Shown one piece after another: positions 1 to 64,000 of a stretch of 64,000 nucleotides of DNA. This DNA comes from Indolivaga macrotermitis (lineage in GTDB: Bacteria > Bacteroidota > Bacteroidia > Bacteroidales > Dysgonomonadaceae). Under the pieces are notes generated by a model that ran no database searches, had not been told where the DNA came from, and worked only from the letters and a program-made list of their open reading frames with translations. Location: positions 124,001 to 188,000 of the forward strand of contig NZ_FQUC01000002.1 of the NCBI RefSeq assembly GCF_900128985.1, written 5' to 3'. Numbering within the stretch: the stretch's first letter is position 1; each line of letters begins with the position of its first letter. The translations under genes and the position numbers were made by a program.

Positions 1-1279
1 GCAGTAACAGGTTATAATCGCCCTGCTCACCGGCATTCTGTCCATAAGCAGCGATAGAACTACCATTCTTTGTAAAGGATTTTTCCTGTGAAGTCTGATT
101 TGCAGATACCGAAGCAGTAAATTTCAGATTAGAGGCTAATTTAATTTCTGATCCGGCACGGAACGTCCATTTTTCATAATCCTGTTTTCCTAAGTTAGCA
201 CCTTGTGTAAAGTAACTACCTCCCGCAAAATAAGTAGCCCGGTCCGACCCTCCGTTTACATTTATAGAGTGAGTCATTGTAGTTGCAGAAGACCATGCTT
301 TATCTAACCAATCATAGTTAAGCCCTTTCATCTCTTCCAGTTCAGTCTGGCTGAATAACTTATCTACTTCGCCAGCTTTAACCTTACCAGCTGCAACCAA
401 TGCACTGTTTGACCAAACGCCATAATCATAAGCATTTAGAGTTTTAGAATGACCTACAGCATCATTATAACCAAATTTACCGGAATAACTAACTCTGGGA
501 ACACCGGGTTGACCGCGCTTAGTCTTAACCAATATAGCTCCTTGAGAAGCACGTGTTCCATAAATTGCCGCACTGGCATCACGTAACACTGTAATACTTT
601 CTACTTCCGAAGCATCCAAGAGATTAAATTGTTCCAATGTTGGCTGTCCTGTATTAGGGTCAATTTGCATAACATCATCAATAATGATAAGAGGAATAGA
701 TGTTCCTCCATCTTTAGAGTATGAAAATGATTGACGGACACTCAAACTTGCTGCATCTCCGGGACGTGAACTACCACCGGTTACCGATAGTCCGTTGATT
801 TGTCCTGCTAAAGCCTCGGCTAAATTCGAAACAGGTAATTCTTCGATAGTACTGGCTGATATCTGGGTAATAGCTCCGGTTACGTTTTTCAATTTTTGAG
901 TACCGTAACCTACTACCACTACTTCATCCAGACTCTGAGTATCTTCTACTAATGTAATAAGAACAGTAGATTTACCTCCAACCTTTACACTCTGGGACAA
1001 ATACCCGAGGTAAGAAACATGAAGTGTGGCATCCGATGGTACCGACAATGTAAATTTTCCGTCTAAATCTGATATAGTTCCCGTAGTGCCGCTTTTGACA
1101 GAAGCTCCTACGATGGGCTCTCCGGATTCATCTGTCACAGTACCTTTTACGTTCAATTGTTGCGCGTATATAGCAGGAGCAAATACTACACAACAAAAAA
1201 GCAACATGATTGCTTTCGCGTAAAGGTTCTTAGACAAAATCTTTGCGTGTTTGTACAAATTTGAATAAGTGTCTCTCAT
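1..1279 (-). CDS. SusC/RagA-family TonB-linked outer membrane transporter, N-terminal part
   Basis: This gene runs off the left edge; 426 codons are visible from the ATG at 1279. The translation starts with a charged segment and a hydrophobic signal peptide (AIMLLFCCVVFAPAIYA), then a carboxypeptidase-D-like regulatory domain (VKGTVTDESGEPIVGASV), a TonB-box-like stretch (DEVVVVGYGTQK) and the plug domain, with motifs such as IPLIIIDD and VLRDASAAIYGTRASQGAI. SusC proteins are 22-strand barrels of about 1000 residues that import oligosaccharides together with a SusD lipoprotein. The barrel and any SusD partner would lie to the left, outside the window. It is divergent from the GntR-type regulator. 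Its position next to the RG-II enzymes suggests it imports RG-II fragments; this substrate is inferred. Confidence 0.95.
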   Translation of the reverse strand, partial: MRDTYSNLYKHAKILSKNLYAKAIMLLFCCVVFAPAIYAQQLNVKGTVTDESGEPIVGASVKSGTTGTISDLDGKFTLSVPSDATLHVSYLGYLSQSVKVGGKSTVLITLVEDTQSLDEVVVVGYGTQKLKNVTGAITQISASTIEELPVSNLAEALAGQINGLSVTGGSSRPGDAASLSVRQSFSYSKDGGTSIPLIIIDDVMQIDPNTGQPTLEQFNLLDASEVESITVLRDASAAIYGTRASQGAILVKTKRGQPGVPRVSYSGKFGYNDAVGHSKTLNAYDYGVWSNSALVAAGKVKAGEVDKLFSQTELEEMKGLNYDWLDKAWSSATTMTHSINVNGGSDRATYFAGGSYFTQGANLGKQDYEKWTFRAGSEIKLASNLKFTASVSANQTSQEKSFTKNGSSIAAYGQNAGEQGDYNLLL

Positions 1280-1596
1280 GATTTTAATTATTAAATAAAT
1301 ACCTACATTTTTAAGGATACATTAATTGTTTTTTCATAAAAAAAAGATTCCTAGATGTTCAAAAGGAAGGATAGTGATATAAAAACTAAAGTTTCAATCA
1401 TTCAAACTATCCTGTCCTGTGCTAATTGCGACAAAACTATTAAAAAAAATAGTTAAGAAGGGAAAATAAATTAATGTTTAATAACATATTCACTAATAAT
1501 TTGTAGATAATAAAAAAATTCCTTTCTTTGTTAGTCAGGATAGTTCAGGATAGATCACTTATGGTCTGTTGCAGGACTTCAATAAAAAGTAAATGT
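1280..1596. promoter_or_regulatory. Divergent promoter region between SusC and the GntR-type regulator, with repeated CAGGATAG-like sites
   Basis: This AT-rich region carries several copies of one short motif. On the plus strand CAGGATAG occurs twice in tandem (about 1536-1553) just before the regulator. On the minus strand CAGGACAGGATAG lies at about 1407-1419, upstream of SusC. Another AGGATAG is at about 1368-1374. A minus-strand -7 box TAGTTTTG (1432-1439) fits the Bacteroidetes TAnnTTTG consensus and would place the SusC start point next to the minus-strand motif. I infer that these are operators for the adjacent GntR-type protein, controlling both itself and susC. Confidence 0.45.
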
Positions 1597-2580
1597 ATGA
1601 TTGTTGAATTTGATCAAAACAAGAGTAAGGTTAGACAGGTGGCAGATGCTATACGCACAGCCATTTCTAACGGAGAGTTTAAGGAAGGGGATATTCTTCC
1701 CTCGATTAATAAAATAAGCAGTAGGTATAGTATAGCACGGGATACGGTATATAAAGCTTTTCAGGACTTAAAAGAAAAGGGAATTATCGAATCTGCCCCG
1801 ACTAAAGGATACTTTGTGTCTAATACGGTAAATAACATCTTCGTACTATTAGATATTTTCAGTCCTTACAAAGAAGATTTATATAAAGAATTAACAGCTA
1901 ATCTGCCGCTCAATTATAAATTAGATTTATACTTTCATCATTACAACAAAAGGTCGTTCAATAATATTATACTGGATAGTCTGGGCCGGTATGATATGTA
2001 TTTGATTACAAATCTGCAAAACGATGTTTACTCGGAAGTATTGGACAGACTGGATAATAGTAAAGTATTATTATTAGACTTAGGTAAATTCAAGAAAGAT
2101 AAATTCTCTTATGTTTGCCAGGGTTTTGATACTACACTATATGATTGTCTGACATCAGCTTTAGATAAATTTAAAAAATACAAAGAAGTTTGCTTCGTTT
2201 TCAATTCAAAATCGGAGCATCCAAAAAGTTGTATTCCATACTTTGAGAAATTTTGTAATGACAATAACTTAAAATATAATATAATCACACGTGACCTGAG
2301 CCCTTTTGATATTACACCCGAAACAGCTTATCTCGTTGCCCGTCATATCGACATGATACAAATAGTAAAAACATGTAGATTACAGAATTACGAGTTAGGA
2401 AAGGATGTAGGACTAGTGACTCTAAATGATGCACCTATGCTTGAGGTAATAGAAAACGGCATCACCTGCATCTCCACAGATTTCAAAGAAATGGGAAAAG
2501 TTGCTGCTGAATATATTAAAACAATAAGTAAGGTTCAAACTTATATACCTACAAAACTTATACTAAGAGGTTCTCTTTGA
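1597..2580 (+). CDS. GntR-family transcriptional regulator with LacI-type effector domain
   Basis: This 327-residue protein has an N-terminal GntR winged helix (about residues 1-75; NKSKVRQVADAIRTAISNGE, then SRYSIARDTVYKAFQDLKEKG). The C-terminal part looks like a periplasmic-binding-protein/LacI fold, ending in a typical GLVTLNDAPML...GITCISTDFKEMGKVAAEYI segment. Bacteroidetes use this architecture for sugar regulators such as the fucose regulator. The frame is open upstream to a TTG at 1528, but I chose the ATG at 1597 because the GntR domain begins immediately there and the tandem CAGGATAG motifs then fall in the leader. It lies 38 bases before a GH2 gene that begins the plus-strand PUL series, so it probably controls that series. 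A monosaccharide effector such as L-fucose is a guess from the nearby fucI. Confidence 0.85.
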   Translation: MIVEFDQNKSKVRQVADAIRTAISNGEFKEGDILPSINKISSRYSIARDTVYKAFQDLKEKGIIESAPTKGYFVSNTVNNIFVLLDIFSPYKEDLYKELTANLPLNYKLDLYFHHYNKRSFNNIILDSLGRYDMYLITNLQNDVYSEVLDRLDNSKVLLLDLGKFKKDKFSYVCQGFDTTLYDCLTSALDKFKKYKEVCFVFNSKSEHPKSCIPYFEKFCNDNNLKYNIITRDLSPFDITPETAYLVARHIDMIQIVKTCRLQNYELGKDVGLVTLNDAPMLEVIENGITCISTDFKEMGKVAAEYIKTISKVQTYIPTKLILRGSL

Positions 2581-2618
2581 TATGTAAAGATGTTCCTTAA
2601 ATATAATGCCTGAAAATC

Positions 2619-5219
2619 ATGAAACGCATATTTTTATTTGTCTTTTTCATTTGTGTGTGCGTCTACAGCACGCAAGTTGTAAGTGCGAACAATTATCAGC
2701 CGGACTTTTCTGTTGCCGGATTTTTTGACCTCAAAAACTCCGGACGTGAAGTATACAACTTTAATGTCGGATGGCGGTTTCACAGAGGAAATGTACAAGG
2801 CGCTGAAAAAATAGATTTCGACGATTCCGGATGGGATGTTGTCTCTACACCGCATACTGTACAGCTAATGCCGGCCGAAGCAAGTGGAGGCCGCAATTAT
2901 CAGGGAATCGCTTGGTACAGAAAACATTTCACATTAAGCGAATCGTTGAAAGATAAACAGATTAATATTTATTTCGAAGCTGCAATGGGCAGGTCTATCG
3001 TCTATCTGAACGGTAAGAAAATAACTGAACATTTAGGCGGATATTTACCTTTCAGCATTAGTTTGACGGAACACGGTATTAACCCCGGCGACAAATGTCT
3101 GATTGCTGTTGTTGTCGATAATTCAAATGACAAAAGTTATCCTCCGGGAAAACCTCAAACAACGCTCGATTTTGCATATCACGGAGGCATATACCGTGAT
3201 GTATGGATGATAGCCACATCTAATGTTCACATTACAGATCCTAATAAAGAGAACAAAACAGCCGGAGGCGGAGTATTTGTCCAATATGGAGAAATAAGCA
3301 AGAAAAAAGCGGAAATTATCATTTCGACAGATGTTGTCAATTCTTCCAATAATTCACAAACACTTATTGTTGAAAATATAATAACCGATAAAAACGGTAA
3401 AGCACTAAAGACCGTAAAAAACAATCTTCAATTAAAGCCAAACGAATCGAAACAAACACAGCAGAAAATAGCCCTCGACAATCCTGTTCTATGGTATCCT
3501 GACGCTCCCTATTTATACAATGTAGAAACCCGTATTTTAGCCAAAAACGGGAATCCGTTGGATGGAGGCATTACCCGGATCGGAATCCGCAAAGTAGAAT
3601 TCAGAGGAACGGATGGTCTTTGGCTGAACGGAGAACCTGCCGATAAACTGATCGGAGGAAATCGTCATCAGGATTTTGCTTATGTGGGGAATGCAGTACC
3701 TAACAGTCAGCATTGGAAAGATGCCAGGAAGTTGAGAGATGCAGGATGCCGTGTAGTCCGTGTGGCTCACTATCCTCAAGATCCATCCTTTATGGATGCT
3801 TGTGATGAATTAGGCATATTCGTTATCGTGGCGACTCCCGGATGGCAATTCTGGAATAAAGATCCCCAATTTGCAGAACTGATATATGATGATATTCGCA
3901 ATATGATCCGTCGCGACCGCAATCATCCCAGTGTATTGATGTGGGAACCTATATTAAATGAAACATCTTTTCCTTTAGAGTTTTCATTAAAAGCCCGGCA
4001 AATAACTCATGATGAGTATCCGGGTTCGTTTTGTGTGGCTGATAATCATTCGAAAGGTGTAGCCGATAATTATGAAGTAGTCTACGGATGGCCCAAAGAT
4101 GTCGGAAACTTCAAGCAATGTATTTTTACCCGTGAATTCGGGGAGAATGTTGACGATTGGTATGCTCATAATACCAACAACCGGGCTTCGCGCAGTTGGG
4201 GCGAAAATGCATTATTAATTCAATCTCTACAATTGGCTAAAGCATACAATGAGATGTATCCCGAGAGCCGCCAGTTTATAGGCGGTGCGTTGTGGCATCC
4301 TTTCGATCATCAGCGTGGATACCATCCCGATCCGTATTGGGGGGGAATAATGGACGCGTTCCGTCAGCCTAAATATTCCTATTATATGTTTAAAAGTCAG
4401 GTGCCGGCAAATTTACAGCACCCATTGATGGAAACAGGGCCAATGGTTTTTATTGCCCATGAGATTTCCCCGTTTTCAAGTCCGGATGTAACTGTATTCA
4501 CCAATTGCGATGAAGTCCGCCTGATTGTTTATGGCAAAGATACACTTACGCAAAAAGTACCGAGAGAAAAATACGGAATGCCTAATCCTCCCGTGACTTT
4601 CAAGGATGTGTATTATTTCAATGAAATGCGGGTATATCCGTATGTAGAGAAGCAATGGCAGAAAGTGTCATTTGTGGCGGAAGGACTGATAGACGGCAAA
4701 GTAGTATGCAGTACCAAGAAAATGCCCTCGCGAAGATCTACCAAGCTTCGCTTGTCAATAGATAATACAGGACAACAGTTAATAGCCGACGGTTCGGATT
4801 TTATACCTGTGATCTGTGAAGTAACAGATGACGAGGGTAATGTCAAAAGATTAGCTAAAGAACGTATATTCTTTACTATAGAAGGACAAGGCGAGATAAT
4901 CGGAGATGAAATAATCGGGGCAAATCCAAGAGATGTCGAGTTTGGTTCTGCTCCCGTGCTTATCCGTTCGACTATTATCCCCGGAAGAATAAAAGTAAAA
5001 GCCCGTGTACTTTTCGAAGGAGAACACGCTCCTATTCCGGCTTCTATCGAATTTGAGAGTATAGCTCCAAAACAGACATTGGTATATTCCGAGAAACCGC
5101 AGGTGAATCAATCAACTGCATATACAAGTTCTTACAAAAGACAGTTGAGTGAAGAAGAAAAACAAAAAATTCTGAATGAAGTGGAAATTCAACAAACCGA
5201 ATTCGGAGAAAAGAAATAA
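2619..5219 (+). CDS. Glycoside hydrolase family 2 enzyme
   Basis: A secreted 866-residue GH2 protein. After the signal peptide (MKRIFLFVFFICVCVYSTQVVSA) come a jelly-roll sugar-binding domain (about 45-210), an Ig-like domain (215-325), a TIM barrel (330-620) and C-terminal Ig-like regions. The expected acid/base glutamate is E448 in WEPILNETSFP, and the nucleophile is E506 in TREFGENV. GH2 enzymes are retaining exo-glycosidases acting on beta-galactosides, beta-glucuronides, beta-galacturonides or alpha-L-arabinopyranosides. The RG-II locus of B. thetaiotaomicron uses several GH2 enzymes for different side-chain linkages, and four GH2 modules occur in this window. Which linkage this one cuts cannot be read from the sequence. 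It is the first gene after the regulator and lies 28 bases before fucI, so they are probably co-transcribed. Confidence 0.92.
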   Translation: MKRIFLFVFFICVCVYSTQVVSANNYQPDFSVAGFFDLKNSGREVYNFNVGWRFHRGNVQGAEKIDFDDSGWDVVSTPHTVQLMPAEASGGRNYQGIAWYRKHFTLSESLKDKQINIYFEAAMGRSIVYLNGKKITEHLGGYLPFSISLTEHGINPGDKCLIAVVVDNSNDKSYPPGKPQTTLDFAYHGGIYRDVWMIATSNVHITDPNKENKTAGGGVFVQYGEISKKKAEIIISTDVVNSSNNSQTLIVENIITDKNGKALKTVKNNLQLKPNESKQTQQKIALDNPVLWYPDAPYLYNVETRILAKNGNPLDGGITRIGIRKVEFRGTDGLWLNGEPADKLIGGNRHQDFAYVGNAVPNSQHWKDARKLRDAGCRVVRVAHYPQDPSFMDACDELGIFVIVATPGWQFWNKDPQFAELIYDDIRNMIRRDRNHPSVLMWEPILNETSFPLEFSLKARQITHDEYPGSFCVADNHSKGVADNYEVVYGWPKDVGNFKQCIFTREFGENVDDWYAHNTNNRASRSWGENALLIQSLQLAKAYNEMYPESRQFIGGALWHPFDHQRGYHPDPYWGGIMDAFRQPKYSYYMFKSQVPANLQHPLMETGPMVFIAHEISPFSSPDVTVFTNCDEVRLIVYGKDTLTQKVPREKYGMPNPPVTFKDVYYFNEMRVYPYVEKQWQKVSFVAEGLIDGKVVCSTKKMPSRRSTKLRLSIDNTGQQLIADGSDFIPVICEVTDDEGNVKRLAKERIFFTIEGQGEIIGDEIIGANPRDVEFGSAPVLIRSTIIPGRIKVKARVLFEGEHAPIPASIEFESIAPKQTLVYSEKPQVNQSTAYTSSYKRQLSEEEKQKILNEVEIQQTEFGEKK

Positions 5220-5247
5220 GATATAAAATAAATAAGACACAATTACA

Positions 5248-7023
5248 ATGAAAAGTAACCATTATCCCAAAATCGGCATACGCCCGATAATAGACGGACG
5301 TAGAAAGGGAATCAGGGAATCTCTGGAAGATACAACTATGAATATGGCTAAAAATGTAGCCAAACTATATAGTGAGAATTTGTTTTATCCTGACGGTCAA
5401 CCGGTCGAGTGTGTGATAGCAGACACTTGCATCGGAGGTGTAAAGGAAGCTGCCGACTGTGCAGAAAAGTTCAAACTGGAAAATGTCGGTTTGACTGTGT
5501 CGGTAACCCCTTGCTGGTGCTACGGCTCGGAAACCATAGACATGGATCCGATGATACCTAAAGCTATCTGGGGATTCAACGGTACAGAACGTCCGGGAGC
5601 TGTGTATCTGGCTGCTGCCCTTGCTGCTCATAATCAGAAGGGATTGCCTACTTTCGGTATCTACGGAAGAGATGTACAGGATATGGGTGATCCGCAGATT
5701 CCGGCTGACGTGAAAGAAAAATTGCTACGCTTTGCCAAAGGAGGACTAGCTGTGGCTCTGATGAAAGGAAAATCATATCTGGCTATCGGTACGGTTTCCA
5801 TGGGGATAGCGGGTTCTATAGTAGATGCCGATTTTCTTCAGGAATATTTAGGAATGAGAACCGAATATGTGGATTGTTCCGAAATATTGAGACGTGTCGA
5901 ACAAGAAATATATGACAAGGATGAATATCAAAAAGCCTTCGGATGGACTAAAGAAAAATGTGTTGTAAACGAAGGTGAAGACTATAATCCCGAACATCTG
6001 AAAAGAAACAGGGAACAAAAGGATAAGGATTGGGAGTTTGTCGTGAAGATGACCATGATTATGCGTGACCTGATGAAAGGAAATCCTGTACTCGGTAAGA
6101 TGGGTTACGGAGAAGAAGCTATGGGACATAATGCTATCGCCGGAGGATTTCAGGGTCAGAGACAATGGACTGACTTTATGCCGAACGGAGACTTTTCGGA
6201 GGCTATCCTCAATTCGTCGTTTGACTGGAATGGCATTCGTGCACCGCACATTTTTGCTACCGAGAACGACCATTTGAATGGAATAAGTATGCTTTTCGGA
6301 AATCTGTTGACTAATACGGCTCAGATATTTGCCGATGTCAGGACATATTGGAGCCCCGATGCGATCGAACGGGTTACCGGCTGGAAACCTGAAGGCTTAT
6401 TAGTTGACGGTGCTATCCACCTGATAAATTCCGGTTCGTGCACTTTGGATGGAACAGGGAAACAGAGTAAAGACGGAAAGCCCGCAATGAAACCTTTCTG
6501 GGAAATAGATAATAGTGAAGTAGATAAAATGCTGGATGCTACACATTGGTATCCGAGTTCTCTCGAATATTTCCGTGGAGGAGGTTATTCTTCCAAATTT
6601 TTGTCGGAAGGCGGTATGCCTGTAACTATGTGCCGTTTGAATATTGTTAAAGGTATTGGCCCTGTCTTACAAATAGCAGAAGGCGTTACAGTCGGATTAC
6701 CCGATCATGTGTTCAATACCATTGACAAACGCACCGATAAAACATGGCCCAGTACATTCTTTGTACCTCGTGTTACCGGAAAAGGGCGTTTCAAGGATGT
6801 GTATTCGGTAATGAATTACTGGGGATCCAATCATGGTGCGATAAGCTATGGACATATTGGCGCCGATTTAATATCTTTGGCATCTATGCTGTCCATTCCC
6901 GTATCGATGCACAATATCGACGAAGATAAAATTTTCCGTCCGGCTTCCTGGGCTGCTTTCGGTCCCGAAAACGATAATGCTGATTACAGGGCTTGCGCAG
7001 CTTACGGTCCACTATACAAATAA
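5248..7023 (+). CDS. fucI: L-fucose isomerase (also D-arabinose isomerase)
   Basis: This 591-residue protein is the same length as E. coli FucI and matches it along its whole length ([20 protein letters not shown] at the start, [12 protein letters not shown] at the end). The catalytic residues known from E. coli FucI (E337, D361, H528) correspond to E339 in [11 protein letters not shown]363 in [11 protein letters not shown] and H529 in WGSNHGAIS. FucI interconverts L-fucose and L-fuculose in the cytoplasm with Mn2+, and it also accepts D-arabinose and L-galactose. RG-II contains L-fucose and L-galactose, and Kdo cleavage would release D-arabinose, so several roles fit. No fuculokinase or fuculose-phosphate aldolase gene is in the window. 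It sits between a GH2 gene and an MFS permease in a tight operon. Confidence 0.97.
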
Positions 7024-7040
7024 ATAACAACTTTAGTATC

Positions 7041-8282
7041 ATGATTCAAGATTCGAAAAAGTACCCGTGGCTGGTAGTTGCCATGTTATGGTTTGTAGCA
7101 CTTCTGAACTATATGGACAGGCAGATGCTATCTACTATGCGTCCATTCATGGAAGGTGACATCAGTGAACTTGTTTCTGCTGCTAATTTCGGACGGCTGA
7201 TGGCCATATTCTTATGGATATATGCATTTATGAGCCCCGTTTCGGGACTTATTGCTGACCGGCTTAACAGGAAATGGCTCATTATCGGAAGTTTATTTAC
7301 ATGGTCGGGAGTCACCCTGTTGATGGGATATGCCCAGACTTTCGATCAATTGTACCTCCTGCGGGCTGTAATGGGTATCAGCGAAGCTTTCTATATTCCT
7401 GCGGGGCTTTCCCTGATAGCGGATTACCATCAGGGGAAAACACGTTCAATAGCAGTCGGATTCCATACTACAGGTATCTATCTGGGACAGGCCTTTGGTG
7501 GTTTCGGCGCAACAATAGCCGGAAGTTTCTCATGGCAGTCAACTTTCCATACTTTTGGCTTGATCGGGGTCCTTTATTCTATAATACTGATCCTATTCTT
7601 AAAAGAAAAGAAAGGATATACAATTGATAAGACGGAAAAAAAATCATTTACCGCCGAACTACAAGGAATGTGGAAAGCACTGATCGTGCTTTTCGGAAAC
7701 ATCTCATTCTGGGTTATCCTGTTCTATTTTTCGGCACCGAGTCTACCGGGATGGGCTACCAAAAACTGGTTGCCTACCCTATTTTCCAATAGCCTGAATA
7801 TAGAAATGGAACAGGCAGGTCCTATGTCGACTATAACCATTGCAATAGCTTCATTAGTAGGAGTACTGATCGGAGGATTCTTATCCGACAAATGGGTACA
7901 AAAGAATCTGAGAGGACGCATCTATACCGGAGTTATAGGGTTGGCCTTCACAATTCCTGCTCTATTCTTATTGGGATTCGGCGATAATCTGGTAACGATA
8001 GTATCGGGAGCACTATGCTTTGGTTTGGGATTCGGCATGTTCGATGTGAATAGTATGCCTATTCTATGCCAATTCGTTTCGCCCCGTTACAGGGCAACAG
8101 GATACGGGCTGATGAATCTGGCAGGTATTTCCGCCGGAGCGGTTATCACAAGCGTGTTGGGCAAATCGATCGATGCCGGGAACTTAGGGAAAGATTTTGC
8201 GATGCTGACAATAGTTGTTGCAGTAGCTATCGTGCTTAACCTGATCTTCCTGAAACCGACTACTGTAGACAAAACGGATTAA
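7041..8282 (+). CDS. MFS sugar or sugar-acid permease
   Basis: A 413-residue integral membrane protein with about twelve hydrophobic segments, beginning YPWLVVAMLWFVALLNYMDRQML. The loop between segments two and three carries GLIADRLNRKWLII, a major-facilitator signature A variant, and a similar GGFLSDKWVQKNLRGR occurs in the second half. It resembles the anion/hexuronate-type MFS group (ExuT/UhpC-like). An in-frame upstream start exists inside fucI, but the ATG at 7041, 17 bases after fucI, gives a normal N terminus for this family. Placed between an isomerase and a DapA/NanA-type aldolase, it probably brings the monosaccharide used by those enzymes across the inner membrane. The substrate could be L-fucose, Kdo or a related sugar acid; this is unresolved. 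Confidence 0.9.
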   Translation: MIQDSKKYPWLVVAMLWFVALLNYMDRQMLSTMRPFMEGDISELVSAANFGRLMAIFLWIYAFMSPVSGLIADRLNRKWLIIGSLFTWSGVTLLMGYAQTFDQLYLLRAVMGISEAFYIPAGLSLIADYHQGKTRSIAVGFHTTGIYLGQAFGGFGATIAGSFSWQSTFHTFGLIGVLYSIILILFLKEKKGYTIDKTEKKSFTAELQGMWKALIVLFGNISFWVILFYFSAPSLPGWATKNWLPTLFSNSLNIEMEQAGPMSTITIAIASLVGVLIGGFLSDKWVQKNLRGRIYTGVIGLAFTIPALFLLGFGDNLVTIVSGALCFGLGFGMFDVNSMPILCQFVSPRYRATGYGLMNLAGISAGAVITSVLGKSIDAGNLGKDFAMLTIVVAVAIVLNLIFLKPTTVDKTD

Positions 8283-8314
8283 ACTAAATATATAATAAAA
8301 TATTCTAACCTAAT

Positions 8315-9235
8315 ATGAACACACCTAAAAAGACACTTAGGGGAATTGTCCCCCCCATGATCACACCTCTGATAGACACAGATACTTTAGATACAAAAGG
8401 AGTTGAAAATCTGGTCGAACATCTCATAAAAGGAGGTGTAAGCGGAATTTTTATTCTAGGAACAACAGGTGAGGCTCAGCATCTGAGTGTCAAAATCAAA
8501 ACAGAACTTATAAAAAAGACTTGTGTTTGCGTAAACGGCCGGGTTCCCGTCTTGGTCGGGATTACTGATACTTCTGTATATGAGAGTATAAAATTAGCGG
8601 AAGTAGCAGCAGAATATAAGGCGGAAGCGGTAGTTGCCGCTCCCCCGTATTACTTTGCTTTGGGACAACCCGAGTTAATCGAATATTACACACTTTTAGC
8701 TGATAAATGCTCTTTGCCACTCTATCTGTATAACATGCCCTCGCATACCAAAACCATGATAGAACCCGGTACAGTGATGGCATTATCCAAACATAAAAAT
8801 GTAATAGGACTGAAAGACAGTTCGGCAAACGGAGTTTACTTCTGTAAGCTATTGTCCATGTTTAAAGATCAACCCGAATTTGAATTGTTTGTTGGACCAG
8901 AGGAAATGATGGCTTCTGTTGTGCTGATGGGTGCAAGCGGAGGTGTATCGGGAGGAGCGAATGTTTATCCCGAAATCTTTGTCGATGTGTATAATGCTGC
9001 GGCGAACAAAAATGTAGATAAAACTATCGAACTACAAAATAAAATGATGCTTGTCAGTCAGGAATTGTACGGTATAGGGCGATTCGGTTCGAGTTACATC
9101 AAAGGAATAAAGACAGCACTTTCGTTGAAAGGTATTTGCAGCGACTTCCTTGCACAGCCGTTCAATCTGTTCAAAGACCCAGAGAAAGAGAAAGTAAAAA
9201 TTGCCGTAGAAAAACTAGACAAATTACTGAAATGA
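8315..9235 (+). CDS. DapA/NanA-superfamily aldolase (pyruvate-dependent class I lyase)
   Basis: This 306-residue TIM-barrel protein belongs to the dihydrodipicolinate synthase / N-acetylneuraminate lyase superfamily. It shows GTTGEAQHLS (residue ~48-57), the catalytic tyrosine Y139 in LYNMPSHT, and the Schiff-base lysine K167 in VIGLKDSS. Members condense or release pyruvate; catabolic ones split 2-keto-3-deoxy sugar acids. In this operon a biosynthetic DapA role is unlikely. Candidate substrates are Kdo (giving pyruvate and D-arabinose, which FucI next door can isomerise), Dha, or 2-keto-3-deoxy-L-fuconate. Its stop codon overlaps the start of the GH28 gene as ATGA, pointing to translational coupling. 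Family assignment is firm; substrate is inferred from context. Confidence 0.9.
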   Translation: MNTPKKTLRGIVPPMITPLIDTDTLDTKGVENLVEHLIKGGVSGIFILGTTGEAQHLSVKIKTELIKKTCVCVNGRVPVLVGITDTSVYESIKLAEVAAEYKAEAVVAAPPYYFALGQPELIEYYTLLADKCSLPLYLYNMPSHTKTMIEPGTVMALSKHKNVIGLKDSSANGVYFCKLLSMFKDQPEFELFVGPEEMMASVVLMGASGGVSGGANVYPEIFVDVYNAAANKNVDKTIELQNKMMLVSQELYGIGRFGSSYIKGIKTALSLKGICSDFLAQPFNLFKDPEKEKVKIAVEKLDKLLK

Positions 9236-10818
9236 AAAAACACTGTTTATTAAGTCTTCTTTTATGCCTTTGTACACTTACGAAAGCAGAGGTTATCAAC
9301 CTGAAAACCTTCGGAGGAAAAGCGGACGGGAAGACATCAAATACAGCTATTATAAAGAAAGCAATCGAAAAGCTTTCAACCGAAGGAGGAGGGACGCTTT
9401 TCTTTCCTGCGGGGACATACCTGACAGGGCCTATTGTCCTGAAAAGCAATATCACTCTTGATATAGAGGCTGGAGCAACTATTAAATTCTCGGATGATTT
9501 TTCAGAATATACTCCTTTTGTCGAAATGCGATATGAGGGGGTAGTGATGAAAAGCTTCTGCCCGATGATTTATGCTTATGAACAGCAGAATATTACCATA
9601 AAGGGTGAAGGTACCATTGATGGGAATGGTAAAAAATGGTGGTACGGTACTTTCAGTATCGAAGGAGCTCACAAAGATGAGGACTTCAGAAAAGAGTTGG
9701 CCGGCTATCAGGACATGTGGAGTAAAGAGAATCCAAACTTCACTATCGAAGAACAATCAGATTGGAAGCGAACTCTGGGAAAGCGATTTTTCCGTCCACC
9801 TTTGATGCAACCTTATAAGTGCAAAGATTTCAAGGTAGAAGGAGTGACGATTATTAACTCTCCGTTCTGGACTATCAATCCCGAATTTTGCGAAAATGTA
9901 ACTGTACAAGGTGTTACTATCAATAATCCCGATGCGCCTAATACGGATGGTATAAATCCGTCTTCTTGTAAAAATGTGTTGATCTCGGACTGCCATATTA
10001 CTGTGGGAGACGATTGCATCACCCTCAAATCAGGACGTGATTTGCAGGGCAGAGAATACGCGACACCTTGCGAAAATATCACTATCACTAATTGTGTGAT
10101 GCTGGCAGGACACGGAGGCGTTGTTATCGGTAGCGAAATGTCGGGCGATGTGCGTAAAGTAACCATATCCAACTGTGTATTCGATGGTACGGACAGAGGT
10201 ATTCGTCTGAAATCAACTCGCGGAAGGGGCGGTATTGTAGAAGAAATCAGGGTTAGCAACATTGTAATGAAAAACATTGTGGGAGAAGCTATTACTCTTA
10301 ACCTTTTCTATTCTAATGTTCCTGCGGAAGAATTCTCGGAACGCACACCTGTATTCAGAAATATACATATTTCGGGATTAACCGGTTCGGAAGTCAACAC
10401 AGCATGTACGGTTCTTGGAATAGAAGAAGCTCTTATTTCTGATATTTCTTTCAGTGACATAAATATCGACGCCAAAACAGGTTTTGTAATCAATAAAGCA
10501 AAAGATATTACCTTGGATAATGTACGGGTAAATACCGAGATTGGTGCAGCTTTCAAAATCAGCGATACTGAAAATATCCGCATCAATAATGTTTACAGCC
10601 CTAAACCTTTGGCCGGTAAACCGGTGATGGAGGTAACGGATGTGAAAGATATGTTTATACAGGGATGTTTTCCTGAAAAAGGAAGTTCTTCTTTCATCCA
10701 GTTGGACGGACAACAGACAGACAATATTATCCTTGTCAATAATTATCTGAACAGATTATCTAACCCTATCGTGAGAGCTGCAACACTAAATAATTCAGCT
10801 AATATTATAGAAAAATAA
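9232..10818 (+). CDS. GH28 polygalacturonase-like enzyme
   Basis: A secreted 528-residue parallel beta-helix protein of family GH28. The start at 9232 gives a signal peptide (MKKHCLLSLLLCLCTLTKA) and overlaps the aldolase stop by four bases; the longer open frame starting inside the aldolase gene is not plausible. All GH28 signature motifs are visible: NTDG (around residue 237-240), the paired aspartates D260/D261 in GDDC, GHGG (around 293) and RGIRLKS in place of RIK. GH28 enzymes are inverting hydrolases that cut alpha-1,4-linked galacturonic acid, including exo-acting and rhamnogalacturonan-specific types. In this locus it likely trims the RG-II homogalacturonan backbone. Endo versus exo mode cannot be told from sequence alone. 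Confidence 0.93.
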   Translation: MKKHCLLSLLLCLCTLTKAEVINLKTFGGKADGKTSNTAIIKKAIEKLSTEGGGTLFFPAGTYLTGPIVLKSNITLDIEAGATIKFSDDFSEYTPFVEMRYEGVVMKSFCPMIYAYEQQNITIKGEGTIDGNGKKWWYGTFSIEGAHKDEDFRKELAGYQDMWSKENPNFTIEEQSDWKRTLGKRFFRPPLMQPYKCKDFKVEGVTIINSPFWTINPEFCENVTVQGVTINNPDAPNTDGINPSSCKNVLISDCHITVGDDCITLKSGRDLQGREYATPCENITITNCVMLAGHGGVVIGSEMSGDVRKVTISNCVFDGTDRGIRLKSTRGRGGIVEEIRVSNIVMKNIVGEAITLNLFYSNVPAEEFSERTPVFRNIHISGLTGSEVNTACTVLGIEEALISDISFSDINIDAKTGFVINKAKDITLDNVRVNTEIGAAFKISDTENIRINNVYSPKPLAGKPVMEVTDVKDMFIQGCFPEKGSSSFIQLDGQQTDNIILVNNYLNRLSNPIVRAATLNNSANIIEK

Positions 10819-10864
10819 AAGTCACAGACCTGTTTGTAATTTACACATAACTAGAGGTTTACTT

Positions 10865-12271
10865 ATGAAACGGATATTTTTGACCATATTGGGAATTTTC
10901 CTTTTATCCGGAGGTTTTGCTCAGGACAGGCAAACTGCGGATAGTGCTTTTGTACGCCCTCTGTTAGACGTACTAATGGATATTGAAAAACAGTTCGATA
11001 TAACGATCAAGTACGATAAAAAGATGATCGACGGCAAGATGCTGAAATATGCGGACTGGCGTATCAAACCATGGAGTGCCGAAGAATCTTTGAATGCAGT
11101 CCTTGCTCCGTTCGACTACAAGTTTGTAATGGACAACGGAAAATACAAGATCAAGGAATTTGAGTATGCAAGGTCAAACGAAGCGGAAGGAAAGAAATTC
11201 CTCGATTATCTGGAAACGCTTTATTCGGACAAAGCAGGCTGGGAAAAGCGTAAAGCTGAACTAAAGTCGTGTTTACCTAAAGCCTTGCACTTATCTCCGC
11301 TTCCTGCAAAACCGGACTCCAAAGTAATACTGACCTCAAAAAGAAAATACGATGGTTATACAGTCGAAAATTTTGCGATAGAAACACTTCCCGGTATTTA
11401 TGTGACAGGCTCTGTTTACAAACCCGAAAAAATAAAAGATAAATGCCCTGTGATGCTGAATCCTAACGGGCACTTCGGCAACGGGCGCTATCGTGAAGAC
11501 CAGCAGAAACGCTGTGCGATGCAGGCACGAATGGGAATTATCTCAGCAAGCTGGGATATTTTCGCATGGGGCGAGAGCCTGTTGCAATTCGACGGGACAC
11601 TTCACCGTTTGAGTGCGGCTAATACTATCCAGACTTTAAATACATTGAGAGTACTCGATTATTTGCTATCCCTGAAAGAAGCAGACCATACAAGAGTCGG
11701 TATAACAGGTGGTTCGGGAGGCGGCAGCATGACTATGATGATAGCTGCTATCGACGACCGTATTACTTTGAGTATTCCTGTAGTGATGCTGTCTTCTTAT
11801 TTTGTGGGTGGATGTCCATGCGAAAGCGGTATGCCTGCGCATCTTTGCGGAAACAGGACAAACAATGCCGAAATCGCTGCAATGTTCGCCCCGAAGCCTC
11901 AGTTGGTACTTTCGGATGGTAAAGACTGGACAAATGTAGTTCCCGAATTGGAATACCCATTTCTAAAAAGGACTTACGCATTTTATAATGCTGAAAATAA
12001 TATTGAGAACGAACATTTTCCGACCGAAGGGCATGATTACGGACTATCGAAACGTAAAGCAATGTATCGTTTTGTAGCAAAGCATTTCAATCTGGATTTG
12101 AATAAAATTCTGGATAAATACGGAGAATTTGACGAGTCGAAAGTAACCGTTGAAAAAGAATCACAGATGTACGTTTTTGGAGATAAAGGCGAAAAACTTC
12201 CCGTTAATGCCATAAAAGGTAAAGATGCCCTGTTGAAAGTTTTGAGAGATGTTGGAATATTAGATAAATAA
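10865..12271 (+). CDS. Secreted alpha/beta-hydrolase esterase with N-terminal STN-like domain
   Basis: This 468-residue protein has a signal peptide (MKRIFLTILGIFLLSGGFA). Then follows a small domain (about residues 25-95; PLLDVLMDIEKQFDITIKYD ... WSAEESLNAVLAPFDYKF) that looks like the STN domain of secretins and TonB-dependent receptors. After this comes an alpha/beta-hydrolase fold resembling acetyl-xylan-esterase/Abhydrolase_7 proteins. The nucleophile elbow is GITGGSGGGSMTM, with the serine near residue 284, and the likely catalytic histidine is in EGHDYG. PUL esterases of this type remove acetyl or methyl groups; RG-II carries both. The STN-esterase combination is unusual. The gene sits five bases before GH95 in the operon. 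Confidence 0.8.
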   Translation: MKRIFLTILGIFLLSGGFAQDRQTADSAFVRPLLDVLMDIEKQFDITIKYDKKMIDGKMLKYADWRIKPWSAEESLNAVLAPFDYKFVMDNGKYKIKEFEYARSNEAEGKKFLDYLETLYSDKAGWEKRKAELKSCLPKALHLSPLPAKPDSKVILTSKRKYDGYTVENFAIETLPGIYVTGSVYKPEKIKDKCPVMLNPNGHFGNGRYREDQQKRCAMQARMGIISASWDIFAWGESLLQFDGTLHRLSAANTIQTLNTLRVLDYLLSLKEADHTRVGITGGSGGGSMTMMIAAIDDRITLSIPVVMLSSYFVGGCPCESGMPAHLCGNRTNNAEIAAMFAPKPQLVLSDGKDWTNVVPELEYPFLKRTYAFYNAENNIENEHFPTEGHDYGLSKRKAMYRFVAKHFNLDLNKILDKYGEFDESKVTVEKESQMYVFGDKGEKLPVNAIKGKDALLKVLRDVGILDK

Positions 12272-12276
12272 TAACC

Positions 12277-14733
12277 ATGATAAAAAAAACCTTACTAATC
12301 TTTGCTGTTATTTGTTTCTCTACCCAATTATCCGCTCAGGATAATCTGAAACTTTGGTACGACAAACCTGCTTCGGACTGGAACAGTGCATTACCGTTGG
12401 GTAATGGTCGTCTGGGGGCAATGGTTTTCGGAACGCCTGCCGTAGAACATTTACAGTTAAATGAAGAAACCATTTGGGCAGGTTCACCCAATAGCAATGC
12501 CCATAAACTGGAAGATGGCGTATTAGAAAAAGTGCGTCGGCTGATTTTTGAAGGGAAATATGAGGAGGCACAGGATATGGCAACCGCAAAAATCATGTCT
12601 CCCAAAAATCATGGAATGCCTTATCAGACTATGGGAGACCTTTTTATATCGTTCCCCAATCATAATAAATATGCGGACTATTACCGCGATCTGGATATCA
12701 GTAATGCGATAGCAAGTGTGTCGTATAAAGTGAATGGGGTGACCTATAAACGGGAGATGTTTACATCTTTCACTGATCAGGCGATAATTGTAAGACTAAC
12801 AGCTGACAAGCCTAAAAGCATCACTTGTAATGTATTCCTGACTACTCCACAGGAAAAAGTAGAAAGAGCAATAGATGGTGACCAGCTTGTACTTACGGGA
12901 CTGACTCCTGCCCATGAAAAGCAAAGCGGAAAAGTTCAGTTAGAGACCCGCGTAAAGCCAAAGGTAAAAGGTGGAACATACACTACTTCCGATGATATTA
13001 TTTCTATCGAAAATGCGGACGAAGCGATTTTGTATATTGTCATAGCAACCAATTTCGTGAATTACAAAGATATTTCGGGAGACAAGACTCAGAAATGCAA
13101 ACAATATATTTCGCAGTCTTTTGCGAATGACTATGAAAAAGCGAAAAAAGAGCATACAGCATTTTTCCGTCAGTATATGGACAGAATGTCGCTTGACTTG
13201 GGAAAAACCGAAGCATCTAACAAGCCTACTGATGTAAGAATTAAAGAGTTTTCTGAGACTTTCGATCCTCAGCTGGCTGCGCTTTATTTCCAGTTCGGGC
13301 GCTACCTGCTGATATCTTGCTCACAACCTGATACACAACCCGCTAATTTACAGGGGATATGGAATGACCGTTTTCTCCCTTCATGGGACAGTAAGTATAC
13401 ATGCAATATCAATCTGGAAATGAACTACTGGCCTGCCGAAGTGACTAACCTTACCGAGATGCACGAACCTATGTTGCAGTTAGTCCGTGAAGTAGCTGAA
13501 ACAGGTGAGCATACCGCAAAACTGATGTATAATACACGCGGATGGGTGCTTCATCACAATACGGATATCTGGCGGATAACGGGACCTGTAGACAGGGCAG
13601 CATCGGGTATGTGGCCGACTGGTGGCGCATGGGTTAGCCAGCACCTTTGGTACAGGTATTTGCAGACAGGAAACAAAGAATATTTGAAATCTATCTATCC
13701 TGTGATTCGTGGTGCAGCGATGTTTTTCAATGACTTTCTGATAGAAGAACCCGAACACGGCTGGCTGGTCGTATCACCTTCGAGCTCTCCCGAGAATACG
13801 CATTCGGGCAGTAATAATAAAGCGACAATAAGCGCAGGAACAACCATGGATAATCAGTTGGTTTTCGACTTATTCTCAAACGTGATTACCGCATCGGAAG
13901 TTCTAGGAATAGATAAAGACTTTTGTGATACACTTCGGACGAAGCGCGATAAACTGCCTCCTATGCAGGTCGGGCAACATAATCAGTTGCAGGAATGGAT
14001 GTACGATTGGGATCTACCCGATGATAAGCATCGCCACGTATCTCATTTATACGGATTATATCCCAGTAACCAGATATCTCCGATAAGAACACCCGAGCTG
14101 TTCGAAGCCGCTAAAAACTCGCTTATTTATCGCGGCGATCCTTCCACAGGTTGGTCTATGGGCTGGAAAGTTTGCCTGTGGGCGAGACTGTTAGACGGAG
14201 ATCATGCGTATAAGCTGCTGACCAATCAGCTCGATCTGGTTACCAACGAGAAAAAGAAAGGCGGGACATACAGCAATATGTTCGATGCTCACCCACCTTT
14301 TCAGATAGACGGCAACTTCGGATGTGCCGCAGGTATCGCCGAAATGTTTATGCAGAGCCATGACGGTTTCATCTATCTGCTACCTGCTCTTCCTTCGGTA
14401 TGGAAAAGCGGAAGTATAAAGGGGCTGGTTGCCCGAGGAGGTTTTGTTATCGATATGGATTGGAAGGATGGAAAAGTAACCGATCTGGCTATACAATCAC
14501 GTGAAGGGGGTAATTGCCGCCTGAGGATCGGTGTTCCGTTGAAAGGTAACGACATCAGGAAAGCAAAAGGAGAAAATCCGAACCCATTGTTTGCTGTTCC
14601 CGAAATAAAAACTCCTTTAATTTCCAGTAAAGCTACCTTAAAAGTTCAAGATTTAAACCTGGATAAAAACACCCTGCTTTACGATCTGAAAACAGAAAAA
14701 GGGAAGACATATAATTTCAAAATTTCAAAGTAA
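12277..14733 (+). CDS. GH95 alpha-L-galactosidase/alpha-L-fucosidase
   Basis: A secreted 818-residue GH95 enzyme. After the signal peptide, the N-terminal beta domain begins LWYDKPASDWNSALPLGNGR, a family hallmark, with LNEETIWAGSP following. The (alpha/alpha)6 catalytic domain has NINLEMNYWPAE (about 376-387), SPSSSPENTHSG with a glutamate near residue 505, and IDGNFGCAAGIAEM with an aspartate near 677. These match the positions of the catalytic Asn, Glu and Asp of GH95. GH95 members cleave alpha-1,2-linked L-fucose or L-galactose by inversion. Chain A of RG-II ends in L-galactose, and the B. thetaiotaomicron RG-II locus uses a GH95 enzyme there, so L-galactose is the likeliest target. The gene is packed 11 bases before GH105. 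Confidence 0.93.
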   Translation: MIKKTLLIFAVICFSTQLSAQDNLKLWYDKPASDWNSALPLGNGRLGAMVFGTPAVEHLQLNEETIWAGSPNSNAHKLEDGVLEKVRRLIFEGKYEEAQDMATAKIMSPKNHGMPYQTMGDLFISFPNHNKYADYYRDLDISNAIASVSYKVNGVTYKREMFTSFTDQAIIVRLTADKPKSITCNVFLTTPQEKVERAIDGDQLVLTGLTPAHEKQSGKVQLETRVKPKVKGGTYTTSDDIISIENADEAILYIVIATNFVNYKDISGDKTQKCKQYISQSFANDYEKAKKEHTAFFRQYMDRMSLDLGKTEASNKPTDVRIKEFSETFDPQLAALYFQFGRYLLISCSQPDTQPANLQGIWNDRFLPSWDSKYTCNINLEMNYWPAEVTNLTEMHEPMLQLVREVAETGEHTAKLMYNTRGWVLHHNTDIWRITGPVDRAASGMWPTGGAWVSQHLWYRYLQTGNKEYLKSIYPVIRGAAMFFNDFLIEEPEHGWLVVSPSSSPENTHSGSNNKATISAGTTMDNQLVFDLFSNVITASEVLGIDKDFCDTLRTKRDKLPPMQVGQHNQLQEWMYDWDLPDDKHRHVSHLYGLYPSNQISPIRTPELFEAAKNSLIYRGDPSTGWSMGWKVCLWARLLDGDHAYKLLTNQLDLVTNEKKKGGTYSNMFDAHPPFQIDGNFGCAAGIAEMFMQSHDGFIYLLPALPSVWKSGSIKGLVARGGFVIDMDWKDGKVTDLAIQSREGGNCRLRIGVPLKGNDIRKAKGENPNPLFAVPEIKTPLISSKATLKVQDLNLDKNTLLYDLKTEKGKTYNFKISK

Positions 14734-14744
14734 GAACATACATT

Positions 14745-15959
14745 ATGAAAAAATACATAAAATTCTCTTTAATAGGTTGTTTCGGCATTTTATTGTTTCT
14801 GAGTGCTTGCAAACAGGAACAAAAGAAAACCGAAGAAACAAAGGAAGACGACAGATGGTCTGTCAGAATGGCTCAGTCCGAAATGAAACGTTTTCCCGAA
14901 GCATGGATGATTGAGAAAGCGAAATCTCCACGATGGGGATATACACACGGATGTGTTGCCAAAGCTATGCTCGATATGTTCGATTATACACAGGACAGCG
15001 TATATTTCAATTATGCCAAAGGCTATGCCGATACGCTGATCACGCAAGACGGTCAGATAAAAACATACAACATGGCCAAGTTTAATATCGACAATATTAA
15101 TCCCGGGAAAATATTATTCCGCCTATATAAATCGACAGGTGACCAAAGATATAAAACCGCCATAGATACACTTGTGGCACAGATGAATATTCATCCCCGT
15201 ACCAAAGAAGGCGGATTCTGGCATAAGCAAATCTATCAGCATCAGATGTGGTTAGATGGCATTTATATGGCTTCTCCGTTTTTGGCGGAATATGCCAAAG
15301 ACTTCAATAAACCCGAAGTGTTTGATGATGTAGTGAAGCAAATCAAGCTGATGGATAAAAATACCTATGATGCGGAGTCAGGTTTATTCTATCACGGATG
15401 GGACGAAAGCAAAGAGCAAAAATGGGCAGATAAAACAACCGGACACTCTCCGAATTTCTGGACAAGAAGCGTCGGTTGGTATGCGATGGCTCTGGTAGAT
15501 GTTTTGGATTATTTACCGCAGGAACATGAGAGTAGAAAAGATATTCTGGAAATTATCGACAGGGTGGCCAAAGGTACGGTAAAGTGGCAGGATAAGAAAA
15601 CAGGTGTATGGTATCAGGTTACCAATATGGGAGATAAGGAAGGTAATTATCTCGAATCATCGGGTTCGTCCATGCTTGTATATTTTCTGTACAAAGCCAT
15701 GAACAAAGGCTATATTAACAAGGAATATAAGGCTGCTGCAGATAAAGGCTTTGACGGATTAGTGAAAGAATTCATCAAAAAAGAAGCAGACGGGACTTAT
15801 ACCATTACTAATTGTTGTGCGGTTGCCGGATTAGGCGGGGATAAAAAATACAGGGACGGTTCGTTCGAATATTACATCAGCGAACCAATTATCGAAAACG
15901 ATCCGAAATCTGTACCCACTTTCATTTGGGCGGCTATGGAGCATGAAAAAGCAAATTAA
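14745..15959 (+). CDS. GH105 unsaturated rhamnogalacturonyl/galacturonyl hydrolase, lipoprotein
   Basis: This 404-residue protein starts with a lipoprotein signal (lipobox LSAC, cysteine at residue 22), so it is probably anchored in a membrane. The rest is an (alpha/alpha)6 barrel of the YesR/YteR type (SPRWGYTHGCVAKAMLDM; HQMWLDGIYM with the catalytic aspartate near 170; KTTGHSPNFWTRSVGWYAMA). GH105 enzymes hydrate and release the 4,5-unsaturated uronic acid left at the non-reducing end after pectin lyases. No polysaccharide lyase gene is in the window, so its substrate must come from a lyase elsewhere, or it acts on another uronic acid terminus. It lies between GH95 and GH140 in the operon. 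Confidence 0.9.
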   Translation: MKKYIKFSLIGCFGILLFLSACKQEQKKTEETKEDDRWSVRMAQSEMKRFPEAWMIEKAKSPRWGYTHGCVAKAMLDMFDYTQDSVYFNYAKGYADTLITQDGQIKTYNMAKFNIDNINPGKILFRLYKSTGDQRYKTAIDTLVAQMNIHPRTKEGGFWHKQIYQHQMWLDGIYMASPFLAEYAKDFNKPEVFDDVVKQIKLMDKNTYDAESGLFYHGWDESKEQKWADKTTGHSPNFWTRSVGWYAMALVDVLDYLPQEHESRKDILEIIDRVAKGTVKWQDKKTGVWYQVTNMGDKEGNYLESSGSSMLVYFLYKAMNKGYINKEYKAAADKGFDGLVKEFIKKEADGTYTITNCCAVAGLGGDKKYRDGSFEYYISEPIIENDPKSVPTFIWAAMEHEKAN

Positions 15960-15975
15960 AAATTAAAAATAGAGA

Positions 15976-17409
15976 ATGATGAATTATCTGAAATTGAATT
16001 TTTTATTGATAGCATTCTGCATGATAACAAGCTCTGTAAATGCACAGGAAAGTTCGAACAAAATAGTAATTCCGTGGGAAAACGGAAAGCTGAAAGTCAG
16101 TGACAATAAGCGTTATCTTCAGCACGAAAACGGAAAACCATTCTTCTGGCTGGGAGAAACGGCATGGCTGTTACCTACCCGTTCCAACCGCGAGGAAGTA
16201 GATTACTTTATGGGCGAAACCCGTAAAAACGGTTACAATGTGGTGCAGATATCCACACTTCATTCAATCCCTGCAATGAATGCATACGGACATTGGGCAT
16301 TGCCGAATGGTTTCGACTTTAAAGATATAGATAAAGCCGGCGAATACAATTACTGGCAGCATGTCGATTATATTGTGGAAAGGGCACAAAGAAGCGGCAT
16401 GTACATTGGTATCGTTTGTGTATGGGGAGGTCCTGTAAAATCGAAACAAATGTCGGTCGAAGATGCTAAGAAATACGGACAATTCCTTGCCGAACGCTAT
16501 AAAAAATATCCGAATATCATCTGGATAATCGGAGGTGATGAGCGTGGCGATACACAACCTGAAGTTTGGCAAGCTTTAGCGACTACCATCAGAGATATCG
16601 ATTCGGATCACCTGATGACTTTCCACCCTCGCGGACGTACAATCTCAACCACTTGGTTCAATAACGAACCATGGCTCGATTTCAATATGTATCAATCAGG
16701 GCATCGCCGTTACAATCAGCGTAATGGGGATGGCGATTATCCTATCGAAGAAAATACAGAAGAAGACAACTGGCGTTTTGTAGAACGTAGTCTAGCAGTC
16801 AGCCCGTTAAAACCGGTTTTGGACGGTGAGCCTTCCTACGAGGATATACCTCACGGGTTACACGATGCCGACGAACGCCGCTGGCAGGCGGAAGATGTCC
16901 GCCGGTATGCCTATTGGTCGGTATTTGCAGGTTCATTCGGACATACTTACGGGCACAATTCGACCATGCAAATGCTTCGTCCCGGGTACCCACCTGCATT
17001 TGGTGCAAAAAAACCATGGTGGGATGCGATTCACGATCCCGGATGTCAGCAGATGAAATATCTGAAAAAGTTGATGCTGGCATTCCCATATTTTGACAGA
17101 ATACCCGATCAATCGGTAATCTCAAATGCCAACGGAAGTCAATACGAACGGGTAATAGCCACCCGTGGCAAAGATTATATTCTGGCTTACAATTACACCA
17201 ACCGCATAACAGAAATCGATATGACTAAAATATCGGGTACTAAAAAGAAAGCATGGTGGTATAGCCCGGTAAACGGTTCGGTCAGCTATATCGGTGAATT
17301 TGATAACGGTAAACAAACATTTGCCCACGATTCGGGATACGGTTCGGGTAATGATTGGGTACTTATTATTACAGATGCAAATGTTTCGTACGTAAAAGAT
17401 AATTTGTAA
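15976..17409 (+). CDS. GH140 apiosidase (RG-II backbone side-chain release)
   Basis: A secreted 477-residue TIM-barrel protein of the DUF4038/GH140 type. GH140 was defined by the B. thetaiotaomicron apiosidase that cuts apiose from galacturonic acid and so frees chains A and B of RG-II. As I recall, its catalytic residues are D187 and E284; here D188 in IIGGDERGD and E285 in LDGEPSYED fall at the same places, one residue later because of the double-methionine start (MMNY). Other conserved stretches are PFFWLGETAWLL and WSVFAGSFGHTYGH. Apiose is restricted to a few plant polymers, so this gene is one of the strongest markers of an RG-II locus. The residue match relies on memory of the published enzyme. 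Confidence 0.88.
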   Translation: MMNYLKLNFLLIAFCMITSSVNAQESSNKIVIPWENGKLKVSDNKRYLQHENGKPFFWLGETAWLLPTRSNREEVDYFMGETRKNGYNVVQISTLHSIPAMNAYGHWALPNGFDFKDIDKAGEYNYWQHVDYIVERAQRSGMYIGIVCVWGGPVKSKQMSVEDAKKYGQFLAERYKKYPNIIWIIGGDERGDTQPEVWQALATTIRDIDSDHLMTFHPRGRTISTTWFNNEPWLDFNMYQSGHRRYNQRNGDGDYPIEENTEEDNWRFVERSLAVSPLKPVLDGEPSYEDIPHGLHDADERRWQAEDVRRYAYWSVFAGSFGHTYGHNSTMQMLRPGYPPAFGAKKPWWDAIHDPGCQQMKYLKKLMLAFPYFDRIPDQSVISNANGSQYERVIATRGKDYILAYNYTNRITEIDMTKISGTKKKAWWYSPVNGSVSYIGEFDNGKQTFAHDSGYGSGNDWVLIITDANVSYVKDNL

Positions 17410-17421
17410 GCCTTCGTAACC

Positions 17422-17437
17422 ATCCCCTCCGGGGGAT
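17422..17437 (+). other. Intra-operon GC-rich hairpin with a UNCG-type tetraloop
   Basis: The sequence ATCCCC-TCCG-GGGGAT forms a perfect six-base stem closed by a TCCG loop, which in RNA is a UNCG tetraloop and very stable. It lies in the 60-base gap between GH140 and the three-part fusion gene, the largest gap in this part of the operon. No U-tract follows, so it is not a standard terminator. It may be a processing or mRNA-stabilising element. Confidence 0.4.
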
Positions 17438-17469
17438 CGGACGGAGCTTAAATTTAGAACTAAACCATT

Positions 17470-20400
17470 ATGAAAAAGACCTTATCAGCCTTCATCGCCT
17501 TACTTATATCTTTCGCTTTATTTTCGGCAGAAGTTACAGACCTTCGCTGCGAAATGTTCGATAATCCGGAAGGAATAAACACGACCGTTCCCCGCTTAAG
17601 CTGGATGATCAACTCAAAAGAGAGAAACGTACAACAGGTTTCTTATCATATACTTGTAGCATCTTCTTTAGATAAATTGAATAAAGGAGAAGCCGACTTG
17701 TGGGATTCAGGCGAAACCAAAAGTAACCAGTCTGCATACATCCCTTACGCAGGAAAACCATTACAGGACAGAAGCCAGGCTTACTGGAAAGTAACTATAC
17801 TGACAAACAAAGGAGAAACAGTATCCAGTAACACGGCAAAATTCAGTGTCGGTTTACTCAATGATACAGACTGGTCGGCGCAATGGATAGGTTTGGATAA
17901 GGCTTTTCCCTGGGACAGTGAAACACAACATTCGAGATTATCGGCACGTTATTTCAGAAAAGAATTTGCCAATACAAAAACCGTTAAGTCTGCAAAGGCA
18001 TATATTTCGGGTCTGGGATGGTACGAATTGTATATCAATGGCAAAAAGATAGGAAATCAGGCATTGGCACCTACTCCAACCGATTACACAGAATCTTTGA
18101 GATACAACACTTTCGATGTAACCTCCTATCTACAATCAGGTAAAAATGCTATCGGTACAATATTGGGTAACGGGCGTTTTTATAATATGAGGCAAAACTT
18201 CAAGCCACATAAGATAAAAACTTTCGGTTATCCTAAAATGCTTTTTCAGCTCGAAATCGAATACACCGATGGCACAAAACAAACTATAGTGAGTGACAAT
18301 ACATGGAAAGTAACATCAGACGGGCCTATCCGTTCCAATAACGACTTCGACGGAGAAGAATATGATGCAACGAAAGAACTTGGCGCATGGAACACTACCG
18401 GATACAATGATCGCAAATGGATGAAAGCCGAGTTGGTAGAAGCCCCGAAAGGCATACTTTCTGCCCAGACGAACGATAATATGGCAGTGATGCAGATAAT
18501 GAAACCTATCGGCATAAAAGCGCTTACTCCCGACACATTTATCGTGGATATGGGACAAAACATGGTCGGATGGGTACAACTGAAAGCCACCGGAAAAAAA
18601 GGTGATAAAATCACCCTGCGTTTTGCTGAGACGCTGGACGAAAACGGACGGCTCTATACCAGAAATCTCCGCAGTGCCAAAGCAACGGATATATATACGA
18701 TGAAAGGTGAAGGCGTAGAAACGTGGGAACCCCGGTTTGTTACGCATGGATTTCGTTTTATGGAAGTGACTGGCTATCCGGGAACTCCTGCCGCAACCGA
18801 CTTTGTGGGTAAAGTTGTATATGATAATATAGAATCGACAAGCACCTTCGAATCGTCTAATCAACTTCTCAACCAGATTCACAAAAATGCTTATTGGGGG
18901 ATCAACGGCAATTATAAAGGGGTGCCTCTCGATTGTCCCCAACGTGACGAACGTCAACCCTGGCTAGGCGACCATACAACAGGCTGCTTCGGCGAAAGTT
19001 TTATGTATGATAATGAACGCCTGTATGCCAAATGGATGGACGATATGAAAGATGCGCAGACAGAAGAGGGAACTATTCCCGACATCGTTCCACCCTATTA
19101 CATGACCTACTACAGCGATAATATGACATGGCCGGGAACCTACCTGTTCGTAGGGGAGATGCTGTACAAGCAGTATGGGAACACAGAGCCTATCATCAAG
19201 CATTATCCTTATATGAAAAAGTGGCTCAAGCATATGAAGGATAAATATATGACCTCCGAGTACATCGTTACCAAAGATAAATACGGAGACTGGTGCGTGC
19301 CACCCGAATCAAAAGAATTGATCCATACACAAGATCCTTCGCGTAAAACCGACGGACAGCTAATAGCAACAGCATACTATTACAAATTATTGCAGATGAT
19401 GATAAAGTTTGCAACCATCGCAGACCAAAAGCAGGATATAGAAGAATATACAGCTTTAGCTGAAAATATACGGGAAGCATTCAACCAGAAATTCTATAAT
19501 CCCTCAACCGGGCAATATAGCAATCATACCGTTACGGCAAATTTACTTCCTCTTGCTTTCGGTATGGTAGATAACGAAAATGAAGAACGCGTTTTTCAGA
19601 ATATGATAGACCGCATTATCAGAAATGACAAACTTCATATCAGTACCGGAGTTATCGGAACACAATGGCTGATGCGGGAACTTACTAAAAGAGGACGTAC
19701 AGATGTCGCCTACACCATTGCCTCTCAACCGAATTATCCGGGCTGGGGTTATATGGTAAATCAGGGGGCAACCACCATCTGGGAACTTTGGAACGGCGAT
19801 ACAGCCAATCCTTGGATGAACTCCCGTAATCATGTGATGATATTAGGTGACCTGATTATCTGGATGTACGAAGACCTTGCGGGAATTAAAAGCCATACAA
19901 CATACAACGGATTCAAATGGCTGTGGATGGAACCCAAACCAACAGAAGACCTGACCTACGTAAAAGCATCACACAAAACCCCATACGGATGGGCAAAAAG
20001 CGAATGGAATCTCGAAAACGGAATATTCACATGGAAAATAACCATTCCGGCAAATACGCGAGCAAATATACTTTTACCGGCAGAAGAAGTTACAGATATC
20101 ACCGAAGGAGGTAAACCTGTAAATGAAGTGGAAGGATTGAAATATGTCCGTAAAGAAGACGGACGTATCAATCTTGAAGTTGGTTCGGGCGAATATGTAT
20201 TTACCTGTAGATACGGTGTGGCTCAAGACCGTTGGAAAAAAGGAGTAATCACTCAGGAATTTATCAATGCCGATGCGTCCTATCCCGAAAGCCATGCTTC
20301 CACTATTGCCGAAACAAAAGAAGGGCATCTCGTTGCAGCATGGTTTGGAGGTACAAAAGAACGCAATCCGGATGTATGCATATGGGTAAGCCGCCTGATA

Positions 20401-22077
20401 AACGGAAAATGGACACCCGGACAAAATGTAGCCAACGGCATCGTCAATGATACACTCCGCTATGCAACATGGAATCCTGTATTGTATCAGGTTCCGAACG
20501 GAGAATTGCAATTATACTACAAAGTAGGGCCGAACGTTGCCGGATGGGTCGGTAAAATGATTACTTCGAACGACGGAGGTGTTACATGGTCTGCACCGAA
20601 AGATCTGCCAAAAGGATTTTTAGGTCCGGTTAAAAATAAACCTGTTTTGTTGAAAGACGGAACATTACTTTGCCCGTCGAGTACAGAAGGCAACGGATGG
20701 AAGGTACATTTCGAGGCAACAAACGACTTTGGTAAAACATGGAAAATGATAGGCCCTATCAATGAGGGTAAGAAAATGCATACTATACAGCCCTCAATTC
20801 TGACTTATAAAGACGGCAGTCTACAAATCCTATGCCGTACGCAGGAACGGGCTTTAGGTGAATCGTGGTCTTATGATAATGGTAAAACCTGGACGCCTAT
20901 GACTAAATCATCTTTACCGAGTACCAATTCGGGGACAGATGCAGTGACCTTACAGGACGGACGCCAGCTGATTGTATACAACCATGTATTGCCTAATGAT
21001 ACCCTACCGAGAGGTAAAGGATTCCGGACTCCTTTGAATGTAGCTGTTTCGAACGATGGCAAAACGTGGTATGCCGCACAGATTCTGGAGGACTCGCCTA
21101 TCGACCAGTATTCGTATCCTTCCGTTATCCAAAGTAAGGACGGTATGGTACATATCGTTTATACATGGCGCAGAAAAGGTATTAAATACGTAGAAGTCGA
21201 TCCAAGCAAATTAGTCTTGTCCAAAATAGAAAACATGCAATGGCCTTCATCGAAGGAAACTAAAGAAATACAAGTGGTTAACAACAATCGTTATAAGATT
21301 TCGGTATGTGACTGGATGATGCTCAAACGTCAGAAAGTAGGAGCAATGGAGCTGGCTAAAGAACTGACTGCCGACGGTCTTGAACTCGATATGGGAGGAC
21401 TTGGTAAACGAGTATCATTCGATAATAAATTCACCGAAAAGCATTTTCAGGAATTATTCATATCCGAGTGTAATCGTTTAGGTATACAACTCAGCTCGAT
21501 TGCTATGTCCGCTTTTTACGGACAATCCTTTGCCAAACGTGATAACTATGAGCAATTGATTGATGAATGTATAGCTACTATGAAAGCTTTAGGTGTAAAA
21601 GTAGCCTTCCTTCCGATGGGAAACCAGAGCGACATAGTAAAAGAACCCGGACTATACCCTATAGTTCTCCAAAGGCTGAAAGTAGTTGCAAAGAAAGCCG
21701 AAGCAGCAGGAGTAGTGATTGGTATAGAAACTACCTTAACAGCAAAAGAAGAAGCAAAATTACTCGATAAAATAAATTCGCCTGCTATCAAAAGCTATGT
21801 AAACTTTTCATCGATACTGAAGCGTAACGGAAATATTATCAAGGAACTGGAAACTCTGGGCAAAGATCGTATCATTCAGATTCATGCAAGCAATACCGAT
21901 GGATTCTGGATCGAAAACGACCCCGCCCTCAATATGCCAGAAGTAAAAAAGACATTGGATAAAATGGGTTGGAGCGGCTGGCTCGTAGTGGAACGTTCGC
22001 GCGATACAAACGATGTTCATAACGTAAAGAAAAATTACGGTGCGAATGTCAGGTATCTGAAATCGGTATTTCAATAA
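17470..22077 (+). CDS. Three-part fusion: GH78 alpha-L-rhamnosidase, BNR/sialidase-fold propeller, xylose-isomerase-like TIM barrel
   Basis: A 1535-residue protein with a signal peptide (ALLISFALFSA). Residues about 23-915 are a complete GH78 rhamnosidase: N-terminal Fn3-like domain (VTDLRCEMFDNPEGI), jelly rolls, an (alpha/alpha)6 barrel with D488CPQRDERQPWLGD (acid candidates D493/E494) and E772 in TIWELWNGD. Residues about 918-1265 are a propeller with four Asp-boxes (SNDGGVTW, TNDFGKTW, SYDNGKTW, SNDGKTW), like BNR/sialidase proteins, but I see no FRIP motif; the equivalent start reads SYPESHAS. Residues about 1276-1535 are an AP-endonuclease-2/xylose-isomerase-like barrel (VCDWMMLKR, IGIETTLT, IQIHASNTDG, WLVVERSRD). 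The frame is continuous with no sign of a frameshift. Each part is known alone; I do not know a characterised protein with all three. Rhamnose removal is a firm prediction; the other two roles are unknown. Confidence 0.88.
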   Translation: MKKTLSAFIALLISFALFSAEVTDLRCEMFDNPEGINTTVPRLSWMINSKERNVQQVSYHILVASSLDKLNKGEADLWDSGETKSNQSAYIPYAGKPLQDRSQAYWKVTILTNKGETVSSNTAKFSVGLLNDTDWSAQWIGLDKAFPWDSETQHSRLSARYFRKEFANTKTVKSAKAYISGLGWYELYINGKKIGNQALAPTPTDYTESLRYNTFDVTSYLQSGKNAIGTILGNGRFYNMRQNFKPHKIKTFGYPKMLFQLEIEYTDGTKQTIVSDNTWKVTSDGPIRSNNDFDGEEYDATKELGAWNTTGYNDRKWMKAELVEAPKGILSAQTNDNMAVMQIMKPIGIKALTPDTFIVDMGQNMVGWVQLKATGKKGDKITLRFAETLDENGRLYTRNLRSAKATDIYTMKGEGVETWEPRFVTHGFRFMEVTGYPGTPAATDFVGKVVYDNIESTSTFESSNQLLNQIHKNAYWGINGNYKGVPLDCPQRDERQPWLGDHTTGCFGESFMYDNERLYAKWMDDMKDAQTEEGTIPDIVPPYYMTYYSDNMTWPGTYLFVGEMLYKQYGNTEPIIKHYPYMKKWLKHMKDKYMTSEYIVTKDKYGDWCVPPESKELIHTQDPSRKTDGQLIATAYYYKLLQMMIKFATIADQKQDIEEYTALAENIREAFNQKFYNPSTGQYSNHTVTANLLPLAFGMVDNENEERVFQNMIDRIIRNDKLHISTGVIGTQWLMRELTKRGRTDVAYTIASQPNYPGWGYMVNQGATTIWELWNGDTANPWMNSRNHVMILGDLIIWMYEDLAGIKSHTTYNGFKWLWMEPKPTEDLTYVKASHKTPYGWAKSEWNLENGIFTWKITIPANTRANILLPAEEVTDITEGGKPVNEVEGLKYVRKEDGRINLEVGSGEYVFTCRYGVAQDRWKKGVITQEFINADASYPESHASTIAETKEGHLVAAWFGGTKERNPDVCIWVSRLINGKWTPGQNVANGIVNDTLRYATWNPVLYQVPNGELQLYYKVGPNVAGWVGKMITSNDGGVTWSAPKDLPKGFLGPVKNKPVLLKDGTLLCPSSTEGNGWKVHFEATNDFGKTWKMIGPINEGKKMHTIQPSILTYKDGSLQILCRTQERALGESWSYDNGKTWTPMTKSSLPSTNSGTDAVTLQDGRQLIVYNHVLPNDTLPRGKGFRTPLNVAVSNDGKTWYAAQILEDSPIDQYSYPSVIQSKDGMVHIVYTWRRKGIKYVEVDPSKLVLSKIENMQWPSSKETKEIQVVNNNRYKISVCDWMMLKRQKVGAMELAKELTADGLELDMGGLGKRVSFDNKFTEKHFQELFISECNRLGIQLSSIAMSAFYGQSFAKRDNYEQLIDECIATMKALGVKVAFLPMGNQSDIVKEPGLYPIVLQRLKVVAKKAEAAGVVIGIETTLTAKEEAKLLDKINSPAIKSYVNFSSILKRNGNIIKELETLGKDRIIQIHASNTDGFWIENDPALNMPEVKKTLDKMGWSGWLVVERSRDTNDVHNVKKNYGANVRYLKSVFQ

Positions 22078-22096
22078 TTCAGTTGTCAATTTTGAT

Positions 22097-23932
22097 ATGA
22101 AGAATCTTATAATAATATTGTTTTTACTTCTTTCTGCCCCGATTTTTGGAGCAGAAATATATGTCTCCCCTAAAGGAAATGATTTTAATCAGGGAACACA
22201 ATCCGAGCCCAAAGCAACGCTTCACGCAGCAATAAGGGAAGCCCGCGAATTACGCCGATTACAGAAAGTAGGCAAAGACGAATCTATACGCATTCTGATG
22301 CAGGGCGGAACATACAATATGTATGAACCCGTTTTCATACGTTCCGAAGATTCGGGAACCGAGACAAGCCCGACAATTATAGAAGCCATACAAGGGCAAC
22401 AACCAATCTTAAGTGGAGGAATAAAGGTAACAGATTGGAAAAAAGAAGGTAAGTTCTGGGTGGCAGATGTACCCTCTTTCAACGGAAACAGAATCCGGTT
22501 TCGTCAATTCTGGGTAAACGGACAAAAGGCCGTCAGGGCCAGAAATGTTTCCGATTTTGAAAAAATGGACAGAATCAGGAGCAATGACAAGAAGAACGAA
22601 ATATTATGGATTCCTGCTTCGGCAGTAAAAGGCTTAGCCAAAGCCGAAAACCTGGAACTGGTTATTCATCAAATGTGGGCAATCGCTAACCTGAGGGTAA
22701 AATCCATAATAGTGCAAGGCGATTCGGCAGGCATACAGTTTCATAGTCCCGAATCACGTATTCAGTTCGAACACCCTTGGCCTCAGCCGATGGTGAAGGA
22801 AGGATTTAATTCGGCTTTCTATTTTACCAACGCTATTGAATTACTGGATGAGCCCGGTGAATGGTATCATGATACAAAAACGAATAAACTCTATTATTTC
22901 CCTCGCAAAGGCGAAGATATGAGAAGTGCCGAAACTATAGTGCCGGCTTTGGAAACACTTATAGAAATCACAGGAACGCTCGACCGCCCTGTACGGCATA
23001 TCCAGTTTAAAGGAATATCTTTCCAATATACTACATGGACACGCCCATCCGAAAAAGGGCATGTACCCCTTCAGGCAGGAATGTACCTGGTGGATGGCTA
23101 TAAGCTAAGACCTCCCGGCGTCCCCGGAAATTTTAATAAAGGAATCGAAAACCAGGGATGGATAGGGCGTCCACCTGCCGCTGTAATGGTACAGGCTGCT
23201 CAATATACACGGTTCGACGAATGCCGTTTCGAGCAGATGGGTTCATGCGGGATCGATTTTCTATACGGAACCCAATATGATGTTGTGAACGGTTGCCTCT
23301 TCAGGGATATTGCAGGAAACGCGATGCAAATAGGTAAAATGTCGGATACCGCTATGGAGACACATTTACCCTATGACCCTTCGGATGACAAAGAAATCTG
23401 CTCATACCAAACTATTTCAAACAATTACATCACCGATGTGACTAACGATGACTGGGGAACCGTAGCTATCTGCGCCGGATTCGTAAAAGATATAAATATC
23501 GAGTATAACGAGATAAGCGAAATCTCATATACAGGAATCAGTTTGGGATGGGGATGGACCAAGACTGTTAATTGTATGCGCAACAACCGCATACATGGTA
23601 ACTACATCCATCATTACGCCAAACATATGTATGATGTAGCAGGTATCTATACCCTTTCGGTTCAGTCTAAATCGTACATTACCGAAAATGCCGTAGAAAA
23701 GATATACAGTCCGTCTTATGTACACGATCCGCACCATTGGTTCTACTTATATACGGACGAAGGGAGTTCGTTCTTTACAGTAAAAGATAACTGGTGTCCC
23801 GAAGAAAAATTTCTTCAAAATGCCAATGGACCCGGTAATGAATGGACTAATAACGGTCCTATGGTAAACGATACTATCCGGCAAAAAGCAGGATTACAGC
23901 CTCAATATAAATGGATTAAGAATTTAGAATAA
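22097..23932 (+). CDS. GH141-type parallel beta-helix alpha-L-fucosidase
   Basis: A secreted 611-residue right-handed beta-helix protein. The signal peptide ends near FGA. The mature protein opens EIYVSPKGNDFNQGTQSEPKATL, continues with LMQGGTYNMYEPVFIRSEDSG, and contains SGGIKVTDW and RQFWVNGQKAVRARN, features of the GH141 family. The family was founded on the B. thetaiotaomicron enzyme that removes alpha-L-fucose from RG-II chain A; a xylanase is also known in it. Released L-fucose would feed FucI in the same operon. The gene is 19 bases after the fusion gene and 10 before GH78. Family assignment is from overall pattern, and I have not aligned catalytic residues. Confidence 0.82.
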   Translation: MKNLIIILFLLLSAPIFGAEIYVSPKGNDFNQGTQSEPKATLHAAIREARELRRLQKVGKDESIRILMQGGTYNMYEPVFIRSEDSGTETSPTIIEAIQGQQPILSGGIKVTDWKKEGKFWVADVPSFNGNRIRFRQFWVNGQKAVRARNVSDFEKMDRIRSNDKKNEILWIPASAVKGLAKAENLELVIHQMWAIANLRVKSIIVQGDSAGIQFHSPESRIQFEHPWPQPMVKEGFNSAFYFTNAIELLDEPGEWYHDTKTNKLYYFPRKGEDMRSAETIVPALETLIEITGTLDRPVRHIQFKGISFQYTTWTRPSEKGHVPLQAGMYLVDGYKLRPPGVPGNFNKGIENQGWIGRPPAAVMVQAAQYTRFDECRFEQMGSCGIDFLYGTQYDVVNGCLFRDIAGNAMQIGKMSDTAMETHLPYDPSDDKEICSYQTISNNYITDVTNDDWGTVAICAGFVKDINIEYNEISEISYTGISLGWGWTKTVNCMRNNRIHGNYIHHYAKHMYDVAGIYTLSVQSKSYITENAVEKIYSPSYVHDPHHWFYLYTDEGSSFFTVKDNWCPEEKFLQNANGPGNEWTNNGPMVNDTIRQKAGLQPQYKWIKNLE

Positions 23933-23942
23933 AGATATTATC

Positions 23943-26102
23943 ATGAAACATATACTTTCAATACTGTTGGTTATGACATTCTTTACAACAAGCTTTGCCC
24001 GGAAAGCCACATGGATATATTATCCCGGCGATTACGAAATATGGCTCGGCAATGAAATGCAGAACCGCAGAACCGAACGTGGCGGATTCTTCCCTCCTTT
24101 CTGGAAAATGGACAGCCACTATGTTGCTGTTGAGTTTTCCACAAAACTCGATTTACCGGCCGCCGAAGAAATTGAAATATATGTAGAAGGAAAATACAAT
24201 ATAAAACTGGATGGAAAGATACTGCCCGCATATGACAGGATGACCATTCCGGCCGGAAAGCATAACCTGAATATCAAAGTATATAATCAGGCAAATGTAC
24301 CTGCTATTTACGTAAAAGGTAAAACGTTTGGCTCGGACGAAACATGGAAAGTTACTTTCGAAGATAAAGAATGGATAGACGAATCGGGTAAAGCTTCGGA
24401 TACATCTTCGGGGACTACTTACCTGAATGCCGGAGCATGGAACTTCGATTCGCCGGATACTCCTCCTTCCAAGTTCAAACTAGCTACTACTCCGATGGAT
24501 GCCGTCAAAATAGAAAATAAGGAAAAGGGCATCTTAGTCGATTTCGGAAAAGAAACATTCGGGTTCGTTAAATTTCATAACCTGTCGGGAAAAGGGAAAT
24601 TGTCCGTTTATTACGGAGAATCACCCGAAGAAGCTTTGGACAAAGAGTATTGCGAAACGCTGGATCATTTTGACTTCGGTAATGATTCCCGGGATTTCGT
24701 AACACCCGATTCTAAAGCGTTCCGTTATATCTATATCGAGAAAGACAATAATTTATCTTTCGATAATGTTTCTATGCTTTATGAGTATCTGCCTTTGGAA
24801 TATAGGGGCAGTTTCAAATGTAATGATGAACTTATCAATAAAATATGGGATGTATCGGCATATACGATGCACCTCACTTCCCGTGAGTTCTTTATAGACG
24901 GTATCAAGCGCGACCGCTGGATCTGGAGCGGCGACGCTTATCAAAGCTATTTGATGAACTATTATTTGTTCTTCGATTCTCCTTCCGTATCACGCACAAT
25001 GTTGAACCTTAGAGGTAAAGATCCCGTAACCAGTCATACCAATACCATTATGGACTATACATTCTACTGGTTTATGGGTATCTATGACTATTTGCAATAC
25101 ACCGGTGATTATAATTTTGTACAGCAGTTTTATCCACGTATGCAGAGCCTGATGGATTTCTGCCTGTCGAGAAGGAACAGCAACGGCATGATGGAGGGAT
25201 TGGCTGGCGATTGGGTATTTATCGATTGGGCCGACTTCAAAATGAGCAAAAGCGGAGAGGTAAGTATCGAGCAGCTATTATTTTGCCGTAGCCTCGAAAC
25301 AATGGCACTTTGCGCAAAGATTATGAATGATCCGGAAAATGAAAAAAAGTATTCTGCTCTGGCTTCCGACCTTCGTGAGAAACTATTCACGGCTTTCTGG
25401 TCTGCGGATAAAGGTGCATTTATTCATAACCGCGAAAATGGAAAAATGAGTGAACAAGTAACGCCATACACCAATATGTTTGCGGTACTGTTCAATTATC
25501 TGGATAATGAAAAAACCGAAGCTGTAAAAAAGAACGTGTTATTGAATCCCGATGCATTGAAAATTACAACTCCCTACATGCGGTTTTACGAACTGGAAGC
25601 CCTTTGTGCATTGGGTGAACACGATTATGTGCTGAAAGAGATCCGCGATTATTGGGGTGGTATGCTTAATTTAGGTGCAACTTCTTTCTGGGAAAAATAC
25701 AATCCGGATGAAAAAGGGACGGAGCATCTGGCTATGTATGGCCGCCCCTATGGCAAAAGCCTTTGCCATGCATGGGGAGCAAGCCCGATATATCTGTTGG
25801 GAAAATATTACATAGGAGTAAAACCCGAAAAAGAAGGTTATAAAGAGTTTAGCATTCGCCCTGTTCTCGGAGACCTGAAATGGATGGAAGGATCGGTTCC
25901 GACTCCCGATGGAGATATCAACGTTTATATGGACAAACAACAAATAAAAGTATCCGCAACAGAAGGCGAAGGATATTTATACTTTACCTCTGTATCCAAA
26001 CCAAAATCCAATACGGGAACAATAGAACAGATTGAAAAGGATAAATATAAAATTAAAATAACTTCATCGGCAAACGAATATATAATAAAAGGGAAATTCT
26101 AA
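23943..26102 (+). CDS. GH78 alpha-L-rhamnosidase
   Basis: A secreted 719-residue GH78 enzyme, shorter than the rhamnosidase module of the upstream fusion. N-terminal jelly-roll domains (ATWIYYPGDYEIWLGNEMQ) precede the (alpha/alpha)6 barrel. The acid region reads DGIKRDRWIWSGD (D319, D324, D331), and the probable base is the glutamate in TSFWEKYNPDE (about residue 583). C-terminal beta domain contains EFSIRPVLGDLKW-like sequence typical of GH78. In RG-II, L-rhamnose occurs in chains A, B and C, and B. thetaiotaomicron uses separate rhamnosidases for each. This is the last PUL gene of the plus-strand series; a 126-base gap with its own -7 box separates it from phzF. Confidence 0.92.
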   Translation: MKHILSILLVMTFFTTSFARKATWIYYPGDYEIWLGNEMQNRRTERGGFFPPFWKMDSHYVAVEFSTKLDLPAAEEIEIYVEGKYNIKLDGKILPAYDRMTIPAGKHNLNIKVYNQANVPAIYVKGKTFGSDETWKVTFEDKEWIDESGKASDTSSGTTYLNAGAWNFDSPDTPPSKFKLATTPMDAVKIENKEKGILVDFGKETFGFVKFHNLSGKGKLSVYYGESPEEALDKEYCETLDHFDFGNDSRDFVTPDSKAFRYIYIEKDNNLSFDNVSMLYEYLPLEYRGSFKCNDELINKIWDVSAYTMHLTSREFFIDGIKRDRWIWSGDAYQSYLMNYYLFFDSPSVSRTMLNLRGKDPVTSHTNTIMDYTFYWFMGIYDYLQYTGDYNFVQQFYPRMQSLMDFCLSRRNSNGMMEGLAGDWVFIDWADFKMSKSGEVSIEQLLFCRSLETMALCAKIMNDPENEKKYSALASDLREKLFTAFWSADKGAFIHNRENGKMSEQVTPYTNMFAVLFNYLDNEKTEAVKKNVLLNPDALKITTPYMRFYELEALCALGEHDYVLKEIRDYWGGMLNLGATSFWEKYNPDEKGTEHLAMYGRPYGKSLCHAWGASPIYLLGKYYIGVKPEKEGYKEFSIRPVLGDLKWMEGSVPTPDGDINVYMDKQQIKVSATEGEGYLYFTSVSKPKSNTGTIEQIEKDKYKIKITSSANEYIIKGKF

Positions 26103-26144
26103 GATTTTGTTTTGACTGTCCAGTAAATTCGGTTATACAAAGGG

Positions 26145-26152
26145 TATCTTTG
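26145..26152 (+). promoter_or_regulatory. Bacteroidetes -7 box before the PhzF gene
   Basis: TATCTTTG matches the TAnnTTTG consensus exactly and lies about 75 bases before the PhzF start, in the only sizeable gap after the PUL series. No well-spaced TTTG -33 element is seen. It suggests that phzF and osmC form their own unit. Confidence 0.4.
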
Positions 26153-26228
26153 TCGTGGAATAAGCAACTTTACAGAAATTCACGATTGATAAGGATGGGT
26201 AAATGCTTCAATATTAAAAAACAAAGAT

Positions 26229-27026
26229 ATGACACTTGATATATTCCATATAGACTCATTTACAGAAACGCTGTTTCAGGGTAATCCGGCATGTGTAATA
26301 CCTCTTGAAAAATGGCTACCCGACGATCTGATGCTTAATATAGCAAAAGAAAACGGCGTTGCGGAAACAGCCTTCATTGTACGACACAAAGACTCTTTTG
26401 ATTTACGGTGGTTTACTCCCGATCTGGAAATGGATCTTTGCGGTCATGCAACATTGGCCGCTGCACACGCAATCAAAACGATTCTGGGATTTGATGCCGG
26501 TAAGATCCGGTTCAATACCGAGAGCGGCATACTCAACGTGGATATTTCGGGCGAAAGATACATACTGGATTTTCCGTCCCGTCCATCGGAGGGTATCTCT
26601 TTTCTGCCCGATGAACTAACCTTTTCGTTGAGTATTCAACCGCAGTATATATTTAAAGCCGAGAGAGATTATATATTGGTGTATGAATCCGAAAGTTTAA
26701 TCAGGGATATTGTTATCGACAGGGATGAATTTGATAAAATAAACTTAGGGCAAGGTGGTGTGGCTGTGACCGCTCCGGGGGAGAATTGTGATTTTGTATC
26801 GCGGTTCTTTACTCCTCAAGCCACAATATTGGAAGACTTTGTTACGGGATCATCCCATTGTTCATTAGTTCCTTATTGGAGCAAACGCTTATCGAAGAAA
26901 GAACTAGTTGCCCGTCAGATTTCGGCTCGCCCGGGAACATTATACTGTACAGACTCCGGTAATCGCATTCTTATTGGTGGCTATGCGGTTACTTATTCAA
27001 CCGGTAAAATTTACATGAACAACTGA
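26229..27026 (+). CDS. PhzF-family isomerase/epimerase-like protein
   Basis: This 265-residue cytoplasmic protein has the PhzF fold signature: DIFHIDSFTETLFQGNPACVI at the start, ENGVAETAFIV with the conserved catalytic glutamate, LRWFTPDLEMDLCGHATLAAAH, and DFVTGSSHCSLVPYW in the second half. PhzF relatives are diaminopimelate-epimerase-fold isomerases; most have unknown substrates. It lies four bases before the OsmC gene, so the two are probably co-transcribed. Nothing ties it to RG-II breakdown. Confidence 0.88.
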   Translation: MTLDIFHIDSFTETLFQGNPACVIPLEKWLPDDLMLNIAKENGVAETAFIVRHKDSFDLRWFTPDLEMDLCGHATLAAAHAIKTILGFDAGKIRFNTESGILNVDISGERYILDFPSRPSEGISFLPDELTFSLSIQPQYIFKAERDYILVYESESLIRDIVIDRDEFDKINLGQGGVAVTAPGENCDFVSRFFTPQATILEDFVTGSSHCSLVPYWSKRLSKKELVARQISARPGTLYCTDSGNRILIGGYAVTYSTGKIYMNN

Positions 27027-27029
27027 TAT

Positions 27030-27545
27030 ATGACAAAAATAGCAACATTCGCCCTGTTCATTCTGTTGGCAGTAAACTCATATGCACAGAATGACAGTAT
27101 AGATAATCCGGCTATTTATGCGGTAAAAGCAGAGATTTCGGAATTAAAAAACCGCACATTGGAATGCAAGGTGCGCGATCACACAGTATTTGTAGACCAA
27201 CCAAAAGTATTCGGTGCGGATGATTTGGGACCGACTCCCCCTGAGATGCTTGCCATAGCATACGGAAGCTGTGTGGTTTCAACCATGCAGCTTTTAGCAT
27301 TACAACGCAACCTGACTATAACGGATATATTTGTGGAAGTCGAAGGTCATATCGATTTCTCAAAAGCGTTGGGTATCAGCAATACCAATCGCGCAGGATT
27401 TTCAGGGCTGAATCTTAAAATACGGTTCGATTCGGATATGATAAAAAGCGAAAAGGAATCATTTATTAATGATGTACTAAAGATTGGGGCAGCCATTGAT
27501 AATGTGGATAATCCGACTCCGGTCAAATATGAAATAACAGATTAA
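27030..27545 (+). CDS. OsmC-family protein with a signal peptide
   Basis: A 171-residue protein whose body matches OsmC/Ohr: LGPTPPEMLAIAYGSCVVSTM carries the first conserved cysteine, and ITDIFVEVEGHID follows. Two features are odd. The N terminus (MTKIATFALFILLAVNSYAQ) is a clear signal peptide, whereas OsmC proteins are usually cytoplasmic peroxidases. And at the place of the second conserved cysteine (normally HCPV-like) the sequence reads GAAIDNVDNPTPV, with no cysteine. A two-cysteine peroxidase mechanism is therefore unlikely. Function unknown. Confidence 0.8.
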   Translation: MTKIATFALFILLAVNSYAQNDSIDNPAIYAVKAEISELKNRTLECKVRDHTVFVDQPKVFGADDLGPTPPEMLAIAYGSCVVSTMQLLALQRNLTITDIFVEVEGHIDFSKALGISNTNRAGFSGLNLKIRFDSDMIKSEKESFINDVLKIGAAIDNVDNPTPVKYEITD

Positions 27546-27841
27546 TATGAGCGGGTTATTTTTATCTATTATATATAAAGAGGGTTCTTTGATATATTGA
27601 AAATGATAAAAATGAAAACTAAAAAGGATGAAGAAAAAAAATGATAAAAAAGATGTCACTTTTGTCACCTTTGTCACTTTACCGAGCATAATCTATTGAT
27701 TTAAAACAGAATAAAAAGGTAACAAAAGTGACACCCAGGTAACAAACGGATGTCACCTTTGTGTAGTTACTGTCACCCGTCTATAAGGATTGTAATAGCT
27801 GAAAAAAGAACGTTTCCTCAACTACTGATTGAGATTATACA
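27546..27841. repeat. Convergent intergenic region with repeated TGTCAC motifs and a long inverted repeat
   Basis: Between the convergent OsmC and DUF5703 genes the motif TGTCAC or its complement recurs at least six times. The segments 27654-27672 and 27715-27733 are 19-base inverted copies with one mismatch, separated by 42 bases. A further copy (TGTCACCTTTGTG) is near 27750. In RNA this would fold into a long stem and could end transcription from both sides. No coding frame is seen. Confidence 0.6.
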
Positions 27842-30142
27842 TTAAAAGAAAACGATATCTTTTTTCCGTTCTTTCGGAAGCACTTTCAATAAAGTTACTT
27901 TACCCTTTTCAAGCTTGCACTCTATTGTAGTATTATGTGGAGCATGAAGTTTGAAATGAACGTCCCACGATTTATCCCAGCATGGGAGAAGCAATATCTT
28001 CTCTCCGGCTGTTTGTAATAACATTTCCTGTAATGCTATCATTCCGCTTCCACCCCAGTTATGGTCGGGAGTCCAGTCATATCCGGGCCCCCAGAATGCA
28101 GGAAACCGGGTGTCTGAATTTTGAAGCTTTTCAACAACCAGATCCTTTGCCTCATCGACAAGTCCTAAACGGGCAGCCCATATAGCATCCTGTTTCCATC
28201 CGATATGACTACGGAACTTTGCCACGTCCTTATCATATTTCCATGTATTCAGGGCAATATCCAGACCGGGCTTCCCTACCCCATATATTCCCCATGGAAA
28301 AACAGGGTATAATTGTGGAGTTTCCACATTGTTTATCCTTTCCCAAAGCCATGCCGGAGAAATGGCTTTATGCCCGTCGATCTCTCTTACCTCTATATCA
28401 GGTATTTTATTCACAAACTCGGTGAAATATCTCCTTTTCGTTGTATCAGACTGTATTTCCTGCAATTTCAACAAACAGTTGCCTACTGTTTGTAAGGCAG
28501 CAATAGTTGAACTTGCATTGTATGCCATTTTATAAGTCTCGCAAGCCGAACCCGGATAAAGGACGAGTTTTCCCTCCTCATTCAGAGCTTTCCGACCACG
28601 TTGTTTTGCCAGATATTGATAATGCTCGTCAAAAAATTTCAGTGTATTTTCTATCAAGGGTAAATATTTAGAGATATCTTTTCCTGTATAGCGATTGTCT
28701 TCCAATATCATGAAACAGAATTCGAGAGCCGTATCCCACTGATACTCCAGCCATGCATTATATTCCATTCCTTTATCGAAATCGCCGGGACGCTTCCATC
28801 CGTATTCACTCGGATTGGGTAAGCCGAAGTTTTCTATCTGCTCTGTAAAGCATGCGCCGCCATGTCCCCAATATACCTTACTCCGCAATTCGGCTGCAGG
28901 TAAAATCCGGTTATAAAATTCGAATTGGGATGTCATCATATCCGTATCTCCGCTTTTCAACATCGGAAAATATACCAACCTTTGATTCTGTGCAGTATGT
29001 GTTCCCCCACCCCATTTCCGGAAATCGGGAGTAAATGCCAATGTGCTGTCTACATGTACCGGATCGTAAGTGAATAATCCACCATTGAATTTAGTCGGAT
29101 ATTGCCCGTAAGCATTGCAAGCCAACATATAACGGAAAAGCTGGTAATTACGGGCTATTTCAAAACCCTTATCTGCTTTATCCGTTGGTTGGATACAGAT
29201 AAAACTCCTGTTCCAAAACTCTCTCCACCAAGCTATGTTCTTTTTAAGATCAGATTGTACAGGTTTGTAAAGTGTCTGTTTCCAATTGGCGGGATTTACA
29301 GTCTGTTCAGTATGAAGCTGAATTTTTAAATGAATATCCTTTTGCGGTTTTATGCTTTCCAGCTTCCATGCTTTGTAATCGGTATCGGCATATTCGCCGG
29401 AAGAAACTCCTCCCGGTTTCAAGCCTTTAGCTTCAATGATACCGCCGAAAGTAAGATTTTCTAACGGATTATATATTTGCTCTTTTACTTCTTCGAGTCC
29501 TTGCAGCTTAACCGTAGCATCAAAAACAGTTTCCCCCTGATTCCGGTGATAAAAAAGTATATTATTTCCATCGAAAGATATTTCATCCTTTTTTGCAGCC
29601 AAGTCCTTAGGTGCCGCCCATTTATAAGAATTCTGGTTACTTTCGCTTTTTCTCAAAAGCCTGTCCTGATACCGCCAGTTTTCATAAAAAACTTCCGCCT
29701 TTAGATTCTTGTTATTTGCAATATCAACATTTATAACCGGATTGAAAACATCAGCCCATATCCGTATATCCGATGATATATCGCCGTTTTTTCCTTTAAG
29801 AATAACATGTCCATCCTCCAATTGCAGTTCCTGTCTGAAAGATTCTCCATCGAAAGGATTTGGTGATAACCTGATACGGATACGGCCTAGTCTCAGCAGA
29901 GTATTACTCTCGTCAAAAGTTCCGCTTCGGGAAAAATAGAATAGTATATCTCCATTTTCAGCCCATACATTCATCCCGATATCACCACCGCCGCAAGGCA
30001 TACTCTCACTCGAATTCTTGCTTTGAGTATCCCAGACAATATTATAATCGGAAATATTCTGTGCAATTAAGGAATAGTACATTCCGCAAAATACCAATAA
30101 GAACAAACCAAAGCGAAATAAGCATCCGCTATGGTTCAACAT
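27842..30142 (-). CDS. DUF5703-domain protein, GH95-like six-hairpin glycosidase candidate
   Basis: This 766-residue secreted protein begins its mature part with YNIVWDTQSKNSSESMPCGGGDIGMNVW, the hallmark of DUF5703 and reminiscent of the N-terminal beta-sandwich of GH95. The later part looks like an (alpha/alpha)6 barrel (QLFRYMLACNAYGQYPTKFNGGLFTYDPVHVD; WGHGGACFTEQIENFG). The frame is open to an ATG at 30199, but starting at 30142 (MLNHSGCLFRFGLFLLVFCG) gives a normal signal peptide. No activity is known to me for this domain. In an RG-II locus it may attack a linkage not covered by the other enzymes. It ends the minus-strand series. Confidence 0.72.
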   Translation of the reverse strand: MLNHSGCLFRFGLFLLVFCGMYYSLIAQNISDYNIVWDTQSKNSSESMPCGGGDIGMNVWAENGDILFYFSRSGTFDESNTLLRLGRIRIRLSPNPFDGESFRQELQLEDGHVILKGKNGDISSDIRIWADVFNPVINVDIANNKNLKAEVFYENWRYQDRLLRKSESNQNSYKWAAPKDLAAKKDEISFDGNNILFYHRNQGETVFDATVKLQGLEEVKEQIYNPLENLTFGGIIEAKGLKPGGVSSGEYADTDYKAWKLESIKPQKDIHLKIQLHTEQTVNPANWKQTLYKPVQSDLKKNIAWWREFWNRSFICIQPTDKADKGFEIARNYQLFRYMLACNAYGQYPTKFNGGLFTYDPVHVDSTLAFTPDFRKWGGGTHTAQNQRLVYFPMLKSGDTDMMTSQFEFYNRILPAAELRSKVYWGHGGACFTEQIENFGLPNPSEYGWKRPGDFDKGMEYNAWLEYQWDTALEFCFMILEDNRYTGKDISKYLPLIENTLKFFDEHYQYLAKQRGRKALNEEGKLVLYPGSACETYKMAYNASSTIAALQTVGNCLLKLQEIQSDTTKRRYFTEFVNKIPDIEVREIDGHKAISPAWLWERINNVETPQLYPVFPWGIYGVGKPGLDIALNTWKYDKDVAKFRSHIGWKQDAIWAARLGLVDEAKDLVVEKLQNSDTRFPAFWGPGYDWTPDHNWGGSGMIALQEMLLQTAGEKILLLPCWDKSWDVHFKLHAPHNTTIECKLEKGKVTLLKVLPKERKKDIVFF

Positions 30143-30251
30143 TCTTTTATCAGTCTTCTTTCCAAATTCCTGACAGACTTGTTTAATAATTATGTCCATT
30201 TAATTTTCTATAAGATCGCACCCTCATAAACACTTTATCAAGGTTACAATG

Positions 30252-30476
30252 CTATACTGTCTTTAACGTTTTCTGTTTATTCCTCAGCATAAGTAATGCT
30301 TTTTCTGCCCGTGTTTTTCGTGTGGTTTCATTTTTTGCACCGCCAACCCAATCACAGTATCCTCTCTTGTAACCGTCTGACAGACTTTGGAAAAACTCCA
30401 ATGCTTCTTTTTCGTTTTCCAAAATATCGGTCAATTCCACAGGTACGATAATCTCTCCTTTACTACTTGCTTCCAT
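30252..30476 (-). CDS. Small YdeI/OmpD-associated-like protein
   Basis: A 74-residue protein (EIIVPVELTDILENEKEALEF, then GYKRGYCDWVGGAKNETTRKTRAEKAL) that matches the C-terminal helical domain of the YdeI/OmdA family, sometimes called bacteriocin-protection proteins. Full YdeI proteins are about 190 residues, so this is a stand-alone domain. It has no signal peptide. It lies 27 bases after the DUF3826 gene on the same strand, but its role has no obvious link to pectin. Confidence 0.7.
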   Translation of the reverse strand: MEASSKGEIIVPVELTDILENEKEALEFFQSLSDGYKRGYCDWVGGAKNETTRKTRAEKALLMLRNKQKTLKTV

Positions 30477-30503
30477 CGTAATGTAAGATTTTATTACTTC
30501 GTA

Positions 30504-31148
30504 TTATTTACTCATTTTCTTCTTTTTTAGAGCATTAACATACTCTTTATAAATAGCTTTCCAGTTATGTCCATTCTGATAAAGGTACAATTCTATTTTG
30601 TTTTTATAAATCTCAAATATAGCGGATATTTGCTTCATACTCTTATAATCTATAGCCTGTTCACGGGCTTGTTTAAGATTACTCAATATAAACGCTTCTT
30701 CTTCCGGGGTCATGTCAGGTACTATTTCTTTATATGCTTTCATCGTGAAAGCCACTTTGCCTATGGTATATTTATCCAGAATGGCCTCAACCTGTTCTTC
30801 CGTCAAGTCTGCCCGTAACCCTGACATTAAAGTCTCGTGGACTTCTTTAGGCAAAGTTGAATCTACTATTATCTGCTTGTCCAGTTGACTTATTTTTTCT
30901 CCGGTCTTGGGATTAATCCCATCAGGGATTATAACATCAAGATGGCTGTTGTGCCAGTCGTTAACAGTCTGAAGATGCGTTGATATGACTTTAATCAGGC
31001 GCAATTCTTTTTCCGAATCATTTAGATTCAGGGAGGTAACCCACAAAGTTGCCTTCTTCTGTATATCATCCACCTCTTGTGCCTGTGCATTTGTAACGAA
31101 AACAGAAAAAGCAAAAAGCAATAATATATATGTAAATTTTCTTTTCAT
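30504..31148 (-). CDS. DUF3826 secreted protein
   Basis: A 214-residue protein with signal peptide MKRKFTYILLLFAFSVFVTNA from the ATG at 31148; the longer open frame to 31229 overlaps the esterase gene and is rejected. The mature protein is mostly helical (KATLWVTSLNLNDSEKELRL, HLQTVNDWHNSH, LTEEQVEAILDKYT, NGHNWKAIYKEYVNALKKKK). It resembles DUF3826, a family seen often beside pectin-type PUL enzymes, with no known activity. No catalytic motif stands out. The gap to the O-acetylesterase is 16 bases, so it is probably in the same operon. Confidence 0.75.
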   Translation of the reverse strand: MKRKFTYILLLFAFSVFVTNAQAQEVDDIQKKATLWVTSLNLNDSEKELRLIKVISTHLQTVNDWHNSHLDVIIPDGINPKTGEKISQLDKQIIVDSTLPKEVHETLMSGLRADLTEEQVEAILDKYTIGKVAFTMKAYKEIVPDMTPEEEAFILSNLKQAREQAIDYKSMKQISAIFEIYKNKIELYLYQNGHNWKAIYKEYVNALKKKKMSK

Positions 31149-31164
31149 AAGAAATACTTTTAAT

Positions 31165-32583
31165 TTATTCGTTCCAATCATCTGTACGGAATGAAGATAG
31201 CGGTAATCCTTCCGTACTAAACAGGTCACCCATCACAAAATCTTTAAATGCATAACGAACAGCAACCGGCGCACTTACCTTGTCGGACGAAACCTCCACC
31301 TTGCTTCTTTTTATCTCGGCTTTAGCAGGATAGAAAACTTTGTCTTCACCTGCTACTTCGAACTGTTTTAGTTCCTTTCCGAAAGATGTCAACCACATAG
31401 GTGCATTTTCAAATGAAAGGATGGCCTTACCATCTTCCACTGTCATTTCTTTAAAAGTCGGGCTTTCATATGCATAGCCTGTCATTCCGTAAGTCTTAGC
31501 TAAAGCCATCATAGCCAAACGGTCGCCTCCTGTTTTCTTATCTCTGGGGTGAATACATTTTTCTTCGCCAATATCCATCAAAACGACCATTCCCGAATTG
31601 GGTATCATTTGAGCCGACTTGTATTGTGCTTCACGTAAGAAAGCCGCATTAAAATGGCCATGTTGCTCAGCCGGATTATCGTAAGGAGCTATCTGGCAAT
31701 AATAGAACGGAAATTCTCCTTGTCCCCATAAGTTACGCCATTCGCTGACCATTCGCTGAAAAAGTTTGGGATATTGTGCCGCCCTGTCGTAATTAGATTC
31801 TCCCTGATACCAGATACAGCCTTTGATAGTATATCCTGCAATGGGATTTATCATACCGTTGAAAAGAGTAGTCGGAGTACGGTTCTTCTCTTTGACGTCT
31901 TCTTCTGTTTTAGGTAATTTTACCTCATTAAAATCACTAAGCATATCTTTACTCATCCACGATTCTATCCACGAGCCCCCCCAAGAAGAAAGTATCAATC
32001 CGACCGGAACATCCAGCATTTCATTCAATAACCGACCATAATAATAGCCTGTCGCACTGAATTCTTTGACACTTTCGGGGGTAGCTTCTTTCCATTCTCC
32101 GACAAAGTCAGCTTCCGGAGTAAGAGAAGAGGTTCTTTTAACAGTAATCAGGCGGATATTCTTATTTTTAGATTTAAAGATAGCTTCGTTTCCTCCCGAC
32201 ACAGGCTGATTCTTAAACCCTTTCATCGGCATCTCCATATTCGACTGACCGGAGCAGAGCCATACTTCGCCAATCAAAACATTATCAAAGGTTATACTAT
32301 CTCGGTTATCTGAAACCGCGAGGTTATAAGTCTGATAAGACGCCGCAGGTGTCTGGATTTTGATTATCCATTTTCCCGAATTATCCGCTTTAGCAGTATA
32401 TTTACGTTGTGTCCACGAAGGTGAAATAGTAATTGTTTCACCTTTATCTGTCCACCCCCAGATTTTAACTTCCGTATCTTGCTGGAGCATCATATTATTT
32501 CCGAATACAGACGGAAGCTTAAGTTCTGCATGTACCGAAAAAACGATACTAAGCAATAATAATAGAGAGACTATCTTTTTCAT
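31165..32583 (-). CDS. SASA/CE20-type sialate O-acetylesterase-like enzyme
   Basis: A secreted 472-residue SGNH-fold esterase. The signal peptide is MKKIVSLLLLLSIVFSVHA. The first block, GEVWLCSGQSNMEMPM, carries the nucleophilic serine; WYQGESNYDRA is the second block; and DIGEEKCIHPRDK holds the Asp-His pair. An inserted beta domain precedes the second half, as in this family. In PULs such enzymes remove O-acetyl groups from plant polysaccharides rather than from sialic acid. RG-II carries O-acetyl on aceric acid and 2-O-methyl-fucose of chain B, which makes those likely targets. It lies about 90 bases after the enolase-superfamily gene. Confidence 0.88.
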   Translation of the reverse strand: MKKIVSLLLLLSIVFSVHAELKLPSVFGNNMMLQQDTEVKIWGWTDKGETITISPSWTQRKYTAKADNSGKWIIKIQTPAASYQTYNLAVSDNRDSITFDNVLIGEVWLCSGQSNMEMPMKGFKNQPVSGGNEAIFKSKNKNIRLITVKRTSSLTPEADFVGEWKEATPESVKEFSATGYYYGRLLNEMLDVPVGLILSSWGGSWIESWMSKDMLSDFNEVKLPKTEEDVKEKNRTPTTLFNGMINPIAGYTIKGCIWYQGESNYDRAAQYPKLFQRMVSEWRNLWGQGEFPFYYCQIAPYDNPAEQHGHFNAAFLREAQYKSAQMIPNSGMVVLMDIGEEKCIHPRDKKTGGDRLAMMALAKTYGMTGYAYESPTFKEMTVEDGKAILSFENAPMWLTSFGKELKQFEVAGEDKVFYPAKAEIKRSKVEVSSDKVSAPVAVRYAFKDFVMGDLFSTEGLPLSSFRTDDWNE

Positions 32584-32673
32584 ATCTAATTGATAATATT
32601 ATTTTTATTCAAAAGCCAAAAGCTAAAGCCCTTCCAACGAATATAGTTCTTCAATTTTACTATTCATATCCGG

Positions 32674-33747
32674 CTAAATTTCAGTCAATACCGAGTCGTT
32701 GAAAGTAAAACCCCAACCTGCTCTATCGTGGGGAGATGCACAACCGTCTACTATTTTCAACGGATTGTCAATCAACGGATCTATCCAATCGAACGATTCC
32801 GCTCCCGCTCCGTTGGGTATGGTACAAAGCAAAGGTATATCATAGTCTTTATAATAATGTGGCAATACAGGTATATTGAAAGCCTTTGCCAAAGCAGCAC
32901 TATCGCGCCAAGCCTCCACTCCTCCCAAACGAAGAATATCGGGCTGCCAGATATCAAGTGCATTTCTCGAAGCAAGTTCGCGCAAAGGTAATGTCGAATA
33001 TTCACGTTCACCCATTGCCAACGAAATGCCCGCCTGATTCCTCAATAATTGATACCCTTGAAAATCGCTATGATTTATAGGTTCTTCAAACCAATGAATG
33101 CCCAGTTCTTTCGCACTTCTCGCCAAAGCTAAGGCCGAAGCGACATCCAAGCCCTGATTAGCATCCATCATAATATTCACATCGTTGCCCACAGCTTCCC
33201 TGACCAGGCGCAGGCGTTCGAGGTCTTCTTTCCAATCCGGCTTTCCGACCTTTATTTTTACGGCTTTAAACCCTCTCGACTTATAGTCTTTCACTTCGGA
33301 GATCAGCTCTTCTATACTGTACGATATCCAACCACCACTTCCGTAAATAGGTATTTTGGTCGTATATGTTCCTAGCACTTTCCAAATAGGTTGCCCGAGT
33401 GTTTTACACCATGCATCCCACATAGCGATATTGAATGCAGCCTGTGCCCATCGGTTAATACCTTCGAGCCCGAAATATTCATTAGCATGGTCTATCTTAT
33501 CAACCACCTTTACTGTATCGCTTACTTCTTCGCCTAAAACCATCTCGCCAACATCTTTCAATGCTCCCGCAATTGCTTTAGGGCTGTACTGAAAACTCAA
33601 AAGATAAGACTCTCCTATTATTCCGCTTTCGAGTTGCAAACGCAATACTATAAACGATATTTCGGTCAATGTATGTGTAGCATCCGCAATAGGTCTTTCC
33701 AACCTGCTTTTTGCTGTATATACAGAATATCCTTTTATTTTATTCAT
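32674..33747 (-). CDS. Mandelate racemase/enolase-superfamily sugar-acid dehydratase
   Basis: A 357-residue cytoplasmic protein without a signal peptide. The TIM barrel shows the mandelate racemase-type pattern: KxK base in AVKIKVG, metal ligands in MMDANQGL (D), FEEPINH (E) and MGEREYS (E), and the second base histidine in VLPHYYKDYD. This subgroup contains sugar-acid dehydratases such as L-fuconate, galactarate and galactonate dehydratases, and some racemases. It stands four bases before the GH106 gene's stop, tightly linked to RG-II enzymes, so it probably handles an acid sugar freed from RG-II or formed by oxidation. The exact substrate is not predictable from motifs. Confidence 0.85.
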   Translation of the reverse strand: MNKIKGYSVYTAKSRLERPIADATHTLTEISFIVLRLQLESGIIGESYLLSFQYSPKAIAGALKDVGEMVLGEEVSDTVKVVDKIDHANEYFGLEGINRWAQAAFNIAMWDAWCKTLGQPIWKVLGTYTTKIPIYGSGGWISYSIEELISEVKDYKSRGFKAVKIKVGKPDWKEDLERLRLVREAVGNDVNIMMDANQGLDVASALALARSAKELGIHWFEEPINHSDFQGYQLLRNQAGISLAMGEREYSTLPLRELASRNALDIWQPDILRLGGVEAWRDSAALAKAFNIPVLPHYYKDYDIPLLCTIPNGAGAESFDWIDPLIDNPLKIVDGCASPHDRAGWGFTFNDSVLTEI

Positions 33748-33750
33748 CTT

Positions 33751-36700
33751 TTATTTAGCCTTTCGATATCTTGTTATCTTCACATTTCCTACTAGCCCGC
33801 TTTTTACAAGAGTTTTTTCTCTCATGTTATAATAACGGGAATTTGTCCATATCTTTTTGCTTTCATCCTTTTCGATTCCAAGTTCATCTCCTAAAATACG
33901 GTTCGCCCATGTATTAGCAACCGTTATTTCGAGGCTGTTATCCCCGTTCTTTACAGCATCAGTAATCTCTACTCGATACGGCTTTGTCCAAATAGTTCCG
34001 CACGATTTTCCGTTTACCTTTATTTCTGCCAAATTATATACATTATCTATTTCGAGATAATAACGCACATTATCCTCGGGCTTAAGATTAAAACTATTCT
34101 GATAGACAGCTTCTCCCGAATAATATTTGATCCGGTCATTATCGTTTTCAGACCAATCTGTCAACTTATTAAAAGTAATAGTTTCTTTTGACCCGCGCAT
34201 ATTTTCATCGAAGTTTACAGTCCAAGGAGTATTTATAGTAACAGGGGACAAAACCTGTGTTAATCGTGCCTGATTACTTCTCTTTTCTGTCGGTGTTTGT
34301 AATACTATAAAAACAGATTCTCCCTCATCCAGATGTAAATTGAGATTAGTTCTATTGTTAACCACTTGCCAGTTAATATCTGTTTTTATCTCGCCGGTGA
34401 CAGGATTCCACAGTTCGGGGATACGCCCTACCGCACGTAAAGAAACTTTTACATCACGAGGCACTTTTTTTTGATTGGATATAAAATAAATATCCACCCC
34501 ATTGCTCTGCCTGTGTGCATAAGCAACATCTTTGGCATATCCGTTTGAATTTTCAGTAACAAGAAGATCTCTTTCCAAACCTATTTTGTCAAAGTTCTCA
34601 TCCGTATATGGTAATGATATGAACTTGTCTTTATCTATTTCTAGTTTATTATTCTTTTCTCTATAGCCGAGTGTTTCGGTTGGTAATTCTTTCATCAGAA
34701 TAGTTGCACCCTGCTCCGAAAACTCCTGCAATTTTTTGGCTACTTCCACTGACATACGTTCGGGATTAGGTTGCATAGCATGTTTTGCAGGAATGACCAA
34801 CATGCCATAACTCATCCCATCGGGCAAAACGATACGCCCGTTTTCTACTTTTACCAGATTGAGCAAAGCATCCGCATTAAAACTATCATAAGCATATCCC
34901 CTCAAAGGATTTACCCAGTCTTTCGGGTCAAAAATATTCGCAGAATGGGTTACACCTACAGGCATTACCCGTGTCGGTTCTCCGACATTCGCCATACGCC
35001 GTTTTTCCCATTCTACTTTTTCTTTTCCGAATATACCCGGAAGATAAGGAACGAGCCTGTCAGGCAAAAGCGAACGGCGGGGAAATTCCTCCCCCGTGAA
35101 CACGGCAATATCTACAACAGGTTTTCCGAATTGCAATAGAGCATGGCAACGCTGCGCATAATCCACCCACGCTTTCCCTAGCCTCCACCATGTCTGATCG
35201 CGCTGAAAATAAAGACCGATGCCATCCAAAGTCATACCCGGTTTGCGGTCTAACCACGGATTAAGCCCATAAACATGGTAACTCAGACGATTGATTCCGA
35301 ACGAATAATTCCTGTCCTGCAAAGTTTTCAACATAGCCGGATGTTCGTCAAACAGCATACGTAATTGCGTGAAAGCTTCTGCCGGAATGATATTCTTTCC
35401 GTAAATATGTGCTCCCGAAATAGCATCGAGAACATCGTTCATCTTATCGTGCGTAGGGCTCTGATACCAGTATTCACCCATGGGTATATCTGTATTCCTG
35501 AAATGCATCATACCATCGCTCATCATTGTCGGAGAAACATTTTCCGCCGAAAACTGACAACCTTTGGCGTTTGCTTCTGCTTTCAGAGTCGCATAAAATT
35601 TATCTACAACAAGTTCCGATATGGTCTGGCGAACATCATATAATACTCGCTCCGACACTTCTGCACTCTCTACGGGAATACCTGCCATCACAGGCAAGAA
35701 ATCATATATATCATATCCCCTGCGTTGCCGGAATTCGTCACGGAAATTGGATGACCAGTTCTGGCTGCCGCACTCCCAGCTATCCACATGAAAAATCTTG
35801 AGAACTCTCGAAGCTAAATCTTCTCCTGCCACTTCTACGGCTTTACCAAACCATGAGTCGAATTGCAATTTGATAGCTTCGGGATTGAATTTATCACATT
35901 CTAGTCCGGAGCCTTTTCCTCCTGTTCCATTATCATATCCGGTAGCAGTATGTCCCATCCGAAGGATAGTCCAGTTACCTTTAGGGGCTTTCCAATTCAG
36001 ATTTCCGTTTTTATCCACATATTGGGAGATATCGATCACTTCTTTCGGATTAAGACACAAATTTTCAGCAATTTGCTGTTCCGTTGTACGAGGTGCGATT
36101 CTCCATGTCGAACCGTTTTTTGCCTCATACTGATGAATACGTGTTTCTGATGATAACCGGATAGCGGTTATTTTAAGAGATTGTTTCCATTTAGCCGCAT
36201 CCAGATCTTCCACACCCGGTTCTGTTCCGGCTTTGTCATACAAAAAACGAAAATAACGGGCAGTCGTTTCGGGCAGAGTATGTGTAATCAGAAACTCTCT
36301 GCCTAATTTTTCAAAATCGACTTCCTGCCATCCCTGACGCGGGGGCTGTAACCTCATTACTTCCCTGAAATTTACCCCATCGTCACTCGCCTGAACGACC
36401 AGACGCTGGGATTGAAAGTTATTACCCGAACGTTCTATCTGTATTGTCCTTGCCGTGAAAGGTTTGTCGAACTCATATTGTATCCAGCAAGGCGACTCAC
36501 TTCTGAAAGTACCTTCCAGATTTTTATCTGCTAAAAACTGAGGGTTTATATCTTTTATATCGGTCGTGACTTTCGGTATAATGGTTTGTGAAGAAACACC
36601 TTCTCCCTCCATAGTTGGATAAGCAAATACGGCAATATCTTTATAATATCCCTCCCAGCTTTGAGGTTGGGGTAAGGCTTGACTGATATTCTTCCCTCCC

Positions 36701-37128
36701 TGAATATTCACCTGACTCCACACCACTTTCTGCATGGATAGTTCGGGAGTGATCCAAGGACCTCCTGCCAAAGCAAAACCATCGCATACATGGAATCCTA
36801 TCTTTATCCCTATACGATCCGCTTCGTGAAAGGCATAATCGACCATTTCCCACCAAAGAGGGCTTAACTGTTCTACAATAGGTTCAATAAAAGGCTTTTC
36901 GGGTACTCCTCTAATGGGCATCAAATAAGCACCGGTAATACCAACTTCTTTCATCGCTTCCAAATCGGCAGTAATACCTTCTTTAGATACAGCACCCCGC
37001 ATCCAGTACCAAAATACCCAAGATTTAGCTTCTTCGGGCGGAGATTCCCACGATTGTCTCAGATTCTGGCTAAAGCCTGATTGCAGAACCAGAAAGAAAG
37101 TTATAATAAATAAACCCAGTTTTTTCAT
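33751..37128 (-). CDS. GH106 alpha-L-rhamnosidase
   Basis: A secreted 1125-residue GH106 protein (signal MKKLGLFIITFFLVLQSGFS). It begins LRQSWESPPEEAKSWVFWYWMRGAVSKEGI and continues with GITGAYLMPIRG and KIGFHVCDGFALAGGPW, all diagnostic for GH106. A likely active-site region is FHVDSWECGSQNW (E452). Galactose-binding-like beta domains are inserted (SPCWIQYEFDKPFTARTIQIER) and terminal (YYLEIDNVYNLAEIKVNGKSCGTIWTKPY). GH106 enzymes are calcium-dependent inverting alpha-L-rhamnosidases; the founding structure is from the RG-II locus of B. thetaiotaomicron. With the two GH78 modules on the plus strand this makes three rhamnosidase activities in the locus. Confidence 0.92.
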   Translation of the reverse strand: MKKLGLFIITFFLVLQSGFSQNLRQSWESPPEEAKSWVFWYWMRGAVSKEGITADLEAMKEVGITGAYLMPIRGVPEKPFIEPIVEQLSPLWWEMVDYAFHEADRIGIKIGFHVCDGFALAGGPWITPELSMQKVVWSQVNIQGGKNISQALPQPQSWEGYYKDIAVFAYPTMEGEGVSSQTIIPKVTTDIKDINPQFLADKNLEGTFRSESPCWIQYEFDKPFTARTIQIERSGNNFQSQRLVVQASDDGVNFREVMRLQPPRQGWQEVDFEKLGREFLITHTLPETTARYFRFLYDKAGTEPGVEDLDAAKWKQSLKITAIRLSSETRIHQYEAKNGSTWRIAPRTTEQQIAENLCLNPKEVIDISQYVDKNGNLNWKAPKGNWTILRMGHTATGYDNGTGGKGSGLECDKFNPEAIKLQFDSWFGKAVEVAGEDLASRVLKIFHVDSWECGSQNWSSNFRDEFRQRRGYDIYDFLPVMAGIPVESAEVSERVLYDVRQTISELVVDKFYATLKAEANAKGCQFSAENVSPTMMSDGMMHFRNTDIPMGEYWYQSPTHDKMNDVLDAISGAHIYGKNIIPAEAFTQLRMLFDEHPAMLKTLQDRNYSFGINRLSYHVYGLNPWLDRKPGMTLDGIGLYFQRDQTWWRLGKAWVDYAQRCHALLQFGKPVVDIAVFTGEEFPRRSLLPDRLVPYLPGIFGKEKVEWEKRRMANVGEPTRVMPVGVTHSANIFDPKDWVNPLRGYAYDSFNADALLNLVKVENGRIVLPDGMSYGMLVIPAKHAMQPNPERMSVEVAKKLQEFSEQGATILMKELPTETLGYREKNNKLEIDKDKFISLPYTDENFDKIGLERDLLVTENSNGYAKDVAYAHRQSNGVDIYFISNQKKVPRDVKVSLRAVGRIPELWNPVTGEIKTDINWQVVNNRTNLNLHLDEGESVFIVLQTPTEKRSNQARLTQVLSPVTINTPWTVNFDENMRGSKETITFNKLTDWSENDNDRIKYYSGEAVYQNSFNLKPEDNVRYYLEIDNVYNLAEIKVNGKSCGTIWTKPYRVEITDAVKNGDNSLEITVANTWANRILGDELGIEKDESKKIWTNSRYYNMREKTLVKSGLVGNVKITRYRKAK

Positions 37129-37146
37129 GTTGTATTATTTCTTTGG

Positions 37147-37195
37147 TGTAGGGGCAGGTATATCTCTGCCAATGGGTAACCACAAGGGTTACCCT
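37147..37195 (+). repeat. Dispersed palindromic repeat, copy 1
   Basis: Between the GH2 and GH106 genes is a 49-base element starting TGTAGGGGCAGG. It holds two hairpins: GGCAG/CTGCC (37153-37170) and GGGTAACC-ACAAG-GGTTACCC (arms 37174-37181 and 37187-37194). A related copy lies inverted at 43355-43410. Its size, hairpins and presence in two gaps of one operon suggest a REP- or MITE-like dispersed element. Confidence 0.7.
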
Positions 37196-37199
37196 TAGA

Positions 37200-40064
37200 T
37201 TATTTCGCTTTAAATTTCAGATAAATACTACCCTGCTGTAATCCTTTCACCCATTTTGCCTGCGATGAAGGTCCAACTAAATCAGTCGTATTTACTTTAT
37301 TCCGAACGGCAGGAATTACCTTCAATATTGATATTCCGGTTTGGGGGAACGTGTACAGTAAAACATCACGTCCATCACGGGGAGAATAGATTCCCAGATA
37401 GTTATCTTCGCAAGTATTACCCAAACTAATAACACCTTCTGTAGTATTGACATCCGTCCAACGCCAGTTACTGAAATATCCTTTAAACTCCGGATAGATA
37501 AACGATTCGCCCGGTATAGGGTCATTGTAATCGTTTTCCCAGATACCGAAATTAGTGCCGTGCAAACGATTCTGCCATACACGGTAAGGTCCTTCACCCA
37601 ACCAGCGTTTCGATACCACTTGATTTTCGGGATAGTCGAACATAATTCCCATCAGTTCAACTGTGCCTTCATATTGGTAACTATAATCTAACCGAACCGT
37701 ACCATCATTTTTAATTACCCAACGCGCTTGTCGCATATTTCCGAAATAATCGGCTGTCACGACAATACTATCATTCATTGAATTATAAGAGAAATTCGTC
37801 AGCTTATTTTCGCCCGAAATATCTGTATAAATACGTTCTTTGCTACGGGCTTCATTATCATCGTGATTGTAAAACATATCCATAGATCGGTCACCACGGC
37901 GTAAAGCTATAAATCTTGGACCGTTTCCGAAAGATATCGTTTTTCCGTTTTCTTTTACGGAAGCCAGTTCTCCTGATTTTCTATTAAACGTAAGAACAGT
38001 AGAACCCGAATTCACCACTAAATTACCCCCTTCTTCTTTAGCTGAAATACTTGTATTTCCTTTGGTAAAAGAATAGAACTCAGCAGGCTTTTTCCATTGC
38101 CAGTCCCATGTCCATAACTCTTCGTTGGTTGGACTATACGCAGTTACATATAAAGCATCAGCATTTTTCCAATCGGAAGAAAGGTTGATTTTCAATTTTC
38201 CCGAAGCGTGGGGAGCAATATCGACGCCTTTTATTTCTCCTGTTTTTATTATTTTTTCCTGATTTCCGAATGTTTTTAATGTCCATACGAAACGACAGTC
38301 TTTCAGGTTAGTGAAATCATACCGGTTCTCAATATCGAATGTTCCGTCAAAATTTTCAGGCAATGCAGTATTCATTATCTGAACAGGCGACCAAACCTGC
38401 TTTACCGTAAAGAAACTTCCTTCTTTTTCGTGATGAGGCCCTACGATACCATCGGCACCATAATTACCGACATTATCGATACGTCCGTTCTGATCGGTAC
38501 GTACAACACCTTCGTCGGCAAACATCCAGATAAAGCCCCCTGCACAACGGGGATGTTTACGCATCGCTTCCCAATAATCCCATAGGCCTGCACCTGCGCC
38601 CCCATCATACAAAGCATGAAGAAATTCCGTAGGCATCCAGATTTCGGGTTTACGCATGTACTCCTGACTTTCGCCATACGAACGGTAGTGCATAGTTTCA
38701 AATCCTCCGAAATTCTTTTGCGGATGAAGCAAAGGGCGTTTCTGCGGATCGAGAGGAGCAAATTCTTTATCTATCTCATGATTGTGCCCTCCTTCATTTC
38801 CATTCGCCCACCATGTTACGCTAGGATGATTCACATCTCTGGTTATCATCTCTTTGATAAGTTTAGCCCCGACATCGCTGTCGTACATGCCGTGCCAACC
38901 AGCCAGCTCGACCATCACATATAAGCCCAGTTCATCGCAGGCATCCAGAAACTCAGGGTCGGAAGGATAATGCGAAAGACGAACGGCATTCATATTCATC
39001 TCTTTAATGAGTTTTACATCGTCATAATTAGCCTGTTTATTAAGGGTACGTCCTGTTTCGGGACGGAAACTATGGCGGTTCACTCCTCTGATACTCACTT
39101 TTTGTCCGTTAATATATATCCCGTCACTCGGTTTCACTTCTATTGTACGGAAACCGAAGCGCTCTTTAACCGTATGTCTGACCTGATTTCCTTCAACTAA
39201 CGAAAACTTTACGTAATACAAGTTAGGAGTTTCGGGAGTCCAGTTTTTAATATTATCGAATTTCCCTTTGATAATTGCTTTATCCGAACCGTTAGAAACA
39301 GATACTTCAATAGCATTTCCTACAGTTTTTCCGTTTATATCGGTTAACTCCGCCCTTACTTTGGCATTATTACCCATGGCTGTTCCCAAAAAAACATCTG
39401 CATAAAAACTACCGTCCGCATCCGCATCGATAGCAATACGGTCGATAAATTGTGCAGGTAAAGCCTCCACAAATACAGGACGGAATATCCCTCCGAAATT
39501 CCAGTAATCGGCACGCCTTTCGGCAAGATTTACGCTTGGATTCGAAGATTCTTTACTCACAGTAACTTCCAATACGTTCTCTTTATCTCCAAAGAAAATA
39601 CGGTCACTCACATCATTCTTAAAGCGATAGAATGCTCCCTGATGGGGATATCCGCAACGTCGTCCGTTAATCTGCGCTTCGTAATCGGTCATCACTCCAT
39701 CGAAAACAATACGTACTACACGACCTTCCCATTCCTTAGGAAGTTTGAATTTATATTTGTATTTCCCTTGTTCATTGGCGATACCGGGAGGATTGGCTTT
39801 TCCGTAGAAAGGCATTCCGTATTGATAAGTGCCAAAGCCCTGTAATTCCCAGCAGGAAGGAACGGGTACAGTAGTCCATTTTCCGCTGTTTCGTCCGTCG
39901 GTACAAAAGAACTCCCAATCGACAGCATCGTCCGAGCCTCTTCCCGACAGATATTGTATTCCTGTTTCTGTATTGCTAAAAGCCTGTTTGTAATTTTGAG
40001 CATCCACATTCAGTGAAATAAGTATTCCACAAAGCAACAGAAAGGATAAGAAATTATTTTTCAT
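37200..40064 (-). CDS. Glycoside hydrolase family 2 enzyme (beta-galactosidase-like)
   Basis: A secreted 954-residue GH2 protein. The signal peptide (MKNNFLSFLLLCGILISLNVDA) is followed by a jelly roll (WTTVPVPSCWELQGFGTYQYG), an Ig-like domain and a TIM barrel starting near SIRGVNRHSFRPETGR. The acid/base is E424 in ANGNEGGHN and the nucleophile E480 in MPTEFLHAL. The C-terminal beta-sandwich (RWLGEGPYRVWQNRLHG) resembles the small-chain domain of beta-galactosidases. The active-site surroundings differ from LacZ, so the sugar could be galactose, galacturonic acid or L-arabinopyranose, each present in RG-II side chains. It is 16 bases from the next GH2 gene. Confidence 0.9.
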   Translation of the reverse strand: MKNNFLSFLLLCGILISLNVDAQNYKQAFSNTETGIQYLSGRGSDDAVDWEFFCTDGRNSGKWTTVPVPSCWELQGFGTYQYGMPFYGKANPPGIANEQGKYKYKFKLPKEWEGRVVRIVFDGVMTDYEAQINGRRCGYPHQGAFYRFKNDVSDRIFFGDKENVLEVTVSKESSNPSVNLAERRADYWNFGGIFRPVFVEALPAQFIDRIAIDADADGSFYADVFLGTAMGNNAKVRAELTDINGKTVGNAIEVSVSNGSDKAIIKGKFDNIKNWTPETPNLYYVKFSLVEGNQVRHTVKERFGFRTIEVKPSDGIYINGQKVSIRGVNRHSFRPETGRTLNKQANYDDVKLIKEMNMNAVRLSHYPSDPEFLDACDELGLYVMVELAGWHGMYDSDVGAKLIKEMITRDVNHPSVTWWANGNEGGHNHEIDKEFAPLDPQKRPLLHPQKNFGGFETMHYRSYGESQEYMRKPEIWMPTEFLHALYDGGAGAGLWDYWEAMRKHPRCAGGFIWMFADEGVVRTDQNGRIDNVGNYGADGIVGPHHEKEGSFFTVKQVWSPVQIMNTALPENFDGTFDIENRYDFTNLKDCRFVWTLKTFGNQEKIIKTGEIKGVDIAPHASGKLKINLSSDWKNADALYVTAYSPTNEELWTWDWQWKKPAEFYSFTKGNTSISAKEEGGNLVVNSGSTVLTFNRKSGELASVKENGKTISFGNGPRFIALRRGDRSMDMFYNHDDNEARSKERIYTDISGENKLTNFSYNSMNDSIVVTADYFGNMRQARWVIKNDGTVRLDYSYQYEGTVELMGIMFDYPENQVVSKRWLGEGPYRVWQNRLHGTNFGIWENDYNDPIPGESFIYPEFKGYFSNWRWTDVNTTEGVISLGNTCEDNYLGIYSPRDGRDVLLYTFPQTGISILKVIPAVRNKVNTTDLVGPSSQAKWVKGLQQGSIYLKFKAK

Positions 40065-40080
40065 TTTTAGTTTTTAACTT

Positions 40081-43410
<3,330 letters not shown>

Positions 43411-43420
43411 TTATATTTTA

Positions 43421-46400
43421 TTACTGCATATCCAAAGCATCGAACCATAAACCGTTCAGGTTGTCTCCACTGATAACTACCGTATAATGTCCGGCATTGA
43501 TATAAGCACCCGTTGTAGTACTTACCATGCGCCATTTCTCGGGTGCGGACGGAAATTGGATCTTATCTTCACGCATTACCCGTCCATCGGAAGCCAGCAC
43601 CTGAATATTCGCTATAACAGGCTCTTTATTCACATTCATATACTTAAAACGCAAAGCATATACACCTGCCAGTCCGGGCGAAATAGTCCAGGATATAGAA
43701 TGAGAACCGCCTTTGGTTATCTTCATTCCGTCCTTTTTCCGGTGATTCACTTTCTGCCAACCATTACCTGTAGTATGTGCGCCTTCTGCCTCATAAGTTA
43801 TTTCAGGGCGAAGGTTCGGCTCTTCAATCCAATCGATTTGAGGAACTGCGACTATATACTTATTAGCTTCGATAGTGACAGGCTGATTTTTCGGATATGA
43901 TTTTTTCACAAATCCGGTATCTGCTTTCACATATACGTCTGCATTGTCTGTCAAAGTGAAACTTATTTCTTTAGTATCTTTATTTGGAGAAATCCACTCC
44001 GCACCGTAAAGTACAGGAGGAAGTTTCGAAAACTCTTTTCCTGTATCTAACCAAGTATTTAATTTGCCTCCTTTTACATCGGAAATCAATGTAGGAGAAG
44101 CAGGCGCAGGTTGTATACCTGAATTTTCGGAAGCAATGGCAATCGCCGAAATTACCGCCTGACCGGCAAGGAAGTGAGGAAACGATATTTCGAGTATTCC
44201 GTTTTTAGCATACCCTTTTACCGTTTTTTTCAGAAGCCTGTCATGTCCTGCCTCTTTCCAGATGTCCAAATTCTTAAGAACTGTATCATTACTGATAGCT
44301 ACATCAAAAATGCGGTATCCTTCACAATCCATACTCCGATCTGTTCCCCACCACGGTTCGATAAAATACAATTCTACCAGATATTCACCATCGGGCAGAG
44401 GAAACTGGTATTTCAGTTTATCCCTTCCATACCGGAATGTCTGAAACAGTTCCCAATCCTTTGTTCCGGCTATCGGGTCTTTTGTCTGGCGTTGAGATGC
44501 CAAGAAGTTCGGTAAGTTACCCAATTCATCTGTCCATGATAGGGAACCCCAGAAATTGCCTTCCTTTTTATGTACATCGGCAGACCAAACGTTTCCGTTC
44601 TCGTCCGTATATTGGGCACCTCCGCAATTCACACGGTATAAATAATTATATCCTTGTAGAGGAAGTGTCTGGTTCGAAACATCTTTATATAGTTTTTCAA
44701 AATCGGGAGATTTCGGAAGATTATCCATAACTATATAATCTTCTGCAACGGCTTTACCATTCACATATCCAACTGCATAAAGCACATTGTAACGAATATC
44801 TACATTATCCCACTTGAAATGTGTGCCAATACCACCTCGTTTCTGTTTACCTAACGAAACGGATTTCACATCATTGAAAAGTTCGACTTCGTCACAATTC
44901 GAATAAACGATAATGTTATCTTTTTTACCTGCTTCTGTCCAACGGTTATTCCATGTATGAGAAACCAGATAAACCATCGGTGCTTCCTCTTTCGGAACAT
45001 AGTTTGAACGATACATATAATACACATCCAAAGGTTCTTCCCAAGGCGTAACCAAACCTTTGTAATTGAAAGGACCTATGCGGTCTATATCCCGAAACGC
45101 TTCTTCATTCTGAATCCTGCCCGGATTGTCATGCGAACTGTATATCCATTGAAATTGTCCGCATACACTGTCGCGGGCTTGCTCTGCCAGACGGATTTTC
45201 ATTTCCATCAGAAGAGACATACGGTCTTCACTAAAGAGTCCGTTCTGTACATAGCCTCCCTCTGTATGCAGGTCGATGCTTCGCCATGCTCCGTATTCTC
45301 CATTGAGTAACTGTTCTTTTTTACTCAGTTCCTGTGCGTATCTATAAGGGTCACCGCCATATGTACCCGACCAGTTCTGAACTACATTCCAATCTGTTCC
45401 CGTACCTCCGTTACAAGTCGTAACCAGACGTTGTGAGGGAGAAGTCGGATCCATTTCGCGGATTATCTCTGTGCATTCTTTTGCAAAATCTTCGGGAAGC
45501 GTACTTTCGTTCTGCAATCCCCAAAGCACTACGGAAGGACAAGTCCTTCTCTCTTTTACCCACTCACGCAGATTATTTTTGAAGTTTTCCCTGAACTCGG
45601 GAGTATCATACCATACATGGGCTGATAATTGTGTCCAGAAAAGCATCCCCAATTTATCCCACATCTGCTGATAAACCAGATTGTGAGGTTGGTGAGCATC
45701 ACGGAAAGCATTGAATCCTGCCGCTTTCATCTGACTGACACGGGATAGAATCTGCTCTTCCGAAAAAGCATGGCTTTGTCCCAACATATGTTCGTATTCG
45801 CATACACCGTTCACGAAGACAGGTTTACCATTCAGATAAAAACGCTGGTCTCCATCATTACGATAAATTGGCCACGAAATCCATTTGAAACCGTAAGACG
45901 TCGTTTCCTGATCTATGGTCTTTCCGTCTTCCTTTATCATTGTAATTAACTTATACAGATAAGGATTTTCCGTATCCCAAAGATGAGGATTTATCATATC
46001 TTTACTTTTCTGTTTGATAACCCTGATCTCGTTTGCCTTGAGAGTAACTTTATCCGTAATGCGCTCTACCTGAGTGCCGTCTTTATTGACCAGTTTTTGT
46101 ATAATCTCGAAAGTCCGTTCACGCGAACTATAATTCTTTACTTCGGTATTGACATTCAAAGTAAATACCTTTTCGTTGTTTGAATTTGTTTGTGGCTCAT
46201 GGTTATACGCGTGTACTCCAAACGGTTCGATCCGTACTTCATCCGTAACCACCAAAGTGACAGGACGGAAGATACCCATCGGCTGAGAACCTTCCGAAAA
46301 TCCCCACTCTGACGAACAACCACCACACACCCATGGCGAATCCGCAATCATGGAGGGGTGATCGGCACGCACAGCCAAAACATTCGGGCGGTCGAAACGG

Positions 46401-47881
46401 ATAACATCCGTTGCATCGAATGTAAATGTAGTCCGCCCTCCTGCATGATAACCAATCTCTTTACCGTTTAAAAACACTGTGGCATAAGAGCCTACCCCTT
46501 CGAAGAATAAAAAGTATTTCTTATTCTCCCCTTGTTTTTCTGCACCGAATTCCTTTCTGTACCAAGAATATCCGTGCTTATTTCCATGTTTCAGGCGACG
46601 TACGCCTTCATATTTATCCCAATTATGAGGAACACTTACCCGCTCCCATTTACTATCGTTATAACTCACAGCCTCAAAGCCATTGTAAGCCTCTTTATCT
46701 GTTTCGTGCGCAATCGTTTTCCAACCTTCATTCAGTGAGAATTCTTTGCGGAAAGTTTCCTTATCAGGCTTCGGAAAACGGTCGAGGCTTTTACCCATAT
46801 CTACCGAAGTGGCTACGGCAATCCCACGTTGGTCATGCTCGTTTACCGCACAATAGAAATGGTAAACAACACCGTTCCATTTTACTACATACGATTTATG
46901 GGCAAACAGATTATCGTATTTTTCGGTAGGAATGATAAGGTCGTCACCGTCCCAATCCGTCCAGTTAACCAAATCGTAAGAACAGGCAAACGTGTTGAAT
47001 GCCTTATACGGACGGTCTTTGCGGAATGCCCCGAAATAGAACATCACATATACATCTCCAATTTTCTGGATAACACCATCACCTGTTATCCCTTCCTCAT
47101 GATTGACTATCGGATTGCCTTTATAACGTTTCCAGTTTACCATGTCTTTAGACAAAGCGATACCGATACGCTCCGCCTTTACATTATTGGCAGGGTTAAC
47201 TCCGCCGGCATTGTAATACATGACAAAAGGATAACCCAGAGTTTTTTTCTTATCCCAAATAACCGATGATTTGTATTGCGTAATATTTTCCCACCATCCT
47301 TTATCTTTATCCATTGGCGACAGTCGCGGCTTGTCAAAAGTTTTCCATTCATGGGCTTTGGTGATGTCTCCTTCGGTATAAGCCATACCTTCTTCGAGCC
47401 GTCCTTGCTCATAACCTTGTCCTGTTCCTCCAAAATAGGACATCCAATATTTATTATTGAATTTTTGTGCTTTGTAGCTTCCGCCCCATTCGTAATCGAT
47501 AAGGGCAACGTATCCTGCACGCTGATTTTCGTCCCACCTGTCTATACCTTGTTCGGGAAAAAAGAGTATTCGCCCTAATGTTTTCCACTTCAGTAAATCG
47601 TCGCTTTCTGCCAGCCATGTTTCATAGCCACGTCCGTCTTTACCCGACTTTCCGTTGTAAACCAGATAAGACATATACCACTTTCCGTTTTCCCTAAAAA
47701 CAGTAGGACAATCTATTTTGTGCTTATTATCCGCAGGAGTTACAACCAAACCATATTTGTAGGGTGTCTTTACTTCCTCGTATATTCTTTGCATCACTTC
47801 TTTCGGCACTGTTTTTTGTGCCGAAAGAGAAGTAATACCCGAAAAACAAATTAATATTACTAAAAACAATATCCTTTTCAT
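43421..47881 (-). CDS. GH137 beta-L-arabinofuranosidase fused to GH2 beta-glucuronidase, with malectin and CBM-like domains
   Basis: A secreted 1486-residue protein with two catalytic modules. Residues about 35-385 are a five-bladed propeller like GH137 (DCPTVFRENGKWYMSYLVYN); E158 and E237 are the likely catalytic glutamates, close to E159 and E240 that I recall for the B. thetaiotaomicron enzyme. Residues about 385-1070 are GH2, with acid/base E792 in GLQNESTLP and nucleophile E862 in NGEYGAW. Then follow a malectin-like domain (about 1075-1250; YRVNCGGAQYTDENG), an Ig-like linker and a C-terminal CBM6/35-like sandwich (about 1358-1486; YEAEGAHTTGNGW). The same GH137-GH2 pairing is known in the RG-II locus of B. 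thetaiotaomicron, where it removes L-arabinofuranose of chain B and glucuronic acid of chain A. Confidence 0.9.
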   Translation of the reverse strand: MKRILFLVILICFSGITSLSAQKTVPKEVMQRIYEEVKTPYKYGLVVTPADNKHKIDCPTVFRENGKWYMSYLVYNGKSGKDGRGYETWLAESDDLLKWKTLGRILFFPEQGIDRWDENQRAGYVALIDYEWGGSYKAQKFNNKYWMSYFGGTGQGYEQGRLEEGMAYTEGDITKAHEWKTFDKPRLSPMDKDKGWWENITQYKSSVIWDKKKTLGYPFVMYYNAGGVNPANNVKAERIGIALSKDMVNWKRYKGNPIVNHEEGITGDGVIQKIGDVYVMFYFGAFRKDRPYKAFNTFACSYDLVNWTDWDGDDLIIPTEKYDNLFAHKSYVVKWNGVVYHFYCAVNEHDQRGIAVATSVDMGKSLDRFPKPDKETFRKEFSLNEGWKTIAHETDKEAYNGFEAVSYNDSKWERVSVPHNWDKYEGVRRLKHGNKHGYSWYRKEFGAEKQGENKKYFLFFEGVGSYATVFLNGKEIGYHAGGRTTFTFDATDVIRFDRPNVLAVRADHPSMIADSPWVCGGCSSEWGFSEGSQPMGIFRPVTLVVTDEVRIEPFGVHAYNHEPQTNSNNEKVFTLNVNTEVKNYSSRERTFEIIQKLVNKDGTQVERITDKVTLKANEIRVIKQKSKDMINPHLWDTENPYLYKLITMIKEDGKTIDQETTSYGFKWISWPIYRNDGDQRFYLNGKPVFVNGVCEYEHMLGQSHAFSEEQILSRVSQMKAAGFNAFRDAHQPHNLVYQQMWDKLGMLFWTQLSAHVWYDTPEFRENFKNNLREWVKERRTCPSVVLWGLQNESTLPEDFAKECTEIIREMDPTSPSQRLVTTCNGGTGTDWNVVQNWSGTYGGDPYRYAQELSKKEQLLNGEYGAWRSIDLHTEGGYVQNGLFSEDRMSLLMEMKIRLAEQARDSVCGQFQWIYSSHDNPGRIQNEEAFRDIDRIGPFNYKGLVTPWEEPLDVYYMYRSNYVPKEEAPMVYLVSHTWNNRWTEAGKKDNIIVYSNCDEVELFNDVKSVSLGKQKRGGIGTHFKWDNVDIRYNVLYAVGYVNGKAVAEDYIVMDNLPKSPDFEKLYKDVSNQTLPLQGYNYLYRVNCGGAQYTDENGNVWSADVHKKEGNFWGSLSWTDELGNLPNFLASQRQTKDPIAGTKDWELFQTFRYGRDKLKYQFPLPDGEYLVELYFIEPWWGTDRSMDCEGYRIFDVAISNDTVLKNLDIWKEAGHDRLLKKTVKGYAKNGILEISFPHFLAGQAVISAIAIASENSGIQPAPASPTLISDVKGGKLNTWLDTGKEFSKLPPVLYGAEWISPNKDTKEISFTLTDNADVYVKADTGFVKKSYPKNQPVTIEANKYIVAVPQIDWIEEPNLRPEITYEAEGAHTTGNGWQKVNHRKKDGMKITKGGSHSISWTISPGLAGVYALRFKYMNVNKEPVIANIQVLASDGRVMREDKIQFPSAPEKWRMVSTTTGAYINAGHYTVVISGDNLNGLWFDALDMQ

Positions 47882-47989
47882 GGTTCTGTTTTAAACTCAA
47901 ACGCTAAGACACAATGACACTAAGAGAAATACTTATATTAAAATTCTTGGCGGCTTACTGTCTTTGCGCTGATTCATTATTTCTGAAAA
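47882..47989. other. Intergenic gap with possible decayed repeat
   Basis: The 108 bases between the GH138 and GH137-GH2 genes contain short repeats (CGCTAAGACACAATGACAC, then CTTTGCGC) that resemble a worn dispersed element. No promoter box or gene is obvious. Confidence 0.3.
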
Positions 47990-50665
47990 TTAATAAAATA
48001 ACCAGTCGATTTTACTGGAAGGATCATCTCCTCCGAAACCTGCATTATGTGGTTGTATTTTCTGGCTGGCATCTATAAAACCGAATACCATCAAGGCGCC
48101 TTTACCCAGATTCAGGGTGTGCTTCCCTACTCCGAACGTATAGGTATGGATATTTACCGAACCTCTGTCGGGAATATCAAGTGCATTAGCGATTTTCACA
48201 TCCCCTTGTCCGTACTGATTAGCACTTGCATCTGTTTCTAATGTTGGAGCTTTAGCATATTCTTTACGCTCGGTATTCAGATAACCGACTAATAGACTAA
48301 CAGGTTGTTTCGCATCGAAAGTCAAAGTCGTACCTTCTCCATACTGTTTATCCTGACTGAAACGCAAAGGTTTCATATTTTTCAATTCCTCTGAGAATCC
48401 TTTTATTATAAAGTCTTTATCGGAGAATACTTTTTCTCCATTCTTTATAGTATAAGCCGGAACACTGATATTTTCGAATTTAATGTCGATAGGCTTCAAT
48501 ATCTCCGGTGTTTGCCTTGTACTACCATGTTTTTTCAAAAATTCGATATTCTTTTTGAAGTTGGCAAGTTCAGCTTCGTAATGAGGAAGCAATTCTTCCC
48601 AAGTCTTGTTTTTAGCATCGTCTCCCCCGATCGGAATACGCCGTTGGGCAGTCTGCATACTATTCGCATACAGGTAAGTATCTTTAGTCAGGTCTACCAG
48701 TTGTTTGTAATATTCCACGCTTTTTTCTACATGGGGTATAGCCTTTTCCAAGTCACTTATATTATTCGAATGGGTGTAGCGAAGTATCAGCATAGCCGCT
48801 TCCACTTTCTCGGAAAAGAAATTAGCAAATGCCTGATAACAATACATATCATTCTTCAAACGATTGAATTCGTCCTTATTTTTCTTCACTCCTGCCGAGG
48901 CTTTATCTATTGCTGCAACGGCCGCATTTCCATGAGCAACAGCTTCTGAAATCAGTTGCGGAGGAGTTTCACCCACGTGAGGTTGCTTATTCCATTCCTT
49001 ATTCATGTATTCGATCAGAAGTTCACCCTCCGGTCCGCACGATTCATGGAATCCGGAATATACCTTCCATTTAGCCGGATTCACCAGTTGGCTGAGGAAC
49101 ATACCTAAAAGAAGTGTTTGTCTGTTTCCTTCGGTAATACCAAATTTACGGAGCAATTTAGGTGCTATTTCTCCCGATTGTTCATAAGCTTCGAGGATGT
49201 CCTTTCCACTGTTTCCGCAATCATACATATCTCCTAATAACTTTGACCAATACTTTATTTCATCTTTACGATCCCGATTAGCATTCCATGCATACCTCGC
49301 CCAGGCCTGATACCATATCCAGTCACGTTCCATTTCTTTCAGGCGTGGCTCTGTTTTATCGGCAGTATAAGGCCAGTCCCAATAAGAAGCCTGTGGATAG
49401 AGATGCAAAGCATTGGCTCCATGTACTTCATGCATAGCATGCACCACTTTTTGTATAAAATCGGGAGAACCGTAGCGGAAAGGTTCCAGATTAGCGAGGA
49501 TATGTACATTATCAATGTGCACCGAGCCCAAACTACTGAGATCCTGATGAATCTTAGCCCAAGGGCCTCGAGGTTCGTATGTAGTCAGCGATTCACCGTT
49601 ATATTTATGCATGGTATACAGATTCTTATAAAGAGGAAGTGAAGCTTCCATCACCATTTTGGCATCCGTATCGTGTGCCCGGACAACAATTGGAGGTTCT
49701 TCTGTTACATTCAGCTTCTTTAATCCATCCTGTACTCCAGGTATGATTGTTTTTGTAAACCACTCTACATCATCATCATAAGTATCCATTGCTTCGCCCA
49801 GACAAACCAATAGTCCGACATTCGGATACTTCTCGATGAAGACTGCTATCGACTTTCGGGTATAGTCGGAAATCAAAGGAGTAATCGGCCGGCTTCTATC
49901 CTGTGTTTTTATACCGTGATGCTCGGCAAAGGGTTTTGAAACCAGTATATTGTAAAACATCTGGATAACCCAGATACCACGTTTGTCAGCTTCCTGGGTC
50001 AGGAAGGCAAACATTTCTTCATTCTTCTTAAATGTTTCGTCGTCCACCTCTACCGCATACGGATAATCGTCCAGTTTTACCAGTGAGGCAAAAGGATGCC
50101 CGTTCCACAAATAGAGGGAGTTCATTTTATTTTCAACTAACATATCCAGATACTCGATCCAGAGTTCTTTATCATAAAACCAAGGAAAGGTTTCGGGAGT
50201 ATACGGATATTCATACACAGTCCTTCCCGGCAGGTAATAAGGCTTCTGAATTCCTACGCAAGCACCACGAAGAACCATTTCGGGTTTATCCGTTATATCG
50301 AGCCCAACCGGTAACTTGTTGTTTTCTTTGATAAGCTTTCCGAGCTCTATACAGCCATATAAAGCACCCGACTCGTCATTACCTAAAATATTTATAGTAT
50401 TATTTTCTGATTTAATACTATATCCCTCTTTAGCCAATGAGTCGGTTTTGTTCACTCCGACTTGTATCAATAAATCGGAACTATTATCAGAAGAAGTAAT
50501 AAGAGAGACTTCATAATCGGCATTTTCCAACGCTTCTTTTAATTTCTCAACTCCAAACTTAACGCGGGGTGAAGCGTTTTCGTCTGAAACGATACTTACC
50601 TTCTCCTTAGAGCAAGACACTAATAATAAAACATTTAGGAATACTAATAAAATTTTGGACTTCAT
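47990..50665 (-). CDS. GH138 alpha-D-galacturonidase, lipoprotein
   Basis: An 891-residue lipoprotein (lipobox LVSC, cysteine at residue 18). The N-terminal alpha/beta domain (about 20-130) resembles the GH20b/alpha-glucuronidase N domain (SGALYGCIELGKLI). The TIM barrel contains LLVCLGEAMDTY (E291) and KYNGESLTTYEPRG (E358). As I recall, the catalytic glutamates of the studied GH138 enzyme are E294 and E361; both are offset by three here, which supports the family. A helical region and a C-terminal beta-sandwich follow. GH138 removes the alpha-galacturonic acid on rhamnose of RG-II chain A. It is the first gene of the minus-strand series and has a likely promoter just upstream. Confidence 0.8.
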   Translation of the reverse strand: MKSKILLVFLNVLLLVSCSKEKVSIVSDENASPRVKFGVEKLKEALENADYEVSLITSSDNSSDLLIQVGVNKTDSLAKEGYSIKSENNTINILGNDESGALYGCIELGKLIKENNKLPVGLDITDKPEMVLRGACVGIQKPYYLPGRTVYEYPYTPETFPWFYDKELWIEYLDMLVENKMNSLYLWNGHPFASLVKLDDYPYAVEVDDETFKKNEEMFAFLTQEADKRGIWVIQMFYNILVSKPFAEHHGIKTQDRSRPITPLISDYTRKSIAVFIEKYPNVGLLVCLGEAMDTYDDDVEWFTKTIIPGVQDGLKKLNVTEEPPIVVRAHDTDAKMVMEASLPLYKNLYTMHKYNGESLTTYEPRGPWAKIHQDLSSLGSVHIDNVHILANLEPFRYGSPDFIQKVVHAMHEVHGANALHLYPQASYWDWPYTADKTEPRLKEMERDWIWYQAWARYAWNANRDRKDEIKYWSKLLGDMYDCGNSGKDILEAYEQSGEIAPKLLRKFGITEGNRQTLLLGMFLSQLVNPAKWKVYSGFHESCGPEGELLIEYMNKEWNKQPHVGETPPQLISEAVAHGNAAVAAIDKASAGVKKNKDEFNRLKNDMYCYQAFANFFSEKVEAAMLILRYTHSNNISDLEKAIPHVEKSVEYYKQLVDLTKDTYLYANSMQTAQRRIPIGGDDAKNKTWEELLPHYEAELANFKKNIEFLKKHGSTRQTPEILKPIDIKFENISVPAYTIKNGEKVFSDKDFIIKGFSEELKNMKPLRFSQDKQYGEGTTLTFDAKQPVSLLVGYLNTERKEYAKAPTLETDASANQYGQGDVKIANALDIPDRGSVNIHTYTFGVGKHTLNLGKGALMVFGFIDASQKIQPHNAGFGGDDPSSKIDWLFY

Positions 50666-51105
50666 GATTAGTATATATGGTTAATTTAAATATTTAAACT
50701 TATCTTTTAATCTGTGCTGTGCTATGCTGACAAAAGTACTTTTTTAGTCTGACCTAAAAAAGAAACCAAATATGTTTTAAAGCATAAATAAAATAAGTTG
50801 TAATTTTATTTAGATAAATATCCGGTAAATACAATATCTATAGAAGCAAGCAAGCTTAATTATTCGTTTTTCTCAAAACAAATCAGACCGGAATTGTAAT
50901 GGGATACCCCTCATAGAGCAGTTTTGCAGATAAAGGCTGATCTTTATTCAAATCCCCTCCATCCTATTCGATTCTTTACTTATGTGTTAATAAAATCGGT
51001 CACTTTATAGGTTCAACTTATCATATTATGATAACAAAAAGGTATATTCTCAGGCACCTCCCCGCTCCAAAAGTCATTCAATAAATTGAAACGAAGCTAT
51101 TTTAT
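50666..51105. promoter_or_regulatory. Promoter region of the minus-strand PUL series, with a perfect palindrome
   Basis: This 440-base gap holds no gene. A minus-strand -7 box TACTTTTG (50731-50738) fits the TAnnTTTG consensus and would start transcription about 60 bases before the GH138 gene. A perfect palindrome TTATCATA-T-TATGATAA occupies 51018-51034, about 70 bases after the end of the HxlR gene and 350 bases before GH138; it could be an operator. The rest is AT-rich without clear structure. Confidence 0.45.
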
Positions 51106-51480
51106 TTAGTATGAGGAACTATCTACCCGTAAGCGAGCTTTTTCTATTTCTCTGATATGCTCATATGACCAGTCGGCGAAACTCTCTATCAAGGGTAATA
51201 AGTCTTTACCCAAAGCCGAAAGCTCATATTCTACCCTTGGCGGAATTTCGGGATATACTTTCCGATTGATAAAGCCGTCTTTTTCGAGCATACGAAGGGT
51301 ACTTGTTAAAACTTTCTGGGATATATCAACAATACATTTATCGAGCTCGTTGAAGCGCATCTTTCCGTTTTCACCCAAAGTGATTATAATGATCATTGAC
51401 CACTTATTGCCGAAATGTTCCATAACCATCCTGAAAGGGCAGTCTTCGGTATAGGGATATTTTTTCAAAAATTGTTCCAT
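51106..51480 (-). CDS. HxlR-family transcriptional regulator
   Basis: A 124-residue winged-helix protein. It shows the HxlR pattern: DCPFRMVMEHFGNKWSMIII with a cysteine at residue 14 at the usual redox-sensing place, GKMRFNELDKCI, ISQKVLTSTLRMLEKDGFI and the wing RKVYPEIPPRVEYELSALG. HxlR proteins often sense thiol stress or electrophiles and repress a divergent redox gene. Here the divergent neighbour is an iron-sulfur flavoprotein, which fits. The shared 144-base region has several AAGTA/ACTT palindromes. Confidence 0.9.
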   Translation of the reverse strand: MEQFLKKYPYTEDCPFRMVMEHFGNKWSMIIIITLGENGKMRFNELDKCIVDISQKVLTSTLRMLEKDGFINRKVYPEIPPRVEYELSALGKDLLPLIESFADWSYEHIREIEKARLRVDSSSY

Positions 51481-51511
51481 CGTAAATTCCTGTTAATCAA
51501 CAATCCGTACC

Positions 51512-51598
51512 GGAAGGTAAGTGACTTCCTCTTATGTAAGCTCTTGTTTGTCAGACAAGAAGTAAATACTTTTATACTTTCCAAAAGTAAGTAACTTT
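51512..51598. promoter_or_regulatory. Candidate HxlR operators in the divergent region
   Basis: Three short palindromes lie between the HxlR gene and the EFR1 gene: GGAAG-N8-CTTCC (51512-51529), AAGTA-AA-TACTT (51560-51571) and AAAGT-AAGTA-ACTTT (51584-51598). Half-sites of the AGTA/TACT type are common in HxlR/YodB-like operators. Their function here is inferred from position. Confidence 0.4.
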
Positions 51599-51624
51599 AT
51601 TTTTATCCGCAAATACTTTTATAT

Positions 51625-52392
51625 ATGAATACAACAGAAAAGATCACCATCTATTATTTTTCAGCTACGGGCAACAGCCTGAAAGCAGCTTCTGATATTG
51701 CTTCACTTTACACGCAGTCGGAATTGGTAAAGATAAGCCGGAAGGCCACACCCCAACATCCCGATAGTACATCAGTCGGATTTGTTTTTCCCGTTTATAT
51801 GGGAGGAGTACCGGATATAGTCATTGATTTCCTGAAAGGTTTTCCGTTCAGAAAAGATACATATTACTTTTCCATAGCTACTTACTATACATACAAAGGA
51901 TCGGCAATATCGGTAGTAAATAAGATACTGAACGATAAAGGGTTCGCATTGAGTTACGGCAATTATATCCCCACGGTTGGTAATTGCCTGAAAGAATACG
52001 AAGTACCGGCTTCGAAAAGACCATCGATACTGAAAAAAGCGGATGCTATTACAACAGATATCGCCAATGAAATTAAAGCTAAAATAGAAAAACAACCGTC
52101 GCCATATTGTAGATTGTCGGACAAGATTCATAAGGGCTTATTTAATATCTTCTTTAAAGATACACACAAAAAATTCACATTAGAAAATAACTGCACAGGT
52201 TGTGGTATGTGCAGCAAAGTGTGCCCTGTAGATAATATTTCGATAACAGATAAGAAACCAGTATGGGGTGTAAACTGCGAATCATGTCATGCGTGCGTAC
52301 ATTGGTGCCCTGGAAATGCGATTAATCTGGGAAAATCGAAAGGAAGATTACAGTACAACAATCCGGATATAAAGGCCGGTAGTTTATTCTAA
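51625..52392 (+). CDS. EFR1-type flavodoxin/ferredoxin protein
   Basis: A 255-residue protein combining an N-terminal flavodoxin-like domain (TIYYFSATGNSLKAASDIA, residues about 8-26, the FMN phosphate loop) with a C-terminal bacterial ferredoxin domain. The two 4Fe-4S motifs are CTGCGMCSKVCP and CESCHACVHWCP. This EFR1 architecture is widespread in anaerobes and probably moves electrons to an unknown partner. It is divergent from the HxlR regulator, which likely controls it. Confidence 0.9.
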   Translation: MNTTEKITIYYFSATGNSLKAASDIASLYTQSELVKISRKATPQHPDSTSVGFVFPVYMGGVPDIVIDFLKGFPFRKDTYYFSIATYYTYKGSAISVVNKILNDKGFALSYGNYIPTVGNCLKEYEVPASKRPSILKKADAITTDIANEIKAKIEKQPSPYCRLSDKIHKGLFNIFFKDTHKKFTLENNCTGCGMCSKVCPVDNISITDKKPVWGVNCESCHACVHWCPGNAINLGKSKGRLQYNNPDIKAGSLF

Positions 52393-52436
52393 ACCGGCTT
52401 ATTCTCTATATGATAGAATAAACCAAACAAGCCGTT
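52392..52436 (+). terminator. Possible stem-loop after the EFR1 gene
   Basis: An imperfect hairpin pairs AACCGGCTT (52392-52400, one bulged C) with AAGCCGTT (52429-52436); an inner TTATTCT/AGAATAA pair lies between. It begins in the stop codon. There is no U-tract, so a terminator role is tentative. Confidence 0.4.
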
Positions 52437-52481
52437 CCTGGGAGTTTCAGATTGATAAATGAAAAAATAACATAAAATATC

Positions 52482-52521
52482 ATTCGTAACATTACGAATT
52501 AAAAACATATTCGTATATTTG
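52482..52521 (+). promoter_or_regulatory. ArsR operator and -7 box of the arsenic operon
   Basis: A perfect palindrome ATTCGTAA-CA-TTACGAAT lies at 52482-52499, and the -7 box TATATTTG at 52514-52521 fits the TAnnTTTG consensus. The palindrome covers the -33 position, a good place for repression by ArsR, whose gene starts at 52543. A related half-site (ATTCG..GCGAA) overlaps the -7 box. Confidence 0.65.
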
Positions 52522-52542
52522 CGAACAACAAGAATAACAGAT

Positions 52543-52869
52543 ATGTCTAAAAAGGAACTAACCGTCGATCAGGAACAGCTCGCACGTTTTGCCAAAGCAA
52601 TGGGACACCCTATTCGTATCGCCATTTTACAGATGTTAGCAAGTCAGTCATGTTGCTATCATGGTGATATGTCGGAAATACTGCCTATTGCTAAAAGCAC
52701 ATTGTCGCAACACCTGAATGAATTAAAAGATGCAGAACTGATACAGGGAACAATTACTCTTCCAACAGTAAGGTATTGCATCAATGAAGAAAACTGGGAG
52801 AAAGCAAAAAAACTCTTCTCTGCATTTTTTGTAGAGATTAAAAACGAAGATAATTGCAACAAGAAATAA
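52543..52869 (+). CDS. arsR: ArsR-family repressor of the arsenic operon
   Basis: A 108-residue winged-helix protein: AKAMGHPIRIAILQMLASQ, the recognition helix region IAKSTLSQHLNELKDAELI, and a beta wing QGTITLPTVRYCI. A CC pair (SQSCCYHGDM, about residues 34-35) may bind As(III), though the classic ELCVCDL motif is missing; ArsR proteins differ widely in their metal sites. The ATG at 52543 was chosen over an upstream TTG because it fits the domain and lies after the -7 box. It heads an operon of ArsN-ArsC, Acr3 and ArsM. Confidence 0.88.
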   Translation: MSKKELTVDQEQLARFAKAMGHPIRIAILQMLASQSCCYHGDMSEILPIAKSTLSQHLNELKDAELIQGTITLPTVRYCINEENWEKAKKLFSAFFVEIKNEDNCNKK

Positions 52870-52886
52870 AAAATTTGCCCTCTATA

Positions 52887-52933
52887 TTCGTCAATTCACG
52901 AACAACGAATAGTCTGTATAATTACGAATTATA
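52887..52933 (+). promoter_or_regulatory. Second pair of ArsR-like palindromes before the ArsN-ArsC gene
   Basis: TTCGT-N6-ACGAA (52887-52902) and a 7-3-7 palindrome TATAATT-ACG-AATTATA (52917-52933) share the TTCGT/ACGAAT core with the operator before arsR. They suggest a second, separately repressed promoter for the resistance genes, or a site of cooperative repression. Confidence 0.45.
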
Positions 52934-52945
52934 ATCTAGCCAAAT

Positions 52946-53869
52946 ATGAAGATAAGGGAAGCAACATTAGGCGATGCCAAAGGCATATGCGATATTTATA
53001 ATTACTATGTGGAGAATACTGCTATTACATTTGAAACGGCAGCTGTCAACGAAACAGAAATGCAACAACGCATTAAAGATTTTTTAGATGATGGTTTTCC
53101 TTATTATGTCGGAGAACTTGATGGTAAAATTATCGGCTATTGTTATTTGCACAACTGGAATAACCGCTGCGCCTATTCTTCGACGAAGGAAGTAACCGTA
53201 TATATCGATAAGGATGTGAAAGGTAAAGGCTTCGGAACAATCCTGTATCAACACCTTTTCAAGGAAATATACAAAAAAGAAGTACATGCACTTATCGCTG
53301 GAATTTGTATTCCTAACGAAAGCAGTGTTCACCTGCACGAAAAATTCGGCTTCAGACAGGCCTCACACATGAAAGAAATAGGCTGGAAGTTCGATCAATG
53401 GCGCGATGTAGGACATTGGCAGCTTGTAGTAAATCAGATACCGCCAAAAATCCTAATCCTTTGTACGGGCAATAGCTGCCGTAGCCAGATGGCACATGGT
53501 TTCTTACAGTCATTCGACCCTAAATTATTAGTCTATTCCGCAGGGACACGGGCAAGCGGAAAAGTAAATCCCAAAGCAATAGAGGTGATGATGGGTGCAG
53601 GTGTGGATATTTCGCACCATACATCGGATAATGTAGAACAATATATGAATGAAGAATGGGATTATGTGATAACCGTATGCGGTGGTGCAAATGAAAGCTG
53701 TCCCGCATTTTCAGGTAAGGTAAGGAACCGCCTGCATATCGGATTCGACGACCCGTCTGATGCCTCAGGAACAACTGAATTTATACAGTCGGAATATATA
53801 AGGGTAAGAGACGATATCAAGAAAGCATTCTATGAACTATATACTAATAACATAAAAGGATATGAGTAA
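52946..53869 (+). CDS. Fusion of ArsN-type GNAT acetyltransferase and ArsC arsenate reductase
   Basis: A 307-residue protein with two domains. Residues 1 to about 165 are a GNAT acetyltransferase of the phosphinothricin/arsinothricin (ArsN1) type ([55 protein letters not shown]). Residues about 168-305 are an LMW-phosphatase-type ArsC: the P-loop [14 protein letters not shown], then [11 protein letters not shown] and HIGFDDPSD. ArsC reduces arsenate to arsenite; ArsN1 acetylates the arsenical antibiotic arsinothricin. The protein joins two arsenic defences in one chain. It overlaps the acr3 start by eight bases. Confidence 0.88.
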
Positions 53870-54896
53870 AAGAAAAATGAGTTTCTTAGATAAGAACTTA
53901 ACACTTTGGATATTCCTTGCAATGGCTATCGGTGTGGGGTTAGGTTATTTCATACCCTCTTTCAGCAGTTATATAGATTCTATGTCGAGCGGCACAACAA
54001 ATATTCCTTTGGCAATCGGTCTTATACTAATGATGTACCCGCCATTGGCTAAAGTAGACTATAAGCTGCTACCAAAAGTATTTTCAAATATAAGGATATT
54101 ATCCATTTCGCTAATTCTAAACTGGATTATCGGGCCTGTCTTAATGTTCTTACTTGCTATCCTCTTTTTACACGATTACCCCGAATATATGGTGGGAGTT
54201 ATCCTGATAGGTCTTGCAAGATGTATAGCGATGGTTCTTGTATGGAACGATCTAGCAGAAGGTAACACGGAGTACGGTGCGGGATTGGTAGCCCTGAACA
54301 GTATCTTTCAGGTATTCTTTTACAGTTTTTATACATGGATATTTGTAACCAAATTGCCCCCGTTATTTGGCTTTGAGGGTGCTATCGTGGATATATCAAT
54401 AGGAACAATAGCCAAAACTGTCGCTATTTATTTAGGTATTCCGTTCCTGATGGGTATTCTTAGCCGTTTGATACTGGTAAAAGTAAAAGGAGAGCAATGG
54501 TATAAAGAAAAATTTATCCCTGCCATATCCCCTATCACCCTCATAGCATTATTGTTTACCATCATTCTAATGTTCAGCCTGAAAGGCGAACTGATAGTAC
54601 AAATACCATTAGATGTGGTGCGTATAGCCATACCGCTACTTATCTATTTCGTGGTAATGTTCTTCCTCAGTTTCTTTGCCGGTAAATTAATGGGCGCATC
54701 TTACGACAAAAATGTATCTATAGCCTTCACAGCCACAGGCAATAACTTCGAACTGGCTATTGCTGTTGCGATCGGTGTATTCGGATTACACAGCGGACAG
54801 GCCTTTGCCGGCGTGGTAGGTCCACTAGTCGAAGTACCTATACTCATCTTATTAGTGAATATAGCCTTTTGGTTAAGAAAGAAATATTATAAATAG
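53862..54896 (+). CDS. acr3: Acr3-family arsenite efflux transporter
   Basis: A 344-residue membrane protein with about ten transmembrane segments, of the Acr3 family ([20 protein letters not shown] near the start; [38 protein letters not shown], with the conserved cysteine; [19 protein letters not shown]). It exports As(III) produced by the ArsC domain encoded just upstream, with which it overlaps by eight bases. ArsM follows after 17 bases. Confidence 0.95.
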
Positions 54897-54913
54897 CTAC
54901 AAGAGTTTTAAAT

Positions 54914-55726
54914 ATGAAAACGAACGAAGAAAAGAAAGCTTTAGTAAAACAACAATACAGTGAACTGGCATTAAGCGCCGATGAACTGAAAGGCAAATGT
55001 TGCTGTGGCACAAAACCAATGTCGCCGGCAAAGAAAGTGTTTACCATCATGAGTGAAGATTACTCGAAATTGAAAGGCTATGAAGCGGATGCCGACTTAG
55101 GTGTAGGCTGCGGGCTTCCAACCGAATATGCCGGAATAAAAGAAGGCGATACGGTTATAGATCTGGGCTCGGGTGCGGGGAACGATTGTTTTATTGCAAG
55201 AGCTGAAACAGGTGAGTCGGGAAGAATTATCGGAATAGACTTTTCTCCGCAGATGATTGAACGGGCACGCAAAAATGCAACAAAGCGGGGCTACACAAAT
55301 GTGGTATTTATAGAGGGGGATATAGAGGAAATGCCTGTACCGGATAATACCGCCGATGTTGTTGTCAGCAATTGTGTATTGAACCTGCTTCCCGAAAAAG
55401 ATAAGATTTTTAATGAGATATACCGTGTATTAAAGCATGGTGGACATTTTTGCATATCCGACGTGGTATTGAACGGTATGTTTCCTAAGGAGTTTACCGA
55501 TAATGCTTCGATGTATGCAGGTTGTATTGCGAGTGCTATTCAGAAAGAGGATTATTTGTCAGAAATAAAAAAAGCCAATTTTGAGGATATAAAAATCGAG
55601 CGGACAAAAACAGTTGTAATTCCTGACGATGTCCTGAAGGAACATCTGGATGAAGAGACTATCGAAAAATACAAAAAAGGTAATGTCGGCATTTACTCTA
55701 TCACCGTTACAGGTAAACGTCCTTAA
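54914..55726 (+). CDS. arsM: Arsenite S-adenosylmethionine methyltransferase
   Basis: A 270-residue SAM-dependent methyltransferase. The SAM motif is VIDLGSGAGNDCFIA. Cysteines at the places expected for As(III) binding are seen in KGKCCCGTKP, VGCGLP, VSNCVLNLLP and YAGCIAS. The downstream part LLPEKDKIFNEIYRVLKHGG is typical of the ArsM group. It converts arsenite into methylated forms. It is the last gene of the arsenic operon and is followed by a clear terminator hairpin. Confidence 0.94.
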   Translation: MKTNEEKKALVKQQYSELALSADELKGKCCCGTKPMSPAKKVFTIMSEDYSKLKGYEADADLGVGCGLPTEYAGIKEGDTVIDLGSGAGNDCFIARAETGESGRIIGIDFSPQMIERARKNATKRGYTNVVFIEGDIEEMPVPDNTADVVVSNCVLNLLPEKDKIFNEIYRVLKHGGHFCISDVVLNGMFPKEFTDNASMYAGCIASAIQKEDYLSEIKKANFEDIKIERTKTVVIPDDVLKEHLDEETIEKYKKGNVGIYSITVTGKRP

Positions 55727-55737
55727 ATATCAGATGA

Positions 55738-55765
55738 CAAACTCCCGAAATTTTCCGGGAGTTTG
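55738..55765 (+). terminator. Terminator hairpin after the arsenic operon
   Basis: CAAACTCCCG (55738-55747) pairs perfectly with CGGGAGTTTG (55756-55765) around an eight-base loop, followed by TTATT. It lies 12 bases after arsM and before the convergent EptA-like gene. Confidence 0.75.
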
Positions 55766-55890
55766 TTATTATCGATAATTTATATAGCCTCTTTAGTTAA
55801 CTTTATGTAACTTCATGATTTCACAGCTATACTTTTGGATCTGAAAAACAGCATAAATAATATAAATAATTATCGTTCTTTTGCTGTCAG

Positions 55891-57414
55891 TTATTTAAAG
55901 ATGTTCATTTTCTCATCATAAACAGGACTTTGTATACTTAAGAAATTTAACACACTATGAAACACGTGGTTTTGAGATAATATTTTATTAGGTTTGAGCT
56001 GTTTTGAACTATTGTCGGATACCCAGACTATAAAGGGAATCTCATATTGTTCTTTAGGAGCAATACTTAAAGGTACCCCATGCATATAAAGGTTTTTTTC
56101 ACCTAAAGATTCTCCATGATCCGAAACAAAAAGCATTGCACTTTTGTATTCTTTCAGCTGTTTCAAATCTTCAATTATACTATATAAGATATAATCAGTA
56201 TAAACAATCGTATTATCGTATGCATTGATCAACTCTTGGTGAGAACAATCTCCTAATTCGACACTGTTACAAACAGGCTTAAAAACCTCAAATCGGGGAG
56301 GATATTTCTTGCTATATGTGGGTCCATGACTTGTGCTTGTATGCAATATTATTAATACTTTATTTTTCTTACTTGCCAATATTTGCTCTTTCAGTCCGGT
56401 CAAAAGAATTTCGTCATAATTACAACCTTCGCCTTTGCAATTTGCCTTTAAGGTATCCCTATTCTGATAGTTTTTTATATGAACCGGAGGCTCCCCCCAA
56501 TTTGTAGTTCTCCAAATAACATCTACATTATTCCTATATAAGTAATTGGGTAGAATCTCATACAGATCATTAGTTCTCATATGCTCCAAAATACCTTTTA
56601 CTCCTGCAGTAGTGTATGTGGCACAAGAAGTCGCATTGAAATGAAACAGGTTCTCTGTTTTAGAAAGTAACGGATTCGTATTTTTCTCATAACCGTACAA
56701 CGAAAAATTTTGGCTTCTTGCAGATTCTCCTATGACCAAGACCACAACCGATTTTTCATTATTTGTTATGGTTGCATTGGGTAATAAAATCTCTTTTTTA
56801 TTTTTATTGTGTTTATCAATATAAAAAAGTGCAATATTTACCGAATAAGACCAAGGCATAGCAAGCCCTCCCAATTTTTTCGAATTTTTATCAATCCATA
56901 ACCAATTGCTTGCATTTGCAAATACCAGAATCACAATAAATAATAAAGTAAGCGAAGAGGTTATTAAAAATTTCTTCCATGTTACGTTTATGATTTTAAT
57001 CTTAATGATATAAATAGCCGGAATAATTCCTAAAAGAATTACGTACAATATTAATTTAAAGGAGAAAAAGCTGGTAGACTCTTCATAATCGGTATTGAGT
57101 ATATTCCCAATCATACTTTTGTCTATTATGACGCCGTAAGTATTAATAAAGTAAACTGCGACAGAATTAATAATGAAGAACGTTATCAATAAAGGTTTCC
57201 CTACAAAACGGGAGAGAGAAAATAACAGGTAAAAAACAAAAGCATTTACAACCAGCATTATAATAATTAAACTTATAATTATAACAATGCCATTCAAACT
57301 TTTATAGTCTAGATTCTGAAAGACAAAACAATAAAATGGAAAATGAAAGAATACTAAATTCAAGAAACTCATCAACAAAACGAAGTGAGTTATTTTTATG
57401 CTATTTTTTAACAT
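55891..57414 (-). CDS. EptA-like phosphoethanolamine transferase
   Basis: A 507-residue inner-membrane protein with about five N-terminal transmembrane segments and a periplasmic sulfatase-fold domain. The zinc site and nucleophile motifs are recognisable: VIGESARSQNFSLYGYEKNTN (E230), TSCATYTTAG with the likely nucleophile T266 (where EptA has SCGTATA), and VSDHGESLGE. The family moves phosphoethanolamine from phosphatidylethanolamine to lipid A and can lower binding of cationic peptides such as polymyxin. It overlaps the PAP2 gene by 14 bases and ends a five-gene operon with its own two-component system. Confidence 0.88.
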   Translation of the reverse strand: MLKNSIKITHFVLLMSFLNLVFFHFPFYCFVFQNLDYKSLNGIVIIISLIIIMLVVNAFVFYLLFSLSRFVGKPLLITFFIINSVAVYFINTYGVIIDKSMIGNILNTDYEESTSFFSFKLILYVILLGIIPAIYIIKIKIINVTWKKFLITSSLTLLFIVILVFANASNWLWIDKNSKKLGGLAMPWSYSVNIALFYIDKHNKNKKEILLPNATITNNEKSVVVLVIGESARSQNFSLYGYEKNTNPLLSKTENLFHFNATSCATYTTAGVKGILEHMRTNDLYEILPNYLYRNNVDVIWRTTNWGEPPVHIKNYQNRDTLKANCKGEGCNYDEILLTGLKEQILASKKNKVLIILHTSTSHGPTYSKKYPPRFEVFKPVCNSVELGDCSHQELINAYDNTIVYTDYILYSIIEDLKQLKEYKSAMLFVSDHGESLGEKNLYMHGVPLSIAPKEQYEIPFIVWVSDNSSKQLKPNKILSQNHVFHSVLNFLSIQSPVYDEKMNIFK

Positions 57415-58246
57415 ATATAGTTATAGTTTTATATAATGAAATCATTAAACTCACAAGTGATAAATAATAAATAACCAGATTTTCAGCCATTATTCTGCCG
57501 ATTAATGCGATACTGCAAATTAGAAACAAAAGAATAAAAATCGGGTAGTATCTTTTATCATTAATCCATGTCCAAATTTTATATTTTCGGCTAATAAAGA
57601 TACCCGCAAGCCCCAGTAGATATCCGATAATACCTCCTATAATGACATCAAGAGGATAATGTGCTCCGATACCTACTCTCGTGAAGACAAGAACCGATCC
57701 TGTAAGAATCACAAAAAAAGACCATAAAATTCTATATCCCGATTTTGAGGGCATTAATGCAAATAATAAAATTGTAAGTATTGCGAAAATCGTAATCGAG
57801 TGTCCTGAAGGTAAACTTGTGTGTCCTGACAATGCCTTCCCAACAATAACAAAACTACTATGATCAAATACTGCCGCAGGTCTGGGTACTGCAAATATTT
57901 TTTTTAATAAACACGAAAATACAAGTGATAGCAACAAACTCGATATTAAAGACTCCCATATCTTGGGCGCATACATTATTAATATACTTAATAACGACAG
58001 AAAAATAAGGTCGTCTCCTAACTGTGTCAGATTGAATTGCAGATCCGGATCCTGCCCCAAATAATAATTAATAAAAAAGAAAGTCTTTGTTTGAATTTTT
58101 ATATATGCATCAGAAGATAGAGCATTCTCATTATACAAGAAGAATACAATTGCAATCAATAAAAATACAGGTAAAAAGAATAAAGAAGGTTTGAGGTTTG
58201 AATAATTATCTATAATAAGTTTATTAATATCTTTTTTTGTTTCCAT
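57401..58246 (-). CDS. PAP2-family membrane phosphatase (LpxE/LpxF-like)
   Basis: A 281-residue membrane protein with about six transmembrane segments. The three PAP2 motifs are present: KKIFAVPRP, PSGHSITIFA and RVGIGAHYPLDVIIGG. Membrane PAP2 proteins remove phosphate from lipids; next to an EptA-like gene, lipid A dephosphorylation is the likeliest job, though undecaprenyl pyrophosphate is possible. The 5' gap contains a motif shared with the operon promoter (58281-58302). Confidence 0.85.
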   Translation of the reverse strand: METKKDINKLIIDNYSNLKPSLFFLPVFLLIAIVFFLYNENALSSDAYIKIQTKTFFFINYYLGQDPDLQFNLTQLGDDLIFLSLLSILIMYAPKIWESLISSLLLSLVFSCLLKKIFAVPRPAAVFDHSSFVIVGKALSGHTSLPSGHSITIFAILTILLFALMPSKSGYRILWSFFVILTGSVLVFTRVGIGAHYPLDVIIGGIIGYLLGLAGIFISRKYKIWTWINDKRYYPIFILLFLICSIALIGRIMAENLVIYYLSLVSLMISLYKTITIYVKK

Positions 58247-58280
58247 ATTTTACTAGTTCTTATCTTGCAAAGTACTAGCT

Positions 58281-58302
58281 CAATTTTGGAGAAATTTAGA
58301 AT
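58281..58302 (-). promoter_or_regulatory. Candidate response-regulator site before the PAP2 gene
   Basis: This 22-base segment matches the one at 60711-60732 at all but about two positions. On the minus strand it holds CTAAATT and CAAAATT half-sites 11 bases apart, the spacing of OmpR/PhoB-type direct-repeat operators. It sits between the kinase gene and the PAP2 gene and may drive the two lipid-modifying genes separately. Confidence 0.55.
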
Positions 58303-59577
58303 TTAGGTGTGCAGGAAAATAACATAAAAGCGATGTAATTCATCCGTGTAATTATACCCGACTTCCCAGCCATGCAACTTACATATCTGATTTACAATTG
58401 ACAATCCTAAACCGTTTCCCTTTCTCTCTTCGGATGTACGGCTAAACCGGCGGAATACTTTATCTTTATTTAACGAAGACTTACCGCCACTATTACTAAT
58501 CTGGAAAGTATTATCTTTAACTTCGATATTTATAAGTCCTCCACCGTAATTGTGCCGGATAGCGTTTGAAATCAGATTATTTATTAAACTTTCCAGCAAT
58601 ACTTTATTAGCTGTAATTATCAAAGGGTTCTGAATATCTACAACTAATGTAATTCTATTATTAGATGCGAGCTCTTTAAAATACGTCAGCTGATGTTCTA
58701 ACAACTGGCTGAGATCAATAGTAATAGTTTCTTTGAACTGAGAATTATCTATTCTCGATAACAACAATAAGTTCTTATTTAATCGGGTCAACCGGGAAGA
58801 TACATCATAAAGGGACTCTATAACATTCATCTGAGATTCGTTCAAACTGGAATCTTGCAGAAGGAGATCCAGTTGAGACTGAAACACAGCCAGAGGGGTT
58901 TGCAATTCATGCGAAGCATTCTCGGTAAACTCTTTTTGCTGATTATAACTTGTTATATTATCTTGCATGAACTTCCTGAGATTATTATTCAACCGCACAA
59001 ACTCAGTGGTTGTAGTCTTCTCAAAATCCGGAACTTTTCCTTTTTCAAGTTTGAAGTTTTCTATTTCATTCAGGCTATTATAAAAAGGTTTCCATAAACG
59101 TCGGGACAATATACGCTGAAGAGTTAATAAACCAATAATAATTATGACAAAGAATAGTAGATACTGAATACCAAGAGTACGCAACAAATCTTTTGTTTCA
59201 ATCATTGCAATACGGGACATAAAGACATAGGGTTCTCCTTCAATATTTATTTTGTTATAATATATACGATAGTCTATTTCATGTTTTTCGGCCTGACTGT
59301 AAAATGGCTTCTGTACAACCTTATTCAATGGATATGTATTTTCGAAAGGATAGATTTTCATATCTTCATTAAATCTGTTCCAATATTCGATATCAGATAT
59401 TTTAAGGGAAGGCAAATCATCTTTTACAAACTGTTCGCTGCGAAATTCTATTAACTCATCCAGATCTTCAGCATACAAAGCTTCCATCACAAAGAAGAAC
59501 AGAGGAAAGCAACACAACATAATAATTGTCGTGAATACCAAAAACAATCTCGAACTTTTAGTTAGTAAGCTAGTCAT
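58303..59577 (-). CDS. Sensor histidine kinase
   Basis: A 424-residue membrane kinase. Two transmembrane segments (LFLVFTTIIMLCCFPLFFFV and QYLLFFVIIIIGLLTLQRI) enclose a periplasmic sensor of about 115 residues. A HAMP-like linker precedes the H-box (ENASHELQTPLAVFQSQL); the N-box is LINNLISNAIRHN and the late G-box GNGLGLSIVNQI. The first G-box is altered (ISNSGGKSS). The start at 59577 overlaps the response regulator gene by eight bases; the longer frame to 59643 is less likely. It probably senses an envelope signal and controls lipid A modification. Confidence 0.92.
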   Translation of the reverse strand: MTSLLTKSSRLFLVFTTIIMLCCFPLFFFVMEALYAEDLDELIEFRSEQFVKDDLPSLKISDIEYWNRFNEDMKIYPFENTYPLNKVVQKPFYSQAEKHEIDYRIYYNKINIEGEPYVFMSRIAMIETKDLLRTLGIQYLLFFVIIIIGLLTLQRILSRRLWKPFYNSLNEIENFKLEKGKVPDFEKTTTTEFVRLNNNLRKFMQDNITSYNQQKEFTENASHELQTPLAVFQSQLDLLLQDSSLNESQMNVIESLYDVSSRLTRLNKNLLLLSRIDNSQFKETITIDLSQLLEHQLTYFKELASNNRITLVVDIQNPLIITANKVLLESLINNLISNAIRHNYGGGLINIEVKDNTFQISNSGGKSSLNKDKVFRRFSRTSEERKGNGLGLSIVNQICKLHGWEVGYNYTDELHRFYVIFLHT

Positions 59578-60253
59578 TTTCTTCTTCCCATTTATATCCG
59601 GTTCCATATACCGTTTTGATACATCCCTCACACCCTGCATCATGCAATTTCGATTTCAGATTTTTTATATGTGCATATACGAAACTATGGCTATCAAGCA
59701 TATCAGCCATATCTCCAGACAAATGTTCGGCAATTGCATTTTTCGATATTACCTTATTTTTATTTCCAACCAAGAATAATAACAATTCATATTCCGATTT
59801 AGTTAATAGGATTTCCGTTTCGCCGATAAATACGGTCTTTGCGAGGAGATGAATAACAACCCCATTCGATACTAATGTATTGTTGTGAGAGAATTGTTGT
59901 CTACGTAATAAGGCATAAATCCGGATACTAAGCTCGGGCAGAGGAAACGGTTTTGCCAGATAATCATCCGCTCCAATCAGTAATCCTTTTATTTTATCGT
60001 CTAAGGATCCCCGGGCCGATATAATAATAACTCCACTGTCTATATTACGTTCTTTTATTGTTTCAAGAATCTTTAGCCCATCTCCTCCCGGCAGATTTAA
60101 GTCTAACAGAATGCAGTCGTATGTATATATATCTATCTTGTCTATAGCTTCGCTATATGTAAAAGCCTGTTCGCACAAGTAATCAACTGAGGTCAAGTAG
60201 GTTACTATATTATTAGATAAATCTCGTTCATCCTCTATCAATAAAATCTTCAT
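59570..60253 (-). CDS. OmpR/PhoB-family response regulator
   Basis: A 227-residue two-domain regulator. The receiver domain has EDERD, the phospho-acceptor aspartate in CILLDLNLPGGDG (about residue 52) and the conserved lysine in DDYLAKPF. The C-terminal winged helix (LLTKSEYELLLFLVGNKNKV ... VYGTGYKWEE) is of the OmpR type. It is co-transcribed with its kinase and is expected to bind the repeated 22-base sites at 60711 and 58281. Confidence 0.94.
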   Translation of the reverse strand: MKILLIEDERDLSNNIVTYLTSVDYLCEQAFTYSEAIDKIDIYTYDCILLDLNLPGGDGLKILETIKERNIDSGVIIISARGSLDDKIKGLLIGADDYLAKPFPLPELSIRIYALLRRQQFSHNNTLVSNGVVIHLLAKTVFIGETEILLTKSEYELLLFLVGNKNKVISKNAIAEHLSGDMADMLDSHSFVYAHIKNLKSKLHDAGCEGCIKTVYGTGYKWEEEND

Positions 60254-60260
60254 ACTGTAT

Positions 60261-60680
60261 TTATTTGTCGGTTAAGATAACAAGTGAACCTCCTGCAATT
60301 AAAAGTCCGCCTAATATGACTTTCCAACTGACAGGCTCTTTTAGTATTATAAACGAGAGGAATATAGTTATTACCACGCTCATCTTATCTATGGGTGCTA
60401 CTTTAGAAGCGTCCCCCAATTGTAGAGCCTTAAAGTAAAATAACCAAGATAATCCGGTAGCCACACCTGATAGAATAAGGAACAGCCAGTTCGTTTTACT
60501 TAGCTCCTTTATATCTCCCAGACTATTACCTGTAATAACAATCCCCCATGTAATGAGCAGGATTATACAGGTTCGTATAGCAGTAGCCAGGTTAGAATCA
60601 ATATTCCTGATTCCGACTTTGGCAAAGATTGCCGTTAAAGCAGCAAAAATTGCCGAAAGGATAGCGTACCATTTCCACAT
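60261..60680 (-). CDS. Small EamA-family transporter
   Basis: A 139-residue membrane protein with about five hydrophobic segments, a single EamA unit (MWKWYAILSAIFAALTAIFA; LSWLFYFKALQLGDASKVAPIDKMSVV; SFIILKEPVSWKVILGGLLI). Single-unit members usually work as dimers. It is the first gene of the operon with the two-component system and lipid A enzymes, seven bases before the response regulator. A role in moving a lipid or metabolite is possible but unproven. Confidence 0.85.
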   Translation of the reverse strand: MWKWYAILSAIFAALTAIFAKVGIRNIDSNLATAIRTCIILLITWGIVITGNSLGDIKELSKTNWLFLILSGVATGLSWLFYFKALQLGDASKVAPIDKMSVVITIFLSFIILKEPVSWKVILGGLLIAGGSLVILTDK

Positions 60681-61105
60681 AATCCTAGTTTTTACTCAAA
60701 ATTATACGTCCAATTTTGTAGGAATTTAGAATAACGAATTTATTCATATAATTCAACATTTCTACAATGTTACCGGTTCATCTTTGATCCGATTAAAAAA
60801 TTATCACTAAAAAGAAACACCCCCTCATAATACTCTACCTTACAACCGATTACTCTTTTCACCAATAATATCATCAGGGCCGACCAACACCGAATAACCA
60901 TCACATATACAACACTTTAAAAAACATCAAAACGACCACAAAGTGAACAAACATAGTGTTTTCCTCGGTATTTTGTCCGATAATATTATTGTCATTTTCT
61001 GTATGTCAATACAAAGATTACGATTATTTTAAACAATGATTAAAAATAAAAGACTAAAACGCAAAGAGAAAAATGCTATTTTTGGATACTGGTATTCAGA
61101 AACAT
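60681..61105. promoter_or_regulatory. Divergent region with response-regulator site and -7 box of the envelope operon
   Basis: The 22-base site at 60711-60732 is almost identical to 58281-58302 and carries 11-base-spaced CTAAATT/CAAAATT half-sites on the minus strand. A minus-strand -7 box TAATTTTG (60697-60704) follows it, leaving a very short leader before the EamA gene. The remaining 370 bases toward the AraC-type gene are AT-rich, with no gene and no clear promoter box found. Confidence 0.6.
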
Positions 61106-64000
61106 ATGAAGCCTCACAGAATATACTTAATATTTATCTTTCTATTTTGTATTGCTTCTCCGGCAATAACACAGAATATGGTTTTGACGGAGTTGCCAAC
61201 ACAGAAACAACTTCCCATGGCTCAGATATACAGAGTCTTTCAGGATTCCGAGGGATATATGTGGTACGGAACGGAAGGAGGAGGCCTTTGTCGTGACGAC
61301 GGATATACAGTCACTGTTTTCAGATCGGATTTTCACACGCCCCGTTTACTGGAAAGTAATTGGATAACCTGCATCACGGAAGATAATGAGCACAAGATTT
61401 GGTTCGGCACAAAACGGGGCTTATATATTCTCGACAAGAAAGATTACAGCATTACTTCGCTCGAAGATAAAGAGATTGAGCGTTGGGCGATAGATGCGAT
61501 ATTGTCAGCTTCAGACGGAACACTTTGGGTTTCTGCCGGGAATAGGCTATTCCGTTACGATGCAGATCAAAAAAGATTGGACTCGTATACCGTTAGATGG
61601 AATGGAGAGTTCCGATCGGTTTCTCAGATTTATGAAGATAATTTATCCGATATATGGATCGTACAGTGGCGGGGAGGGCTATTCAGGTTTGATATGGAAA
61701 AAAATGACTTTGTATCGTGCAACTGGCCATTCGAGGATAGCCCTACATACATTATGAAGGATCACAATTCCGGTAGTTATTGGATCTCGACATGGGGTAA
61801 AGGAATTGTCCGGTTTGATCCGGGTGCGGAAAATCATAAAAATATGTTTTCTGAGAGTCCCGCTTTTTATGAATCAGATGATTCTAGGAGATATATCAAC
61901 GGTATGGCTCAGGACAGCATCCTGAATTATCTATGGACAATAACAACCGATAATTTATATATATACAAAGTATCGGTGACAAACGAATTGTATCCGGTCG
62001 AAGAACCGGACATATTGTCTTCGGAAAAAAAGATACTGAATCAGATAATCAGTGACAAGGCTGGAAATATCTGGGTGCCGGCATACTATCCGCACACTTT
62101 CATTGTTTCTTTCCATCAAAACCAGGCAGTTCGCTATACCGTTCCCAAGATGGAAAAGAATTACGGGTATCCGGCATCTCCTGTTTCGTTTGTATATGAT
62201 GATGGTGATTACTGGTTTTTTCAAAGGCGAACCGGACTGTATTTGTGTAATTCGGCGGATAATGGGCTTTTGTCTATTTCGGAATTACCCGGTTTTAAAG
62301 GTAAAAAAATATCCCCGTTACTGGAACAGTCTAAAAATGGTAATGGAATTTTTTCGGTAGCAAACGACACAATTGTTATGCGACTTACGTACAGTAAAAC
62401 TGTAAGCTCCGAGTATATTATCAGTTTGCCATATGACGACAGAATACACACCCTACATGAAGATTCAGACTCAAATCTATGGATCGGTACCAGCAATAAT
62501 CTTTTTAAATATGATCTTCGGTTACATGCATTATCCAATGTAGTCAGAGACATCGGCATAGTAAACGATATTGTTGTCGCATCTGACGGAAAGGTGTTTT
62601 TGGCAACGGAAAAACAAGGACTGTGTATAGTGCAGCCGGATGATACATTATATAATTACCACAAAGAGGAGAATTTTTCTATATTAACCGAAGCTCCAAA
62701 TTTTATAATCTGGGCAGGAACTCAACAGGGGAACGTATATTATTATGCTCCCGGTGGAAAAGAAATAGTATCCGTAACAAAGGATTGTGCATTGAATGGT
62801 GATGCCATTCTTGCTATCGAAGCAGATAATCATGGATATATCTGGATTTTGACGGATCAACGGATCGTTATATATGATCCCGTTACTAAGTCAACCAACG
62901 TTGTATATAATTCTGATCCATCTGTATTGATGAATAACTTTCTTTCTTTATACAAAGACGAAAAAGGAATTATTCATGTCGGAGGGACGGACGGATTTTG
63001 TTCTTTCCCGGATTATGACAGATTTAATACGACAAACGCTAATATTCCCGTCAAACTTTCTTCGATTAAAGTAAACGGGGATGTGAGATTGACAGGCTAT
63101 TCAGAGGAAGTAATCACTTTGCAGCCTAAAGAACAGAATATCGAATTGTTTTTTTCAACTCCCGACCATTTGAATGCTAAAAATATCCGGTATGCATTTC
63201 GCTATAACGAAGAGAAAGAATATTGGAATTACCTGCTGGAAGGACAAAACAATATTTTTCTTACAGGGCTTGCCAAAGGAGAATATGTTCTATACGTTAA
63301 GGCTACTGATAAGAACGGATATTGGGGAGATAACAGTATAAAAATAGTTGTTCGACGTTTACCTGCATGGTATGAAACAACATTCGCTTATGTAATATAC
63401 ATATTCATCATAATTGCGATTATCTGCATTGTTTTATATTATTATTCGGAGTGGAAAAAGCGCAAGTTGATTGACGAACAAATCCATAACAGCGCGAAAG
63501 ACCTTCAGGAACTCGTTTCCCAATTATCGGAAAACACTCTTACACCTGCACCAGCGGAGGGCCTGAACCTGAAAGACCTCTTGGTGAGTATGCAAAAAAT
63601 ACTGCAACGGCAGAAAGAGCAAAAAGATAATTCCACAGATATTACCCCATCCGATGAAAAACCCTTATCGCTTTCCGATGAAAAGTTTATTCAGAGGGCA
63701 TTGGACTACGTAGAGCAAAACATCGACAATTCCGATTACTCAGTAGAGCAGTTGAGCAAAGATTTGGGGATGGAACGAACCGGACTTTACCGGAAGTTAG
63801 GGTCGATTATCGACAAAACCCCTACCTCATTCATACGGTCTATTCGTTTGAAACGCGCCGCGCGGTTATTAGAAGAAGGCTGTACTGTATCGGAAGCAGC
63901 AGACCGTGTAGGGTTTGGCACTTCCAGTTATTTGAGCCGGTGTTTTCAGGAAGAATTCGGAATTAAGCCATCTCAATATATAGCTTCATTCAAACAGCGT
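61106..64000 (+). CDS. Membrane-bound Reg_prop/Y_Y_Y sensor with AraC DNA-binding domain, no kinase
   Basis: The frame is open from the ATG at 61106 to the right edge: 965 codons, no stop seen. A signal peptide (RIYLIFIFLFCIASPAITQ) leads into a long periplasmic beta-propeller of Reg_prop repeats (FQDSEGYMWYGTEGGGL; ITEDNEHKIWFGTKRGL) and a Y_Y_Y domain (YAFRYNEEKEYWNYLLEGQN). One transmembrane segment (about 752-775; FAYVIYIFIIIAIICIVLYY) is followed by a short linker and an AraC helix-turn-helix domain (VEQLSKDLGMERTGLYRKLG; VSEAADRVGFGTSSYLSRCF). This is the hybrid two-component layout of Bacteroidetes but without kinase, ATPase and receiver parts, so the signal must cross the membrane directly. 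The protein probably ends just past the edge. It likely controls a sugar locus to the right. Confidence 0.9.
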   Translation, partial: MKPHRIYLIFIFLFCIASPAITQNMVLTELPTQKQLPMAQIYRVFQDSEGYMWYGTEGGGLCRDDGYTVTVFRSDFHTPRLLESNWITCITEDNEHKIWFGTKRGLYILDKKDYSITSLEDKEIERWAIDAILSASDGTLWVSAGNRLFRYDADQKRLDSYTVRWNGEFRSVSQIYEDNLSDIWIVQWRGGLFRFDMEKNDFVSCNWPFEDSPTYIMKDHNSGSYWISTWGKGIVRFDPGAENHKNMFSESPAFYESDDSRRYINGMAQDSILNYLWTITTDNLYIYKVSVTNELYPVEEPDILSSEKKILNQIISDKAGNIWVPAYYPHTFIVSFHQNQAVRYTVPKMEKNYGYPASPVSFVYDDGDYWFFQRRTGLYLCNSADNGLLSISELPGFKGKKISPLLEQSKNGNGIFSVANDTIVMRLTYSKTVSSEYIISLPYDDRIHTLHEDSDSNLWIGTSNNLFKYDLRLHALSNVVRDIGIVNDIVVASDGKVFLATEKQGLCIVQPDDTLYNYHKEENFSILTEAPNFIIWAGTQQGNVYYYAPGGKEIVSVTKDCALNGDAILAIEADNHGYIWILTDQRIVIYDPVTKSTNVVYNSDPSVLMNNFLSLYKDEKGIIHVGGTDGFCSFPDYDRFNTTNANIPVKLSSIKVNGDVRLTGYSEEVITLQPKEQNIELFFSTPDHLNAKNIRYAFRYNEEKEYWNYLLEGQNNIFLTGLAKGEYVLYVKATDKNGYWGDNSIKIVVRRLPAWYETTFAYVIYIFIIIAIICIVLYYYSEWKKRKLIDEQIHNSAKDLQELVSQLSENTLTPAPAEGLNLKDLLVSMQKILQRQKEQKDNSTDITPSDEKPLSLSDEKFIQRALDYVEQNIDNSDYSVEQLSKDLGMERTGLYRKLGSIIDKTPTSFIRSIRLKRAARLLEEGCTVSEAADRVGFGTSSYLSRCFQEEFGIKPSQYIASFKQR

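What the first reader, a model, noticed from the sequence alone, without database searches (positions are those of the whole stretch)
17470..22077. Three-part GH78 / Asp-box propeller / xylose-isomerase-like fusion in an RG-II locus
One continuous 1535-residue secreted protein joins a full rhamnosidase, a sialidase-fold propeller with four Asp-boxes, and a TIM barrel related to sugar isomerases. RG-II chain C is Rha-alpha-1,5-Kdo; a rhamnosidase followed by a hydrolase of a 2-keto-3-deoxy acid would strip it completely. Against this, the propeller lacks the usual FRIP arginine that binds the carboxylate in sialidases, so it may act on another sugar. The third domain is more often cytoplasmic; in a secreted protein it may work on a free or keto sugar.
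Basis: partly seen in the sequence, partly recalled or inferred. Interest (0 to 1): 0.85.

Follow-up and report, generated by a model that had tools for sequence, protein, structure and literature searches.

The report
RG-II chain-C enzyme with isomerase-like tail
A gut-type bacterium makes one exported protein that most likely strips both sugars of one side chain of the plant pectin RG-II, and the protein carries a third, isomerase-like part, seen here only in RG-II-degrading bacteria, whose job is still unknown.

Summary
The fusion is real. ORF 17470-22077(+), 1535 aa, joins a GH78 rhamnosidase, a sialidase-fold propeller (BNR_2) and a xylose-isomerase-like TIM barrel. Ten of 37 fetched relatives have all three in one frame and they form one clade. 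Elsewhere the parts are adjacent genes in the same order or fused in pairs. The locus is an RG-II locus.

Chain C (GH78 takes Rha, propeller takes Kdo) is the best reading, not proven. Two of three sialidase arginines are kept; the FRIP arginine is His. The window holds FucI, a transporter and an NAL-type lyase, a plausible Kdo route. The GH78-propeller pair is not new: Bacteroides finegoldii has it at the inferred BT1013 position, and an RG-II Kdo hydrolase of GH33 is named in print.

New is the TIM barrel. It occurs in 13 of 393 genomes of the order, all 13 with a strong BT_1020 marker and the propeller. Nine stand-alone relatives inspected carry export signals. Asn stands at the usual Asp metal place. 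Its reaction is unknown; it often adjoins the propeller, but also GH141, so Kdo is only the favoured substrate.

In passing: proteobacterial propellers lie in operons that look like Dha catabolism via D-threonate.

The parts
17470..22077 (+). three-domain ORF, 1535 aa, N-terminal export signal (by eye)
17533..20109 (+). GH78 alpha-L-rhamnosidase part, residues 22-880; motifs DERQPWLGD (493) and TTIWELWNG (768)
   Evidence: Pfam; motif places; that these hold the catalytic acid and base is recalled
20230..21294 (+). sialidase-fold propeller, residues 921-1275; H942, D968, Q1107, R1123, R1186, Y1214/Y1216
21316..22074 (+). xylose-isomerase-like TIM barrel, residues 1283-1535; E1420, N1445, H1472, E1508 at the places of the usual metal ligands (ligand role recalled)
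15976..17409 (+). apiosidase-like (GH140) protein, likely BT1012 counterpart
   Evidence: Pfam; counterpart by order
22097..23932 (+). GH141-type protein
   Evidence: Pfam GH141_M
23943..26102 (+). GH78-like protein next to GH141, possible BT1001 counterpart
   Evidence: Pfam; counterpart by order only
12277..14733 (+). GH95
   Evidence: Pfam
14745..15959 (+). GH88 family by Pfam (GH105 possible)
   Evidence: Pfam
5248..7023 (+). FucI, L-fucose (and D-arabinose) isomerase
   Evidence: NCBIfam equivalog over cut-off; Pfam
6993..8282 (+). MFS transporter (TTG start listed, true start likely further in)
8315..9235 (+). DHDPS/NAL-family lyase, proposed Kdo aldolase; no NCBIfam model over its cut-off
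43421..47881 (-). beta-D-glucuronidase/beta-L-arabinofuranosidase (BT0996-type GH137-GH2, name recalled)
   Evidence: NF049877 over cut-off
47990..50665 (-). alpha-D-galacturonidase (GH138, name recalled)
   Evidence: NF049878 over cut-off

Best explanation
The protein is an exported enzyme for RG-II side chain C. The GH78 part removes the terminal L-rhamnose from Rha-alpha-1,5-Kdo; the sialidase-fold propeller then splits Kdo from the galacturonan backbone; the TIM barrel, a metal-type isomerase-like domain seen only in RG-II degraders here, handles something released at that point, most likely the freed keto acid, by an unknown reaction. Kdo is then imported (MFS here, SSF elsewhere), cleaved by the DHDPS/NAL-family lyase to pyruvate and D-arabinose, and D-arabinose is turned to D-ribulose by FucI. 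Shown: domains, order, conservation, predicted folds, RG-II setting, gene neighbourhoods. Inferred: every substrate and reaction.
For: Fusion series: GH78, propeller and TIM are three adjacent genes in Neptunitalea L051 and the Rufibacter plasmid L180, GH78 | propeller-TIM in L046 and L047, GH78-propeller | TIM in G064 (L117), all three fused in the Dysgonomonas clade. Tree of 71 propellers: the tri-fusion is one clade (SH-aLRT 98); TIM fusion needs at least 3 changes, GH78 fusion at least 4 (quick tree, gain and loss not told apart). Fold of the propeller: after an unknown-function chain (5hx0, ranks 1-2) the listed best matches are nearly all sialidases, TM 0.64-0.75. R1123 and R1186 71 of 71, acid/base D968 68 of 71. 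The genome has three BNR_2 matches: this one, the BT_1020 homologue (Dha, recalled) and a 47-bit one on another contig. TIM: 13 of 393 genomes, all 13 among the 20 with a strong PF24067 match and all with the propeller. Neighbours: window FucI-MFS-DHDPS; FucI, SSF and DHDPS in a row in L194, L199, L205, with two frames between in L201; TIM next to DHDPS with MFS close by in L135 and L142; a Klebsiella plasmid has FGGY kinase - protein with a weak Fucose_iso_C match (23.8 bits, under the cut-off 29.3) - DHDPS - propeller - MFS. NAL enzymes make Kdo from pyruvate and D-arabinose (PMC4016182, passages); a FucI interconverts D-arabinose and D-ribulose (PMC6894278, passages). 'Kdo hydrolase (GH33)' is named among RG-II enzymes in PMC11214529 (passage) and listed under GH33 in PMC9120202 (table passage).
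Against: FRIP Arg is His and the catalytic Glu is Gln1107; Y1214, aligned with the sialidase nucleophile, is kept in 36 of 36 RG-II-type rows but in 17 of 35 others, while the neighbouring Y1216 is 71 of 71, so the mechanism may not be the standard one. GH140 apiosidase, not a chain-C gene, is the direct neighbour of the GH78-propeller here and in Bacteroides and Prevotella loci, and another GH78 sits next to the BT_1020 homologue, so which GH78 takes the chain-C rhamnose is not proven. The DHDPS gene is missing at 1e-40 from 5 of 13 TIM genomes (G133, G165, G315, G327, G384). FucI also serves L-fucose, which RG-II contains; the DHDPS could serve another keto-deoxy acid (a talarate/galactarate-dehydratase-like gene, 32674-33747, lies in the window). 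TIM directly adjoins GH141 in 8 of 22 contexts, nearly as often as it adjoins or is fused to the propeller (9 of 22). One metal place is Asn instead of Asp.
Confidence: 0.55

Rival explanations
1. Same chain-C function for GH78 and propeller, but the TIM barrel works on another RG-II sugar: D-apiose or aceric acid as an aldose-ketose isomerase, or a product of the GH141 step.
For: GH140 lies directly upstream of the fusion here and in relatives. TIM, alone or at the end of the fusion, directly adjoins GH141 in 8 of 22 contexts: tri-fusion clade (window, L039, L040, G133), L048, L049, L052, G108, G208, G384 and, by a weak GH141 match, G282. All 13 TIM genomes have aceric acid hydrolase over cut-off, against 3 of the 7 marker genomes without TIM. 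In G315 the TIM gene (fused to DUF3826) stands beside the aceric acid hydrolase. That D-apiose isomerase is of the same Pfam family is recalled, not tested.
Against: Of 22 contexts (tri-fusion clade counted once) TIM is fused to or next to the propeller in 9, one gene away in 4, next to DHDPS in 2. No fusion of TIM with GH140, GH141 or GH127 was seen in these. The link to aceric acid hydrolase is not special: GH138 shows the same 13 of 13 against 3 of 7. GH140 is present in 5 of the 7 marker genomes without TIM.
Confidence: 0.28
2. The propeller does not cleave Kdo; it takes another acidic or neutral sugar of RG-II, or Dha as proposed for the proteobacterial relatives.
For: FRIP Arg and catalytic Glu replaced. 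Seven proteobacterial relatives sit with Fe-alcohol dehydrogenase and PdxA-type genes, which fit Dha.
Against: Dha is already served by the BT_1020 homologue in the same genome (its activity recalled). The seven proteobacterial rows are one clade, parted together with a Streptomyces row from the other 63 by a branch of 2.24 changes per column, and differ at conserved places (Q1107 to His, K1018 to Thr, E1073 to Cys, 7 of 7). The FucI neighbours fit a pentose product.
Confidence: 0.2
3. Propeller and TIM are non-catalytic or binding add-ons; only GH78 is active.
For: Lost FRIP Arg and Glu; TIM ligand place D to N.
Against: 71 of 71 rows keep H942, E964, R1123, R1186, Y1216; TIM keeps H1472 and N1445 in 18 of 18 and E1420, E1508 in 17 of 18; both exist as stand-alone genes with export signals by eye, which is odd for mere binding modules.
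Confidence: 0.1

Closest known systems
Bacteroides RG-II GH78-propeller protein (B. finegoldii UHF62_RS18445, 1288 aa), inferred BT1013 position
   Same: Same GH78 + BNR_2 propeller order, next to GH140, in an RG-II locus
   Different: No TIM barrel attached; the TIM gene (57% identical) stands apart, before DUF4992-SusC-SusD. That B. theta BT1013 is filed as GH78/GH33 is recalled, not seen
BT_1020 (RG-II chain D)
   Same: An RG-II side-chain pair (Araf + Dha) served by one fused protein; the homologue here also has a BNR_2 match just at cut-off (31.6 bits)
   Different: Different families and another chain. Its activities and GH142/GH143 names are recalled
GH33 sialidases
   Same: Propeller fold, Asp-boxes, two of three triad Arg, acid/base Asp
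   Different: FRIP Arg to His, catalytic Glu to Gln, nucleophile place uncertain
Plant GH33 proteins
   Same: Kdo and Dha were proposed as their substrates in PMC6852159 (passage)
   Different: A speculation in that paper; plant sequences were not compared here
UlaE / D-psicose 3-epimerase / DgpB-C / AL1 TIM barrels (PF01261)
   Same: Fold (TM 0.66-0.81, 11-17% identity among the 50 listed)
   Different: Exported, RG-II-only in the genomes searched, Asn at one metal place; no NCBIfam model above cut-off

Membership tests
GH78 | N-terminal, concanavalin-like, six-hairpin and C-terminal modules in order | tested here: met
   all over gathering score
GH78 | catalytic acid and base glutamates | tested here: inconclusive
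   motifs DERQPWLGD and TTIWELWNG present; their role is recalled
GH33 sialidase | sialidase propeller fold | tested here: met
   predicted model only
GH33 sialidase | arginine triad including FRIP Arg | tested here: not met
   R1123 and R1186 kept, FRIP place is H942
GH33 sialidase | Tyr/Glu nucleophile pair | tested here: not met
   Glu is Q1107; Tyr place Y1214 kept here but in 17 of 35 non-RG-II rows
GH33 Kdo hydrolase | hydrolysis of Kdo from RG-II | not testable with these tools
   needs an assay
PF01261 sugar isomerase/epimerase | profile and fold | tested here: met
PF01261 sugar isomerase/epimerase | metal ligands Glu-Asp-His-Glu (recalled) | tested here: not met
   E1420, N1445, H1472, E1508; Asn in 18 of 18, aligned with Asp of D-tagatose 3-epimerase
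D-apiose isomerase | similarity to ApsI or activity on apiose | not tested
   no ApsI sequence was at hand
RG-II utilisation locus | BT0996- and GH138-type enzymes, aceric acid hydrolase, GH140, GH141, BT_1020 | tested here: met

The most novel reading that the evidence does not exclude
The TIM barrel is a new kind of exported, metal-type sugar enzyme found only in RG-II degraders, which changes the freed Kdo (anomer, isomer or a first cleavage step) before import; and the propeller family as a whole is a family of ulosonic-acid glycosidases whose neighbours tell the sugar: FucI or FGGY kinase for Kdo, Fe-ADH/PdxA/four-carbon acid kinase (via D-threonate) for Dha.
Probability: 0.34. Interest if true: 0.72.

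Novelty: new variant of a known kind. Interest (0 to 1): 0.52.

Why it matters
[quoted passage not shown] I found no paper on what bacteria do with its keto acids Kdo and Dha after release, in listings of open-licence papers only. The fusion series ties an unassigned exported protein, seen only with RG-II genes, to the proposed Kdo-releasing step and gives a testable route from chain C to central metabolism. The proteobacterial operons suggest the same for Dha in plant-associated bacteria.

Tried and rejected
Sequencing or frame artefact: rejected, same fusion in many assemblies.

GH78 part as the BT1001 counterpart (Rha-Api): considered because GH141 follows; set aside because the next gene but one (23943-26102, GH78-like) stands beside GH141 and the fusion stands at the inferred BT1013 position by synteny with B. 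finegoldii. Computed extinction coefficients of four B. finegoldii genes (32430, 60850, 138660, 73690) are within 5% of those printed for BT1018, BT1021, BT1012, BT1017 in PMC7939467 (passages), which supports the synteny; a rough check. It is not excluded that this GH78 works on Rha-Api.

First hand mapping of the arginine triad (N1171 as second Arg) was wrong and was replaced by the HMMER alignment to 9db6/4fj6.

Kdo hydrolases of lipopolysaccharide (KdoH1/2 of Helicobacter and Francisella): passages of three papers read; those passages mention no sialidase link, and no sequences were fetched.

Ndeh et al. 2017 is not held. Literature searches; of these only listings were seen except for passages of PMC7939467, PMC12282258, PMC6852159, PMC5811610, PMC3245313, PMC5371381, PMC3342949, PMC13001218, PMC11214529, PMC9120202, PMC7922503, PMC4016182 and PMC6894278.

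Apparent two copies of aceric acid hydrolase are one gene seen in two overlapping stretches (L107, L108); one search shows one over-cut-off match in G000.

VIA-align was not available; no model coordinates were at hand, so the pocket itself was not measured.

Full report
OBSERVATION. The ORF at 17470-22077(+) encodes 1535 aa in one frame. Pfam places a complete GH78 (residues 22-880), a BNR_2 propeller (952-1229) and an AP_endonuc_2 TIM barrel (1294-1532). Three canonical Asp-boxes and one shortened one lie in the propeller. The window and its flank hold RG-II genes: two NCBIfam equivalogs over cut-off, apiosidase-like GH140, GH141, GH95, GH88, GH28 and GH106 by Pfam, and upstream of the window on the same contig a BT_1020 homologue and an aceric acid hydrolase.

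FUSION HISTORY. Of 37 loci found with the propeller-TIM query in the named genome collection, 10 carry all three domains in one frame (L037-L045, L061), Dysgonomonas and other Bacteroidales by title. The unnamed same-genus genome G133 carries it too; G019 does as well, but its contig has the length of the L038 record (78,938), so it is probably the same genome and is not counted again. Other states: three adjacent genes GH78, propeller, TIM (Neptunitalea L051, Rufibacter plasmid L180); GH78 | propeller-TIM (Mariniflexile L046, L047); propeller-TIM after a short GH78-like frame (G108) or after a GH140-DUF3826 gene (G208); GH78-propeller | TIM (G064, L117); GH78-propeller, esterase-like gene, TIM (Niastella L049); GH78-propeller with TIM apart (B. 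finegoldii) or not in the stretch (Phocaeicola L055, Prevotella L057). On a quick ML tree of 71 propellers the tri-fusion is one clade (support 98); fusion with TIM needs at least 3 changes and with GH78 at least 4, gain and loss not told apart. Repeated joining of the same genes argues that they serve one task.

THE PROPELLER. Its model (pLDDT 89) matches first a chain of unknown function (5hx0) and then nearly only sialidases (TM 0.64-0.75 among the 50 listed). A profile alignment to 9db6 and 4fj6 maps the second and third triad arginines to R1123 and R1186, the catalytic Glu to Q1107 and the nucleophile to Y1214. In 71 kept rows H942 (FRIP place), E964, R1123, R1186 and Y1216 are 71 of 71; D968 is 68 of 71; Y1214 is 36 of 36 in RG-II-type rows but 17 of 35 elsewhere. 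A far row left out, L065, has Arg at the FRIP place. It may work like a 2-keto-acid glycosidase; it does not meet the GH33 sialidase residue set.

WHY KDO. (1) Chain C ends in alpha-1,5-Rha on a keto acid (PMC12282258, passages), and GH78 is the steady partner. (2) In this genome three BNR_2 matches exist; one is in the BT_1020 homologue and one is a 47-bit match on another contig. (3) Neighbours. The window has FucI (5248), MFS (6993) and a DHDPS/NAL-family lyase (8315). FucI, SSF and DHDPS recur in a row in L194, L199, L205 and with two frames between in L201. TIM stands next to DHDPS with an MFS gene close by in L135 and L142. In 4 of 4 non-marker comparison genomes that hold both at the thresholds used, DHDPS and a propeller lie 2.5-3.9 kb apart; three of these and L151 have the order DHDPS - SSF - propeller. 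Around 35 further propeller stretches, 7 held a DHDPS match, 5 of them above 200 bits. A Klebsiella plasmid has FGGY kinase - a protein with a weak Fucose_iso_C match (23.8 bits, cut-off 29.3) - DHDPS - propeller - MFS; its DHDPS is only a distant relative of the window's (30 bits). DHDPS of the window's type occurs in 14 of 20 marker genomes and 6 of 36 hand-picked others (Fisher p 1e-4). NAL enzymes make Kdo from D-arabinose and pyruvate (PMC4016182, passages) and a FucI handles D-arabinose/D-ribulose (PMC6894278, passages). Against: 5 of 13 TIM genomes lack this DHDPS; FucI also serves L-fucose; a talarate/galactarate-dehydratase-like gene in the window could feed the lyase; GH140 is the direct neighbour of GH78-propeller here and in Bacteroides and Prevotella loci, which would also fit Rha-Api.

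KNOWN OR NEW. B. finegoldii has GH78-propeller (1288 aa) beside GH140, in an RG-II locus whose other genes line up with BT1012-BT1021 (activities of BT1001, BT1012, BT1017, BT1018, BT1021 from PMC7939467, passages). That puts the pair at the BT1013 place, by inference. A metaproteomics paper names 'Kdo hydrolase (GH33)' among RG-II enzymes (PMC11214529, passage) and a table lists it under GH33 (PMC9120202, passage). I recall BT1013 as GH78/GH33 but could not see it (Ndeh et al. 2017 not held). So the first two domains are a known kind; the added TIM barrel is the variant.

THE TIM BARREL. Model pLDDT 91.5; nearest folds UlaE, D-psicose 3-epimerase, DgpB-C and the 3-keto-glucoside lyase AL1 (TM 0.66-0.81, 11-17% identity among the 50 listed). 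No NCBIfam model reaches its cut-off. In 393 genomes of the order it is found in 13; the weakest match is 3e-59 and nothing lies between that and the limit of 1e-15. All 13 are among the 20 genomes with a strong PF24067 match and all 13 have the propeller. Genomes in one order are not independent, so the p of 1e-19 is only a guide. The propeller is in 19 of the 20 marker genomes and 27 of the other 373. Nine stand-alone TIM proteins seen with their N-termini carry export signals by eye: twin-arginine type (L048, L051, L052, L053), Sec type (L012, L033, L034) or a lipobox (L049, L060); twin-arginine export would suit a metal enzyme folded inside. Metal places E1420, N1445, H1472, E1508; E1420 is missing in L060 and E1508 is Gln in L052. 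In G315 it is fused to DUF3826. Neighbours in 22 contexts (tri-fusion clade counted once): fused to or next to the propeller 9, one gene away 4, next to DHDPS 2, neither 7; next to GH141 in 8, overlapping these groups. Among the 20 marker genomes, aceric acid hydrolase and GH138 over cut-off are each 13 of 13 with TIM and 3 of 7 without, GH140 13 of 13 and 5 of 7. These numbers cannot name the sugar; the fusions with the propeller are why freed Kdo is preferred.

DHA BRANCH. Of 14 plasmid records read around a propeller (picked from 311; their gene tables are incomplete), 7 have Fe-alcohol dehydrogenase with a PdxA or D-threonate-4-phosphate dehydrogenase gene, 5 an annotated DHDPS-family gene and, within the Fe-ADH/PdxA group, 4 a four-carbon acid sugar kinase (Croceibacterium has one too, in another setting). 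The other records (Rufibacter, Monoglobus, Croceibacterium, Paraburkholderia, Pandoraea, Streptomyces) show neither DHDPS nor this set. [quoted passage not shown] by my own Fischer derivation its reduction gives D-threonate, which fits the Pantoea annotation. These seven propellers are a separate far clade. L043 carries such a set (DHDPS, SSF, Fe-ADH, PdxA, SBD_N/NBD_C kinase) directly after the tri-fusion.

VERDICT. Real, conserved, best read as an RG-II chain-C enzyme; the two-domain core is known from Bacteroides, the attached TIM barrel is unassigned and is what deserves the bench.

Noticed in passing
L183, L187, L188, L189, L190, L191, L192 (plasmids): Propeller with Fe-ADH and PdxA-type genes, often with DHDPS lyase and four-carbon acid sugar kinase; looks like an unassigned Dha catabolic operon ending in D-threonate.
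   Followed up: partly
L182:3756-10487: Klebsiella plasmid genes FGGY kinase, weakly fucose-isomerase-like protein (annotated 'signal transduction protein'), DHDPS, propeller, MFS: a possible Kdo operon between insertion sequences.
   Followed up: partly
L043:9908-15862: A second DHDPS with SSF, Fe-ADH, PdxA and kinase genes follows the tri-fusion in a Dysgonamonadaceae bin.
   Followed up: partly
L133:9576-11120: TIM barrel fused to DUF3826, the unknown C-terminal domain of BT1017-type esterases.
   Followed up: no
window 30504-31229: Stand-alone DUF3826 protein; DUF3826 genes stand beside the propeller in L052, L054 and L137.
   Followed up: no
L137:3190-3915: Protein with an L-rhamnose mutarotase domain, between DHDPS and a GH141-like gene that is followed by TIM, in an RG-II locus.
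   Followed up: no
L108:9126-12263: DUF6298 protein (1045 aa) recurring in several RG-II loci, function unknown.
   Followed up: no
tri-fusion clade, L048, L049, L052, G108, G208, G384, G282: TIM directly adjoins GH141 in 8 of 22 contexts, a link that the Kdo reading does not explain.
   Followed up: partly
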